From assembly GCA_963971425.1 (NCBI GenBank), contig OZ020514.1:17705406-17769405 (forward strand): a DNA stretch of 64,000 nt, read 5' to 3'. Below the pieces are notes generated by a model. That model worked only from the letters and a program-made list of their open reading frames with translations, had not been told where the DNA came from and ran no database searches. This document shows, piece after piece, positions 1-64,000 of the stretch. The DNA comes from Bryoerythrophyllum caledonicum. Its lineage: Eukaryota; Streptophyta; Bryopsida; Pottiales; Pottiaceae. The translations under genes were made by a program, and so were the position numbers. Position 1 is the stretch's first letter. Each line of letters starts with the position of its first letter.

Positions 1-480
1 ATAAAAGTGAAAATAAGTTTCTGATCTAGAATTTTCAATTATATTATATGAACACATTATGGCATGAATGTGTCCCAAAACTTTTGAAGTATTTAACTTC
101 CTTAAACTCTCAAAATAAGTATATTTGGAAAATGTCATATACTTGTGACAGGTAAATACTCATGAAAGATATACCTATATTGGCCAAACCGTAAGTCAGA
201 ACTCAACATTTTTCGGGTTCCTAGACTTTAAATCAAGACAATTATCAAATTCCATCAATAGAATTCCAAGATTGATCCCACATTTGCACTATGCAGCAAA
301 AGAAGGTTCGTGACTCTTTCCAAAACCATTTGTGATAGTATAAATATACCACCTTAAGTATAGAACTACTCTGGAGAGATGAGTAGCTGAAACAACTCCA
401 TTTTTTTTGGTGAAAGCTGCTTTGGACAGTAGCTACAGATTGTGAGTAGAGGGCAACAAGAGAAGCTGGTCTTGTTGAAC
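1..480. other. AT-rich flank, no gene seen
   Basis: I see no supported gene or repeat here. Short open frames on the minus strand have no recognisable motif. Confidence 0.5.
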
Positions 481-2968
481 ACCCCACATTTACTTAGATC
501 TGGAAGTGTGTGAGCTTGGAGAGAGACGTGGTAGTGTTGGAATGGGGTAATGCTAGACAGATCTACTTGCGCAAATCCTCTAGAATGTTGTGAGGTGACA
601 AATGTGAGCAGATCTGAAGCACTGGGGCTCATAGTCCGATCAATAGTGAGATGTGAAGATCTAGTTGAGAGTCATGTGCAAGAGCTGGAACTAGAAGTGT
701 TGGCAACTAGAAACAGATCTCATTCTTCACCGAATCGCACGATCTAGATCTATCAAGCATAGGAAAGAAAACACGTACACAACTCACACCCACAACCCAA
801 AGCAGTCTCGATTCAATCAAATAAATCTAGCATCCTGGATCGAGTAGATCAATTAGCTCCACCACCTGCTCCGCCTCTGCCCACCACTGTTACAATCAGC
901 TCCCCTACCCCTCCCTCCCAATACTGTAACTTTACACGACTAGGTCAGCCCATACGAACGACACATAACCAGGAACGTACATATCAGCCCACAACTACAG
1001 ACTGCGACAGGAAGCGTGGAGACCAGGCGGCGACAACATACTACAGCCTGAAGCACAACAGCCCGGAACGAGAAGACCCACTCACAGCGGCACTCGACAT
1101 CGGGAGACGCGAGGACCTGAAGCACAACAGCTCGGGACGAGTAAACCCACTCACAGCAACATCCGACATCGTGAGACAAGAGGACCTACTCGCAACACCA
1201 ACCCGCTACCTGAAGCAAGAAGAGCTGCTCTCATCGTCATCCTACGATCTGGAACAAGAAGCCCAGCTCGCACCGCCACCAACCGCTACACCGCCCACCA
1301 TTGAGATACACAACTTCCTTAACCCTCTCTTTCAATTCTGCATAATTTTGTCCTCACCTAGCGTCGTTTCTATCTTTATTATCACAACAAATCATAAGTT
1401 AAACACACAGGCCCACCTCAATGACACACCTAGAATTTTTTTTTAAAAAACTAGCAAACCTCTTAGTTCTAACAGCACACAAATAAACCATTACTGTCAA
1501 CTACCTAGGCCTAACAACACAGTAACAAAACGTTATAACCAACCTCACAGTAGTAGGCACCACATTAAAAACCTCAGATCTGAAAACATCAAACGGAAGC
1601 GCTGCAAAAAATTTAGACACCATCATCCCATTGCTAGACATAATCACAAAAAGATAAGTTTTATAAACTTCACGCATAAAAGGGATAGAGCTCTATGCAG
1701 GACAAATCTACACTCGAAGCCGCACAACAAGGAGCAACTGAAGACAGGAAGTGATCCACACATAACAAGCGTCACACCTCCGCACGCCACCACAAAATCC
1801 TGCTACCATACAAAGAAGAGACATCACACCGTGACCTACAACAACAACAAGAACACCAAGACACCGGTCATCTCCCAAGGACTGCTGAAATCAGATAAAC
1901 CTTACCTAAACCCTCTCTCAAAACTTATTTTCTACAGCCTTGGTGTTCCTTGTATTCAACGGTATACATCTAGCTCATTTGCATATTGTACTCCTTCACA
2001 CACCCACAGGCGAAGTCCAAATTCACATATCAAGAAAATACCATTGCAAGAATGCAAAAAAATTCTATCACTCACCTCCCTGTGGAAGCTTAACGCCACC
2101 CTGTGCAGGCGATGGACAGGATCCTTCGAAGAATCCCTAGAGAGCAGCACCCACGAGGAACGCCGCCGCCCACCCAAATCCCACACCTCCCTACAGTTGC
2201 CCAAGCCCCGCGCCCACCTACAACAACCGAAGTACCACACCAGCCCACGGTAGTGCAACTTGCAGAAGCCCAGACACAGTACCCTCATACAATAGCGCAA
2301 ATCTTACACCCGCCCGCGGTCGCACAAGTGCCGCCCCCTCCTGCAACCACAAAAGCACCACCCCCCCTACAACAAGACAACATCAACAATCCAAGGCCTA
2401 GGAGAAAGAGAACACACTCAAGCCCCCGAAAATAGCAACAAGACAAGAACCTACCGCCCCTGCCCTCACCGAAACCCCCTCCCCCTCAACAACTGACTCG
2501 CCTCGCTCTTGACATCGACCCACAGACCCAAGAAGAACGTCATTGCCCACCTAAGCTCCGCACCTCCCTGCAGGTGCCCAAGCTCACCCGCCCACAGTCG
2601 CACAAGCGTCGCTCCATCTTGCAACCACAGAAGTACTGCCCCCCTACATCAAATCAACGTCAGCAACTCAAGACCTAGGCGAGAAGAAATATACTCAAGC
2701 TCCCGAAGACAACACCAAGTGAAGAACCCACCATCCCTGACTTCACCAAACCCCCCCTCCTCAGCGGATTTGCCTCGCCCTTGGCATCGACCCCCAGACC
2801 CGCAACACCAACACCAATCCTACAGCAACAACAAGATGCCAGACCTTTCCAGCACCCTCTCCCCCCCGACCGAGAACCCGTTATCTTACTGTCCTCTCTT
2901 CCCCCCAGACACCGTTGGCTCTACAAACAAGCTCCTAACGGCCAGAAAAAAAGACCTTTCCAAGCAGG
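480..2968 (+). other. 5' leader of LINE copy L
   Basis: C-rich, G-poor leader before ORF1, comparable in length and character to the leader of copy R. It has repeated AGATCT sites (550-760) and a stretch (2100-2900) that reads as Pro/Thr/Ala-rich repeats such as PPTQIPHLPTVAQAP in one frame. Copy R has an analogous Pro/Thr-rich stretch just before its ORF1. I regard it as transcribed leader sequence; translation is unproven. Confidence 0.55.
1048..1185. repeat. 69-bp direct repeat, two copies
   Basis: Two adjacent 69-bp units (1048-1116 and 1117-1185), both beginning ctgaagcacaacag and ending gac, with a handful of differences. They lie in the LINE leader, where copy R carries a different 30-bp minisatellite. 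Leader minisatellites therefore differ between copies. Confidence 0.75.
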
Positions 2969-4692
2969 ATGAATACAAGGAGAACTTCAAAAGGAAGGAT
3001 GACAAGAAATCAAGAAACCAACTCACAGGAAGAGAGGCTATAGGAGGATCAACCATCAGGGAGCGCAAAGAAAAACTTGGCCACATACATGGATGTCGAA
3101 TCCCCTGACAGCACACCTCCTAGAATCCACGACATGAGGCCACAGAGAAGAATAGAAGAGGAGAACAACACAAGTAAGAAGAGCAAGCTCGCCCCCAGTG
3201 AGAAAGGTAAGTCCTTCTTTGAACCAGAGCTCACTAAGCCCAAGTTTTGGATGGGTTTCAAAGCCATGGAGGCCTTGGCAATTGAAGAAGGTGCAGAAGA
3301 ACTATTTAGCGGGGAGTCGGCAGAAGACATGATGACAAGGGGAATGAAGGAGGAGGACGCTTTGGAGGTATGCAACACTAGGACGGCCTTCCCACAAACC
3401 CCGCAACTACTATACCCCATGACAAGGAATGGAGTTGAAGGCCAACACTTCAACGTCACTCAAGTACCTTTCGACATCAAAACTAGTGAGAGTTCCGGTC
3501 TCTCCCTTGACTTTCATGTTGCTATCTTCTTTAAAACTCCCAAAACTCCTATCATGAAAGATGTTGTAAAAAAGATGGTTGAAGAAAGACTTAAGAAAAT
3601 GGATATTGATGATCAATTGATCAACAATTGGATCAATCTTATAAAATTGATCCAATTGACATCCAATGTTTAAGCATTAAGCATGGAAAAATTAAAGGGG
3701 TATGGGCACGAAGCGTTAAATTGCACCTCGTTAAACCGGAGATTGATGGACTAATGCTATTCAAGGGCATTAAACCCTTTATTCTAACGATTGATGGTGA
3801 ATATGTAGTTGGAAAGGTGTGTAAGACATACCATGGAATTGCCAATGGTTCTAACCTTTCCGTGAAGGTTAAGTGTGACACTCTAGTGAACATCTCCGCA
3901 CAAGTGCTCCTCAAGGAAGTACTCGAGAATAGCTTTCATCCTGGACAAGAGTTTAAGATCACGGGAGTACACAAGGTATTTGGCGAATCCCATGCCTTTA
4001 TCATGGCGACCACACCTCAACAAGTGGCCAAGATATTGTTGCACCATATCACCATGAGAAAGGAGGTCGTGCAAGCAAAACAAGTCCTTGACTCAAAAGG
4101 ACCAAAAGGTATTTTTGAAACCAAGGCTAGAAAAGATGCTTTGACACTTACACTTTCCCCTCTCTCTCTCCGTTTGGACACATCACACACCACCCACGAA
4201 ATCTATAGAATCATGGGAGGTGCCAATGTGAAGTCAATTTATTTACACCGGTCCGAAGGTAATAACCATAATGGTAGTGCGAATGTGCTTTGTCCTAATC
4301 CAATTGTGTATAGAACCTTTGTGAAGAAGACACACGTCATTGGAGGAAATTATGTAGATTTTGCACCACACATTAGAAGTTTGGAGGGCCTAAAACCACC
4401 AACCGATGACCAAGTGAAGGCCTTTGGATTTAGCGACATCAACACCGCCATTGTCAACACAATATCTACCTTCAACATACAAAGTGAGTCCATCACCAAG
4501 AAGGACATGGTAGAACTATTAGAAGAAAACAACAAGAAAATAAGACAAGAAAATAGGGAGTATGCGGACAAGTTGCACAATGACTTGAGAGAAAAGATGG
4601 AGGCAATGGAGGAATCCATGCTTGCTACACTCCAAACCATGAGAGCTATCACGGGGAAGACCAACAATCCAAGAATTGAGCCAATAATGTGA
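2969..4692 (+). pseudogene. LINE ORF1 protein, copy L
   Basis: Homolog of the intact 568-aa ORF1 of copy R. The ancestral start is the ATG at 2969 (MNTRRTSKGR, matching MNSRKTSEGR). A TAG at 3041 replaces a Gln codon of copy R, and a roughly 20-bp insertion near 3610 shifts the frame, so the protein now lies in two frames (to 3673, then 3628-4692). Conserved blocks include MATYMDVESPDSTP, KPKFWMGFKAMEALAIEEGA and a C-terminal coiled coil (LLEENNKKIRQENREYADKL). ORF1p is expected to be the nucleic-acid-binding partner of ORF2 in the RNP. A block near NVKSIYLHRSEGNNHNGSAN may be RRM-like; this is a guess from spacing of hydrophobic residues. Confidence 0.85.
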
Positions 4693-4728
4693 TCTCCCAA
4701 GACCGTAGAGAAATACATACCTATTATA

Positions 4729-5368
4729 CAAAACTAGGGTTGATACCCGTCATCCCCACGGGGAGAGCGGAGGATGGTGTGTTAAATATACGATTGTATG
4801 TTTTGTATTTTATCCCCCATTGTCATCAACTGGCCGGGGCAATCCCAAGTTAAATAAACGTATGTAAATGCAAAAATCAAATTTACCCATTATATACGCA
4901 TTATGTACTATATATATCTATTATTCACTTTAAATATCCAATATTTATTTCATATACGTCTTATTGTCTTTAGGTAACTATCATTTATTTTATGTACCCG
5001 AGGTAGTATATTGTATAGTTTCAATATGTTGGAAATTATGGTTTTATTTTTCTATTTTTGATACATAATACAATTTTAAGCCAAATTTGAATAAAAGGGC
5101 ACTATAAAGGATTCCTCCAAAGGGCACTATAAAGGATTCGTCTAAAGGGCACTATAAAGGATTCGTCTAAAGGGCACTATAAAGGATTCATCCAAAGGGC
5201 ACTATAGAGGATTCCTCCAAAGGGCACTATAAAGGATTCCTCCAAAGGGCACATATGGAGGATTCTTTCAAAGTTCACATTCAATTCAAAGGGCACATTT
5301 GATTCAAATGGCAAATCCAAAGGTCACGTGACCGGGGGCGGCGGAGAGACATACTGTCGCCTATTATA
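4729..5368. mobile_element. 640-bp insertion in LINE copy L
   Basis: Absent from the corresponding place in copy R (after ORF1, about 46.5 kb). It is flanked by a 9-base direct repeat CCTATTATA at 4720-4728 and 5360-5368, consistent with a target-site duplication. It contains a GC-rich start (gttgatacccgtcatcc), an AT-rich middle and a 25-bp tandem array. I see no terminal inverted repeats and no coding capacity. It could be a solo LTR or another non-autonomous element; the family is unknown. Confidence 0.55.
5094..5275. repeat. 25-bp tandem repeat, about 7 units
   Basis: Units of aaagggcactataaaggatt plus five variable bases, six near-identical and one diverged, followed by decaying half units (aaagttcacattcaattc, aaagggcacatttgattc). 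The array lies inside the 640-bp insertion. Confidence 0.9.
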
Positions 5369-5772
5369 TAAGTAGATACTATAGTAGTATATACATTTTA
5401 GAAGATACTAGTACTGAATACAAAATAGTATACAAGTATATGGATATGGTATATATATACCGTATTAGATACTACATTCAATACCATAAAAACAATATAC
5501 TTTACCATACTCTACACTACTCCAAACTCTTTACTCCCTACTATATGCAATACAAATACCTTACCAAGGCAAAAATGAAATATTATATTTACCAAGTACC
5601 TACATACCTCAACCACATACATATACCAATAATCATACTACACAAATACCCACATTATACTAGACAATACTCCAAAAACAAAATACAATATTTCATTTAA
5701 CCTTGCATTCAAAAATATCTATCTTATATTAAAAACAAAAAAATATACATATTCCATGCACCCCATACAAAA

Positions 5773-6344
5773 TTGGAGTTGATTAAACACAATACATACA
5801 ATAAAATACATACAAATACTTGCATAAACACGGGCACGGATACTGGTACACATATACGCAAAAATACTGGAATGAATACTGGTACGTACACTGGTACGAA
5901 CACTAGCTTGAATACCGGTACGAATATTGCTACGGATACTGGTACGAATACTAGTTTGGATACTAACACGAATACTGAGATAAATACCAGTATAAATACT
6001 AAAACTAAGACAAATATTAAAACACACACTAATATAATCATACATGCGAATAACAACACAAAACCAAGTACAACTACACCGACACACACATATACAAAGA
6101 CAAATACATACCACCTAAGTAAAACATACACATACATATACATATACAACGGCAAACACATACTACCCAAAAAGTACAAAATAGAATACCAAAGCCACAC
6201 ACAAAAACAAAAAAAACTTAAAAACAAAAACCCATCTACTACAAAATACTAATCCTAATTGGTGGGGACATAGAGACCAACCCGGGACCCATGTCAAACG
6301 TACTTAAAAGTCACCCTACCTCACACAAAAAAAATTCCAAAACA
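5773..6344 (+). pseudogene. LINE ORF2 N-terminal Thr/Asn-rich region, copy L
   Basis: Low-complexity coding sequence built of NTGT, TGTN and TNTN steps (for example NTGTYTGTNTSLNTGTN), matching similar stretches of copy R. The repeat frame runs to 6252. The 2A motif and what follows lie in another frame (about 6243-6344), so a frame change has occurred, and a TAG at 6345-6347 separates this part from the endonuclease region. The coding strand is rich in A and C and very poor in G, like the rest of ORF2. Confidence 0.7.
6267..6290 (+). other. 2A-like ribosome-skipping motif, copy L
   Basis: Encodes DIETNPGP, preceded by hydrophobic residues and GG (ILILIGG). This matches the D-(V/I)-E-x-N-P-G-P core at which viral and LINE 2A peptides make the ribosome skip the last Gly-Pro bond. 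It sits upstream of the APE domain, as the 2A of trypanosome L1Tc sits at the N terminus of its ORF. It is intact although the surrounding frame is broken. Confidence 0.85.
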
Positions 6345-6347
6345 TAG

Positions 6348-8033
6348 TTTATACCAAATACCATAAAATTGCAACGTGAATACGAACACATTGCCCAAAA
6401 ATTTGCCCCCTTTTTTAAAACCACACACACATCACATCAAACACATATCAACACATACCCATATATCGCCCGATATATAAACCAATGTAATAGACACCCA
6501 CCATCCCACATCCTATATGCCCTAATCATCACCATACACCCAAACTTAGACCATTGCAATCAACTCCTAAATACACAAAATCAAAACATAACGCAATGGA
6601 CCGATACACTATTACACACTCTACAAAATCTACAAAACCCAACCGAAAGACACATTAACATCCCACACCCTTACACAACATTCCTTGTAACCAATCTAAA
6701 CATCATAAACCATAACACATCGGTAAACAAAGAATTATATGACTTTATACACAACCAAAATACCCCCCAATCAATTGACATGATAAAACAAAAATTCCCC
6801 TACCTCCCAAACAAAATCATAAATGAGTCACTAAAATGCCTAAACCCCCTCCTAGAATACACACACCCGCCCCCACCGCCGAACTACATCCCATCCCAAA
6901 ACCATAACCCATACACGAACAACAACAACAACACAAGCATAATAACATGGAACGCCTCATCCCTCAACACCGCGCTCCCAAACTTACAAAACATAATTAT
7001 ACACACTAACACACTACCGGCACTCATAGTCATACAAGAAACAAAAATATCGGCCACAAAATCCACAAAATACATACAAAGACTATTTCCCGACTACAAA
7101 CTTATCTTTAATAATACACATGCCCTAACACGATGCATACAACAAAGAAGACCATATACATCGGGCCGAGGGGGCCTCCTCACTCTCATACACAAAAACT
7201 ACGCCTTTTTAGGCAATATAAAAAAAATTCCCACCCTAATGAACATATCCCCATACCTCCAAACTATGGAAATCTCTAATCACCCACTACAATCATGGCT
7301 AATCCACCACATATACATGCCATCCCACCCTGAAGACATTAGACTCACCGAGGACATCAAAACTAACATCACCACCCATATTACCAACAACCCCAACCAC
7401 AACCACATCTTATGTGGCGACTTCATTAGAAACATTGCCCTCATAGGAAAACAAAACGGAAACCATCACACACCACCACAAATAACAGACATACAATGGA
7501 AACAATTTACAGAAAACCTAAACTTTAATTATATACCCACAAACATTACATACTCTAGACAAGGAGGATACAACTATAGTGACTCGAGCCTAATTGATGG
7601 ATTTTATGTCCGTGCAATTAACCATAATACATTTACTTCTTTAACAAACAATAACATTCACCTAAATTCCGATCACTCACCCATACAACTCCACATTCCA
7701 AACAACACATTCATAAACCATACACCACCCACCACAAACAACGACCACATACATATCCTCAACCCCATTCCACAAAACAACATAGAATTATTCAACACAA
7801 AATTCTTCGAGGAAAACTCACTACGCATTGACTCCCTAATAAACGAATTAGAAACTAATAACCATCTTTCCCAAACGCAATGGCAAGAAGCCTGTCAGAC
7901 TCTAGATACACTCATCAGCAACATATCCAATACAATCAAACAAGCCTGCAAAGCCCAACCCATACCACCAATGACAAATAGAACATTACAACAAGGTGGA
8001 TATTTATCCCAAAAATATGGAAACAACATCTAA
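6348..8033 (+). pseudogene. LINE ORF2, APE endonuclease part, copy L
   Basis: Frame open from after the TAG at 6345 to 8033. APE-type (exonuclease-endonuclease-phosphatase) motifs are visible: TWNASSLN (about 6948), VIQETKIS (about 7030), RGGLLTLIH, HIYMPSHPED, CGDF (about 7410), and SDHSPIQLH (about 7668). In copy R the fourth motif is CGDFNRD; here it is CGDFIRN, so a catalytic Asn is lost. This domain would nick target DNA to prime reverse transcription. The region before it (6369-6890) is conserved in both copies but not assigned. Confidence 0.85.
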
Positions 8034-9990
8034 CCATTTACCACACTATACGAAAAACCATAAGAACCGTAAATAACAACTCCCAATGGCAAAACCACCC
8101 TATCCTCAATGAACTCCAAAACCTTCAACACACACAAATCCCTAATCCACCCCCCATACATCTACCTCACGACACATGGATAAATAATATAGCACTAATT
8201 GCAAAAAACGCCAACATACAAGCCCAAAAAATCACCACCAAACATACCCAAGAAAACATTCGAAAAGCCATCTCAAAATATAGACAACTATATGAAACTA
8301 ACCCCAAGAAAATAAACAGAAGAATACTCAAAAATATGGAGTCCCCACCATTAGACTGCATCACCGACCACTATAACAATATACTAACTAGCCCAGAAGA
8401 CATTGCAAACGAAATATTTAACCAATAAACAAAAAATAACAGACCTACAGTAGACACATGCAACTATCAACCGGACCACCCCACTACATGCACATGCGCA
8501 GTACGACAATACCCATGGCATGACCTAGATGGATTCACATTAGAAAAAAGAGGAGACCTGGAGACCCCACTACACACATACTTCAATCAAGCTACATATG
8601 ACACTTGCCTGTGAAACCTAGGAAATAATAAGGCCCCCGGACCGGACCGTATACCAAACTCTATACTAAAAAATATGCCCCCAAGGTTCCACAAACTACT
8701 AAACCTCTTTTTCTCCCACTGCTACAAACAAAAAAAATCCTTGCTTCATGGAAAACAAGTGCAACAATCCTACTATACAAAAAAACAAACCCATCCATGC
8801 TACCCAACCATAGACCCATTGCATTAGCCAATACCATCTATAAACTATTTACAAGCACATTCACTTCAATACTATCATCATATGGCAAAAAACATAAAAT
8901 ATTGCATGATAGCCAAGAAGGGTTCTGCGTTGAAAGAAGTACCGCTAGTCAAATCCAAACAATAATAGCTGCATTAGAAGATGCACGATTCACAAATGAA
9001 GACATATTCATATTGTATGTTGACTTTAAAAATGCCTTTGGCTCCATTGACCACGCTAGACTATTAGCCATAATGACGGACCTTGGTTACCCCAAAGACG
9101 CCACCGCACTAGTGGGAAATATAAACTTGGAATCTTCAACCTCATACATAGGAGAACACTTTGGAAAAACTAAATCCATAGCCATCCAAAGGGGAACAAT
9201 ACAAGGAGATACTCTAAGCCCATATCTATTCATCATATTCCTAGAACTACTACTTAGATGGATAGATAGAGGCAACAATGGATACACATTTGGGACATCA
9301 CAAACCACCATCAACTCCACCGCATATGCGGACGACCTTGCGGCCATAAACAACAATATCAAAGCTATAAAAATACAACTTAACAAAATAGACAGATATT
9401 GCGAATGGACAGGAATGGATATAGGTGTCCCAAAATGTGCCGTCACTGGATGCCCAAATAAATCAAAAACAAATCCCGCTGCATTCAAAGCCCTAATACA
9501 AACCTCTAACATTAATTACCGGAACCAACCAATACCTGTACTACACCAAAACGAACCATACACATATTTAGGAATAAATCTTGTCCCCTTCCTAAAATGG
9601 AAAACCCAAACCCGTGCCACCACTAAAAAACTAATTAAACAATGTAAAGAACTAGTAGCTTGCCCGGCCACTCTGAAACAAAAAATAAAAATGATTGACA
9701 CAATGTTAAGACCGGGCGTGGCATACAGCTTCTACGCGGTACCATACTCAATGCCTGCCATAAAAAAACTGGATCAAAAGATAATGGTCACACAAAAAAC
9801 CGTATGCGGCATGCCAAAATGTATGTCTAATATATTAACCCAATTACCGCACAACCTCTTTGGACTAGAAGCTTTTTCGCTAAAAAATGCATACCTTAGA
9901 TGCATAGGAGAACAACTACAGAACGCTTTAAATGACATTGGAAGACTTGGAACAATATATAGGGGCCTAACACACCACATCCTTGCCTAA
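8034..9990 (+). pseudogene. LINE ORF2, reverse transcriptase part, copy L
   Basis: The thumb-side linker and RT in several frames; the longest open piece is 8797-9990. RT motifs: MLPNHRPIALANTIYKLF, ILYVDFKNAFGSIDH, IQRGTIQGDTLSPYLF and the catalytic AYADDLAAI (YADD at 9325-9336). Between 8034 and 8797 the alignment to copy R changes frame and includes stops at 8426 (a Gln codon in copy R) and 8611. A TAA at 9988 also replaces a Gln codon. RT family membership is certain; activity is lost. Confidence 0.9.
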
Positions 9991-11542
9991 TATGGGGGGG
10001 CCCAAAACATACCTAGAATTAAAAAGACAAATTGTACAAGATCACCAATAACACGTACTTTATTCTTACTAAAACACGTAGCAAAAGTCCACTTAAAAAG
10101 TAATCTCGCCAACTTCCTCATAGAACCAACAACACTAGAAAAAGCTTGGACTCTCGAAACACAAAACCATAATACACTCAACACACAATTATCTCAAAAG
10201 TTATTACAAAAACTCCTATCAAAAAACATCTACGAACTAAAACAAATCTCCCTACCTAATGGAACACACGTCATGAACAATGAAGAGTTTAAACCTATCA
10301 CTTTGCCCCATCAAAACTAAATAAAAGTGCCCTCAAAATAGCACGACAACTCTTTTGCCATCCAATATACCCCCCCAACACACTAATAATAACAACACAC
10401 ATACATACTTCCATACACTTAAAAACCCATTCACCACTGTAAACAACATCATCCCAAGAAATACCCCCCCACCACCGATACATCCTCCTCACTCCCACCT
10501 ACGCTACCCCCGCCCCCCAAATTACATCCTCAAAAATCTCACCACATATCCCATAAACATCATCATACACCACAAACATAAAGAAAAAATTGATAATAAC
10601 CAAATTGAAAACAAATACACGAGATATTTATGCCAATGGGACCACAATAACAACACCTACAACAAATGGCTCCCCCAAAGAAACCTCTTCCCAAGACACA
10701 ACCAAAACACCATCACACACAATATCAATAAACTGACACAATATTATCAAAGAATTCAACATAAATTCTTCTCCAAAATTATCCAAGCTCACCACCCACA
10801 AAATCAACTCCAAGACACAAGGTCCGTCACTCCACCCATGATAATGCCCCTTCTAAACATTTACACAACGGAATGTAACCCCGAAAAAGACATTCTTATA
10901 TCATCTAACACAATTAAAATAGACAAAGACCAAGCACACTCATACGAAGAAGATGGACGATACCTCTTTATCATCCCCATCAATAGGCTCACATGGTTAT
11001 GGAACCAATACAACACTAAACCACAAAACCCTCCAAACATCGAACCAATAACCCAACCATTTGAAACCGAAATCATTTGGCTATACCAAAGATACAAATA
11101 TAAAATACCAAAAACTAACCCCCTTAAACTTACACATTATACACTACCCACACCGATACTAAACTCATTAATTTCAACATTCAACATCCAACACTCATAC
11201 TTCTCCTCCCCCGTCACATGCCCCATCAAACTTAACAAATTTTACTCCTCCTTCGAAAGAGATAAAATATTCGGATCACTAGAAAAAGCCTTTGACTACA
11301 AATGGATAGGCAATGGCATAGCTTACCCTCATAATGAAGAAGAAACACAACAAGCATTACATTGGGCCCGCCTCGCAGCCAAACATGACCCAAACCACAC
11401 CTTCACCCTCATCATAACACCAAACAAAAACTGGTACAAAAACTTTACTCCACACTCAGGCCCTTTTCCTGACTCACACATCATAGCACTATTCGAAGCA
11501 GACTCAATAACAAATGAAGTATCCACTATTCCAACCGAATAA
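9991..11542 (+). pseudogene. LINE ORF2, post-RT region with chromodomain-like motif, copy L
   Basis: Continues the copy R protein through one frame change near 10290, then is open at 10355-11542. At about 10540-10700 it reads like a chromodomain: a start resembling INxIIxHK, then TRYLCQWDHNNNTYNKWLP and QRNLFP, comparable to YLVKWxGY...TWEP...DL. Further on (11230-11510), KFYSSFERDKIFGSLEKAF...ALHWARLAAKHDP...TLIITPNKNWY forms a second conserved unit of unknown fold. Both units are also in copy R. Confidence 0.7.
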
Positions 11543-12110
11543 AAAGGCCTAGGCTTGAACCAGCTACTCTATAAATACTATGTGTCCATCACCAAAGCAA
11601 AAAATTGGAACCTCAGAACAACTAGCCACGCTCACATCCATAGCCAAATCTCTAAACATAAACTGGATACACACAAATATCGCCTCGCCCACACCTCCTC
11701 AAACACTAGTAAACCGTAGCAAAAAATGGTCTAAACTAGAATACAATAACAATACATTAAACTACTCCATGACAAATCCCCCCCTCCCAATTACCAAACA
11801 TACATACCCAAAATATGACCCCATACATAGTTACTACACGGATGGATCTTTCAAAGAACCGGTAGAAAGTAGCCCTGGACACTGGCATAGAGAAAATGCT
11901 GGATATAGCATATATAATCCCAACAAAGAAATTAAATTAGCTAAAAGACTCCACGGACTCTAAAATATCCTCAAAGCAGAGATGATGGCCATACACAAAA
12001 CACTCCAAATCATCAACACAAAATATGCCAACGAACCCGCACATATATTTACGAATTGCATCAATGTCCTATATCTACTAAACACAGAAATAACTCACAT
12101 GCCACATTTA
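11543..12110 (+). pseudogene. LINE ORF2, RNase H start, copy L (truncated)
   Basis: Encodes SYYTDGSFKEP (first catalytic Asp), GYSIYNPNKEIKLAKRLHGL, and, after an in-frame TAA at 11961, an AEMMAIHKTL block with the second acidic residue. In the third block the aspartate of copy R (FTDCINALYLL) reads FTNCINVLYLL. The DGNEQAD block is missing because homology to copy R ends near 12110. Confidence 0.85.
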
Positions 12111-12327
12111 AGTAAATCCGGACTTTGAGATGAATCTTGGACTCTGGCACATTTATATGAGTAAGTGGCTAGACCGGGAGATCCTCCAATGATACCGGTG
12201 CGACAAAATATTTGCATCAAGTAGTATGGAAGTTATCAAGTGATGTAGGGTCAAAGCTATAGGTAAGCAAAAAATGCAACATTTAGGGTTTAGGGAAATG
12301 CGACATTCACGTAAGTACAAAGAATCT

Positions 12328-12571
12328 GTTGAGAATTATCTGTAATTGAAATTCAATGAGAAGTAATGCCTCTGATGAGGGATATGGTCAAAAAATAGCT
12401 TGTAGTAATACAAGTCACATCGAGGGATCTCCCGACTGTTATATACTCTGTTGAGAATTAACTGTGATTGAAGTTCAATGAGAAGCAATGCCTCTGATGA
12501 GAGATGTGTTCCAAAAATCGTTTGAAGTAATCCAAGTCACATCGAGGGATCTCTCGACTGTTATACACTCA
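12328..12571. repeat. 122-bp tandem duplication
   Basis: Two adjacent units (12328-12449, 12450-12571) beginning gttgagaatta and each containing a family-A near-palindrome tcgagggatctctcga. They sit at the 3' edge of gene A, between it and LINE copy L. Confidence 0.8.
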
Positions 12572-12705
12572 AGTAGATAGGAAGAAGAAGATGAAAATCA
12601 ATTGATGCTTTATTCATATAAATAACTCAATGACAAGTACTGATAAGAAAGATGGAGGGAGTACCTATTTAATCCAGGAACCATTTATAAAGTACGCAAT
12701 ACTCG

Positions 12706-13389
12706 CTAAAAGTGCCATGGTTCAAGCAGTCTTTGTCTAAACTTTCCATCCATCTCATGTGCACGAAGATACGCCTTCACCGAGCTAGAAGCTCGCAGGG
12801 GAAGAATGAACGGAAGCAAGGCCGTTCCAATGTTAGGTATAACGTTGCCAGCATTGGGAAGGGCCATTTCACCACGCCATGGCTTTGGAAAGTAGCAAGC
12901 AAAGTCTCCGTTGAAGACATGCCGCATTGGCTGGTCATCAACCATCAGTACTCTGACATGGAGACAAGAAGTCCTAGTTTTCCGATCATTTGATAGACTC
13001 CGAAGGACCTTGTCGCAGAAAGGATAAAGATGTGGCCTTGAGCACTTGTTCCGGCCATAGACATAAAGGAGTCGAGTCCTTATATCTTCGAGAAGGATAA
13101 CATCAAGAACCTTCTTCAGGCGTGACGGAATCATGGAAGACCAGATACCGACATGAAAAGACTTCAGAAAGATTTTGAAGAACTCTAGGAGACTAGGACA
13201 AACTACAATATTATCTCGATTGAAGCGTCGTGGGGTGCAGTAATCGTATTTCTTGAAACAAAGGACTCCATTCAGGGACAATACAATAACTTTATTCTGG
13301 TTGTGTAAAAGCTGTGAACATGACAAAAGATCGGTAGGTAATAAATAACATCGACATATCCTTCGATCATCCAAAAAAACAACGAGCAA
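12706..13389 (-). CDS. HAD/FCP1-like phosphatase domain 2, gene A (3'-most)
   Basis: Open for 227 codons. Blocks expected for the NIF/FCP1 branch of the HAD superfamily are present: VIVLSLNGVLC (motif I region), FHVGIWSSM (motif II), and VRVLMVDDQPMRHVFNG with FPKPWRGE (motif IV region). Motif I has Ser where HAD phosphatases have the nucleophilic Asp, so it is probably catalytically dead. It follows a first HAD domain on the same strand, giving a tandem pair. It may be the last exon(s) of gene A or a separate copy. Nuclear phosphatase or scaffold roles are family knowledge, not shown here. Confidence 0.65.
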   Translation of the reverse strand: MLVVFLDDRRICRCYLLPTDLLSCSQLLHNQNKVIVLSLNGVLCFKKYDYCTPRRFNRDNIVVCPSLLEFFKIFLKSFHVGIWSSMIPSRLKKVLDVILLEDIRTRLLYVYGRNKCSRPHLYPFCDKVLRSLSNDRKTRTSCLHVRVLMVDDQPMRHVFNGDFACYFPKPWRGEMALPNAGNVIPNIGTALLPFILPLRASSSVKAYLRAHEMDGKFRQRLLEPWHF

Positions 13390-13684
13390 CGAATAAGGAC
13401 ACGTGAATGTGATAATGAAAGAAGAAAATTAGGAAATAAAACAACGGAGATAAACATGGTGGTCATTTTTAAAATGAACGGAACATCCTTAAAGGCTACA
13501 AAAATATTCTCAAAAAATATAAACAATATTTACGTCATTGATGAGACTGAAGTGTCATTGAAATCTTGGGATCGAGGGATCCCACTTTCGAGAACACCCT
13601 GCTATAATATTCCTAGAAAGCTCAGTTGTCCTCAACGTACGACCATCCAGACATTTAGGGAGGGGATTGTTCTAAACAAACTCT

Positions 13685-14239
13685 GCTACATGGATGCGTG
13701 ACGAAAACATTTTCGTCAGCCAAGGCTTCAGGCGCGTAGCGAGAAACTTGTCCTTCAAATCACCAGTCCAAGGACGAGGATGTATAGCACTCAACTTGCC
13801 ATTGAGTAGGTTCTTCTCCGGATTGTCGTCTATGAACAAAGTGAGATCAATATGTCCACGTGATCATGAAGCCGAGCGAGTTTCCTGAGGTCCTTGAGCA
13901 TGTATCGTTTGGATGGATTCTCCTTTCTAGGAAACGTTGACATTGTAGTATCAGCTTGGGACAAAACTAAAAGGTCAGTTGGCTTCAGGAAAGAGTTGCT
14001 CAGGGCATCTACTAACATGCTATCGACATTTGTCTTCATCGCACAGCTCCATATCACAATATTAGCAATTTTGTGCAACCACTCCAGAAAGAGACGACAG
14101 TCGGGTCTAGGAATACTATTGCGTGGCGGAGAAGTCCTATGAATCAAAAATCCATTCCAGTCGAGGACAACAATGTATCTCGGATGCCTTACCTTCGAAT
14201 CGCCGGGGGATGCAAGCCGAGTACCTCCTCGTAATACTC
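13685..14239 (-). pseudogene. HAD/FCP1-like phosphatase domain 1, gene A
   Basis: Starts after a clear intron (14240-14316, GTATGT...ACTATAG). Motifs in order: YIVVLDWNGFLIHR (motif I, DWNG), PDCRLFLEWL, NIVIWSCAM (motif II), a Lys-containing block, and LFIDDNPEKNLLNGKLSAI with HPRPWTGD (motif IV). The last block is in a different frame from the first (the first frame stops at 13830), so one frameshift splits the domain. Plant FCP1-like proteins typically read DLNG here. The product would be a phosphatase-like domain at the C terminus of a much longer protein. Confidence 0.7.
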
Positions 14240-14316
14240 CTATAGTTAAGCAAACATGTAAGCATGAGTGAGGCGCATGGCGATCGGAGGATCCTTCGAG
14301 CAAGTTATATACATAC

Positions 14317-15439
14317 CAGAAACTGAAGACAATGAAGTAGAAGAACGGACATGAAACTCACCTTCTGTAGAAGATGTTGAACCAATAGGAGGAGCGGATG
14401 ATTCACCCATTCCACCAACATCAGCTACAGACGACCTTGGAATAATTCTAGGAGGGCTAAAGGCTAGAAGATCTTTGCTAACATCTTCGAATACGCCATG
14501 ATGAACCTCTTCCTTGTCTGCATGGACAGGCATAGAAGCCGTTTCTGCTTGGTGAAGACCTTGAGAAACTGGAATTGGCAACATGTCAACCAGATTTGCC
14601 AAAGTTGCTGCGGCCAGTGACTCTGCTATGTTTTGCGGAGGGTCAGAAACAGATTCCACCGCGTGGCTGGAAGAAGGCTGAGATTCAACTGCATCCAACT
14701 CCATTGCTACAGGGCCGGATGTCAAAGGCTCAACATTGCCAAGTGGAACTGGATTACGTATAATCTTGCAAGTAATTCTAATTCGAGAACCCCGCTTGTT
14801 GCCAAAATTAGTCATTGTTGGCTGGGGCGAGCACCAAGGCCTCTCAGCCCACTCCGCTTTGTCCTGTTCCAACTTCTCCTCGTCAATTTTCCTTTGCTCA
14901 TCAGCTTTGGTTCTTCTTCTTACATCCTCCTCAAGGTCATCCACCTCCGGCTCAATCCGGGTTCGCAACGGGGAGCACCAAAGCCTCTCAGCCCACTCCG
15001 CTTCCTTCTGTTCCAACCGCTCCTCCTCAATCTGTCTCCGCTCATCAGCTTCTGCTCTTCTCCTTACATCATCCTCGAGGACATCCACCTCCGGCTCATC
15101 CTCCTCCCTCTCTACCTTCTCGTTGTCCTCTTCTTCAACCTCCTTAGGCCCTTCGTCTTCATGGTGGACCTGCAGGATATCTCTCTTTGGAGAGACGTGG
15201 ACAATGTTGGGGTATTGTGCCGAAGCTGGAGTAGAGAACCCAGATTGGAGGGATTCACGGGTATGGTATTCGGAACCAGGAAGTTGTGCCCATGAGTAAC
15301 GATCAGTAAGTTCGTCGTCCTAGTCGGGATTTACAAACGCCAATCTGTCATTAAACATTAAAGTTGGGCAATAGTGGGGGTCTAGTCGAAACAACTCTGG
15401 ATCGGGCAAAACATACGGCCTATTTACCGTGATGGCAAC
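14317..15439 (-). pseudogene. Gene A coiled-coil exon
   Basis: Exon between acceptor ...TTTTAATCAG (15440) and donor CTG|GTATGT (14316). It encodes VAITVNRPYVLPDPELFRLD, an acidic stretch, and two tandem 47-residue repeats (EPEVDVLEDDVRRRAEADER... and EPEVDDLEEDVRRRTKADEQ..., a 141-bp duplication) predicted to form charged coiled coils ending WCSP, followed by a Ser/Pro-rich tail. One in-frame TAG lies between the first block and the repeats. Gene B has a different coiled-coil exon in the corresponding place. Confidence 0.6.
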
Positions 15440-16021
15440 CTGATTAAAACATGCATCGTAGGTGAGACACACGGAGATCGAAGGATCCTTCGATGATACT
15501 GTCTAACTGAGGACCAAGTCACGACTCACTGACGGACTACATATATCAAGAAAGAAGACCCCAATGAAAGAGATCGACGGATCCTCCGATCCAATTAACC
15601 GATTTGAGAAGTAGAAATATGTAAACCATTACCAGAGGATCCGAAGGGGATGCACGCATGCGGCGATCATTTGCACCTTGAAATGCCTGCAGAAGGAGGG
15701 ATATCGGAAATGAAAACATAGAATACCAAGAAATAGACATGAAGAGATTACCGTCCATTACAAAAATTATCTACAACATCCAGAAAATTGTTTTATGTCT
15801 GGTTCAGACAAAGTTAGGAGGTAGTCATTGTATCATACAGTATTAGTGGTTTGCACACTGGAGATAACATCATTTGCTCCTTTGTTGTTGACCCGGCAAG
15901 CCTTTCCACGGCGCATCAGAAGCGGTTGCTTATTTTCATCTTCCACATCTTCTCCCTCCTCTCGCGGAATCTGAGTGTTTTCCACCTCGTCTTGGCCCCC
16001 ATGTCCTCCGCCCCCATGATC
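15440..16021 (-). other. Gene A intron region with family-A palindromes
   Basis: No supported coding sequence. It contains the perfect palindrome at 15477-15494 and near-palindromes at about 15564-15586 and 15633. It lies between the acidic exon and the coiled-coil exon. Confidence 0.5.
15477..15494. repeat. Perfect family-A palindrome
   Basis: ATCGAAGGATCCTTCGAT, an 18-bp perfect palindrome in an intron of gene A. Confidence 0.9.
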
Positions 16022-16456
16022 CTAGCCTCCATGTTCTTCTGACGACTTGATAGAGTCCCTGTCCGAGTCATGCTCATCAATCTTCTTTTCCTCGCGCTCC
16101 TCCCTGCCATGCTCCTCCTCGGACTCTGATGGCACATATGTCTCGTCCGGCCCCGAGTCAGAGCGTCTTCGGCGGCCTTCATCTTCGTTGGATTCATCAT
16201 CACCGGCTGTCCCTGCATTTGTGGCATCAAAGTCAAGAGTCTCCTTACTTCTTGCCTCTTGTTGCCGCGTTGTCATTCTCACGTGTCTCTCCTTCTTCTT
16301 CGTTGGAGTTTTATTCCTCTTCGAAGCCGGTGAAGATGGTGGGGGGACAACAAGGTTAAGAACCAATCGAGAGTCCCCTCTTTCAAGAGCTCTGCGCAGG
16401 GCATCTCTCTCATCGTCCAGGGAATGGACAATCTCGATGACCCGTGCGCCTTTTGT
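16022..16456 (-). CDS. Gene A acidic/basic low-complexity exon
   Basis: Exon after an intron at 16457-16578 (GTAATATC...CTCGCAG). It encodes TKGARVIEIVHSLDDERDALRRALERGDSR, a basic NLS-like stretch (SKRNKTPTKKKERH), then an acidic Ser/Glu/Asp tail. The composition suits a nuclear linker. No known domain recognised. Confidence 0.55.
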   Translation of the reverse strand, partial: TKGARVIEIVHSLDDERDALRRALERGDSRLVLNLVVPPPSSPASKRNKTPTKKKERHVRMTTRQQEARSKETLDFDATNAGTAGDDESNEDEGRRRRSDSGPDETYVPSESEEEHGREEREEKKIDEHDSDRDSIKSSEEHGG

Positions 16457-16578
16457 CTGCGAGCATAAAAACTAGACCACGAATGAGATGCAAACGTGCA
16501 AGGAACATATAAATCAGAAAATTGCTATGAAAGATAAGGGAAAGGAGATGAGATCAAAGGATCCTCCAATGATATTAC

Positions 16579-17149
16579 CAAGCCAACCCAGGTGACAGAA
16601 GCCCCTCCATCGACGTTGACAATGACAGTGTCGGCCCGCCCAAGTGTGCCAATTAGTTGGTTAACCGCATGGATATTAAAATTGGCCCTGCCTTTCTGTG
16701 CCCATTGTGTAGGAGCATCCTTAAAATCTGATGCGGATATCATATGCTGGTGTGGCATGTCATTTCCAAAAAATGACTGGAAGTTGATTTCCGCATTGGT
16801 ATCAAGAGTCTGACCGTAGAGGAAGTTGAAGAACAAGCCTAAGGTGGGCTCTAGAGTTGGAGGCGTTATAAATCCCTCTGGTCCTGACGTGATATACATC
16901 GTGGAGGTAAAATCCCAGATCGGTGATTGCACAATCGGCTTGCCCCTCTCCGATACCACATTTGCCAACTCCACCATTCCATCCCGGTCAGTAATAAACA
17001 CCCTAAGATTCTGAGCCCTCCTGAACCTCTGTGAATCTTTCTACTCCATAGCACCCAAAGTTTGGTTCACTTGATCTGTGATACTCCATCGAACTCCTCG
17101 TGTCTCGCGATTGACAAAGCAGTAGACAAACACAATCGTCGCATCCGAT
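16579..17149 (-). pseudogene. Gene A C-terminal half of methyltransferase-like region
   Basis: Encodes LKWIKSDATIVFVYCFVNRE, VFITDRDGMVELANVV, SPIWDFTSTMYITSGPEGF, INFQSFFGNDMPHQ and VIVNVDGGASVTWVGL just before the donor at 16578. Its last block aligns with AVVQLFGGTKLLIASVA at the same place in gene B, and both vaguely recall the end of N6/N4 DNA methylases (DPFAGSGTT.. block). The similarity is weak and no catalytic (D/N)PP(Y/W) is visible, so the methylase label is a hypothesis. The frame differs from the preceding region, with a stop (TAG) near 17040. Confidence 0.35.
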
Positions 17150-17975
17150 TTAATCCACTTGAGGACGGAATCCTTTTCTGAGGATCTTCTCAACATCCCC
17201 TGATTTCCTCACCATCTGCTTCACTTTGTATTGGCTTACGAACGTGGGCCCAAAAGACGGCTCGACGACCACGTCCACTGAAGAAGCGGCGCTAAGTGTC
17301 CGCTGCTGATCAAATATGGCCTTCAACAACGGGGCAATGTCCTCCGACTTGCTAGAAGGGTTCAAGTTAGCCCCCCGCTTCTTGAAGAACTGACATCCGC
17401 CATCGTCCTTCAGGAGTCTGTCATGCCATGTTTGGAGTATCTTGTTGGATACCTTGAGCTCACTGGCGAGCTCAATGTACTCCTCCTCCGAATATAACTC
17501 CTTGACTATCTTCGCTGGCAGGGACTTCTTTATGAAGTAGTGCATCATCTCATTCTTCAGAAGCTGGAACTTCTTCTCAACGAGACATTGGTCACGGAGT
17601 CCAAAAAGAATGGCTGGCTTCTTGAGCGATTTTGTTGATTTGATCGAAATCCCCTTTGCAATCATCATCCTGGCCATTTTTTCAATCTCGCTATCCCACA
17701 TCGAGTACAATGGTTGCAAATCGTTTTGCTTCAGAGCTCGAGAGGCAAATCGCTTTGCAGCCAGCCTCTTCTTCTTTGGCGAACTTTCCGCATCCTCCTC
17801 CTCGTCGTCATCATCCTCGTCAGCGCCTGGAAAACTTGAATATTTCCCGAACGAGTTGGGAAGCAGTCCTTCAATCCAGCTATCCTGGATACTCTTCTAC
17901 ATCCCAAAGAGGGCGTCGGACACGTACAGAAGAGGAAGTTTAGGTTGACCACCGTGTTGTTCCACTTCGAGCTTC
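17150..17975 (-). pseudogene. Gene A middle region (helical, basic)
   Basis: Encodes TWMEKLGTIFVGADKKLEVEQ, an acidic run (GADEDDDDEEEDAESS), then MWDSEIEKMARMMIAKGISI... and a 190-codon open stretch to 17150 ending ILRKGFRPQVD. One in-frame TAG occurs near 17897. It lies between the ParB-like module and the methyltransferase-like part, in the place filled in gene B by 24966-25451. No family recognised. Confidence 0.5.
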
Positions 17976-18944
17976 TTATCTGCTCCAACGAATATTGTGC
18001 CAAGTTTCTCCATCCACGTCTGCACATAAACAAAGCCTCAGAATCCAAAACAGAGAATTGGGATCGAAAGATTCTTTGATCAAGAGTGGCCCAATATCAC
18101 AACCATAAAGAGAAATGAGACGACTTACCCTGAGCTGAACGGTGTTTAGTGCGCCATGAATAGACGGTTTGGGCCTTTCAGCATCAATCCAACTCTTCCT
18201 TGCAGTTTCAAGCTGACTGAGATAATTACCTTTGCATTGATTCCCAGCGAGGTCCTGGTTCAGAACCCTCGAGTAGTAAATGAGGGTCGAAAATTTGTCG
18301 AGTGTTGTCCACACAATTGTGACGCAAAAGCTACTAGCATCCCTTGCGTCTCCAGGATTGAGAGTTCTCTCTTCAATGAGAAAATTGTGTGTCGCTACAC
18401 AATGTTGGCCACCAATTATGTAGAATTGCGTATCTTCATTGATGTCCTCCTTGGATTTCTCCAAGAAGTAATCCGCCACTGCCAAATCAGAGTCGTTGGG
18501 CGGCGGAGGTCCCCGCTGCAGCATCACATAAACATGCTGCAATGATGCCTGAAAGGAAGGCATCGTCCTCTTCTGGTCAACGAGTTGAGTAATTCGATGC
18601 GGATCGAGTGGACGATACACCACCACACCGTCCGGTGCTCTGTGAAGGTGAGATATATCCACTACCATGTCGGAACCGGCATCGTCAATCTTGTATGGAC
18701 GCCGGCCAAATATATGGAGGACCCCAAATTCCCTCTCGTACAACTCCTTAACTTATTGAAGGTCCTTCAGAGAGTACTTAGCCACCGTTGTGTGTGACAA
18801 CTGCACAGCTTTTGCTAATGTCATCCCCTCTTCCTTTGGATCTGACTTCTTCCGCTGCGGCTTCTTTTTAGAGGGTTCCCCTTGCGTTGCAGTACTAGTC
18901 AATGATGGCCTCTTCCGACTCTTTGGGGGTGTGGGAGGAGTAGT
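17976..18944 (-). pseudogene. Gene A ParB-like GQH module
   Basis: Encodes SDMVVDISHLHRAPDGVVVY, RPLDPHRITQLVDQKRTM, then FYIIGGQHCVATHNFLIEE, TIVWTTLDKFSTLIYYSRVLN and a TARKSWIDAERPKP block. The order (substrate-defining strand, then G-G-Q-H-x-x-A followed by a helix) resembles ParB/Srx and DGQHR modules with the I(D/N)GxHRxxA signature. Gene B has FYIINGQHNVAASNSMI and ALWIQAGRPMPK in the same order. In-frame changes include a TAA near 18757. An intron near 18030-18130 carries a family-A palindrome (18062-18081). ParB-like proteins bind palindromic DNA sites and some act as nucleases or CTPases; function here is unproven. Confidence 0.5.
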
Positions 18945-19481
18945 CTACTTTCCGCTCTCGTTGGCCGCCTCGCACTCGGCTCGCAGCTCGGCCTCAGTCT
19001 GAATAGATCGATCATCGGGTCCCCTACGCCCAATTAAGAATCCAAAATCCTTCACCGTCGTACAATACTTGGGGCTCAAAGTAGCGGAATTCATTACAAG
19101 GCCATACACCCTCGAACATCCGGAACTCGTCACGAACTCGCTAATGACAAGGATGTACAAGTTGACGAAGTCGGATTTCACCAGGTTTAGCACCTCAAGG
19201 TTCTTTGTCGTGAGCGATATGGGATCTCCGGCTGGCGATTCTTGGTTGTTTATAAGGAGAACAGGCGCAATGCAAACTCTCTCCTTCGCGGTATCTTGCT
19301 CCCATGCCAATCCCCATTCATAGACATTATCCGCCATGAAAAACACCGTTGGGTCTTCAGGCCCATCATACTTCATCTTCTTGAGTCCACAACTGACTGC
19401 CATGTATAGCTTCACAGGGCACCACTCCGGGTTCATGGAATCCGACGGGATCAAGTTAGCCTTGCGCATTCGGAGAACCAC
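18945..19481 (-). CDS. Gene A N-terminal region
   Basis: Open for 178 codons: NPEWCPVKLYMAVSCGLKKMKYD, VFFMADNVYEWGLAWEQDTA, RVCIAPVLLINNQ, VNLYILVISEFVTSSGCSRV, ending EAELRAECEAANESGK. It loosely aligns with gene B at 26440-26850 (DLVFGQTFAGDIVEAQHIN... SVDPYLFTIVVNNNSS). No known domain. The start codon is not defined; an upstream exon may lie beyond 19481. Confidence 0.5.
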   Translation of the reverse strand: MVLRMRKANLIPSDSMNPEWCPVKLYMAVSCGLKKMKYDGPEDPTVFFMADNVYEWGLAWEQDTAKERVCIAPVLLINNQESPAGDPISLTTKNLEVLNLVKSDFVNLYILVISEFVTSSGCSRVYGLVMNSATLSPKYCTTVKDFGFLIGRRGPDDRSIQTEAELRAECEAANESGK

Positions 19482-19559
19482 ATTGATATGATTAAGATCC
19501 GTATAATCACTAGTGAAAATACCAAGACACCATGAGATCGTTCAACGAGACTGCCTGGC

Positions 19560-19970
19560 GGAATCGATGGATCTCTCGATCAGTCCAAAAAATCTACTTT
19601 ATCACTCACCATCCACCATTGAAAACTAGAAAGATAAATTGACCCGTCGATCTGCAACGATCGAGGGATCCACCGATCCAAAAATGCCTATCATGGATAA
19701 TGATGAATGGGGCAAGAAGATTCACATGCGCAAGATCGATGGATCAATCGATCTCATGACATAGTATATGACGAACTTGGGGTATCGGAGGATCCATCGA
19801 TCCAAGGGGATTGAAGGATCCATCGATCCCAGATGATCGGAGAGACCATCATCCTAGAAGATCGGAGGATCCATCGATCTTAAAGGATCGATGAGTCCAT
19901 CAGTTCCAAATGATCGGTGGATCCATCGATTTCAGAGGATCATGGGGTCCAGCAATCCATGTAACACCAT
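19560..19970. repeat. Upstream cluster of family-A palindromes
   Basis: About nine units spaced 20-60 bp, upstream of gene A in its transcriptional direction. They include a 22-bp near-palindrome at 19733-19754 (one mismatch pair) and several gatcggaggatccatcgatc variants. The position fits a promoter or subterminal region. Confidence 0.8.
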
Positions 19971-20226
19971 ATTCGTTATATTGGGAGATTTCCATGACTT
20001 TGAAGATATATGATCTTTGAAGTATCAATATATATAGACATTTGTAGGTGCAAAGCATAAAGACAATGTACGAAGAATACTATATTTCACTCCATGGATG
20101 GACCAAATTAGCCGAATGTCCAAAAAATGGTAACGGTAAAAGAAGCAAATACCATTAATCCAAGCTTTATTCAAAACCTCATGAAAAAAAGTCACACACA
20201 ACACTCATTTACCCCCGAGCATTTAC
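19971..20226. other. Spacer between loci A and B
   Basis: AT-rich; no gene, palindrome or other feature recognised. Confidence 0.5.
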
Positions 20227-21505
20227 TCAGTCAACCGATACAATTTAGCTCTATCCGACCTAGAGTGTACTAGAGATCTAAGCGTACTATCACTAATTAA
20301 ATGGTCTAGGGAGTTCCTCCATAAGCCTCTATACGCGTCTTCAAAAAAGCCCTCTGTCATTGCCTAGTCCATGTTGCGCCATTCTCTTGCATCAATGGAC
20401 TCTCTAGAAGACGCTGCAAACCCAGCCTACGCACCTCGTCAGTGTTTGATTTGGGCAGCGAGTGTCGGCGGGTGGGAGCGGAAGGAGAGCATTGGTTTCC
20501 AGCAGCATTTCCTGAAAGAATACGGGGGCGGAGACATTTACTAGATGGTTCCTGTACAATAGGCGCCACATACAATCCAAACAAATACACTTTAGATCAA
20601 ATACTCCTACAAGGCACAAATGAAAACTATATCATTAACATCCATCCTAGTGCACATTAGGTCGAATGGAGCTAAAATGCTAAAAGGTAAATTCACAGAG
20701 CACATTTAACATCCAACGAATAAAAAAAAGCTCAAATGAAACAAAACTAGATGAGTGCAATGTAGCTCAACCACAAACCAATATTGCCTAGGCAAGAACA
20801 ACTAAATAGTGCAATAACTTCGAGGTGAACATAACACGCGAGCGTGGGTAAGTAGCATCCTTTAAACCGTCATAGAGAATACACTTTGCCGAAGTACAGT
20901 TATCCGGATTTAAACGCGGAGACCCTGGAACTGAACGAGGCCACTGAGGCGAAGAGGAGTTGATTCTATCATGAATTGGCTCCCGTGCAATAGGGCTTTC
21001 AACAACTCCGTTGTCCACTGCCATGGTCGAATAATCCATAGTTGACTGCGCGGTTGCAACAGAGTGCAACAAAAGCCCTTTACTCCGAAGGGAAAGAGCG
21101 AACTCCTCTAGACCCAGCAAGGAATCCAGGAACGCCCGACAATCACAGTCCTGTAGAATTTTTCAACCAAAGCGACGTTCACATACCTCAGAACAATAGA
21201 TAAAAATTCCAATCATTCAAAACAGGACGACATTCCATCAGTAGTGGTATCCAATCCCCACAACAAACAAAGTGGTGAAACATCTCAGTTTCATTTATCA
21301 AAAAATATGTATATACAAAAAATGGTCCAACAAAATTTACAAAATCGAGCTGCAGTCAATCGATACGGTTTAGCTCTATCCGACCTAATGTGTAATAGGC
21401 ATCTAAGCGTTCCCAACGGCATTAAGAGCGGAGATTTTGAGACGCTTGGATTGCGTTCCAGATACTCGCAGACTGACCACACGTCTTCTGATCATTATAG
21501 AACAT
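20227..21505 (-). other. 3' region of gene B, low coding support
   Basis: Contains a 110-codon minus-strand open frame (20788-21120), preceded by a DCRAFLDSLLGLEEFAL stretch that may be a decayed HAD block (compare PDCRLFLEWL of gene A). Family-B half-palindromes occur near 20236, 20651-20677 and 21368. A direct repeat of about 65 bp links 20227-20291 and 21351-21415 (cgatac..tttagctctatccgac). Coding status is uncertain. Confidence 0.4.
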
Positions 21506-22243
21506 CTACCGGCCAGAGGGATATTCGGCCCAGTACTGCGCTAGGCCACCCGGAAACTGATGAAGGTCAGAGAGATATGGCAGCAATTCCTCCAGCAAAA
21601 CAGAATTGTTTCTCGCGCCATCATGTTTGTGCGACCATGATGGAAGAAGGACGTTCTCCGGCAAATTAAGCATATGCTTAATCGGGTTGTCGTCAATGAC
21701 AAGCGTATTCGCGGGAGTATACTCACAACCCAACCTATTGAAGAGATGGTTCGATAAGGTCTTCAAGAAGATGTCTTTCTGAGTGCCAAATTCCTTCATG
21801 TAGATTGTTCTGTTACCGACTCTACACTCGAGAACCCTATCGCAACTCTCTTGACCAAAGATCCTGAGAGGGTACGAAGAACTATGCTAAAATAGATATT
21901 TACAAATCTGACGCGTTGTAGATTCCATCATCGAACTCCAGATTGTGATAGTGGCAATCTTAGACAACTTCGTGAGGAATTCAGCACAACTACGGCGCAC
22001 TCGGACTAGTTAAGGGCCTATTTCGGCCGGCTGCAAAGCCGAGTGAATGGACGAGACCAAGTTCCTGGATCCCCTGGCTTGCCATGTAGGCTCACACGTG
22101 CATAGAATCCCATTGAGGTCTAGCACAACATTTAACCACCTGCCCTCGAAATCTAATAGGACTCTAGGTATTTCTTCTAGATTACTGGCACCACTTATTG
22201 ATGCCTCGCCAACCTGGTTTGGAAACGCCAGGAGAACGACCAA
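21506..22243 (-). pseudogene. HAD/FCP1-like phosphatase domain, gene B
   Basis: Two pieces on the minus strand. At 22010-22243: RWLNVVLDLNGILCTCEPTW, the plant-type DLNG motif I. At 21506-21960: AEFLTKLSKIATITIWSSMM (motif II), then NTLVIDDNPIKHMLNLPENV (motif IV) and VLLEELLPYLSDL. Stops and a frame change lie between the two pieces unless an undetected intron joins them. Compared with gene A only one clear HAD domain is present. The DLNG pattern keeps the first Asp but replaces the second (acid/base) Asp with Asn, as in many plant FCP1-like proteins. Confidence 0.7.
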
Positions 22244-22259
22244 TATTACTACAGATTCA

Positions 22260-22625
22260 TTAACAACGACAAATCAACAATATGTAGTACAAAAGAGGCA
22301 AACGGGGGGAGGCGTGGTGGAGAAAGAGTGGAGTGTGAAAAGTGTTGGAAGAATACCTCGAGAACTTCATCGTCTTGCAACATTTCGTCTCAGCCCCCAT
22401 CGATCCCAACGAACCCTGCCTGCTGTCAAGGGGTCTCGAGTGCCCGACAACCATTTGAGGGCACGGTTCGGGGACAAGAAGAGGTGGCTCCGGGACAACA
22501 GAATCATGATTGATTTTGTCTACGAGCACAGCCGAAACTTGGAAGACCTCTTCTACGACTGGGATTGCAGTTTGGACGACCTCATCTATGATTGGGTGAG
22601 CAATTGCGTCATAACTGAAACTTAG
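22260..22625 (-). pseudogene. Gene B exon before HAD domain
   Basis: Encodes YDAIAHPIIDEVVQTAIPVV, VSAVLVDKINHDSVVPEPPL and ends KTMKFSR before a possible donor (gtattc). Pro/Val-rich linker, no known domain. A family-B palindrome (22707-22735) lies in the probable intron upstream. Confidence 0.4.
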
Positions 22626-22840
22626 ATATGAAAAATTCAACAACTTCAACCATCAGGTGATACACACATAGGACAGTGATGCAAGTTAGAGTCGTCAGAT
22701 GTCAAGCAGTTTAGCTCGAGTCGAGCTGAAGTGCTCGTTGAGCATTGTGATATTCACAAAAACTATTGGAGTACAAAATTGGACATTTACAAAATGTTCT
22801 GCCTCTATACACTCGCAACTACGTTACACTAACCTAACGA

Positions 22841-23800
22841 TCAGCTGGGGACATCAACGATAGATACGTCCTGAGCACGCGACTTTAGAGGGGAAGAGGG
22901 GCGGGTCGACGGGGATGGACTCGATGGAGGAACATGGAGCGATTGACCCCGGATGGAGACGGGGGAGGAACCCGCCGGAGACGGCAGCAGCAAATCGCGG
23001 GACAGACTCCCAGACCCGCCTTCTGTTGAGGGGGGAGGCTGGGGGAATGCAGCATTAACTGCGGGTGGTGTCGTGGTGGCAACAGGCAAATTAGCCGTCA
23101 TGAATCTCTACATCATGAGCATCATGTTGGCATGCCTCTAGTCTTAGTCCCTCTTCATCTCTTCGTCACGCCTCTGCTGCAGATTCGTGAGCTCCTCGTC
23201 ACGTTCCGCCAGTCGGTGCTCCATCAACCTCATCCGGGTGGCCTCCTCTTCGAGCTTCTTCTTAAAGAAGATCAACGTGCTGTCCTCTTGAACACTACTC
23301 GCCGTAGCCAACGGAGAGCGGCCGCTCGCACTGGCGACCTTCCTCTTCTTGGCCGCGAGATGAGCGGATGACCCGCCCAAGGTGGGAGCTGAATGAGGCC
23401 TGTCAAAAATCTCCAACGAATCCAACTCCAGGAAGTCGAGTCGTTGCTGCAAAGAATCGATTGTGTCTCTTCCTTCAGATTGAGAGGCACTTTGAAACTC
23501 CGACGGAGTAGCGTCAACGAAGTCGTCATGGGATTCCTCATCCGGAGTGGCGGTGCTGGAGCTCGAGCACGTAATCAGGGAGCTCGGTTCCACATCTTCC
23601 TCCTCATTGCCGGGGTCAACAATTGCTTTCCCCTTCCCCTTGGCAACAGCCTCTCCAAGCTTGGGGAAGATCTCGGCGTTGACGTGATATGCAGCAACAT
23701 CAAAATCGGCCCGATCCAACGTCAACGCAACCTCCATGGCGTCGTCGAGTTCCTGCTCATCGGTGTCGTGGGAGATGCAAAACGCCTCGAGATCCAACAT
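22841..23800 (-). pseudogene. Gene B coiled-coil and Ser/Pro-rich exon
   Basis: Begins right after acceptor ...GTACAG (23801-23803) with MLDLEAFCISHDTDEQELDD. Then an acidic Ser-rich part (GNEEEDVEPSS), a basic stretch (AAKKRKVASASGRSP), a coiled coil (FFKKKLEEEATRMRLMEHRL, LQQRRDEEMKRD) and, after three in-frame stops, a Pro/Ser-rich tail (TANLPVATTTPPAVNAAFPQ) to 22841. It is the positional counterpart of the coiled-coil exon of gene A but different in sequence. AAKKRKV is a plausible nuclear localisation signal. Confidence 0.5.
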
Positions 23801-24069
23801 CTGTACACCAATGCATCGAACAAGTTACAATTTAGGTCGAATCGAGCTAAAGTGAATACATACAATTACTGGTATGAAAACTCAACTATTACAATTTGAA
23901 AGGTTACGACGCTATTGATGATTGCTAGAAAATCATATTAGTATAAGCCAGCACTTTAGCTCGAGTCGAGCTAAAGTGCCACGCTATAGAAGCATAAGAG
24001 ACTACCTCTCTGAAATAATCCATGCACAGTCAACGAGGGTATCAACAACTTAGCTCGACTCGAGCTAAC
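23801..24069 (-). other. Gene B intron with three family-B palindromes
   Basis: Bounded by donor CTGCAG|GTTAGC (24069) and acceptor TGTACAG|ATG (23801). Three palindromes lie inside: about 23831-23856, 23951-23979 (perfect) and 24049-24070, the last overlapping the splice donor itself. Confidence 0.65.
23951..23979. repeat. Perfect family-B palindrome, 29 bp
   Basis: Arms GCACTTTAGCTCGA of 14 bp with a single G at the centre; lies in a gene B intron. Confidence 0.9.
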
Positions 24070-25451
24070 CTGCAGGGAAACTTGCCACACTCGCAATCAG
24101 TAATTTTGTCCCGCCAAACAGCTGGACAACTGCCTCCCCTTTCTTGCAGAACAACGCCAAGACCTTAATGAAGAACTCCATCCTCAGCTCGTTCATGTTC
24201 ATGAAGTACGCCAGCTCCTTGTACTTGCGCAGCTTGGTGTGCAACACGTGCTCCGGAGCTGCGTAGGTCTTCTTCACGGCCGGGATCTGCGTGAGCTCTT
24301 TCTTGAAGAGAAAGAGGAGGCAAACATGGTCGAGAGCGTTGTTGCTCTTCGGTGCATAGCCCCCCAAACGCTCGTTCTGAAAGGGAAGATACTTCGACTG
24401 CAACACATCGTACGCATGGCACAACAACGGGCCCTCAGCAAACGCTGTCACTTGAAGGTGTGACTGCTCGTCGCCGCAAATGAAGAGCCAGGCTGGAAGA
24501 TCTGTGAGGGGAGGCTGCCCTTTCGATGTGAACATCATCATGAACTCGTCAAAGAAGGGCCTCTCCAACGACGACGTTGCCTCCCCAGAGAAACCAGGGA
24601 TATTCCGGAAGTCGATGATGCCGAGCTTCACATTGCAGCCCAAGTTGCGCCATGAATCCGAAGGCCACGTCCCGAGCGAATTCGTCGCCGCCTTGTACAA
24701 ACGAAAGTGCAAAGCCCCCTGAGGTGCAACAAACCGTGACCGCACATCGATGAAGACTCTAAAGAATTCCTTAGCATATGGAGAGAGATCTTCACATTTG
24801 CAATTGCGAAACTGCGTCTGCCTCGAATCCTTGTAGTACGAATCCGGTGGACCCCAATCCAAGAGGGCACGCTTTGAGGCCTTGCTGAAGTTGTAGATCT
24901 TCTTAAACTTCCGCCAGGTGGAACGGTTGTACGCTGTAGTGTTGTTGAAGAAGGCCAACTCCGGCCTAATCAACTGAAGCTCCATCCGAGCTACCTCCTT
25001 CCTCTTCCTTCGATCGACCAGTCCTGGCGCTGTAGCAATCCTCCAACACAAATTGCGGCAAATTCACAACCACCTTAGAGTAAGGCAGTTTCCGCGATGG
25101 CCCCGACCGATTGAGAATGTGCTTACACATTTTCGCATGATCGGCCTCGGTCATGTTGCCAAAAAACTTGAAGAACTCGCGCGTCAGAACCCCATCCTTC
25201 TCAGGCACCCAAGACTTTGCGTCCTCGAACTTCGCCAAGGGCGTCAAAGTCGAATCGACGTTGATGAGGTTGCCATGTGCCGCCAAAGAGATGACATCGG
25301 ACCATAGCTTGAAGGTCTCATCGGTCGAGGTGATGATCTTCACCTCGTTTGTAATCGAGAGCTCCTTCGCCTTTCCGGCTTTCTTGAGCGCTGCTTGGCT
25401 CTTCGCCATGTCGATCATAGCAAACTGCTCACGAACCGCGTTCAGAAATGG
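24070..25451 (-). pseudogene. Gene B methyltransferase-like region
   Basis: Encodes PFLNAVREQFAMIDMAKSQA, VREFFKFFGNMTEADHAKM-like blocks and LPQFVLEDCYSARTG (frame to 24966), then in another frame (from 25051) PELAFFNNTTAYNRSTWRKF, LSPYAKEFFRVFIDVRSRFV, LPAWLFICGDEQSHLQVTAF, LALFCKKGEAVVQLFGGTKL and LIASVASFPAG at the exon end. The layout of YAKEFFRVFIDVR...APQGALHF and the final GEAVVQLFGGTKLLIAS recalls N6/N4-methylases (PGG strand, DPFxGxGT block) with catalytic residues gone. Evidence is weak; one frame change is visible. Confidence 0.4.
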
Positions 25452-25582
25452 CTGCGCAGAACATTGGTAGGAATAAATTAGTTTACAATCTTAGTAGAAC
25501 ATAAACGTGTCCAGCAAAATCCGGAAACTGCAAGTTAGCTCGAGTCGAGCTAACGTGCAAGACCATGGTTAAGTAATTTTAC
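25452..25582 (-). other. Gene B intron with palindrome
   Basis: Donor TTTGAG|GTAAAATT (25582) to acceptor CTGCGCAG (25452), 131 nt. It holds the perfect palindrome at 25534-25554 (GTTAGCTCGA, one centre base, complement). Confidence 0.65.
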
Positions 25583-26435
25583 CTCAAACCTCTTGTCATT
25601 AGCAATATCCAACGCCGTTCTCCGTCCTGACTTGTGAGACCCGCAAATGCCTGCGGCGGAGTGCTTCGGCATCGGTCTCCCAGCTTGGATCCACAACGCC
25701 CGAGAGCCAAGGATATTGGTTGCCCACGTCGGCTTGAATTGAACCAAGTGATTTACACGATTATAATACGCAGAAATCTTTCTCAGCCTCTAGGTCCTCC
25801 GTCTAGACAATGTAACACTGCCATGTTTGAAAGTGCCTTCTCATAACCTCCGGGATGTTGCCGTTTATCATCGAATTTGATGCTGCAACATTGTGTTGGC
25901 CGTTGATGATATAGAATTTGCAGCCACTGAGCTCCTCAACCATCGTTGGCATATGATCAAGCTTGGGCATGACGCAGAGAGTCTGTTTCTACATCTTGTC
26001 CGGCATTTCAAGGTAATAATGCTTTAACTCCTCCATACCCCGAGGTTCGAATGCACGGATCGTCCACTCCGGCGGTGCATTATGCAACCTCGTCACGTCA
26101 AGCTCGATCTTCATCTCTCTGACTCCTTGGAAGAAGCAGCTCTGACACTCCGTCCAGAATTTTTGGTAAATCTGTTGGACGTTGTTGTAGTCGATTGTCT
26201 CTCCGAACCCGAGTGCCTAAAGGAGCTCGGAGAGTGTAGAGGCCATCGAATTGCCTAAGTCCTCCTGTGATACGAGCTTCATCTTCTTTCTCGAAGAGCT
26301 CTCCGGGTTCTTGGCAGCTGAACGCTTCTTGACGGGAGAAGCGGACAACGTGTTGCGCAGGGTGCTTTGGCTTGTTCTAGCGCCTCGTGTTCTAACCGGT
26401 ACCGACGCTTGACTCATATCTTGGCTACCGGTCAC
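25583..26435 (-). pseudogene. Gene B ParB-like GQH module
   Basis: Encodes a basic Ser-rich start with an NLS-like KKRSAAKN...SRKKMKL, then VQQIYQKFWTECQSCFFQGV, IELDVTRLHNAPPEWTIRAF, ELSGCKFYIINGQHNVAAS, and finally ILGSRALWIQAGRPMPKHSA with TALDIANDKRFE before the donor. The LHxAP, FYIIxGQHxVA and W(I)xAxRPxP blocks align with gene A in order. The frame has several stops (near 26215, 25990, 25800), so it is a pseudogene. The GQH signature suggests a ParB/Srx-type fold; function unproven. Confidence 0.5.
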
Positions 26436-26439
26436 GGCC

Positions 26440-27028
26440 TTAGAAACTATCGATATTTCTATTGGGGTGTCTCACCGCGATATTTTTTGCCTTCTCTAGA
26501 GCGGCAAAGGTAGTCATTCTTGATAGAATGACGCGGAGTTTATTCGCTATAGCCTTAGCTTTTAGCGGCTGACCACTACTAGTCTCCCATTTTTTAAGCA
26601 AAATTTCGTGGTCAACCTGAGCCACTATTTCATCAAACTTCGACCCCCTCAGAGAATTGACTAAATCCTGGATACAAAATAGAGATGAATTATTGTTCAC
26701 TACAATAGTGAACAAATAAGGGTCTACGGACTCAGTGGTTGTCTCACACGACAACTTAACGTGATCGTTATCTTCGTGGACAACATCAGTAATCCTGGTC
26801 GTGAAGTTGATGTGCTGAGCTTCGACGATATCACCAGCAAAGGTCTGACCGAACACTAGATCATCCGTGTAGGTGGCCTACAGAAGCGTCCACTTCAGTG
26901 TCATTGATGAGTCCTTGAGCTCCCAGCAATCCAAGTGGTTGTTGTTGTCTCCATCGTCATCATCAATGTCGACGGGCTTTGGCTCGAAGAAGTGCTGCAG
27001 CTGATTCACCATCCGGTCTCTCTCAGAA
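26440..27028 (-). pseudogene. Gene B N-terminal region with PIP-like motif
   Basis: After an acceptor (GTGTACAG, 27029-27031) the exon reads SERDRMVNQLQHFFEPKPVD followed by an acidic run. The ATG at 27010-27012 would begin MVNQLQHFFEPKP, resembling PCNA-interacting N termini such as that of DNA ligase I (...MSFFHPKK), although position 1 is Val rather than Gln. A TAG near 26877 interrupts it; the rest (DLVFGQTFAGDIVEAQHINF ... AKNIAVRHPNRNIDSF) is open to 26440. Confidence 0.45.
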
Positions 27029-27209
27029 CTGTACACACACAAAACCAAGCACAAGTATTAGGTTGCATAATTTATCATCCAACTAAGTTGGATAGTTTAC
27101 CCTTTAGCTCGACTCGAGCCAAAGTGTTACCACACACAAAGTATGTCAATAATACTCTTCAATAAAATTTAGTCATTTGGAGAATTTTCACAGACCCTTT
27201 CAATCAATT

Positions 27210-27360
27210 CATGCCTACTTCTCGTTCAACTCCATAAACCGTGGAAAAGCTTCCGAACCGATGCAATCACTCACGATCCTTAGGCTTCGAGGTTCTCAAG
27301 TGTTTGGAACGAGACTGAAGCTCATTCGCGATTCAGGAAGCTGAATGAGAAGTAGACATG
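27210..27360. mobile_element. MITE-like fold-back element, copy 1
   Basis: A 151-bp unit starting CATGCCTACTTCTCGTTCA and ending with the complement of CATGTCTACTTCTCATT, so it has about 15-bp terminal inverted repeats. A second copy lies at 27531-27682. No coding capacity. Confidence 0.65.
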
Positions 27361-27530
27361 ATTTTTAATACTAGTCTGCATTTACCCGACTGTAACATTG
27401 TTTTAATCGAGCTTTAGCATTATCTTTAGCTCGACTTGAGCTAAAATGCTTTAACTTCAAATGTAAATCTAAATAGCTTTGACACTTTCAATATTTCTAC
27501 GGAAGACTTGCAGGATTATTTTTTTGAGTT

Positions 27531-27682
27531 CATGTCTACTTCTTGTTCAACTCCCAAAACTGTGAAAAAGCTTACGAACTGATCCAATCACTCACGAAGC
27601 TCCCTCTTTGAGGTTCTCAAGTGGTTAAAACGGGACTTAAGCTTATGCAGAATTTTTGAGAGGTGAACCTGAAGTAGACATG
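27531..27682. mobile_element. MITE-like fold-back element, copy 2
   Basis: A 152-bp unit, same orientation as copy 1 and clearly similar throughout (CATGTCTACTTCTTGTTCA ... GAAGTAGACATG). The family is not identified. Confidence 0.65.
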
Positions 27683-28018
27683 AGTTGGGTCATCGATAAC
27701 ATTGGTTAAATACTTCTAAAATGTTTTCTGTCTGAAGGTACTGGTGCTTGAGTTGTGGATATGGTCATTTGTTTTACACTTTAGCTCGATTCGAGGTAAA
27801 GTGATTCGGATTTTATGAGAAGACTGAGATTTTTTGAGACCCAGAATTTGAGAGTAGATATTATGATCACTTTAGCTGGAGCCGGGCTTTAGCGCGACTA
27901 CAGACGCATTCAGTAAAACATTTTAGCTTGAGCTAAAGTGCAAACAAAGATACACCGGTCCTATACATTTTTTGGACTATTTGAGCTGAAATGTACTGGT
28001 CTAATGTATTTTCGTCTG

Positions 28019-28045
28019 CACTTTAGCTCGACTCGAGCTAAAGTG
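28019..28045. repeat. Perfect family-B palindrome, 27 bp
   Basis: Arms CACTTTAGCTCGA of 13 bp around a single C, in the upstream cluster. A diverged copy follows at 28072-28098. Confidence 0.9.
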
Positions 28046-28098
28046 GAGCCAACAGTGTGCACTATTGGCCGCACTTTAGCTCGACTCAATCTAAAGTG

Positions 28099-30107
28099 TG
28101 TTTAGTGAATGCTGGCTTTATTACAGTTTGTGCATGATTGTCCTCCGTCTTATGATATTTAAGGCGTAGGGTTGAAGGCTTTTGGGTGAGGATATATATT
28201 TTACCTTTCAGCCATAGATAATGAAATGTAATCCTAGTACTTTTCTGCTGGAACGAGTCGTCCTGCAATAACAATAACAAAAACAAACCCACACACAATC
28301 AAACAACCAATAACTCTATCCCAAAACCAAAAAACAACAACATGCACAAATAAACTACAACCACACAGAAGCAATCAAAATGCAGAACCACAAAAAAACC
28401 TAAACATAAAGCAGTACATTGAACGTTTCAACACATTCAACGATTCAACACATTCAACATTCAACACATAGAAATCAGCACATTGAACCCGAAGCGGCAC
28501 ATTCAAAGCAGCACATTCAAACTAAATTTTCAACAAAAATTCCGAACTAGCATCAAAACAAAAAAACAACTTGCACACAGAATGTTGCGCAACATAAACA
28601 CAATAATTCAACACACCTAAACACAAAGCAGCACATGGAACATTGAAATCAACACACACACTCACAATGTATTCTAACACAAACAGAAACCAAATTAATG
28701 GCTACTCTGCCTCTTTCACCAAAAAAAAACACAACTTACATCAACACTACCATAGAAAATACCACCAATTCCACAAGACAACACATATACCAAAAGCAAT
28801 GCAGACACAGAAAATACCACCACACTGAAAATACCACTACACAAAACACTACCACAAAAAGAACCACCAAACAACACATATATAAAAAGCAATGCAAGAC
28901 AATGCATTTAAACATGAATGTGTGCACTTACCTTTAAGAGTGAGAAATTCGACTCCTTTGGTGCACGTCTTGCTCCTCGTTCACGTTGGTCTTCCGCGCA
29001 CAACCGTTTCTGACTCTAGGTGCTTAAAAACTCATACAACAATAATCCTCACCTCCTACAAACCCTTTCCGCAGGATAGCAAAGCGCTGCTGAAAAATTG
29101 CGCAACAAACCCTAAACTCTAACGCTACAACAAACACAAACTCAACAAACCCTACTGAAAACAACACGAACACAAGCGGCAACTCTAACGCACACAACAC
29201 AAACAACTCACAACTCACAACTCACAACACGAACAACTCACAACACAAACAACTCACAACACAAACAACTCACAACTCTAACGCAATATACAACAGCAAC
29301 AAAGCATGCACAGAAAAATGAGGGTTTCAAGACTCGTGCCACGACTTCGTAGGGTACACCCTCAAGCACCTAAAGCCGTGGAGGGACGAATTCTTGTAGC
29401 CGTGTAGCTCCCACAATACCCTCGGGATACTCTTCGCGACATTGGGGTAATACCCTCGGGTATTTGTTTTAGATGCACCACAATTCATTAACCTTCATTA
29501 TTGATACCCGGAATTAAAGGAGTAAATTTAATCTCACTAGGCTAAATTCAAGATATTACGCGCGTTTAGTATTTCTGTACTAGTAAATTTCCTACACAAT
29601 TTATCTGAGCCATTAACACTACAAAATTGCTTAATCTGGGGCAACGAGAAGGAAGCAAAGAAAAGTGATTATTTCCAATTTCAATCGTATGATCTCAATT
29701 AAAACTTATAAATTGATATTTCTCAATAATACACAAACTTTGATTGCACAAAAGTGAACGATTATAGTGTTTAGTGTTAGAAACAGAATTATAGTATTTG
29801 GTTTTCTTTCATGCTTTGAGTGGATCAGCAGGCTTTTACTTGATTCGATTTCAATTTCTGCATTACACAAGGAGTAAATTCATTACCATCGTTATTTATA
29901 AGTTCCTCCTACACCAGTTATTAGGTGTTCGAGAGGGGTGAAGCACCTTTAAAAGAGTTTTAAAGCTACGATTTACGATTCTATTACTTAGAAGTCAAGT
30001 TTTTCTTTTTTGTGAGTTTGATATTTTTTACTATGAGAATCAAACATACAATAAGTATGTTAAGACCACATCTTGCAGTAGTATAATTTTAAAATAAATG
30101 TCAATGC
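28099..30107. other. Intergenic, AC-rich and AT-rich, no gene
   Basis: Low-complexity A/C-rich DNA: repeated cattcaacac words at 28420-28510, accacac-type runs at 28730-28880 and the acaactcac microsatellite below. From about 29460 it is AT-rich unique-looking sequence. No credible coding region. Confidence 0.55.
29190..29283. repeat. (ACAACTCAC)-type microsatellite
   Basis: Imperfect tandem words acaactcac and acaacac over about 90 bp. Confidence 0.8.
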
Positions 30108-30267
30108 ACACTTTAGCTCTATTGGAGCTAAAGTGTGCATATTTTCTTTTTAGTTCCCTACATTTAGTGATGGTGCATACTTTAGCTCTAATAGAGCTAA
30201 AGTGTGAATTTTTTCTTTGTTTTTCATTTCATTTTGCTTTTAGTGTAACAGTACAAATAGTGTAGTT

Positions 30268-30664
30268 AGAGCATCTCCACCTCTGAAGGAGAATTTTCCA
30301 CGCCAAGGGAAGAGGTGCCCAAGTTTGAGATGACAGGAGGGGGGTTACCCTTTCCCCCCCACACCCGTCTCCAAATTGGCCACTCTGGGGGAACGCCAGC
30401 GCCCGGCACTGACGCCGTAGTTGGCCAATTTTTTATGATTTTTTCTTGTTTTTTTTATTCCCACGTGTCATTACATAATTGGACACATGCTCCCGGGGAA
30501 TTTTGGTGTCCCCTGTACTTTTTGTAAATTTACCTTTCAGAAGAACCGACGCCGCCACCCCAATGGCCGGGACACCGGCCTGGGTCTTGCGAAGTGGGCT
30601 TTTCCGTGTTTATTCCTGCATTCCGCCATTTCTCCCGGACCCTCTGCCCCGGAGGTGATGCTCT
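30268..30664. mobile_element. MITE-like element with AGAGCATC ends
   Basis: A 397-bp GC-rich island in AT-rich DNA. It begins AGAGCATCTCCACCTC and ends GAGGTGATGCTCT, giving imperfect inverted ends AGAGCATC..ACCTC. No clear target-site duplication and no transposase. AGAGCATCTCCA is a common terminus of non-autonomous DNA elements in plants, from general knowledge. Confidence 0.5.
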
Positions 30665-30939
30665 TTTTCTAGTACACTATTTGTCAACAAGTTGGCAATC
30701 AGTTTAAGCCACCATTGTCTTGAATATTATCCCTCATTCGTTCACCTATTGCAGTTCAATTTGTATTAGCCCTCAATCAAAATCCTCCCCTAGCACACAA
30801 ATTTGTTACTTGATAAATAGTGTTAGCTCAGAATCTTGTGCTTACCGGTCGCCATGCATTTATTCTTCTTGTCTCATCTTCAACCTCAAATTCTTATCGT
30901 CTTATCCACAACTATTTGTATTCCCATCTCTTGCATTCC

Positions 30940-31330
30940 CTTTACATTATTTAATATTATCTAATGAATATTTAATGTGTAATCATATATTTAGCCAATA
31001 ACTAATGACTTTGTAATGAATTTTTATACAATATTTAATGTATATTTGTATATCTGTCACTTTTATGAACAATTAAATAATATTTAAATATTATTTAATG
31101 AATCTTTATAGTTTTAAAAGTATATTTTATGATAATTTCATTAATATTTGTATATTTAATGATTATTTATAGAGTATTTAATGTATTATTAATGAACAGT
31201 TAATGAATAGTGCATAAATTTCTAATGTAAAATCAATGTGTATTTGAATATTCAATGAGTATTTAATGAATATTTACTGAATATGTAATGCACATTGAAT
31301 GCATATGTGATGGATATCTACTGAGTATTT
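30940..31330. repeat. AT-rich degenerate repeat
   Basis: Many repeats of aatgaatatttaatg-like words over about 390 bp; no coding content. Confidence 0.6.
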
Positions 31331-31766
31331 TACTTGTATTTCTATACTTATTGTATGTTTATGTTTTTTCCTTTTCCAATATTCCTTTCTTTTCTCACTT
31401 TTGTTCCCAAAAGAATGTTCTTATATTTCCAATCTTCTACTTGTAGTTTCATTTTCCCTCCATATTTTACATTCTACTTTGTCCATTTTTTTAGATTTTC
31501 ATTTTGCTCCATACCTACGTCCTATTATTCCCAAGCTCTTTCTTGCATATTCTTGTTTTTCTACATGCACTCAACCCTTCTTTACTTTGATGCTCAAGAT
31601 GTAATCAAATCATTATTAAGGTTTCATACATTAACTATCCACAAGTAAAAAACTTTATGTTCCACTATTTACTAGGATTGACATTTAGTGTAGTAGTTGA
31701 CATTTAGTGTAATATAGATTTGTCACTACACTTATTGTAAATTTTACAATTAGTGTATGGATTCCT

Positions 31767-31786
31767 ATTTAGTGTCCACTACACTA
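31767..31786. repeat. 20-bp sequence recurring inverted at 54564-54583
   Basis: ATTTAGTGTCCACTACACTA here is the exact reverse complement of 54564-54583. Related tagtgta words surround both sites, suggesting fragments of one dispersed element. Confidence 0.75.
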
Positions 31787-31989
31787 GAAGCCATCTTGTG
31801 TATACTGGAGCTACATAGTGCATTTTTGCTTTCTAATCCACTCCATTTAGTAATGGAGCACAATTTAGCTCTAGTAGAGCTAAACTGTGCGTGTTTTCTT
31901 TTTAGTGCACTGCACCTAGTGATGGGGCACACGTTAGCACTACTGAAGCTAAAGTGTGTGCACACACTCCTTTTAGTTCATTGCACGTA

Positions 31990-33539
31990 GTAATGGGACA
32001 CACCTCTACTAAAAACCGAGCTGATGTATGTGCAATGTGTATTTCCACTTCTTCAAACAATCATTTTGAACTCCGTTCTTCAATTTATGGTTAAGTATTT
32101 CACAAGGTGAAATAAAAATCTTTTGAATTTTAAAAGGATTTTCAAATTATGTAGACCTTAACCTCCAATAGTAATATTAAAAAGCAAAAAAATATGACGA
32201 TCACCTAGTCTTCAGTGGCTATGAAGTCTGAGTATTCTTGGTACCCTAAATCAATAATATGTGACAATGTGTGAAAATGTATGAATTGGGATATAATCTT
32301 ATTTTTCACTAGAAAAATAACATGTTTTTCCACAATATCAAACGTTCTAATAATACTTCAATGTGTTGAAAATATCACATTCCATAGTGTGTCATAGCAA
32401 AAGGTTTTTAAGTTGCTCGACGTGCCGAAATCGAGAAGTTCCTCTTCAGGCTAGCATAACTTTTATTGAAGACGTTCAATGAGAAAATAAATTACTCATA
32501 AATATGCCTCATGACTTCTATCATCCTTCTACAAAAGTTTGAGAATTTAAAATACAATTTGCGACCACTAGAACGTGCTCAAAATCAAATTATTTTTTTT
32601 TTGCATGTAAAAATAAATTCAAAATTACTTACTTTACGAACATTAAATTATGCCTAATGCACTAAGTGATACACTTTGTATTAGTTGTATTTTATATTTT
32701 GATTATCCTTTTTTTATCAAGAGGATGTCTCTCCGTTCCTTCTTTAAATCTTTTAATATTGTTCCACTCTCTCTGTTTTACAAATGACAAAGTCTTCAAT
32801 TTCACGTCAAAACATGAAATAAATTGAATATTGGTCAAGAATTCCTCCATCTTTCATATCATGCTTAGATTGCCACACCCTAAACTCATGATAATACAAT
32901 GTGAACTCAAGAACAAGATGTCAGGTTCGACGCGTTGGAGGGTTTGTGGAGGTTGGTTTACGCGTTGTAAACCAACTAGGAGGTTAAATGGCCCAAGGAA
33001 ACCCTAGATGCTAGCTTTAGTTGTTAATTAGAGTTAGTAGTAGTGTTCTTTGACTTTTAGGGCCTTGGTGGTGTCTTTTGACACCTCATTTGGGACTTGG
33101 AGTCCAAATGACCTCCACGTGTAGTGTGGGGAGACTCATCTTTCTCAAGTTGAGTCTCCCACGTGATGGAGTGAGAGAGTGCGTGCGTGCGTGCACTTCT
33201 TAAACTTCATTGTTATTATGCGACCATTCTTTAAGAATGGCATTGGCTTGACTATATGTAGTTTATGAGTATGTTCTACTTGTTTATTACTTGAGAAAGA
33301 TCATCACTAAGATATGAGTGTATTCCTAGTGATTTAGTGACACTTAAAACCCTCAAAATGTTGTGTTTAGGGTGTTTTTGAGCAATATTTTAGTGCTGAA
33401 ATTTTGTTGCAAAACCTCAAGTGTGCGTAGCTAGGCGGATGAAATCCATTGGATAAGGGTGAGAATGAGTGGCGGATGTCAACTCTAAGCCAATCCAAGT
33501 GGATGATAGTCCGTTGGCCTTAGCCTTCATCCATAGTTT
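31990..33539. other. Intergenic, AT-rich, no gene
   Basis: No supported coding region. A hairpin with 10-bp arms (GGGAGACTCA / TGAGTCTCCC, 33129-33160) and a short gtgcgtgc run near 33180 are the only structures noted. Confidence 0.5.
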
Positions 33540-34270
33540 CTGTGAGGATCTGTAGATCCGCTACGTGTGGGAGTGCACGCAGCAGAGGCAGTTGTGGACT
33601 CTGGAGTCAACAGAGAGGGGCGACGTACATGGACAAGCGAGGCGGCGGACCAGACCACAGCATGAGCCTAGAGCAAGGAGGCTCGGTCTTTGGCTGGGGC
33701 GTTGAGCGCTGGTTCGGTATCGCCGGATTGGGGATCGCGGGGCGCTCGAGTGTGGAAGTGATCGTGGTTTGTATATAGGTGTGCTGCGAGAGGAGGGGCA
33801 GTGAAGACGAGGTCTGCCATCTAGTCCTTGAGCACGTGATCATCCTTTGGCAATCCCGGTGCAGTAGTTAAGTCTGCTTTCCCTGTCTGCTTCAAGTCGA
33901 GGAAGGGCAGCAGCAGCACCTGCATCTTCAGTTCTATGTGCATGGAGTGTCGGTAGGAGGGACGGGGATTCAAGTCGGAGCCGTGTAGGTAAGGGAACCG
34001 CAACGTGTGCAGTGGTGGTTTTCGGTGGCTACATGTATCGATTGAAGCTGCGAAGGCAATGTCCGGTGGAGGCGACGTAGGGAGATTGTTGGAGGCTCCG
34101 TGCGGGGAGCTCTGGACGTTTGAGGTCACCGGTGCTGTGGGAGCCCGCGAGAAGGTGGTCTGGGGTTTGTATGCGAAGTCGCTCGCGAGTTTGACCGACG
34201 TTGCGCACTCGCTCACGGACGTAGCTGGGTTCGCACTCTCACTGTTCGCCATTTTGGACGTCCGGGTGGG
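33540..34270. other. GC-rich region downstream of P1 exon
   Basis: GC-rich, with long open frames on both strands that overlap each other and share no motif with known families; I treat them as compositional artefacts. It would be intron or unrelated flank for the P1 fragment. Confidence 0.4.
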
Positions 34271-34396
34271 AGGTCACGCCATTGCAGACGTTTGGATACT
34301 CGCGCCTGGAGATCCTCGGCGCGCTCGGCTTGATTCGCTACATCTGGCAAGCTCGGTTGGAACAAGGACCTGGCGAAGAAGTTCTCGTGCTTCTAG

Positions 34397-34510
34397 CACC
34401 TGCACACCTGCAACCTTCACCAAAGCTGCAATCTTGTCGGCCGTGATGGCTATGCCGTCATTGTAAAGGATGAGGCGGGTATAGGTGCAGGCGAGGTCGC
34501 TGGCCGACAT
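34397..34510 (-). pseudogene. RPP1: 60S acidic ribosomal protein P1, first exon fragment
   Basis: The minus strand from ATG 34510 encodes MSASDLACTYTRLILYNDGI then AITADKIAALVKVAGVQV, matching the N terminus of eukaryotic P1 (xxELACxYxxLIL.D.GI.ITADKI..LVKAAGV). P1 dimerises with P2 on the ribosomal stalk. Similarity stops at codon 38, at a CAG|GTGCTA that could be a splice donor. No second exon (YWPxLFAK, Ala-rich hinge, GFGLFD tail) was found in the downstream 2 kb, so this is either exon 1 before a long intron or a duplicated 5' fragment. Confidence 0.75.
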
Positions 34511-34560
34511 GGTGGCGGCGTTTCAGTGGGCGTACGAGAGAAAGTGAGAGTAGGGGAGGA
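34511..34560 (-). promoter_or_regulatory. P1 5' leader with pyrimidine tract
   Basis: Immediately before the ATG (context CCGCCACCATGT) the minus strand has CTACTCTCACTTTCTCTC at 34536-34553, a pyrimidine tract like the TOP-type leaders of ribosomal protein genes. Confidence 0.5.
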
Positions 34561-34779
34561 GTCGCCGTAGCTGATTTGTTTGTGGGCGATCTTTGTTTAG
34601 TTGTTGCAGGTTCTCTGGCGATCGGGTGGGGGAGAGTGGTTGCACGTTGGTCGGGTTTACGTCGTTGTGAGCTTGGTGCCGTGCCGATTGGGGATCACAG
34701 ACACGGGTGACGTTGCAGACATGTGGTACAGACGCGGGGGCTCTGTGCAGACGCAGGAGTCTGTACGGACAGGTGCGTC

Positions 34780-35700
34780 GACAGGAAGCAAGTACCCGGA
34801 CTCATAATGGTACCCGGATGTTAAATACTGGTACCCGACTTCTACTGCTACCCTCCTAGATAGATACCCGCTTGGTTCAAGATACCCTGTAGTACTAATC
34901 ATACCCGGTTGCTGCGAGCTGATATCCGTACTACTACTTCGGGACCCTCTTGCATGTTTCATACCCGTTTCAAGAGTTAATACCTGGTTTAGGGTCTGAT
35001 ACCCGGTTTTCATCTTATACCCGTTCTTCCCAACTATACCTCGTCTACCCTACTGACATCGAGGGAGGTGTTGACACCCGGTGCAGTGGGTTGGTAACTC
35101 GGGCAAGGTTGCATACCCGGGCAGTGAGGGTGATATCCGGTATAGGGTTGGTACCCGGTCTATGCTACTGTTACGTGGTGTTCTTATTGAAACTCGGTTG
35201 CTTGGTATATATTCGTGCTTGATTGTTAACCGGGGCAGCAATTGAGACCCGGGACAGGGTTTAATGACCTGGGCAGGGTTTGTACCCGGGTCTGTGGATT
35301 GACACTTGGGTTTGTGGGTTTTTATCCGGACTGTGAGCCGAAACCGGGCTATGGTATTGATACCCTAATGTAGTGTTGATACCCGATTGCTACTGCTTAT
35401 ACCCTGATAACTGGTTGGTACCCTGATATTGTTTGAGACCCTCTTGTTCATTTGATACCCTTGTGTGGTACCGATACTCGGTTTGAGCTAATACCCGGTT
35501 GTGATTGATACCCGTATCTGCATTTTCAACTGAAACCCGATTGAGTATCTTATATCCAGGTTATGGCTGATATCCGGTGCTTGGGTTAACCCAGCCCCTT
35601 GGTTGTTGGCCGGCTCTGGGGTTGATGACCTGCAGTCGTGTTGATAACCAGCAATCGGGTTGATGACCGGCTGTGGGGGTTGGTAACCGAGACTGGGACT
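34780..35700. repeat. Degenerate TACCCGG satellite-like array
   Basis: Some 35 to 40 degenerate units of about 20-28 bp, each centred on gatacccggtt or close variants (ataccctgtt, gatatccggt). No coding sense. It lies just past the 3' end of LINE copy R. A related word (gttgatacccgtc) occurs at the start of the insertion at 4729. Confidence 0.75.
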
Positions 35701-35903
35701 GTATTAGTGGTTGCCATACACGTATGAGGTTTAGGTAGGGTTTGCGTGTGAGATTACCCGAGTACCAAAGTTGATTACCAGGAGGTTGAAAGATGATTTC
35801 ATACTCATAGCACCTGGTGGAGGGAAAAGTGGATTCGTGGAAGCTTGCAGGGACACTATTACCATGGTTTGAGGGTTTCAAGATTAGTTCGCAAAGAAGA
35901 AGA

Positions 35904-35930
35904 ACGCCGGTTCCCGAAGGGAACCGGCGT
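35904..35930 (-). other. Hairpin at LINE copy R 3' end
   Basis: Perfect 12-bp arms (ACGCCGGTTCCC and complement) with a 3-base loop, about 210 bp after the ORF2 stop and followed, in transcript sense, by GTTCTTCTTCTTTGC. Some LINE reverse transcriptases recognise a 3' stem-loop and have short-repeat tails; that role here is inferred. Confidence 0.55.
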
Positions 35931-36142
35931 GAATAAAGTGTCTGTTCGTTCCATTGCTAAGACCATGCCCACCGGACAAGGAATTAGCGAACTGGAACTA
36001 CTTCCCCCTTTCGAGGGTAGACACTATGTAACGAGTAGCCAGAAACCAACCAACAACGACCAACCACGGCCAAACTAACTAAACAACAAAAAGCAAAACC
36101 AAAACAGGCAGCCAATCAGGAAGAGACAGAGTGGCGAAGTTC

Positions 36143-39100
36143 CTAAGGGGGGTCTTGCCTATCAGGGAGGACTTGGTTGTTTTCGATTTTGCGTTTATGC
36201 AGTAAAATAGACATGGCATGTTGAATAGCGATGGTGTTGATATTTTTAAAGGTAGTTTTAATTGTATCAATGGGTATCTTGAAGGTATCTTCGAGAGTTT
36301 TCATAGATGGGATAAAGGTGGTGGCACGAGTGCCGGATGTGATAACAATAAGGGGGTCCACATTCCAGCCGAGGGCAATGATGTCGTCTATGAGGGGTTG
36401 GTATTTGTCTATTTTGTTTTGTATTGTTTCCGGGGAGAATCTATCGTTGCAATATGTAAATTTGATGAATTGAATGGTGTAGTCTTGGTTGATGTTCTCG
36501 GATGGTGGGTCGTTGTATGGTAAACCTTTGACACAAAGAATGTCCGGTTTGAGCCTAACGTTGCAATGACATCTTTGGGTCATACATGAGCATGGAAGTA
36601 GCCATGGGGGGACCGTGTTTTCTTGTGGATTGCTATTAAAAGTGTCGGCGTTCATAAGTATGAAACATCTCGATTTATTGTAGGAGGTGATTAGTTTTCG
36701 GACTTCCCATACCGCTTTGTTATGTCTTTTAACAATTAGAGAGTGTATGTGGTGGTTTTGGCATTTGAGTAGCACATGAAGCCATGTGTCGGGGTCTGTT
36801 GAGGGGCATATGGGGCATGTTATGGATGGAAATCTTTCTATTCCAAAGAAGAGTTGTTTGCGAGCGTTTCCCATGTACTGACCCATACGGAATTTGATGA
36901 GGCACGTTATTTGTGAGTCTGAGATGATGAGGTTTTTCCAAAAGTTTGTAGAGAGTTCATTGTCTATGTCGTTATTGTTAGTCCATTTTTCTATGTTAGG
37001 AATATTTTTTGAGATTGTATCCAGGTTGTTGTAGAGGTCTTGTTTTTTGAGATATTTGCCCAGAAATCTAATTGGGCCTTTGTCGGGGGTATCTTCTTTG
37101 GAAGGCCAATCTTCTTTTTGAAAGTAGTATGGGGTGGCATGAGCATGTTCGTGAGGGTCTTTGGCGTTTTTGTGTGTTTTTTCTCGGCCTTCTTTTGCAA
37201 GTTTGTCTGCTTGTTCGTTGCCATCAATGTTGGCATGGGCTCTGACTTTGTGAAGGGTTGTGATTTGTGTACGTTTTTGTAACATTTGTACCATTGATGT
37301 TAGTATGGTTTGGTCGGGGTGACTGTTGTGAAGGGTTGGGTGTGTTATTTGAGTGTTTAGTAGGTAGAGTGCATTTATACAATCGGTGAATATATGTGCA
37401 GGTTCATTTTTGTATTTTGTTGTGATGATTTGTAGTGTTTTGTGAATGGCCATGAGTTCTGCTCTGAGGATATTTTGTAGTCCATGGAGTCTTTTGGCTA
37501 GTTTAATTTCTTTGGTAGAATTATATATGCCATAGCCAGCTTTTTCTCTGCGCCAAGAGCCCGGGCTAATTTGTTCCGGTGGTTTAAAGGAGCCGTCGGT
37601 GTAATAACTGTATGCGGGGTTAAATTTTGGTGTGGTATGAGTTGGGTAGTCTGGGAGAGGGGGAGGTAGGACGGAGTAGTTTAATGTGTTGTTGTCATAG
37701 TTTAATTTTGACCATTTTTTACTTTTGTTTACGGGGGTTTGTATGGGTGTTGGTGGGGCCGGTTTTGTGTATGGTCGTTGTATGTCTAGATTGTCTGTTA
37801 TGGAGGTAAGTTCGGCAAGTTGTTCTAGGGAGCCCAGGTTTTCATTTTGATGATGGACGCATAGTATTTGTAATGTAGATGGCTCTATTCGGGGTTTTTT
37901 TAGCTTGGGTGGGATATTAGGTTCTTCGTATGGTATTGTGTCTGCCTCGAATAATGCAATGATGTGGGAATCTGGGAATGGGTTTGAATGTTGGTTGTTG
38001 TTTTGGTACCAATTGTTGTTCGGTGTGACGATGATTGTTTTTGTGTTATTTGGATCGTGTTTGGCGGCAAGTCTAGCCCAATGTATGGCTTGTTCTATGT
38101 CTTTCTCGTTGTGGGGGTGAGCTATTCCATTTCCGATCCATTTGTGTTCAAAGGCCTTGCCTAGGGATCCAAATATTTTGTCTCTTTCGTACGGTGAGTA
38201 GAATTTATTTAGTTTGGTAGGACATGTGATCGGGGAGGAAAAATATGAGTATTCGATGTTAAAGGATGATATTAGTGAGTCTAAAATGGGGGTGGGTATT
38301 GTGTATTGCGCATTTTTGAGGGGGTCAGTTTTTGGTATTCGATATTTATATCTTTGGTAAAGCCATATTAGTTCGGTTTCAAAGGGTTGGGTTGTTGGTT
38401 CAATGTTTGTAGAGGTTTGTAATTTTGTATGATATTGGTTCCATAACCATTGGAGCCGGGTAATGGGTATGGTGTGTAAATGTCGGCCGTTTTCTTTGTA
38501 TAGATGTGCTTGATTGTTATCTATTTGAATTGTGTTTGAGGATGTAAGGATATCATTTTTGGGGTTGCATTCTGTTGTGTAGATGTTTAAGAGTGGGATA
38601 ATTATGGGTGGCGTTACGGACCTTGAGTCTGAGGATTGTTCTTGTAGATGGTGGGCAAGGATGATATCTGCGTATATTTTGTTTTGGATCTTTTGGTAGT
38701 ATTGTTTTAATTTTTCAGTGTTATGTGTGGAGGTATTGGTGTCATGCCGTGGAAAAAGGTCTCTTTGGGGGAGCCATTTATTGTATGTATTATCATTGTG
38801 TTGCCATTGGCATAGATATTTTGTGTAGGTATTTTGTATGTTATTTGTGTCTGTGTGTTGGATATGTTTATGGTTTATGATATCATTAATGGGGTATGTG
38901 GTAGGGTTTTTGGGGATGTATGTTGGGGGGCAGGAGTGGTATGTATGTGGAAGGTTAGGGGGATTGGTTGGTGTGGAAATATTTCTTGGGATGGTGTTAT
39001 TGTTGAGGGTGATGAATGGATCTTTAAGTGTATGAGAGTATGGGTGTATGTTGCAAGGAGTATGACATATAGTGGGGCATGTTATGTGGCAAAATAGTTG

Positions 39101-42100
39101 TTTAGCAACACTTAGGGCACTCTTTATTAGTTTAGATGGGGTGAAGTGGTAGGTTTTGAAGTCCTCATTGTTCATGATGTGTGTACCGTTAGGTAAGGTA
39201 ATTTGGTTTAGTTCAAAAATATTTTTTGAGAGGAGTTTTTGTAGAAGCTTTTGGGAGAGTTGGGCATTGAGTGTGTTATGATTTAATGTTTCTTGGCGCC
39301 ATAGTATTTCTAGTGTTGTAGGATTAGTGAGGAAGTTTGGGAGCATACTTTTAAGGTGGGCTTTAGCTATATGTTTTAATAAGAAGAATGTTCGTGTTAT
39401 TGGTGATCTTATGCAGTCACTTTTTTTAATTCTCGGTATGTTTTCAGCGCCACCATATTGGGCAAGGACATAGTGAGTTAATCCATTATATATTTTCCCA
39501 AGTCTTCCTTTATCGTTTAGAGCATTTTGCAGTTGTTTGCCTATATATCGGAGGTATGCGTTTTTTAGGGAGAAAGCTTCAAGTCCAAATAGGTTATGTG
39601 GTAGTTGGGTTATTGCGTTTGACATACATTTTGGTAATCCACATATGGTTTTTTGTATGGCTATTATTTTTTTATCAAGTTTTTTGATAGCTGGCATAGA
39701 GTATGGTACACCATAGAAACTGTATGCCACACCTGGGCGTAGTACGGTATCAACCATTTTTATTTTTTGTTTCATGGTGGCTGGGCATGTTGTTAGTTCT
39801 TTGCATTGTTTGATGAGCTTTGTGGTTGTAGTGTGGATTTGGATTTTCCATTTTAGTGAGGGAACAAGATTTGTACCTAGGTATATGTATGGTTCGTTTT
39901 GGTGTAGTATAGGGATTGGTTGGTTGCGGTAGTTGATGTTAGAGGTTTGCATTAGGGCTTTGAAAGTGGTAGGGTTCAATTTAGATTTGTTTGGGCATCC
40001 CGTAGCGGCACATTTTGGAACTCCCACATCCATGCCAGCCCATTTACAATATCTATCAATTTTATGGAGTTGTATTTGGATTGATTTGATTTTGTTAGTT
40101 ATGGTAGCTAGGTCATCTGCGTATGCGGCGGAGTTTATTGTGACTTGTGATGTGCCGAAAGTATATCCATTATTGCCTCTTTCTAGCCATCTAAGTAGTG
40201 GTTCTAAAAATATAATAAATAGGTATGGGCTGAGGGTGTCCCCTTGTATAGTTCCTCTTTGGATGGGTATAGGTTTTGTTTTCCCAAAGTGTTCACCGAT
40301 ATAGCAAGTAGATGATTGGGAATAGATGTTTCCAACAAGTGTAGTTGCTTCTTTTGGGTAGCCAAGGTCTGACATTATTGCTAGAAGTCTGGCATGATCA
40401 ATTGAGCCAAAGGCATTTTTGAAGTCCACGTATAGTATGTATATATTTTGGTTAGTAAATTTTGCGTCTTCTAATGCGGCTACTATAGTTTGTATTTGCC
40501 TTGCGGTACTTCTCTCTGCTCTAAATCCTTCTTGACTATCATGTAGGATTTTGAATTTTTCGCCGTATGAGGATAGTATGTGGGTGAGTGTACTGGTAAA
40601 AAGCTTATATATTGTGTTAGCTAGTGCAATTGGTCTATGATTGGGTAGCATGGATGGATCGCCTTTTTTGTATAGTAGAATTGTTTCACTTGTTTTCCAT
40701 GAATTTGGTATTTGTTTTTGTTTATAGCAGTGAGAAAAGAATAGGAATAGTAGTTTATGAAATCTTGGAGGCATGTTTTTGAGTATTGAGTTTGGTATGC
40801 GGTCTGGGCCTGGGGCTTTATTATTTCCAAGATTTTGGAGGCATGTGTCGTATGTGGCTCTGTTGAGGTATTTATGTAGTGGAATTTCTGGTTCGCCCCG
40901 TTTGTCAAGGGTATATCCGTCCAGGTCGTGCCAAGGGTATTGGCGTATTGCACATGTGCATTCTATTGTATGTTGTGGCTCGTAATTACATGTTGGTACT
41001 GTTGGTCTATTGGTTTTTGTTTGTTGGTTGAATATTTCATTCGCAATGTCTTCGGGGCTAGTTAGAATATTATTATATTGATCTTTGATACAATCCATTG
41101 GTGGGGATTCAAGGTTTTTAAAGACTTTTTTGTTAATTTTTTTGGGACTGATTTCGTATAGTTGTCTGTATTTTGAGATGGCTTTTTTAATGTTTTCTTT
41201 TGTGTATTTTGGGATTATTTTCCGGGCTTGTATGTTGGCATTTTTTGCAATTATCGCGATATCTTTTATCCATGTATCGTGGGGAAGGTCCGGAGGCGGC
41301 GGGGTAGGGATTTGGATGTGTTGTATAGTTAGTAGTTCGTTGTGTATGGGGTGGTTACGCCATTGAGGGTTGTTTTTTACAATTCTAATGGTTTTACGTA
41401 TGGTATGGTATGTGGTTAAGTGTTGTTTCCGGGGTAGATACCCGCCTTGTTGAGAGGTTCTGTTTGTCATTTGGGGTATTGGGTGTGCTCTACAAGTTTG
41501 TTCTAGTGTATCAGAGATTTTATTGATGAGTTTGTCTAGAGAGTGGCATGCTTCTTGCCATTGTGCTTGTGTTAATTGACTATTGATTTCAAGAGTGTTT
41601 ATGAGGGAGTCTATTTGTACGGTGTTTTCTTCGAAGAATTTTGTGTTGAATTTTTCTATGTTGGTTTTTGGGATGGGGTTGAGTATGCGTATAGTGTCTT
41701 TGTTTGGGATTGTGGGAGTTCTACTAATTAGTGTGTTATTTGGGATGTGCAGTTGTACGGGTGAGTGGTCCGAATTGAGAATAATATCTTTGTTTGTTGT
41801 GGAGGTGTATTGTGTGTTGTTGTTTGTATTTATATAGAAACCGTCTATTAGACTCCAATCACTATAATTATAGCCACCTTGTCTAGAGAATTGTGTATCC
41901 GTATGGATGTAAGTGAAGTTTAAGTTTTCTGTGAAGCGGCGCCATTGGTAATCAATGTTTTGAGGGGGGGTGTGATGGTTTCCATTTTGGCGGCCAATTA
42001 GCGCTATGTCTCTATTGAAGTCTCCACATAATAGGTATGTATGATTGGGATGATTATTAATATGGGTTGTAATAGTGTTTTGTATATCTAAGAGAAATCT

Positions 42101-42865
42101 AGTATCTTCGGGATGGGATGGCATATACATGTGAAAGATTAACCACGGTTGTAGTGGGTGATTAGTGATTTTAATTATTTGAATGTATGGTGATATGTGC
42201 ATTGGGGTAGGGATTTTGTTGATGTTGCCAGGGAATGTATATTTTTTGTGTATTAATGTAAGGAGGCCACCGCGGCCCGGTGTGTATGGTCTCCTTTGTT
42301 GCATGCATCTTGTAAGTGCATGTGTATTGTTAAAGATGAGTTTATAGTCTTGAAATATATTTTGTATATATTTTGTAGATTTTGTGGCGGTTAGTTTTGT
42401 TTCTTGTATAACTATAAGAGCCGCTGGTGTGTCTGTGTTTGCGACTAGAGTTTGTAAGCTAGGAAGGGCAGTGTTTAGTGAGGAGGCATTCCATGTGATT
42501 ATGTATGTATTTTCTTGGGTTGGTCTAATGTTTTGATTTTGGTTTTGAGGAGGGATGTAGGGAAGAGGTGGGGGTGGGTGGGTGTATTCCGGTATAGGGT
42601 CTAGACATTTTAGTGATTCACTTATGAGGTTGTTAGGGAGGTAAGGGAATTTTAGTTTTATTATATCATTTAAGGGTGGTATGTCTTGACTATGTAAGAA
42701 GTCGTATAGTCTTTTATGTATTGAGTTCTCATGGTTTATAATATTTTGGTTGTTTACTAGGAATTCAGTATAGGGGTGTGGAGTGTAAATGTGTCGTTCT
42801 GGTGGGTTTTGTAAGGTTAGTAAGGTTTGTAGGAGTGTATTAGTCCATGTAATTGTGTTCCAATT
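36143..42865 (-). CDS. LINE ORF2 main part, copy R
   Basis: Open for about 2240 codons (first ATG at 42304). Domains: APE endonuclease (TWNASSLN, VIQETKLT, CGDFNRDIALIG, NSDHSPVQLH; about 42500-41750); reverse transcriptase (HRPIALANTIYKLF, YVDFKNAFGSIDH, QGDTLSPYLF, AYADDLATI; about 40680-39650); chromodomain-like unit (38890-38740); a conserved unit of unknown fold (38206-37940); RNase H (YTDGSF, ILRAELMAI, FTDCINALYLL, ANIDGNEQADKLA; 37615-37180); CCHC finger (36821-36748); nuclease-like C terminus (36555-36270). A TAA at 42866-42868, where copy L has Gln, separates it from the N-terminal part in the same frame. All APE, RT and RNase H catalytic residues I can check are present. Confidence 0.93.
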   Translation of the reverse strand, partial: NWNTITWTNTLLQTLLTLQNPPERHIYTPHPYTEFLVNNQNIINHENSIHKRLYDFLHSQDIPPLNDIIKLKFPYLPNNLISESLKCLDPIPEYTHPPPPLPYIPPQNQNQNIRPTQENTYIITWNASSLNTALPSLQTLVANTDTPAALIVIQETKLTATKSTKYIQNIFQDYKLIFNNTHALTRCMQQRRPYTPGRGGLLTLIHKKYTFPGNINKIPTPMHISPYIQIIKITNHPLQPWLIFHMYMPSHPEDTRFLLDIQNTITTHINNHPNHTYLLCGDFNRDIALIGRQNGNHHTPPQNIDYQWRRFTENLNFTYIHTDTQFSRQGGYNYSDWSLIDGFYINTNNNTQYTSTTNKDIILNSDHSPVQLHIPNNTLISRTPTIPNKDTIRILNPIPKTNIEKFNTKFFEENTVQIDSLINTLEINSQLTQAQWQEACHSLDKLINKISDTLEQTCRAHPIPQMTNRTSQQGGYLPRKQHLTTYHTIRKTIRIVKNNPQWRNHPIHNELLTIQHIQIPTPPPPDLPHDTWIKDIAIIAKNANIQARKIIPKYTKENIKKAISKYRQLYEISPKKINKKVFKNLESPPMDCIKDQYNNILTSPEDIANEIFNQQTKTNRPTVPTCNYEPQHTIECTCAIRQYPWHDLDGYTLDKRGEPEIPLHKYLNRATYDTCLQNLGNNKAPGPDRIPNSILKNMPPRFHKLLFLFFSHCYKQKQIPNSWKTSETILLYKKGDPSMLPNHRPIALANTIYKLFTSTLTHILSSYGEKFKILHDSQEGFRAERSTARQIQTIVAALEDAKFTNQNIYILYVDFKNAFGSIDHARLLAIMSDLGYPKEATTLVGNIYSQSSTCYIGEHFGKTKPIPIQRGTIQGDTLSPYLFIIFLEPLLRWLERGNNGYTFGTSQVTINSAAYADDLATITNKIKSIQIQLHKIDRYCKWAGMDVGVPKCAATGCPNKSKLNPTTFKALMQTSNINYRNQPIPILHQNEPYIYLGTNLVPSLKWKIQIHTTTTKLIKQCKELTTCPATMKQKIKMVDTVLRPGVAYSFYGVPYSMPAIKKLDKKIIAIQKTICGLPKCMSNAITQLPHNLFGLEAFSLKNAYLRYIGKQLQNALNDKGRLGKIYNGLTHYVLAQYGGAENIPRIKKSDCIRSPITRTFFLLKHIAKAHLKSMLPNFLTNPTTLEILWRQETLNHNTLNAQLSQKLLQKLLSKNIFELNQITLPNGTHIMNNEDFKTYHFTPSKLIKSALSVAKQLFCHITCPTICHTPCNIHPYSHTLKDPFITLNNNTIPRNISTPTNPPNLPHTYHSCPPTYIPKNPTTYPINDIINHKHIQHTDTNNIQNTYTKYLCQWQHNDNTYNKWLPQRDLFPRHDTNTSTHNTEKLKQYYQKIQNKIYADIILAHHLQEQSSDSRSVTPPIIIPLLNIYTTECNPKNDILTSSNTIQIDNNQAHLYKENGRHLHTIPITRLQWLWNQYHTKLQTSTNIEPTTQPFETELIWLYQRYKYRIPKTDPLKNAQYTIPTPILDSLISSFNIEYSYFSSPITCPTKLNKFYSPYERDKIFGSLGKAFEHKWIGNGIAHPHNEKDIEQAIHWARLAAKHDPNNTKTIIVTPNNNWYQNNNQHSNPFPDSHIIALFEADTIPYEEPNIPPKLKKPRIEPSTLQILCVHHQNENLGSLEQLAELTSITDNLDIQRPYTKPAPPTPIQTPVNKSKKWSKLNYDNNTLNYSVLPPPLPDYPTHTTPKFNPAYSYYTDGSFKPPEQISPGSWRREKAGYGIYNSTKEIKLAKRLHGLQNILRAELMAIHKTLQIITTKYKNEPAHIFTDCINALYLLNTQITHPTLHNSHPDQTILTSMVQMLQKRTQITTLHKVRAHANIDGNEQADKLAKEGREKTHKNAKDPHEHAHATPYYFQKEDWPSKEDTPDKGPIRFLGKYLKKQDLYNNLDTISKNIPNIEKWTNNNDIDNELSTNFWKNLIISDSQITCLIKFRMGQYMGNARKQLFFGIERFPSITCPICPSTDPDTWLHVLLKCQNHHIHSLIVKRHNKAVWEVRKLITSYNKSRCFILMNADTFNSNPQENTVPPWLLPCSCMTQRCHCNVRLKPDILCVKGLPYNDPPSENINQDYTIQFIKFTYCNDRFSPETIQNKIDKYQPLIDDIIALGWNVDPLIVITSGTRATTFIPSMKTLEDTFKIPIDTIKTTFKNINTIAIQHAMSILLHKRKIENNQVLPDRQDPP
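36270..36555 (-). other. PD-(D/E)XK-like C-terminal domain of LINE ORF2
   Basis: After the CCHC finger (CPICPSTDPDTWLHVLLKC) comes RLKPDILCVKGLP, then TIQFIKFTYCNDRFSPETIQ, NKIDKYQPLIDDIIALGWNV and PLIVITSGTRATTFIP. CCHC, then R-x-PD, a (D/E)-x-K-like strand and K-x-x-KY is the layout of restriction-like endonucleases in R2-type and Dualen/RandI LINEs. The central E/D-x-K is not canonical (Q-F-I-K), so activity is uncertain. Confidence 0.45.
37940..38206 (-). other. Conserved unit of unknown fold in LINE ORF2
   Basis: Begins LNKFYSPYERDKIFGSLGKA and continues WIGNGIAHPHNEKDIEQAIH, WARLAAKHDPNNTKTIIVTP, NNNWYQN and SHIIALFEADTI. The order of a HPHN (where NPPF could have stood), a helix with WARLAAKH and an IIVTPNxNW strand faintly recalls amino-methyltransferase catalytic regions. 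The assignment is speculative; conservation between copies R and L is clear. Confidence 0.4.
38740..38890 (-). other. Chromodomain-like unit in LINE ORF2
   Basis: Reads YPINDIINHKHIQHTD then TKYLCQWQHNDNTYNKWLPQ and RDLFPRH. The pattern matches a chromodomain: starting strand IxxIxxHR, core YLVKWxGY, and TWEPxxDL. Copy L conserves it (TRYLCQWDHNNNTYNKWLPQ). Chromodomains can target integration to chromatin in chromoviruses; one in a LINE between RT and RNase H would be unusual. Confidence 0.5.
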
Positions 42866-44398
42866 TTAAGGATTTAGAAGTTGGTTACATTCATTTATGT
42901 TTGGATGAGTAGTGATTATTAGTGCATATAAGATGTGGGGTGGTGGATGCGTATTTTTTTGTTGTATGTATTGGGCAATGTTTGGGTGGGAAGTGTTGTG
43001 TATGTGGTGTAATGTATGTGTGTTTTTTAGAAATGGTACGAAGGGTTTTGCAATGTGTTCATATTCTGGTTGGAGTTTTATGGTATTAGGTATAAAGTAG
43101 ATTTTGGCATTTTTCTTATGTGATGTAGGATGTCTTTTTAGTATATTGGGCATGGGTCCCGGGTTGGTTTCAATGTCTCCTCCTAGAAGTAGTAGAAGTT
43201 TGTGGTATATATGTTTAGTGGTGTATTTTAAAGGCTTTGTTGTGTTATTAATGACTTGTTGGTTTGAGGGTAGGTGGATGTTTGTATTTTGTGTGTGAGT
43301 TGTGGGTTTATTTATTTTTATAGTAGGTGTAGTTGTTTTCGTCTTTAGTTTATTTTTTGTCCATGTGCTTTTTGTGGTTGTTTTTGTTTTAGTAGTGTAT
43401 GGATGTATATATGATTGGTTGTATTTCATCTTGGTTGTTTTTGTCCGTGTGCATATGTAACTATTATGTTTAAGACTATTTTTATGTGGGTTTATGTTGG
43501 TTTTTAAAGTGGCTTTTAAGTCCTTTTTTTCATATGCGGTGTTATTATATACTTTGTGGTTTGTACAATTGTTTGTTTTGGTGTTTGTATTAGTATTTGG
43601 TATGAAATATGTTTTGTCATTCTTTTTGTGCGAAGCGGGGTGTCTTTTTAATATGTTCGGCATGGGTCTTGGGTTAGTCCTCATGTCTCCTCCAATTAAC
43701 ATTAGTAGTTTGTGGTAGATGGGTTTTTTGTTTTGTTTTAGAATTTTTTGTTTTTGAATGTGGCTTTGGTATTTGTGTTTTTTTGATTGTATGTGTTTGT
43801 CTTTGTATGTGTATATGTATATGTATGTGTTTCGTTGATGGTGTGTGGTTGTCTTTGTGTGTGTGTATGTAGTTTTATGTGGTATTATATTAGTATTCTT
43901 TTGTATGTTTGTATTAGTGTATGTCACGGTTTTTGTCTTAGTATTTGTATCAGTATCTTTGTTAGTATTTGTGTTAGTATTCGTATGAGTACACGTACCA
44001 CTATTTGTATTGGTATTTGTATTTGTATAAGTATAAGTATTTGTATTTATATACATACCCGTATGTGTAGCAGTATACGTACCAGTATTTGTATCAGTAT
44101 ATTTATAAGTATACTCATCGATGTATGTATCAGTATAAGTATCGGTGTACGTATCAGTATATGTATCCGTATATTGAAATAATGAGTTTTGTAAAAGATT
44201 TCTTTCTAAACATATTTTGTCTAAAACTATGATTTCTAAAAACAGATTGATATTTATTTCAATCAGATTCGTATATATTTTTACATTTATTAGAATTTCT
44301 ATTTTTAGTAAGTCTATTTTTGGCACCTTCGGCGCCCAGCCGGCCAGCGAGACATTAATCCCACCCCCAATTTTAATAATCCTACATACTCTCAACAA
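42866..44398 (-). CDS. LINE ORF2 N-terminal part with duplicated 2A region, copy R
   Basis: Same frame as the main ORF2, ending at the TAA at 42866. It starts with a hydrophobic stretch, then a long Thr/Tyr/Asn repeat (QYTDTYTDTYTDTYTD, TNTNTNTNSGT). Then a first HKLLMLIGGDMRTNPRPMPN block and, 510 bp later, a second HKLLLLLGGDIETNPGPMPN block. Both are followed by ILKRHPxSHKKNxKxYFIPN, so the segment is a tandem duplication. The second block keeps the 2A core; the first has lost it. After the second 2A the protein runs into the APE region (EYEHIAKPFVPFL). Cleavage would free a Thr-rich leader from the enzymatic polyprotein. Confidence 0.85.
   Translation of the reverse strand: MLRVCRIIKIGGGINVSLAGWAPKVPKIDLLKIEILINVKIYTNLIEININLFLEIIVLDKICLERNLLQNSLFQYTDTYTDTYTDTYTDTYIDEYTYKYTDTNTGTYTATHTGMYINTNTYTYTNTNTNTNSGTCTHTNTNTNTNKDTDTNTKTKTVTYTNTNIQKNTNIIPHKTTYTHTKTTTHHQRNTYIYIYTYKDKHIQSKKHKYQSHIQKQKILKQNKKPIYHKLLMLIGGDMRTNPRPMPNILKRHPASHKKNDKTYFIPNTNTNTKTNNCTNHKVYNNTAYEKKDLKATLKTNINPHKNSLKHNSYICTRTKTTKMKYNQSYIHPYTTKTKTTTKSTWTKNKLKTKTTTPTIKINKPTTHTQNTNIHLPSNQQVINNTTKPLKYTTKHIYHKLLLLLGGDIETNPGPMPNILKRHPTSHKKNAKIYFIPNTIKLQPEYEHIAKPFVPFLKNTHTLHHIHNTSHPNIAQYIQQKNTHPPPHILYALIITTHPNINECNQLLNP
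43154..43177 (-). other. Intact 2A-like motif, copy R
   Basis: DIETNPGP, codon-aligned with ORF2 (codon 408 of the frame from 44398) and preceded by LLLLLGG. It matches the ribosome-skipping consensus and closely resembles LINE 2A peptides such as that of L1Tc (LLLSGDIEQNPGP). Confidence 0.9.
43664..43687 (-). other. Decayed 2A motif, copy R
   Basis: In-frame duplicate reading DMRTNPRP: the Glu and the Gly of the core are both Arg, so skipping is not expected. Confidence 0.85.
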
Positions 44399-44503
44399 AT
44401 TTCTACTATTTAATAGCGAACTCCCCTCATCTTTATATATAACAAATTTAATATTACTATTAACTTTCCATTTATCCCTGTAGATTATATTCCAATTTCT
44501 ATT

Positions 44504-45350
44504 TTATGTATGTACTCTTTCATTATTACTATCTTCTCTATTTATTTTTACTCTGAAATTTTTGTTTCTCATTACAAGTTTGGTTAATTTTGCATCCGTT
44601 CTTTTTGAATTTCTTACGAAGTATAATCTATTTTTAGTATTGCTGTTTATAGCTATAGCCTTCCTATTTATATTCTTATTATATTTGATTCGCATTACAA
44701 TTTTGGTGCATTTTTCATCCTTCTTTTTTGAATTTCTTAGGAAGCATATTCTATTTTTAGTACTATTGTTTATAGCTATATTCTTCCTATTTGTATTCTT
44801 ATTATATTTGATACGCATTATTGTTTTGGTGTATTTTTCATCCCTTATTTTTGAATTTCTTAGGAAGCATATTCTATTTTTAGTTCTGATATTTCTAGCT
44901 ATGTTCTTCATGTTTGTATTCTTATTATAATTACTTCCTATTACTAATTTGGTGAATTTTCCATTCCTCATTTTTGAATTTCTTAGGAAGCATATTCTAT
45001 TTTTAGTTCTGCTATTTATAGCTATGTTCTTCATATTTGTATTCTTATTATAATTAATTTCCATTACTAATTTGGTGAATTTTCCATCCCTTATTTTTGA
45101 ATTTCTTAGGAAGCATATTCTATTTTTAGTACAATTGTTTATGTCTATGTTCCTAATATTTGTATTCTTATGATAATTAATACTCATTACTAATTTTGTT
45201 ACTTTTCCATCCCTTATTTTTGATTTCCTTAGGAAGTCTATTCTATTTTTAGTACGGCTATTTATTGCTCTGTTCTTGTTATATGTATTCTTATGATAAT
45301 GGTTTTCTACCTGACCCTTTATTTTCTTCTTACATATCCTCTCCGATTTT
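44504..45350 (-). repeat. 123-bp coding satellite inside LINE copy R
   Basis: About 6.5 units with 123-bp period; the word attctatttttagta recurs near 44620, 44743, 44866, 44989, 45112 and 45235. On the minus strand the units stay in frame and encode a 41-residue repeat, KNTNMKNIAINSRTKNRICF then LRNSKMRDGKFTKLVM and a short linker; 44504-45187 is open. Copy L lacks it. Confidence 0.85.
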
Positions 45351-45359
45351 TTCGTTTTA

Positions 45360-46535
45360 TTAATTTATATTTCTTGCTCTATTTGAAACCTTTGAAATTT
45401 CATAAATATCTATCTTCTTCCTATTTAGTTTATAATATCTCTTTTTACTCTCCTTGATTTTCCTATTTTTAGCCATTTTTTCATCCCTTATCTTCTGATG
45501 GTTTCTGAATTTAGATTCCCTTCTACCCTTATTTATCTTTATTACAAGAAGTCCTTTATTGTTTTCATTATTATTGTTTCCTTTTTTGTTATATGTAGTT
45601 ATGATACTTATTTTCTCTTTCCTTTTATTATTTATTCTAATTCCATCTCTTCTCTTATTCCTTTTATTATTTATTTTTGTTTTCATACTTTTGTTTTTTG
45701 TTTGTATATTTAATCTATATCTTTGATTAATTTCATCCATTTCATTTATTTTTGGGTTTGTTTTTATTTTATTATGTGTAGTTGTATTGGTTGTGGTTGT
45801 ATTGGTTTTCGTCTTCACACGTGTGTTTTTATTGGTATATGTCTTGGTATTTGTTTTAGTATTAGTATTTGTCTCAGTATTTATGTCAATGTTTGTCTTA
45901 GTATAAGTATTTGTACCAATATTCATTCCAGATTTCGTACTAGTCTCCATATCAGTATTTAAACCTGTATTTGTATCAGTATTCGGTCCAGTATTCGTAT
46001 CAGAACCCGTATCAGTATTTGTTCCAGTGTTTGTACCTGTATATGTAATAGTGTGTGCATTATTGTTGGTATTTTCACTATGTATTGTATTGTATGTTAT
46101 GGGATATACTGTCGGCTTCAATTTTGTGTATGGAGCTTGAGATATGTATATTCCCATTTTTTTAATACAGTGTAGGTATTTCTTAATGCGAGTTTTGGTA
46201 TAATGTTGTATTTTGTATTGAGAGTATTGTTTAATACAATAGAATTGTTTGTGTAGTGCAAGTATTGGTATTTCTTTGTGGCTAAGGTATGTAAATGTTT
46301 TTGTATAGTTTTTGTATTGCATATAGTAAAAAATACAGCGTTTGGTATAGTATGTAGTATGGTATAGTCTACTGTATTTATCATGGTATTGGGTAAGGTC
46401 TCTAATACGGTATGTGTATATCGTTCTCACATACTTGTATGCTATTGCATATTTAAGACTAGTGTCAATAAAGTATTGTAAACTATAGTATATTGTAAGA
46501 TAGGTATGTATTTCCCTGCGGTCTTGGGAGGTCAC
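45360..46535 (-). CDS. LINE middle ORF, low-complexity, copy R
   Basis: 391 codons opening right after the ORF1 stop: ORF1 ends ATG TGA, and this frame can start at the overlapping GTG or be entered by frame change. It is Tyr/Thr-rich (YKYVRTIYTYRIRDLTQYHD), then Thr/Asn repeats (TGTNTGTNTDTGSDTNTG), then Lys/Asn-rich (NNKRNKRRDGIRINNKRKEK). Copy L has the same Tyr-rich and Thr-rich parts after its insertion. No known domain. It may be an untranslated remnant or an extension of ORF2. Confidence 0.5.
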   Translation of the reverse strand: MTSQDRREIHTYLTIYYSLQYFIDTSLKYAIAYKYVRTIYTYRIRDLTQYHDKYSRLYHTTYYTKRCIFYYMQYKNYTKTFTYLSHKEIPILALHKQFYCIKQYSQYKIQHYTKTRIKKYLHCIKKMGIYISQAPYTKLKPTVYPITYNTIHSENTNNNAHTITYTGTNTGTNTDTGSDTNTGPNTDTNTGLNTDMETSTKSGMNIGTNTYTKTNIDINTETNTNTKTNTKTYTNKNTRVKTKTNTTTTNTTTHNKIKTNPKINEMDEINQRYRLNIQTKNKSMKTKINNKRNKRRDGIRINNKRKEKISIITTYNKKGNNNNENNKGLLVIKINKGRRESKFRNHQKIRDEKMAKNRKIKESKKRYYKLNRKKIDIYEISKVSNRARNIN

Positions 46536-48238
46536 ATGTTTGACTCAATTCTTGGATTGTTGGTTTTCCCCGTGATAGCTCGCATGGTTTGGAGTGTGGC
46601 AAGCATGGATTCCTCAATTGCCTCCATCTTTTCTTTCAAGTCATCGTGTAACTTGTCCGCATACTCCCTATTTTCTTGCCTTAGCTTCTTGTTGTTCTCC
46701 TCCAATAATTCTATCATGTCCTTCTTGGTGATGACCTCACTTTGCATGTTGAAGGTGGTCATTGTGTTCACAATGGCGGTATTGATGTCGCTAAATCCAA
46801 AATCCTTCACTTGGTCTTCGGTCGGTGGTTTTAGGCCTTCTAAGCTTCTAATGTGTGGTGCAAAATCCACATAATTTCCTCCAATGACATGTGTTTTCTT
46901 CACAAAGGTTCTATACACGATTGGGTTAGCACAAAGCACATTTGCACTACCATTGTGATTATTGCCTTCGGACCGGTGGAAATAAATAGACCTCACATTA
47001 GCTCCTCCCATTATTCTATAGATTTCGTGGGTGGTGTGTGGTGTGTCCAAACGGAGAGGGAGTGGTGAAAGAGTAAGAGTCAAAGCATCTTTTCTAGCCT
47101 TAGTTTCGAAAATACCTTTTGGTCCTTTTGAGTCAAGGACTTGTTTTGCTTGCACGACCTCCTTTCTCATGGTAATATGGTGCAACAATATCTTGGCCAC
47201 TTGTTGAGGTGTGGTCGCCATGATAAAGGCATGGGATTCGCCAAGTACCTTATGTACTCCGGTGATCTCAAACTTGTGTCCCCGATGAAAGCTATTTTCG
47301 AGTACTTCCTTGAAGAGCACTTGTGCGGAGATGTTCACTAGAGTGTCACACTTAACCTTCACGGAGAGGTTAGAACCATTGGCAATTCCATGATATGTCT
47401 TACACACCTTTCCAACTACATATTCACCATCAATCGTTAGAATAAAGGGCTTAATGCCCTTGAGTAGCATTAGACCATCAATCTCCGGTTTAAGGAGGTG
47501 CAATTTAACACTTCCTGCCCATACCCCTTTAATTTTTCCATGCTTAATGCTTAAACATTGGATGTCAATTGGGTCAATAAGGTCTATCCCAAGTATAATG
47601 TCCATTTTTTTAAGTTTTTCTTCAACCATCTTCTTTACAACATCTTTCATGATAGGAGTTTTGGGAGTTTCAAAGAAGATAGCAACATGAAAATCAAGGG
47701 AGAGACCGGAACTCTCACTAGTTTTGATGTCGAAAGGCACTTGAGTTACGTTGTAGTGTTGGCCTTCAACTCCATTCCTTGTCATGGGGTATAGTAGTTG
47801 CGGGGTTCGTGGGAAGGCCGTCCTAGTGTTGCATACCTCCAAAGCGTCCTCCTCCTTCATTCCCCTTGTCATCATGTCTTCTGCCGACTCCCCGCTAAAT
47901 AGTTCTTCTGCACCTTCTTCAATTGCCAAGGCCTCCATGGCTTTGAAACCCATCCAAAACTTGGGCTTAGTGAGTTCTGGTTCATAGAAGGACTTACCTT
48001 TTTCATTGGGGGTGAACTTGCTCTTCTTACTTGTGTTGTTCTCCTCTTCTGTTCTTATCTGTGGCCTCATGTTGTGGGTTCTATGAGGTGTGCTGTCCGG
48101 GGATTCAACATCCATGTATGTGGCCAAGTTCTTCTTCGCGTTCCTTGATGGTTGGTCCTCTTGTAGTCTCTCATCCTGTGAGCTGGTTTCTGGATTTCGT
48201 AAAGTCCTTCCTTCTGAAGTTTTCCTCGAATTCATCAT
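46532..48238 (-). CDS. LINE ORF1 protein, copy R (intact)
   Basis: 568 codons from ATG 48238 (MMNSRKTSEGRTLRNPETSS) to TGA 46532. Charged, disordered N terminus (to about 90); a conserved block KPKFWMGFKAMEALAIEEGA; mixed alpha/beta middle (KPFILTIDGEYVVGKVCKTY, ITGVHKVLGESHAFIMATTP); a possible RRM-like strand-helix unit around NVRSIYFHRSEGNNHNGSAN; C-terminal coiled coil from about residue 490 (LLEENNKKLRQENREYADKL). The expected role is RNA binding and RNP assembly. Unlike ORF2, the coding strand has ordinary G content. About 90% identical in protein to copy L. Confidence 0.85.
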   Translation of the reverse strand: MMNSRKTSEGRTLRNPETSSQDERLQEDQPSRNAKKNLATYMDVESPDSTPHRTHNMRPQIRTEEENNTSKKSKFTPNEKGKSFYEPELTKPKFWMGFKAMEALAIEEGAEELFSGESAEDMMTRGMKEEDALEVCNTRTAFPRTPQLLYPMTRNGVEGQHYNVTQVPFDIKTSESSGLSLDFHVAIFFETPKTPIMKDVVKKMVEEKLKKMDIILGIDLIDPIDIQCLSIKHGKIKGVWAGSVKLHLLKPEIDGLMLLKGIKPFILTIDGEYVVGKVCKTYHGIANGSNLSVKVKCDTLVNISAQVLFKEVLENSFHRGHKFEITGVHKVLGESHAFIMATTPQQVAKILLHHITMRKEVVQAKQVLDSKGPKGIFETKARKDALTLTLSPLPLRLDTPHTTHEIYRIMGGANVRSIYFHRSEGNNHNGSANVLCANPIVYRTFVKKTHVIGGNYVDFAPHIRSLEGLKPPTEDQVKDFGFSDINTAIVNTMTTFNMQSEVITKKDMIELLEENNKKLRQENREYADKLHDDLKEKMEAIEESMLATLQTMRAITGKTNNPRIESNM

Positions 48239-50600
48239 GCTTGGGGGTGTGAGGTCGCCGGGGGATGGGAGGTCGTTAGTGGGTGGGAGGTTTCTGGTGG
48301 GTGCAAGGTCACTAGTGGGTGTGAGGACTGTAATGGATAGGAGGTCATTGGAGGGTGGGGGGTTGCTAGTGGGTGGTAGGTCGTAAGTGGTTGCGAGGCC
48401 GTTGGGGGGTAGGAGGTCGCTGAGAAGTTGGGGTCCTTGGGCAGGGGTCAGGAGTCCAGGCAGGGTCGCGTTGTGCCTGTTCTGTGGTTGTCTTCGTGAG
48501 GGGGGTGGTTGCTTGGCTTCTGTTGGAGCGGGTGACCTCGGGTGGGTGTAGGGTTTGGGTTGGGTTTGAGCACCGACTTGGGCTTCTTCAGGGACGAGGA
48601 GCGGTCGCCTGGGTGCTGCGGAGCCTCGTGTAGTGGTGGGTTTTAGGCAAGTGCCGTCTGTGGAGATCGAGCGCCGTCTGTGTAGTCAGTTGGTTGCCGC
48701 GGGGGCTTCTGCGTATGATCTAGCTGCTGCAGGGGCTTCTGCGTACGATCCAGCTGCTGCGGGGGCTTCTGCGTACGATCCAGCTGCTGCGGGGCCTTCT
48801 ACGTATGATCTAGCTGTTGCGAGGGCTTCTACATACGATCCAGCTGCTGCGGGGCCTTCTGCATATGATCTAGCTGCTGTAGGGGCTTCTCCGTATGATC
48901 CAGCTGCTGCGGGGGTTTCTGCGTACGATCCAACTGCTTCGGGGGCTTCTTCGTATGATCTAGCTGCTGCGGGGGCTTCTGCGTACGTTACAGCTGCAGT
49001 GGGGGCTTCTGCGTAGGATCCAACTGCTTCGGGGGCTTCTACGTATGATCTAGCTGTTGCGGGGGCTTCTGCGTATGATCCAGCTGCTTCGGGGACTTCT
49101 GCATATGATCTAGCTGCTGCGGGGGCTTCTGCGTATGATCCAGCTGCTTCGGGGACTTCTGCATATGATCTAGCTGCTGCGGGGGCTTCTGCGTATGATC
49201 CAGCTGCTGCGGGGGCTTCTACGTACGATCCAGCTGCTGCGGGGGCTTCTACGTATGATCCAGCTGCTGCGGAGACGAGCTTGTACAAGGAGAGGAGCAG
49301 CCGTCCAGTTCTAGTCCGGGCGCGCTTGTCTAAGTGGATATAGGGTTCGGGGAGGGTTGAGTCGGGTCTGGGTAGAGGTGAGGGTTGTGGGAAGGGGGGG
49401 TTGTGAAGGTGTAGGAGGGGAGTTGCAGAAAGAATTGAAGGTGTTGTAGGAATGCTTACCTCCTTGTTTGTCTTTGAGCTGAATCTTGCTTGTTCGTGGG
49501 ATACTTGCTGCTGTATAGTTCTTGCTTGACTGCCAATCTCCTTCTGTTGATCGCCTCCAGGTCGCCTATCGCAGCTGCTGCTGGTGTGTGGGGTTGAGAT
49601 GTTGGTGTAGATCGCGAGCTGATGTGTGTGCGCGTGGTTGATCCTCAACTTTCGGGGTGGGTTGAGGCCTTTCTGTACTCCTTGTGCTTGTTGTATAGAT
49701 CTGTAGTGATTTTGCGAGCGCTTCTGCGTGTAATGTATAGCTACAACCTTCCTAGTGATGTGCTTAAAGGTTGTCATGTGTCTAGGTGCTTGAAACGTGT
49801 TGTTTGATGTGAAAAGGATAAGGACTTGTAATCTAAGTATGACTTCTTTGCTGCAACGAAAAGATGAATGGTGATGGAGTTTGGTGAGGAACTTACCTGG
49901 ATCTGGAAGAGTTGACCTTTGGAGTTGCCTGTATAGATCTGGAGTTTTGCGCGTTTGGATCCCCGTAGACTTCGCGGTCGATGTGTCCGGCAGCGATCTG
50001 TGGGCTGCTGTTCTGCTGGGATTGCCGATGTCGGCTCTGCTGTTGCAGCAGCTGGTCCTCTTGGCGAGATCCACTCCTGAGTGTGAAGACCTACATGCTT
50101 TGTTAGCGAGATCTAGTGTTAAGAACGAATAATCATAAGAGATAGGAGGGGGAGGGGTAGCCTGTAGTAATGAATTGAGGCTGCGTTGCAGCCGTATTTG
50201 GTGATGTCCACGCGCTGTCTTGGAGTTTAAGTTCCTGGGTTGGGGTGGGGGACTTGCTGGGGAGGGTTACAGATTAGATCCCTACACTCCAGATCTTGGA
50301 TGGGACGTTCTCTATGTTAGCTCAGTGTTTGCAGATCTGGCCCAACACTAAGTTTCCCGCTTCAGAACAAACTTGCACAAATCTGCACCTACTAAGGACA
50401 TCTTCCAACTCCCTCCTCAGATCTGGTGTCCGAGCCAACCAACACGTCTACTTTGCAACTCAAATCTCACCCAAGCCACCACAGATCTGCTTACTACGAG
50501 GACTCTCAATAGGGCCAGCCAACTCCTATTGCACGCAGTTTGCAGCTCACAGGCTAAGTCCCCACTCCCCTCACTAGGAAATACGGAGCTCACTCGCTGG
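48239..50600 (-). other. 5' leader of LINE copy R
   Basis: Leader upstream of ORF1. It contains a 462-codon minus-strand open frame (48686-50074) whose second half is the minisatellite below (AAGSYAEAPA repeats) and, between 48239 and 48420, a Pro/Thr-rich stretch. AGATCT-rich sequence near 50.28-50.5 kb resembles the start of copy L. Translation of the leader frame is unproven. The 5' limit is approximate. Confidence 0.5.
48690..49275. repeat. 30-bp minisatellite, about 19 units
   Basis: Plus-strand units of the type gcttctgcgtatgatctagc plus tgctgcgggg, in register for nearly 590 bp. They encode ASAYDLAAAG on plus and AAGSYAEAPA on minus with no stop on minus. Variation is mainly at tat/tac and cta/cca positions. 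Confidence 0.95.
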
Positions 50601-50879
50601 TCATTTTGACACACATTGAACCAACGATTAGTTTGCACTCAAATTATGGACCATGGAGGGAAGAGGTAAGGCTAAGAAACCCAAGAGGACTAGTGGGCCG
50701 AAGGTGGAAATTGATGGCGAGGAGTTGGACACCTTGATCGATTGTTTGTAGAGCCTAAGAGTGAAAGGTTCCCCAGCCACAGCAAGTGGTAGCCACGGAG
50801 ACCTTGAGCTTTCACCCATAGCCAAATCTCGCACGGGGCCCCAGAGTTTGCGTAAACTAGGTACGAAAGTGTTGAGCAC

Positions 50880-51170
50880 GGAATCTGTGAAGTATTGGAC
50901 TTCATTAGGTGGGGACGGGAGTACATTGTGGCGTTTGCTTCCACGAACAACAATGCAAAGTCCAACTATTTGTCCTATGAGGGGGAGGTTTTGCCGCGGT
51001 TTGGGCCATAGCCCATTTTAGGTTTTATTTGTATGGACATCGTTTTACATTTGTGATCGACCATCGACCTTTGAGGTGGCTCATGAAGTCTAACAAGCTT
51101 ACAACATGGAACACTTTATCTTGCTTTTTTTTTGTAGACCGTAATAGAGTTGGGCACCAAATAGAAAGGT
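50880..51170 (+). mobile_element. Ty3/gypsy fossil fragment (RNase H part of pol)
   Basis: Residues such as AFASTNNNAKSNYLSYEGEV and HRFTFVIDHRPLRWLM match the RNase H region that follows the RT of Ty3/gypsy elements (SYEGE...FVxTDHxPLxWL). It is an old, broken fragment with several breaks and no LTRs nearby. Confidence 0.65.
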
Positions 51171-51276
51171 TCTAAGCAGCTGTTAGGTAATGGTACTTTT
51201 TTTCTGAAAGCCATCTATGTTCCTCAATCTGGCACTTCCTTGTATGGTAGTCTAGAAGAATTGCCACTCTCGGCCC

Positions 51277-51900
51277 TTGATGATCCGCATTGGCCCCTTC
51301 TGGACTTTTAGAGCTAAGCTTGTGGTGGACATTGCGGAAGCAATGAAAGGGAAAAGTGGTAGTAAAGCGGCACATGTGAAGTGGTTCATGTCGGTGCACG
51401 ACATGGTGGACTTCTTTTCCGTAGCAGACAACGTGCGTCGCACTTCCACAATGTATATCATCAAGGCAACATCGACAAAAACTTTGAATAATTTAATGGA
51501 TGCTGGATGGGACGAGAAGTTCCAAGCAGGGCAAGACATGCTTAAGTTCACCGTATGCAAGTCTAGCATGGTTTTCTGCTATCATTTAGCGCGATATGTG
51601 TTGTATCTCAATTTTTAGTACGTGTGCTATAAGAAGGAAGATAGTGTTTGTGTGCCCATCAATCAAGCTGTGCTTCCGCACATGATATCCATCACAGTCG
51701 AGTTTGGAAGGAAAGAGTTGCTTAGTTTCATGGTTAGTTCACTTTGGCCAGTTTTGTACATTCGAGAGGAGATCTCAATTTTGCTTCCGTGAGCGGTCAT
51801 CCCTGAGTACTACGACCTTGTTGTGAAGCGCCCTAGTTTGGCTGATTTTAAAACCAATGCTCGATCTGAGCGAAGCATAGAAATCAAAGCGTTGTCGTGT
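51277..51900 (+). pseudogene. Unidentified decayed coding region
   Basis: Open stretch RAKLVVDIAEAMKGKSGSKA, HVKWFMSVHDMVDFFSVADN and later VVKRPSLADFKTNARSERSI in one reading direction, with stops between. It looks like former protein-coding DNA; no family recognised. It may belong to the retroelement remnant before it. Confidence 0.35.
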
Positions 51901-52119
51901 AGAGAGGGGAGCGCTTTGAGAATTCACGGGGAATCTTGCTGCAACCGGAATAGATGGCAGGAGAGTCTAGTCGTGTCTTCAATTCTTCTGTTCTTCAAAT
52001 CTTCATATCTTCATCTCTTCGACTCTTCAAACAACCTCCCGTTGGCCTATCCTGTGGTGGCTCTAAACGGGTTAAGGGTAAAGGTAAGGTGATAAGAACC
52101 CACGGCCTCGGACGGGTAA

Positions 52120-53500
52120 AACGGGACGGCCAGACCACAAGCTGAAACCGTTCGAAAGATTGGCTTCTAAAATTCAAACCCACGGTGACCAGCAATCGCG
52201 CCTCACCGGTGGGAACAACATAAATACGACCGTGTGGGTGATCAACCCCACTTTGCCGCAACAAAATTTACGAAGCAGAATTGAAAAGAACTAGCCTCCA
52301 AATCCGGCTGAAAATAACAAATTAAAGACAACGAGCCTCCAAATCCGGCTAGGAATAACAAGCCACAAGCCACAACACACGAGTCTTCATGTCTTCTTGT
52401 CTTCAAGTCTTCAAGTGTTTAAAAACACTAAGAAGCTCAAAAGAAGTGTTCAAAAACACAATGGAAAAGTTTTCACCAAGGCTATAACCTTCAAACAGGT
52501 GCCACAGATGACTCAAACCTCCAAATACCAAGTGTAATAGCTCTCTGGAGAGCTAATACAAACAACTGACACTCCTTCAAATTTTAAGTCATTCTAAACT
52601 ATTGTCCGAAAGTTATGCGAGTTCAAAGTTTTGCCCCTCTAGATATTCAATCGCTCATAACTTCTTCTTGAAAACTCCAAATCTCAATTGTAATAACTTT
52701 TTGAAGAGCTATGATATTGGTTTACGTACCTTCTAATTCTCAAACAATTCTAAACTACTGTCCAAAAGTTATGGCTTGTTGAAACCTCTTCCCTCTCAAT
52801 GGATGGCCTCGGGTTTTTACAATTTCAAACCTCTGTAACTTTTTCAATACTACTCCAATTAACTTCAATGATAAGTTTACGAAAAGTTAAGAAAAATTTC
52901 TACAACTCCTGAAATTCTCAAAGAGAAACACAAAAACTACAAACTTTTGTGGTCGCCCGAATCTCTGCTCCTCTCCGTTGGGTGGCAGTAGACCCTCCTC
53001 CACTCAGACGCTTGTAACTTCTTGTCTACAACTCCAAATCAAACAAAAATAATCTCTCTGGAAGCGCATCTCAAAGAGGAAGAAACCTTCAAAATTTCCT
53101 TCCAAATTGTTTCTTACAACCCGAGGTATCACCCCTCAAACTCTCAGCTTTCTACACACACCCACACACACTTCACTCCCAAGCACACTAACTTCTTTTT
53201 TTCCCAAAACCCGACTAGGGGGGAGAGAGAAGATGCCTACTCACCCTCTAGACCCCTAAGGTGGATAAGATCAGCCCATGTGCATATTACATTGGCCTCA
53301 AAACACCCATTGGCCCTAGGAAAACTCAAAAGATAAGTATCTACTTATCTTTAAAGGTCAACAAACCTTCAGAGTTCTAACTAGGCGGTAAACTACCCTC
53401 TATCTACCATCTTTTAACTTCTTACGTTCAAATAAAACACAAAACACTTAAATTTAGTACAAAGCTTCAATCAAAATCAAGTAGAGGTAAAAACTAAAGT
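52120..53500. repeat. Degenerate tandem repeats, no gene
   Basis: At 52290-52350 a 38-bp unit (agcctccaaatccggct...aataacaa) occurs twice. From about 52480 to 53130 roughly four diverged units of about 155-175 bp recur, each with words like aactccaaat, tgtaataactttt and attctaaactattgtccgaa. No coding region. Confidence 0.55.
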
Positions 53501-53512
53501 CAAAGAACAGTG

Positions 53513-53971
53513 CTATTCCATCTGCAAGAACTTGAGGATGCGCTTGATAGTAATTGCGATGTAATCTGCACGTTCAGTCTTTGTCAAAGGATTCACTGGC
53601 CCTTCTAACCAACGATGGTGGCCAGCCCTTAGCTCGATTGGCCTAGGTATACAGAAATAATGGTCTTCATTCAAGCCCTCGAAACTGCCTTCAAATGTCA
53701 CTTCACGGGTGCCCGGTTCAACACATCCAGTTTGAAGTAGGATTACTAAAACACGAGCGTCCTTTTGGAGATTACCATGCCAACGCTGCTCAACACGAGG
53801 CTGCATTAGCGGACGAGAAGACCCAGCTTCATCTTGCGGGTGAAAAGACAATGGTGTAGAAACCGCTGGCTGGGATGGTTGAATTGGCAATTGAGACAAG
53901 GAAAGCTGTAAATCTACCTCCGGTTCAGACTCTAGATCTTGTGACTCTATAAAAACCCTCCAGTTCGACAT
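53513..53971 (-). CDS. Orphan ORF, unknown function
   Basis: About 152 codons from ATG 53971 (MSNWRVFIESQDLESEPEVD), with a Pro/Ser-rich middle (SQLPIQPSQPAVSTPLSFHP), then VEQRWHGNLQKDARVLVILL, TFEGSFEGLNEDHYFCIPRP and ending IAITIKRILKFLQME. The frame extends upstream to 53998 with a non-ATG start. No domain recognised; good codon-like texture but no neighbours to explain it. It could be a retroelement accessory ORF or a host gene. Confidence 0.45.
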   Translation of the reverse strand: MSNWRVFIESQDLESEPEVDLQLSLSQLPIQPSQPAVSTPLSFHPQDEAGSSRPLMQPRVEQRWHGNLQKDARVLVILLQTGCVEPGTREVTFEGSFEGLNEDHYFCIPRPIELRAGHHRWLEGPVNPLTKTERADYIAITIKRILKFLQME

Positions 53972-53999
53972 ATTAGTTCGAACTTCAAATCCAAACACA

Positions 54000-55040
54000 A
54001 ACTCTAAGAACGTAAAGGAATACTTCGAATCAGTGAATATTGTTTACGGCTTTCGCCTTTTAAACAATTCCATGAGCAATAAGCGTCACCTTGAAGCTAC
54101 TAGAAGCGTCACCAATAAGTTTCGTCCTCCTAATCAAAGATCTTTCCAAAAAGGTAAACAAGTAAATATTTTACACACTATAAATATTTACATCAGGACA
54201 ACGTTCTTGTTGGAGAAGTCTAGTACCTTGAAGATAGTCACATGCTGATGCTTATAGTAGCTCAAATTTGGTTTAGGCAGAAGCTTGTTCTAGACATTGA
54301 GAGGAGGTTTAAGAATTGCAAAACTATACTTAATCTTAAAAGAGCATTTGCAGTTGTTATTCAATCTCTACATTTGTCTCTTCTACTTCATTTTGGAACT
54401 ACATCTGTAAGCATTAGTCTTTTTGTTTTAATGAAAGAGATTACATTGCATTAGCATTTCAGCCATTGCTAGTAAAGAAGAGTTGAATCTTATCTCCTAA
54501 TTTGATACATTGAGTTTATAAAGATTGACCACATTGGATTCATACTACAACATTTATCGCTTTTAGTGTAGTGGACACTAAATGCGAGCATGTACACCAA
54601 TTGTGAAGTAGACAATTAGTGCAGTGATTAAAAGAATATACCAAATACTAATCTCTATAGTATTAGTGAGTGCTTTTGGTTTAATAGTTGGCATTCAGTA
54701 TTTGGCATTTAGTCTAATGATAAATATACTCGTCCCCCTCTCAGATGGTTACGGCCTCCCCCCAAACGCTTGTAGCACCAACTCCCTAACGCTAGCGTCC
54801 TCCCTCCCAGATGCTCTTGTCCTTCCTCCACCGGCTTGGGCCCTGCTTAATGTTCACCCCTCTAGAAGTCCGTGCCCCTTGCACGTGTAGATTTCTATGT
54901 CATGAAGCAATTTTCTATGTTCTCATATCATTCTTATTTTTGATAATTCATAAATAAAAAATAGAACTTAGTAATTTTTTCTGTTCTCCATTAATTCTTG
55001 GGGATCAATTGGATCGTGCACTTGCCCGTTTGTCCAGTCC
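54000..55040. other. Intergenic, AT-rich
   Basis: No supported gene. Contains 54564-54583, the inverted match of 31767-31786, and tagtgtag-type words around it. Confidence 0.5.
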
Positions 55041-55046
55041 GCCGGA

Positions 55047-55620
55047 TTAAGCCCACGACAACCTTGGTGGCACAAAGTCTTCGACGCATGGGATCTTTGC
55101 AACATCATTCGTAAGGACGCGAAGAAGCCCCAAACCAACGTGAAAATCCCTCAATGCGACCTCACCTTCCACAACCTTCAACACATTTCCGGCCTCCAAG
55201 ATAAAGAATCCATGAAGCCTGCTCAGAAAATCCTCGCAAAGGTGGACTTCAAGGTCAATAGGGAGCGCAAAAATGATGGTGTATTGTTGAAGTCCTGGTG
55301 TCAAGATAAGAAGACGGAATACCTTATAAAAAACGAGCTCATGTTGATGTTCTGCACATATACGTAGAAGAAGATAGGAGATAATACCTATATCCCTTAG
55401 CCGGTTGCAAAATATCAGCAACTTGCAGACTAGAAGGGCATCATTTATGAAACCATCTTGAATATAAGATGCAAGCTCAAGCTAAGCAAGCAAGGGAAGC
55501 CCTTCTTAAAGGAAGGTACATTGAAATTACTCCAAGAACGATCCCGTCCTATAGGAGTTCCATGCGGCATTGAGAAAGTTTGGTCTTAACTGCAATGATG
55601 TCGTGGATGACTGTATCGTG
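55047..55620 (+). pseudogene. Unidentified decayed coding region
   Basis: Plus frame reads RQPWWHKVFDAWDLCNIIRK, NVKIPQCDLTFHNLQHISGL, KILAKVDFKVNRERKNDGVL, KNELMLMFCTYT and further fragments after stops. Coding-like but no family recognised. Confidence 0.35.
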
Positions 55621-56214
55621 CTCTATGAAGTTTGGGTTGCCAAGGGACTTGAGGGCGTCGTGAGCAAGATCGACCAATCCGGAGTCTTCAGTCTTGAGAA
55701 AGTTGCGTGAGAGATGTTTGTTGTCTTTTGCTTTAATAAATTTGGAGATCCAATCGGTTGTAACAAAGACGGACTCAAAGTTGTTGTGGATAGGGTGTTG
55801 TGAGGAGAAGGGGATGACAGAGAATGATTTGCCCCTTCACTTTTTATCACAGCTGTGGGAAGTCGTCCCACAGGTTTCCGGAAGTTAACCTAAAAATCCG
55901 GCATAAATAAAAAAATTTAGTAGTAAAAGATAAGTAAAATTGAGTAATGTAGTACGGAATCAGAAATTAGAAGATAGGGTAAGAGACGGACCAGTTAAGT
56001 CCTTAATAGCTCCATCAAAGTGCGTAATCCGGAATACCAGTCGCAACTGAATCCGGTTATAATCTGAGCTCCCCGGAGGTATCTAGAACCGGGAGAAGAA
56101 TTCAGGTTATACCCGTTGCGAAATCCGTCATAATGACAATCGTGACGTCAGAGCCGTTAAATAATTTTGATAGTGGCGTCACTGCCGTTGAAAAATCCCG
56201 TACTTTAGGGCCGT

Positions 56215-56223
56215 TATAAAAAA
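56215..56223 (+). promoter_or_regulatory. TATA-like box in candidate LTR
   Basis: TATAAAAAA within gccgttataaaaaagggc, followed by a pyrimidine-rich leader (tctctccttcttcttc) and, 200 bp on, the ORF start at 56421. Confidence 0.45.
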
Positions 56224-56420
56224 GGGCAACCGCCGGGGGCTTACCAAAACAATTATCTTCTCTCCTTCTTCTTCTTTTTCCCCGCACTTTTCTCAATTCC
56301 TCTTTTTATCTCCTTCTATTGGTTTCTAAGTCAGCTGTTCCTCAAGCATCCGGTAGTAGTGGAGAGTTTTGGTGAGGTCAGTGCGTGCAGGTACGACCGG
56401 AAGACTGTCGGGATAACACC

Positions 56421-57632
56421 ATGGCCGGCGAGCGACCCGGAAAACCAGAGAAGTTGAAGAGCACTGCCACCGGAAGACCACCTATCGTGAGAGTGATACC
56501 GGAGTATCCGACAGCGGACCGGGACCTTCATACCTTGTTCCACTTCCTGGACAAGATCGGGTGTTCCGGTCTGATAGCGGTAGTCTGCGGAACGAAAGAC
56601 GAGAAGGTCGTGACGGAATTGATCGGCGCTCTGGATAACCAGTATGACGGAAGTATTCGAGCGCACCCGGAGAAGTGGACCCGGGCAGACTGGAAGCGGA
56701 CCTACACTTTCGTCGATGGGGACATCAAGGTGGCGGAACAGAAGGACGAACTCACAGACGGAGAGTTCCGGGGACCGGCTGATCTGAAGGAAGGATACTC
56801 CATCAATGACCAGACTGACCCAAGAGCCCGGATTGTAATAGGGTTTCTAAACCCTATTCTTCACCTAGAGAAACCCAAGCGCTTGGTACTGAAGTGGGCG
56901 GCGACGTTCTTGGGAGCCATGCGGGAGAAAATCACTGTCGACTGGGCCTCTCTAATGCTAGATTTGGTGGAGCGGCTGATCAAGAACCTCCACCGGAACC
57001 GCAAGGCGGAATCGCCTTTGCCAGATTACCTAACGCACCTCTACCACCGGCATGAGTTGCTTAAATCGGAGGAGCACGACGAATATGAAGCTCTGCTGAC
57101 CATTCAGAGGTACGGAGGGGTCGAGGTTGATGAGGAAGAGGAGGAAGAAGAAACGGAGACAGCTCCGGCGCCAACACCCCAGACACGGAAGAGGAGTCGC
57201 TCAGTTCAATTGGAATCCCCACCGGTGCGTTCTCCACCCACCTGTCTCGATCCGTCTCCGGAAGATAAAGATGGAGCGGGACCTTCGAAGCGGCCAGGAC
57301 GATGTCCGACTCCGGATCTTCCAATACTCACCGGGAGGCACAAGGAGGATATCATGGAGCTGCTCCAACATATCGCATGGAGGGCCACCCGGATCATCCA
57401 ACACCTGAATGACAGCACCGCCCTGATATACACCATCATGGGTGAGCTCCGGATCGAGAACTCGGAGGAAATCCTGCCACAATTGAAGAGCCTTGGGGAG
57501 AGCGATTTCCGGCTGGAGCAGATGGAGGCACAACATCGAACCCTTCTCCAAGCCCGGGCAAAAATGCAGCAGGACCTGTCAAAGGCGGATGCAGCGCTGG
57601 AAGAAGCCCAAGTACCCCGGAAAGCCGCATAA
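56421..57632 (+). CDS. ORF within the candidate LTR/leader
   Basis: About 403 codons from ATG 56421 in good context (acaccATGG): MAGERPGKPEKLKSTATGRP, then RDLHTLFHFLDKIGCSGLIA, KWAATFLGAMREKITVDWAS, LYHRHELLKSEEHDEYEALL, an acidic run, a Ser/Pro linker and a C-terminal coiled coil (LLQARAKMQQDLSKADAALE). No known domain. Coding-like sequence continues to about 58320 but is broken there by a few changes. Extra ORFs near the 5' end are known in some Tat-lineage elements; whether this is one, or a separate nested element, is unresolved. Confidence 0.5.
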   Translation: MAGERPGKPEKLKSTATGRPPIVRVIPEYPTADRDLHTLFHFLDKIGCSGLIAVVCGTKDEKVVTELIGALDNQYDGSIRAHPEKWTRADWKRTYTFVDGDIKVAEQKDELTDGEFRGPADLKEGYSINDQTDPRARIVIGFLNPILHLEKPKRLVLKWAATFLGAMREKITVDWASLMLDLVERLIKNLHRNRKAESPLPDYLTHLYHRHELLKSEEHDEYEALLTIQRYGGVEVDEEEEEEETETAPAPTPQTRKRSRSVQLESPPVRSPPTCLDPSPEDKDGAGPSKRPGRCPTPDLPILTGRHKEDIMELLQHIAWRATRIIQHLNDSTALIYTIMGELRIENSEEILPQLKSLGESDFRLEQMEAQHRTLLQARAKMQQDLSKADAALEEAQVPRKAA

Positions 57633-58379
57633 GACAAAGCGGTCGCATCAGCTCAAGCCCTGGGAGAGGTCCAGGAAGCGCTGAGCTTTCCGGTTGACAC
57701 TGTCAACCGAAGTCTTCTCTTCAACGAGTACCTAGAGAAGGAGGGTAAGGTGAACCGGGGCGAGGTCATCCGGTTCCTTATGGACCACGCCCGGAAGATG
57801 GAGAAGACATGAGGGCAAATGCAACTATTGGCCAACAACGCAGCCAGTACCGTCGTTTCGGAGAAGCCGGCGGCACCCAATCCCACCATCGACCTTACCT
57901 CGTCCCCGGAGGCAACCGGACCTTCACAGCAGGCACCTGAACCCTCCGGGAAGGGTAAGGGACCTATGGAAGAGCCGGGGGTAACACCGGAAAGAGCTCC
58001 CCCCCGACCATGTGGTAGGGCACCCCCCAACAGTCCAAAGACGGCCAGGAAGACCCCCTTCCTTCAGCACTGTTCCAAGAGTCGTCTCCCGGTTTTCGGA
58101 TTCTTCTTTCTCCACCAACGTCCAGTCGCCGGAAGACGACTTCGCCCCTGTCCCGAGGCTATCCGGATACTGCCACCAGCCCCAAGACAACACAGGAGAC
58201 TCCCACCAGCACAGCGGAGAAGGCCACGCATGTGGCAGCTTCAACCGACCAACCGGAGCCTGAAGCTCCAGCTTCCGGAAGTGTACCGGTACCGGATCCC
58301 ACTCCGGACAGGGTAGGTGGCATGAAGCAAACCATGGGAGCATCTCCGATACGCCGGAGTGGACGGAACAGGAGGACTC

Positions 58380-59460
58380 CGTAGTTAGTCTTATTAGAAG
58401 ATTAAGTTAGTTCCGGTTATGAGACTTGTCGTAGAGATTAACGATGGGGCTCGAGATTGCACCCGGCTACCGACCTATCTGTTAAACCGGAAACTCAAAA
58501 TTGTAGACCGGCAGATAAATCGGATCTGAAATCCATAATTTTTGGATCTCAGGTTTGAAATCCCGGACCTTTAGGGATAAGATTTTTAGGTAGGATTTTC
58601 CGGATTTCTCGCAGATTAGGTAGTACTTGAATCAGGTTGATTCACTAGTACTTAGTATAATGAGCTTTTTCAACTCAGGATCTTATTTTTCCTTATTCTT
58701 GAATATATTTTGGAGCTATCACTAGATTTGCTACCTAGTTTGTGCATGTAGAATGTGTAATTAGTTTCTGTGTTCACATGCGGATTAGAATTGGTTAGTT
58801 TCGGAAGTTAGCAAGTTAGTTTTGTAGTTCAGTAGTAAGATTGGGAAGTTACGTGAAAAGTTGGTTAAGAAGCAAATGTGACGTTTGGAATCTGGAAGTT
58901 AGGTTCAGTTTTTGGATAAAGACTTTGCGGAAGATGGATTCGAGGCCAGACTGTGATAGTCGTAAGCCGGGGCAAGCTTGGTGCTACCTCTTTGTTTCTT
59001 TGGATTTTGTTATTTTCTTTTGTAGAATTGTGATTAAGATTAAGTATGAATGGAATTGGAGTTAAAGAACTGTGATTGTGTGATTGGAGATGAAGTTTAT
59101 GAACATTGTGTGAGAATTGTAAAGATAGAAAAGTTAGAGAATGGAATTATGAAAGTGAAGAGATTGTAATCTCTGTGAAAGAATTGGTTGTTGAAAGTGA
59201 TTACGGGAAGATAATCACGCATTATTGAGTATACTGTACTTTGATTACAGTGAAGAAAAGAGAAATTGACATGATTATGAGATCATGAAGGAAGAGAATT
59301 GGAAATGTTAGGTTTAGAGTGATGCAAGAGAGAGTGATTGAGTGATAGAAATTGTTAAGAGAAGTTAGGAAGCAAGAGTGTAAGCAATCGTGACAATAAC
59401 ATAGTGGCATTCATATAAACAATCTTTCCTCGCAAACGAATCCACCTATATTGATTTGGT
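58380..59460 (+). other. Non-coding part of candidate LTR
   Basis: AT-rich, no supported ORF; ccgg-rich at its start, then gaagtta/gtgattg-type simple texture up to the PBS. Confidence 0.45.
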
Positions 59461-59504
59461 GCTTTGGGTTTACTTCCAATCCAACCAAAACGATAACTAC
59501 ATTT

Positions 59505-59522
59505 TGGCGCCGCTGCCGGGGA
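59505..59522 (+). promoter_or_regulatory. Primer-binding site (tRNA-Asp type)
   Basis: TGGCGCCGCTGCCGGGGA is complementary to the 3' end of plant tRNA-Asp with one mismatch, and matches the TGGCGCCGTTGCCGGGGA signature following the 5' LTR of Athila/Tat elements. Confidence 0.85.
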
Positions 59523-59661
59523 TGGATATTATTATGAAAAGTTAAGAATTGTTTAAAAGAAAATATAAATATAAATATATTATAAGAATCGGTCTTCGGT
59601 TATAATTTTATGGAGTATAAAGTGGCGTGTTATAGATTATGTATGGAAGAAATGAAGGATT

Positions 59662-61428
59662 ATGAGTAGTGATAATGAAGACAATTTACAAAGAAGGAAT
59701 CGACAGATTAAAGAAAGATACGATAGATTGTGCTCAAGGGAGTCGTTACGAAAATTAAGGGAAAGAACTCAACGAGAAAAACTTAGGAGAGTGACATCAT
59801 TTTCGTGTTCGAGAAGTGGACGTAGTAAGAGTCCAGAAGGATTGGAAACAAGTGATAGTTCTTCAGACGAAGGTTTAAATAAAACCAGAAGTAAAGGAAG
59901 AGGAAGTATTCGAGTAGATATTGCAAGAAAACCAATAATACAACCAATGGCTGAAGCGGCACCTGAAGTCCCGATTGCGGTAGCAATGGGAGCAGTAGGA
60001 GATCGCACCACCAGTGTTGCACCATTGCCAACATTTAGTGGTTGGCCAGGTTCAGATCCAGATCATCATTTGTCTCAATTTTTGACAGCTTGTGTAGCCA
60101 ATAATGGAAGAACTGAGGATATATGGCTGAGATGGTTTCCTGCCACGTTAAAAGATACGGCATTTGAATGGTATAATCGTCAAACAGTTGGTCAATTTCC
60201 AAATTGGGAAGCTTTAAAAAACGCTTTTCTAATGCATTTTAGGCCAATTGGATTTGAAAATCGTCTTCGAGAAAGTTTAATGACAAGCAGAATGTTTTTA
60301 GGCGAACCAGTCCAGTCTTATTATGGGAGAGTTGCAGATATACTTCGCAAATGGCCGAATAATCAAATGCCGGAGTCATTTATATTGTCAATAATAACGA
60401 ATGGTTTGAATCCACAGGAATTGAAAATGTTTGTAAATGAGGCTCAACCAGCCACCGTAGGAGCATCTTTAGAACGTGCAAAGATTTGGGAAGAATGTCA
60501 TTATGATCAATTGTTACCTGTAGGCCCTACGTTGATTCCCAATACGGTGAATCCACAAGTACAAAGAGGAAATACATTAATAGGAAGTTATCCATGGGCT
60601 GTGAATGCGGCTCAAGGGGCTACCAATTTACAAAGAGTGATCAATGCAACGCCGTTGCAATCAGTACCGCCCACAGCAGTAGTACCGTATGCTTCGGCAT
60701 TGACTTATCCCCCACATGAATTACCAATTTCAAATGCTGCACCAAATTCGAATGAGACGTTATTATTAAATCTTACAAAGAAAATGGAAGAATTGGCGGT
60801 TAATATGGCCAAAGAAAAAGAAAAACGGCAAAAGCCTACCAATACAAGACCCAATGTATGGTGTAATAATTGTAAGGGGCAGGGTCACTTTGATACGGAA
60901 TGTCCGTCCCCTCGACAAACTGGAGTACAATGCAAGTGTTGCGGTGGAAAACATCCTACCGCTAAATGTTGGTATTTAAATGGTCAACCGCAATTTGGTG
61001 CTCAGACAATGATTCAACCGACTCAATGGGATGTTAATCAAGTGCAAACTGGAAATATGGGAAATTGGGACGGTAATCGTTCCAATCGACAAAATAGAGG
61101 TGGTGGAAATTTTCAAAATCCAAATTTTAATCCAAATTATGGACCCAATATGCAAAATTGTAGCAACAACCAACAAGGCAATTTCCAAGCTATGCCAAAT
61201 CAACAGCACAATACAACATTTGTTGCGACTGGACAACCAGGATCTTTTACTAAAGCTACATGGAATCAGCCTAGTCGTTATATACCCGTTGAAACACCCA
61301 ATATGCCAGGTGGTACACGAAGAAAGATAGTTCGTTGTTTTCGATGTCGGCAGTTGGGGCATTATGCCAGTGATTGCCCAAATCCAAAATTTGTAGAAGA
61401 TTATGCACCTGTTTGCGGGAAATTGTAA
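59662..61428 (+). CDS. gag: gag of Ty3/gypsy element
   Basis: 588 codons. Arg/Ser-rich N terminus; retrotransposon gag domain (FSGWPGSDPDHHLSQFLTAC, LKDTAFEWYNRQ, WEALKNAFLMHFRPI); then a Gln/Asn-rich linker and zinc knuckles VWCNNCKGQGHFDTECPSP, VQCKCCGGKHPTAKCW and VRCFRCRQLGHYASDCPNP. Forms the capsid-like particle and binds genomic RNA. Looks whole. Confidence 0.9.
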   Translation: MSSDNEDNLQRRNRQIKERYDRLCSRESLRKLRERTQREKLRRVTSFSCSRSGRSKSPEGLETSDSSSDEGLNKTRSKGRGSIRVDIARKPIIQPMAEAAPEVPIAVAMGAVGDRTTSVAPLPTFSGWPGSDPDHHLSQFLTACVANNGRTEDIWLRWFPATLKDTAFEWYNRQTVGQFPNWEALKNAFLMHFRPIGFENRLRESLMTSRMFLGEPVQSYYGRVADILRKWPNNQMPESFILSIITNGLNPQELKMFVNEAQPATVGASLERAKIWEECHYDQLLPVGPTLIPNTVNPQVQRGNTLIGSYPWAVNAAQGATNLQRVINATPLQSVPPTAVVPYASALTYPPHELPISNAAPNSNETLLLNLTKKMEELAVNMAKEKEKRQKPTNTRPNVWCNNCKGQGHFDTECPSPRQTGVQCKCCGGKHPTAKCWYLNGQPQFGAQTMIQPTQWDVNQVQTGNMGNWDGNRSNRQNRGGGNFQNPNFNPNYGPNMQNCSNNQQGNFQAMPNQQHNTTFVATGQPGSFTKATWNQPSRYIPVETPNMPGGTRRKIVRCFRCRQLGHYASDCPNPKFVEDYAPVCGKL

Positions 61429-61429
61429 G

Positions 61430-64000
61430 CAATCTGGTCACCAATATTTCCAATGTAATGCTCCATTTAATCCCAATAACAGGGATCAGCAGGTACCAAC
61501 TACAGTACAAATTGTGGAAGAGAACCCTAAAACTAATCAGGAATCACCAGTGCATAGAGTAGAAGTCGTCCAAGCCGTACTTACAAGGAATCAGCAGAAA
61601 AATATCGAATCCAATCCAATATTGGAGAAACCAATAGATGAAGATCAACCAATACCAATTCAGAATGGTGAATCCATTCCAGTAACAGGGGTGAATATTC
61701 ATCCCAAACCAACTACTATATTGGGTCGATCACCAATTCTCGAAAAACCAATATTGTCCCAGTTGCCAAACCAATCTTATGTATTGAAAGAACCAATGTT
61801 ACTGGTTTCGCCGAAACCAGTTAAGGAACCAAGTAGAAAGATCAATTTACCAATAATGGAAACCAAAATGGGAAAGAAGAAACGAGCATTGGGTATTACA
61901 ACCAATCTGGAACCGTATGATATTTTGAAGGACTTAAGTACAATTCAACCTACAATTTCCATGAAACAATTGTTGGCAATTGCACCGGATTGTCGTACTA
62001 CATTAAACTCGTCGTTAATTCGACGCCGATCTCGTAATAAGGAAATTAGAGAGGTCAGTTTGAATCCCGATCCAGGAGCTCCAACCATTGATGTTTCTAT
62101 TGACGGTGTGTTAGTTCCAGGTGTACAAGTTGATGGTGGTTCTAGTGTAAATTTGATGAACGCTGATACAATGGATGAATTGGGTTTGGACCAATTGTTA
62201 CCTACAACAGTAGTATTGCGAATGGCAGATTCCAGTCGAGTTAAACCTATGGGTACACTAAGGGGAATTGATACCGTTATTGCCGGCATTACTTACAAAA
62301 TTGATTACATTGTATTCAGAGTGCAAAGTTCCATATTGTCTTATCCAGTTCTGTTGGGGAGGCCATGGTTATATCAAGCAAAAGCTCGTAATGATTGGGG
62401 TAGAGGCACATTGACAATTGGGGCCGGGAAAGATAAAATTGTACTTCAGATGTATCCAGTTCAATATCATGGGGAAACACAGGTTGCTAATTTTGAATTC
62501 ACGTCCGACTGTGAAGATGAATCGTTAGAAGATATACTGGAAGATTTCAATTGCATCCATATTGATAAACGGGTCAGTGTAGAATGTAATCCCGTTAATT
62601 ATCAATGCACCGGATTGGGTGAATATTTAGTTGATCCAGCTGCAAATGATGATTCTGATCATATGATTGTACAATGGATGAATCCCCATGAAGTTCATCA
62701 AGTAAGTGCTATGGAACCTGAACTGGAAAGTTCTAATTTGTCTGATTTTATGAAAGAATCGGATACCGAGCATAAGGTTATTCAAGAAGTTTTTAAAACT
62801 CCAAAGTGTCAATCCATGAATTTGGGTAATGAGACTGATCCCAAAAATATTCGAATTTATGATGGTATAACGGGTGAAGAAAAAGCAATTTGGCATTCCT
62901 ATTTTATGAGGCATAAGTCAGCATTTGCCTGGTCTTATGCGGATTTAAAGGGTATTCTAGCCGAAGTCTGTGAACACCAAATTATATTGGAAGATAATGC
63001 TGTACCAGTTCGTCAAAGGCAACACCGACTTAATCCGAAATATTCGTTATTGGTTAAAGAAGAATTGGATAAGTTACTGAATGTGGGATTTATATACCCA
63101 GTACCCTATAGCGAATGGGTTTCACCAATTGTTATGGTTCCAAAGAAAAACAGGAAAATTCGTATTTGTCAAGACTTTCGGAAATTGAATGCGGCAACTA
63201 AGAAGGACTATTTTCCATTACCGTTTACAGATAGTATATTAGATGCTGTAGCTGGACATGAATGTTACTCGTTTTTAGATGGATTTTCCGGTTATAATCA
63301 GGTGAAAATTGCTAAAGAAGATCAATTGAAGACTACTTTTACAACGGATTGGGGAACGTTTGCGTACAAAGTAATGCCATTTGGACTTTGTAATGCACCT
63401 GCCACGTTTCAACGGGTGATGACACAAGCATTTCAAGAGTATTTGAGAATTTCTATGGAGATATTTTTAGATGATTTTTGTACATTTAGTACCAGAGCAA
63501 GACATTTGGAATGTTTGGGAAAGTGTTTAGAACAATGCGCAAAATATGGCATCTCTCTAAATATGGATAAATGTCAATTCGGGGTACCTTCTGGTAAATT
63601 ATTGGGCCACATAGTTTCAACTGCTGGTATTGCTACGGACCCTGATAAAGTTAAGCTTATATTAAATTTACCACAACCGGATACAGTAACGGGAGTCCGT
63701 GGTTTTGTTGGCCATGTTAGTTATTATCAGAGATTTATCCATTCATTTGCAGTTATCTGCCAGCCATTAACCAATCTTCTAAAGAAACCTCCAAACGATG
63801 GTACTAGTCCAATTTGGACTAAAGAATGTACAGTAGCTTTCGAAACGTTAAAACAAAAATTGGCCAGTGCACCAATTCTGGTGGCACCGTGCTGGAAAAC
63901 CCCATTTCATGTTTATGTGGATGCGTCCAGTGTAGCTATTGGTTCTATTTTAAGCCAAAAAGATGTCAGGGGATTTGATCATCCAATTTACTATGCTAGT
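61430..64000 (+). CDS. pol: pol of Ty3/gypsy element (partial, window edge)
   Basis: Order: linker; aspartic protease (VDGGSSVNLM at about 62134, LLGRPWL); reverse transcriptase (KNRKIRICQDFRKLNAATKK, YSFLDGFSGYNQVKI, VMPFGLCNAPATFQRVM, EIFLDDF with the YxDD-equivalent LDD); connection (GFVGHVSYYQRFI); RNase H start (FHVYVDASSVAIGSILSQ) at the edge. Integrase would follow outside. It is in a different frame from gag. Confidence 0.9.

Follow-up and report, generated by a model that had tools for sequence, protein, structure and literature searches.

A moss LINE with one drifting and one conserved 2A-like site, read as an in-frame chimera of two LINE families

The window analysed here is a stretch of 64,000 nucleotides of the moss Bryoerythrophyllum caledonicum (contig OZ020514.1). 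A large retroelement occupies its minus strand, to which all positions refer unless the plus strand is named. The enzyme part of the second open reading frame (ORF2; 36143..42865, 2240 codons, delimited by ORF and Pfam matches) comprises an APE-type endonuclease (PF03372, 41978..42499, 25.3 bits at a cut-off of 24.5), a reverse transcriptase (PF00078, 39875..40660, 95.8 bits, cut-off 29.6) and an RNase H (PF00075, 37184..37612, Pfam). With APE endonuclease and reverse transcriptase in one ORF the element qualifies as an APE-type LINE. A PCIF1-like domain (PF12237, 38015..38431, 41.2 bits, cut-off 31.1) lies between reverse transcriptase and RNase H. The C-terminal region (36146..37180) contains CPxC..H..C, RHN and KPD motifs, which we take to be like those of LINE restriction-like endonucleases; CPxC..H..C, RHN and K/RPD motifs are common to most of the 25 relatives shown. 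Judged from these motifs, two endonucleases, one APE-type and one with restriction-like-type motifs, are likely combined in one element. The 3' end, TTCTTCTTCTT, was placed at 35894..35904, where homology to two other copies ends (at 35894 and 35887).

The enzyme part matches 113 proteins in public collections, and PF12237 is listed in 21 of these. PCIF1 is a cap-adenosine methyltransferase with an NPPF motif; at the aligned place the window element reads AHPHN, and its relatives NPEY, HPPE, SPPF and similar. 2A-like cores occur among the enzyme relatives in P0002, P0026, P0031 and P0052 (first 60 proteins by name) and in P0077, P0084 and P0103 (all 113). Elsewhere in the window a gag-like protein is encoded at 59656-61428 on the plus strand; it has 29 relatives, seven of them named Physcomitrium patens, with 50-78% identity, which points to a moss as the probable host.

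ORF1 (46532..48685) counts 717 codons from stop to stop and is without a Pfam match. Its last codons (46532-46544) are a Met followed by the stop, and the next frame opens overlapping this end. The further 5' part of the ORF2 leader (44504..46544) is repeat-rich and its frame is interrupted in the window copy, which is broken by stops at 42866-42868 and 44504-44506 and by a frame change around 45360-45364. At 44504-45364 the leader contains a tandem array of roughly six units, each some 41 residues long (KNRICFLRNSK...); the 5' leader differs in other copies. A further copy, L099 with L030, has ORF1 and the ORF2 frame with both 2A blocks open across the 7 kb examined. In two copies no Met codon lies near the opening of ORF2, the first Met being found at 74 and 122 codons, and for this overlap without a nearby Met frameshifting or re-initiation is possible.

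Between this leader and the enzymes, the minus-strand ORF at 42866-44503 contains two 2A-like blocks in the same frame, 510 bp apart, as the first-pass annotation had described. Re-reading of the sequence also bore out the HKLL prefix and the MPNILKRHP suffix which it had assigned to both blocks. Its span for the pair, 43154..43687, ends 6 bases short of the upstream core. The downstream block (43088..43216, profile match 90.1 bits), which is under purifying selection as detailed below, includes the intact core GGDIETNPGP (43154..43183) in a hydrophobic context, YHKLLLLLGG directly preceding it. This site fits the definition of the StopGo/2A core, (D/G/C/N)(V/I)ExNPGP (PMC12846837). The upstream block (43598..43726, profile match 65.4 bits) consists of a hydrophobic lead-in, a core and about 20 further codons; its core (43664..43693) is decayed, reading GGDMRTNPRP in the window copy and most commonly GGDMETNPRP in the family. 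The upstream site lacks the intact motif and Gly-18, a residue that every active 2A reportedly needs (PMC5972666), and is accordingly predicted to be dead. Within the window copy 35 of 47 residues and 102 of 141 bases (72%) are the same in the two blocks. Leader B, a Thr/Asn/Lys-rich spacer (43217..43592), separates the two sites, and a Thr-rich leader, open in the 2A frame, precedes the upstream one (43727..44503). On the plus strand, a second LINE in the window carries a single intact 2A block (6228..6356).

A coding pattern for GGDIETNPGP matches 1405 times in the 437-Mb genome, and the same pattern reversed has no match there. Of 4554 first-look candidates, 123 scored copies contain the two-2A segment; they are 93-97% identical to the window copy and have open frames of up to 3757 codons. 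Chance is excluded as a source of the motif by the 1405 matches against none for the reversed pattern together with the 123 copies.

The state of both sites was compared in 42 distinct double-2A places. Thirty of these are the best protein-ranked copies, among them the window copy, eleven come from the pattern sample (one in both sets), and L039 and L040 were chosen for two intact sites 510 bp apart, 101 of the 1405 pattern places being listed; L004 and L029 were left out as repeat sampling of one place. All 42 places have an intact downstream core; for 12 of them this was a selection criterion, for the other 30 it was not. A family in which most copies lack any intact core, the outcome that would have spoken against a kept site, is therefore not what was found, for all 30 copies not chosen for the downstream core retain it. 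The expectation of a single intact 2A per copy agrees with 40 of the 42 places, where the downstream core is kept and the upstream NPGP lost, and fails in L039 and L040, where both sites are intact. As the upstream NPGP is absent from 40 places, most copies must have inherited the decay. The loss had been read as that of one site in the window element; instead it extends through the subfamily, 23 of the 30 protein-ranked copies having GGDMETNPRP, and the change from E to R is confined to the window copy among the 42 places. L033, with DIETNPRP, was considered as a stepping stone of the decay and dropped, its nearest rows being DMETNPRP copies. A separate group with CGDIETNPGP followed by MPNVF has mostly Gln-rich leaders (L042, L043, L046, L055, L059, L067, L075, L077, L078, L091 and L092).

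Replacement and silent changes were counted in the 30 of the 123 scored copies that rank as most like the window copy; variants were scored against the majority sequence of a 2-kb piece, each distinct variant once and with kinship ignored. In these 30 copies, 19 replacement and 4 silent changes and one stop fall in the 24 upstream 2A codons, against 1 replacement and 7 silent changes in the 24 codons of lead-in and core at the downstream 2A (Fisher p 0.0009). Under the observed mutation spectrum the downstream site departs from the neutral expectation (p 0.0015), whereas the upstream site fits neutrality (expected replacement share 0.71, p 0.26). The two sets of 23 codons that follow the 2As contrast less clearly, with 13:5 behind the upstream and 5:6 behind the downstream site (Fisher p 0.24). 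Both the leader preceding the upstream block (25:6; 60 codons tested) and leader B (48:17) look as without selection, and enzyme codons 30-200 past the downstream core are constrained (56:40, p 0.0043). The proposal of the first-pass annotation that one site was free to decay and the other kept by selection is borne out, and the kept site is the one adjoining the enzymes.

The same annotation had derived the pair from a duplication, and on this point the data lead elsewhere. For L039 the comparison covered 58 consecutive 2A loci listed for one contig, out of 1405, all chosen for an intact core. In four single-2A loci, L041, L045, L057 and L072 (family A), the match to L039 runs as far as base 2145 and resumes with the enzyme-side block, at bases 2489-2528. 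Family B (L058, L071, L081, L082, L096 and L098) matches L039 without a break, starting at base 2142 and extending across leader B and the 2A into the enzyme. The ATAC at the joint, at 43593..43596 in the window copy, is present in both parents. Some family-B loci also match the upstream block of L039 via their own single 2A, and L098 matches a leader stretch at about 71%. In L039, identity to the four family-A singles amounts to 93-95% for the upstream block and 72% for the enzyme start; identity to seven family-B loci is 88-93% for the downstream block and 85-92% for the enzyme start. Likewise, the upstream block of the decayed copy L083 is 92-93% identical to L057. The downstream block of L039 and the upstream block of L040 share 74% identity. 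In an enzyme tree of 61 of 67 rows (six were left out as too short), its 19 double-2A copies group together (100/99), and a separate clade (100/100) joins the second LINE of the window to the four family-A singles. The second LINE, sister to the family-A singles, would accordingly be a relative of the leader donor lying about 37 kb away in the same window. By these comparisons of parents the element is an in-frame chimera of the order [leader A-2A] + [leader B-2A-enzymes].

The analysis had set out from a tandem duplication within one LINE, with doubling of a 510-bp unit and decay of one of the copies, which would explain homologous in-frame blocks at a spacing of 510 bp. However, the two blocks are not each other's closest relatives, with 72% mutual identity in the window against the 93-95% and 88-93% to two other families in L039, and homology to both parents switches at one point. 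The idea was dropped as contradicted by the parent matches and is now highly improbable.

The reading preferred here, to which a probability of about three in four is given, is a chimeric joint at which the enzyme-side 2A is selected and the upstream 2A is redundant and drifting. A family-A 5' part, consisting of leader, 2A and about 23 further codons, would have been fused in frame upstream of a family-B leader and 2A, giving a product of the order leader A-2A-leader B-2A-enzymes. The joint at the four-base ATAC is seen in the alignments, and template switching during reverse transcription is the most likely route to it. The enzyme-adjacent 2A would free the leader by ribosome skipping, as motif and conservation suggest, and be held by selection, while the upstream 2A may have turned redundant, lost the essential Gly in the amplifying lineage and drifted since. 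The leaders would then be near-neutral, exchanged carriers, and the 2A would insulate the enzyme N terminus from them.

As to the route, DNA recombination or gene conversion between insertions may have produced the chimera and the leader exchanges described below in place of template switching; a swap between near-identical backbones could be conversion across the conserved 2A block. This is conceivable but rather unlikely, given that the founding joint is non-homologous with a microhomology of four bases, as expected of a template jump, and that chimeric LINE-1 insertions by template switching or RNA ligation have been described (PMC13174262). As to the fate of the upstream site, it may have been repurposed and not decayed, for example as a non-skipping joint that keeps both leaders fused. 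The DMETNPRP form is common to most copies, and the absence of a working upstream site recurs in another lineage (L054, L070 and L080, by junction or deletion), yet the neutral 19:4 ratio and the stop among the upstream codons speak against a new function, which appears quite improbable. A further alternative concerns the kept site, where the enzyme might be initiated at the Met after NPGP and the 2A-like peptide retained otherwise, e.g. as a targeting or stalling peptide. All 58 sampled loci have a Met codon after NPGP, so the enzyme could also arise by internal initiation; in two copies the ORF2 frame opens with no Met nearby. A 2A-like peptide can serve as a signal sequence (PMC4981915). 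It is nevertheless the exact skipping core that is kept, and the 1:7 ratio in the codons before that Met indicates translation in the 2A frame; initiation at this Met is accordingly considered improbable.

On the downstream side of the joint L040 and the double-2A copy L083 share 92-100% identity, on the upstream side 51-93%; to the family-A locus L057, L040 is 85-98% identical upstream of the joint, and 95-98% over the last 360 bases. Since leader B of L040 and L083 is 93-100% identical though neutral-looking, the upstream difference is not ordinary drift. Close to the joint, the leaders of L039 and L054 share 92-98% identity. Between the ORF1 of the window copy and its counterpart in the second LINE (3044-4692, plus strand) identity is 87-93%, against 49% to the ORF1 of L099/L030, with L099/L030 and the window copy being 92% identical over 3956 bases of leader, 2As and enzyme start. 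Aligned in this way, different leaders are seen to sit on one enzyme backbone, and ORF1 seems to travel with the exchanged 5' end. Family-A-like leaders also occur on other enzyme lineages, namely L054, L070 and L080 (sister to L058), L097 (sister to L071) and, weakly, L065; loss in sister lineages is the alternative to separate leader gains. A regain of the intact upstream core by leader exchange in L039 and L040 fits the identity profile and is not forced by the trees: the AU test gave p 0.096 for the decayed copies as one clade in the family-B part and p 0.332 for the double copies as one clade in the upstream block. With the former value, a nesting of L039 and L040 in the decayed clade was dropped as unproven. 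In L100 with L018 the leader holds a second leader piece, 76% similar, further upstream, as if captures had been stacked.

A profile of the 2A block, applied to the same 58 intact-core loci of one contig, found an extra block or relic upstream in 19 loci and downstream in none. Its controls gave no antisense match and one match at 4.8 bits in reversed sequence. Eleven of the 19 cases belong to the double-2A family, and the relics of L054, L070 and L080, a separate lineage whose upstream core is disrupted by junction or deletion, are identical. The relic of L082 (4.3 bits) lies below the best reversed-sequence control. The L090 and L074 relics do not share the frame of the intact site; as L090 carries the start of an older enzyme part, it may be a nested older insertion instead of a fusion. 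The relic of L068 is in frame, with intervening stops. The StopGo site may be a module boundary in a large moss LINE clade, where the leader, perhaps with ORF1, is a near-neutral, freely swapped cartridge, the conserved 2A block permits repeated capture of 5' ends with the enzyme untouched, and upstream 2A relics are a fossil record of captures. For this wider proposal the chances are evenly balanced.

Skipping signals are known in LINEs, while the selective reason for keeping them is less clear. The two-site chimera offers an internal control in this respect, because one site drifts and one is held in the same RNA, host and copies. The contrast of 19:4 with 1:7 would place the selected job at the joint of leader and enzyme, and it suggests a route by which LINEs may change their N-terminal ends with the enzymes unharmed. 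In addition, the copies provide a set of natural 2A variants from a plant, some intact and some broken, and if the interpretation is true the 1405 pattern matches would represent a large natural StopGo set in a land plant.

Dualen/RandI elements are green-algal LINEs with an APE, a C-terminal restriction-like endonuclease and an RNase H. The moss element would resemble them in its APE, its C-terminal restriction-like-type motifs and its RNase H; one named enzyme relative, P0030, is from the green alga Pleodorina starrii. In L1Tc of Trypanosoma cruzi the 2A is located at the N terminus. L1Tc is likewise a LINE with APE, reverse transcriptase and RNase H and with an active 2A in its coding region (PMC4748587). 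The moss LINE adds two 2As, a composite leader, a putative second endonuclease and a PCIF1-like domain, none of which is described for L1Tc in the consulted part of PMC4748587. APE-type LINEs of multicellular organisms that bear a 2A (Odon 2013, known through the citing papers PMC4981915 and PMC11512398) have the same core motif and proposed role; the moss host, the leader capture and the upstream 2A relics are features of the present case that may set it apart. In the open-access library searched, no paper was found on 2A-like retrotransposon sequences of Chlamydomonas or Physcomitrium, and for mosses none that appeared to be on this subject. A 2026 survey found that StopGo works in plants, without evidence that plant viruses make natural use of it (PMC12846837). 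Picornaviruses with several 2A(NPGP) sites likewise have multiple skipping sites within a single reading frame (PMC11512398). These are viral polyproteins, however, whereas the upstream site of the moss LINE appears to be a drifting by-product of fusion. Finally, swaps of the LINE-1 5' UTR and chimeric LINE-1 insertions, for which template switching or RNA ligation has been proposed, likewise replace the 5' end and keep the coding part (PMC13174262); in the moss LINE, by contrast, what is exchanged comprises a translated leader with a skipping signal as its boundary.
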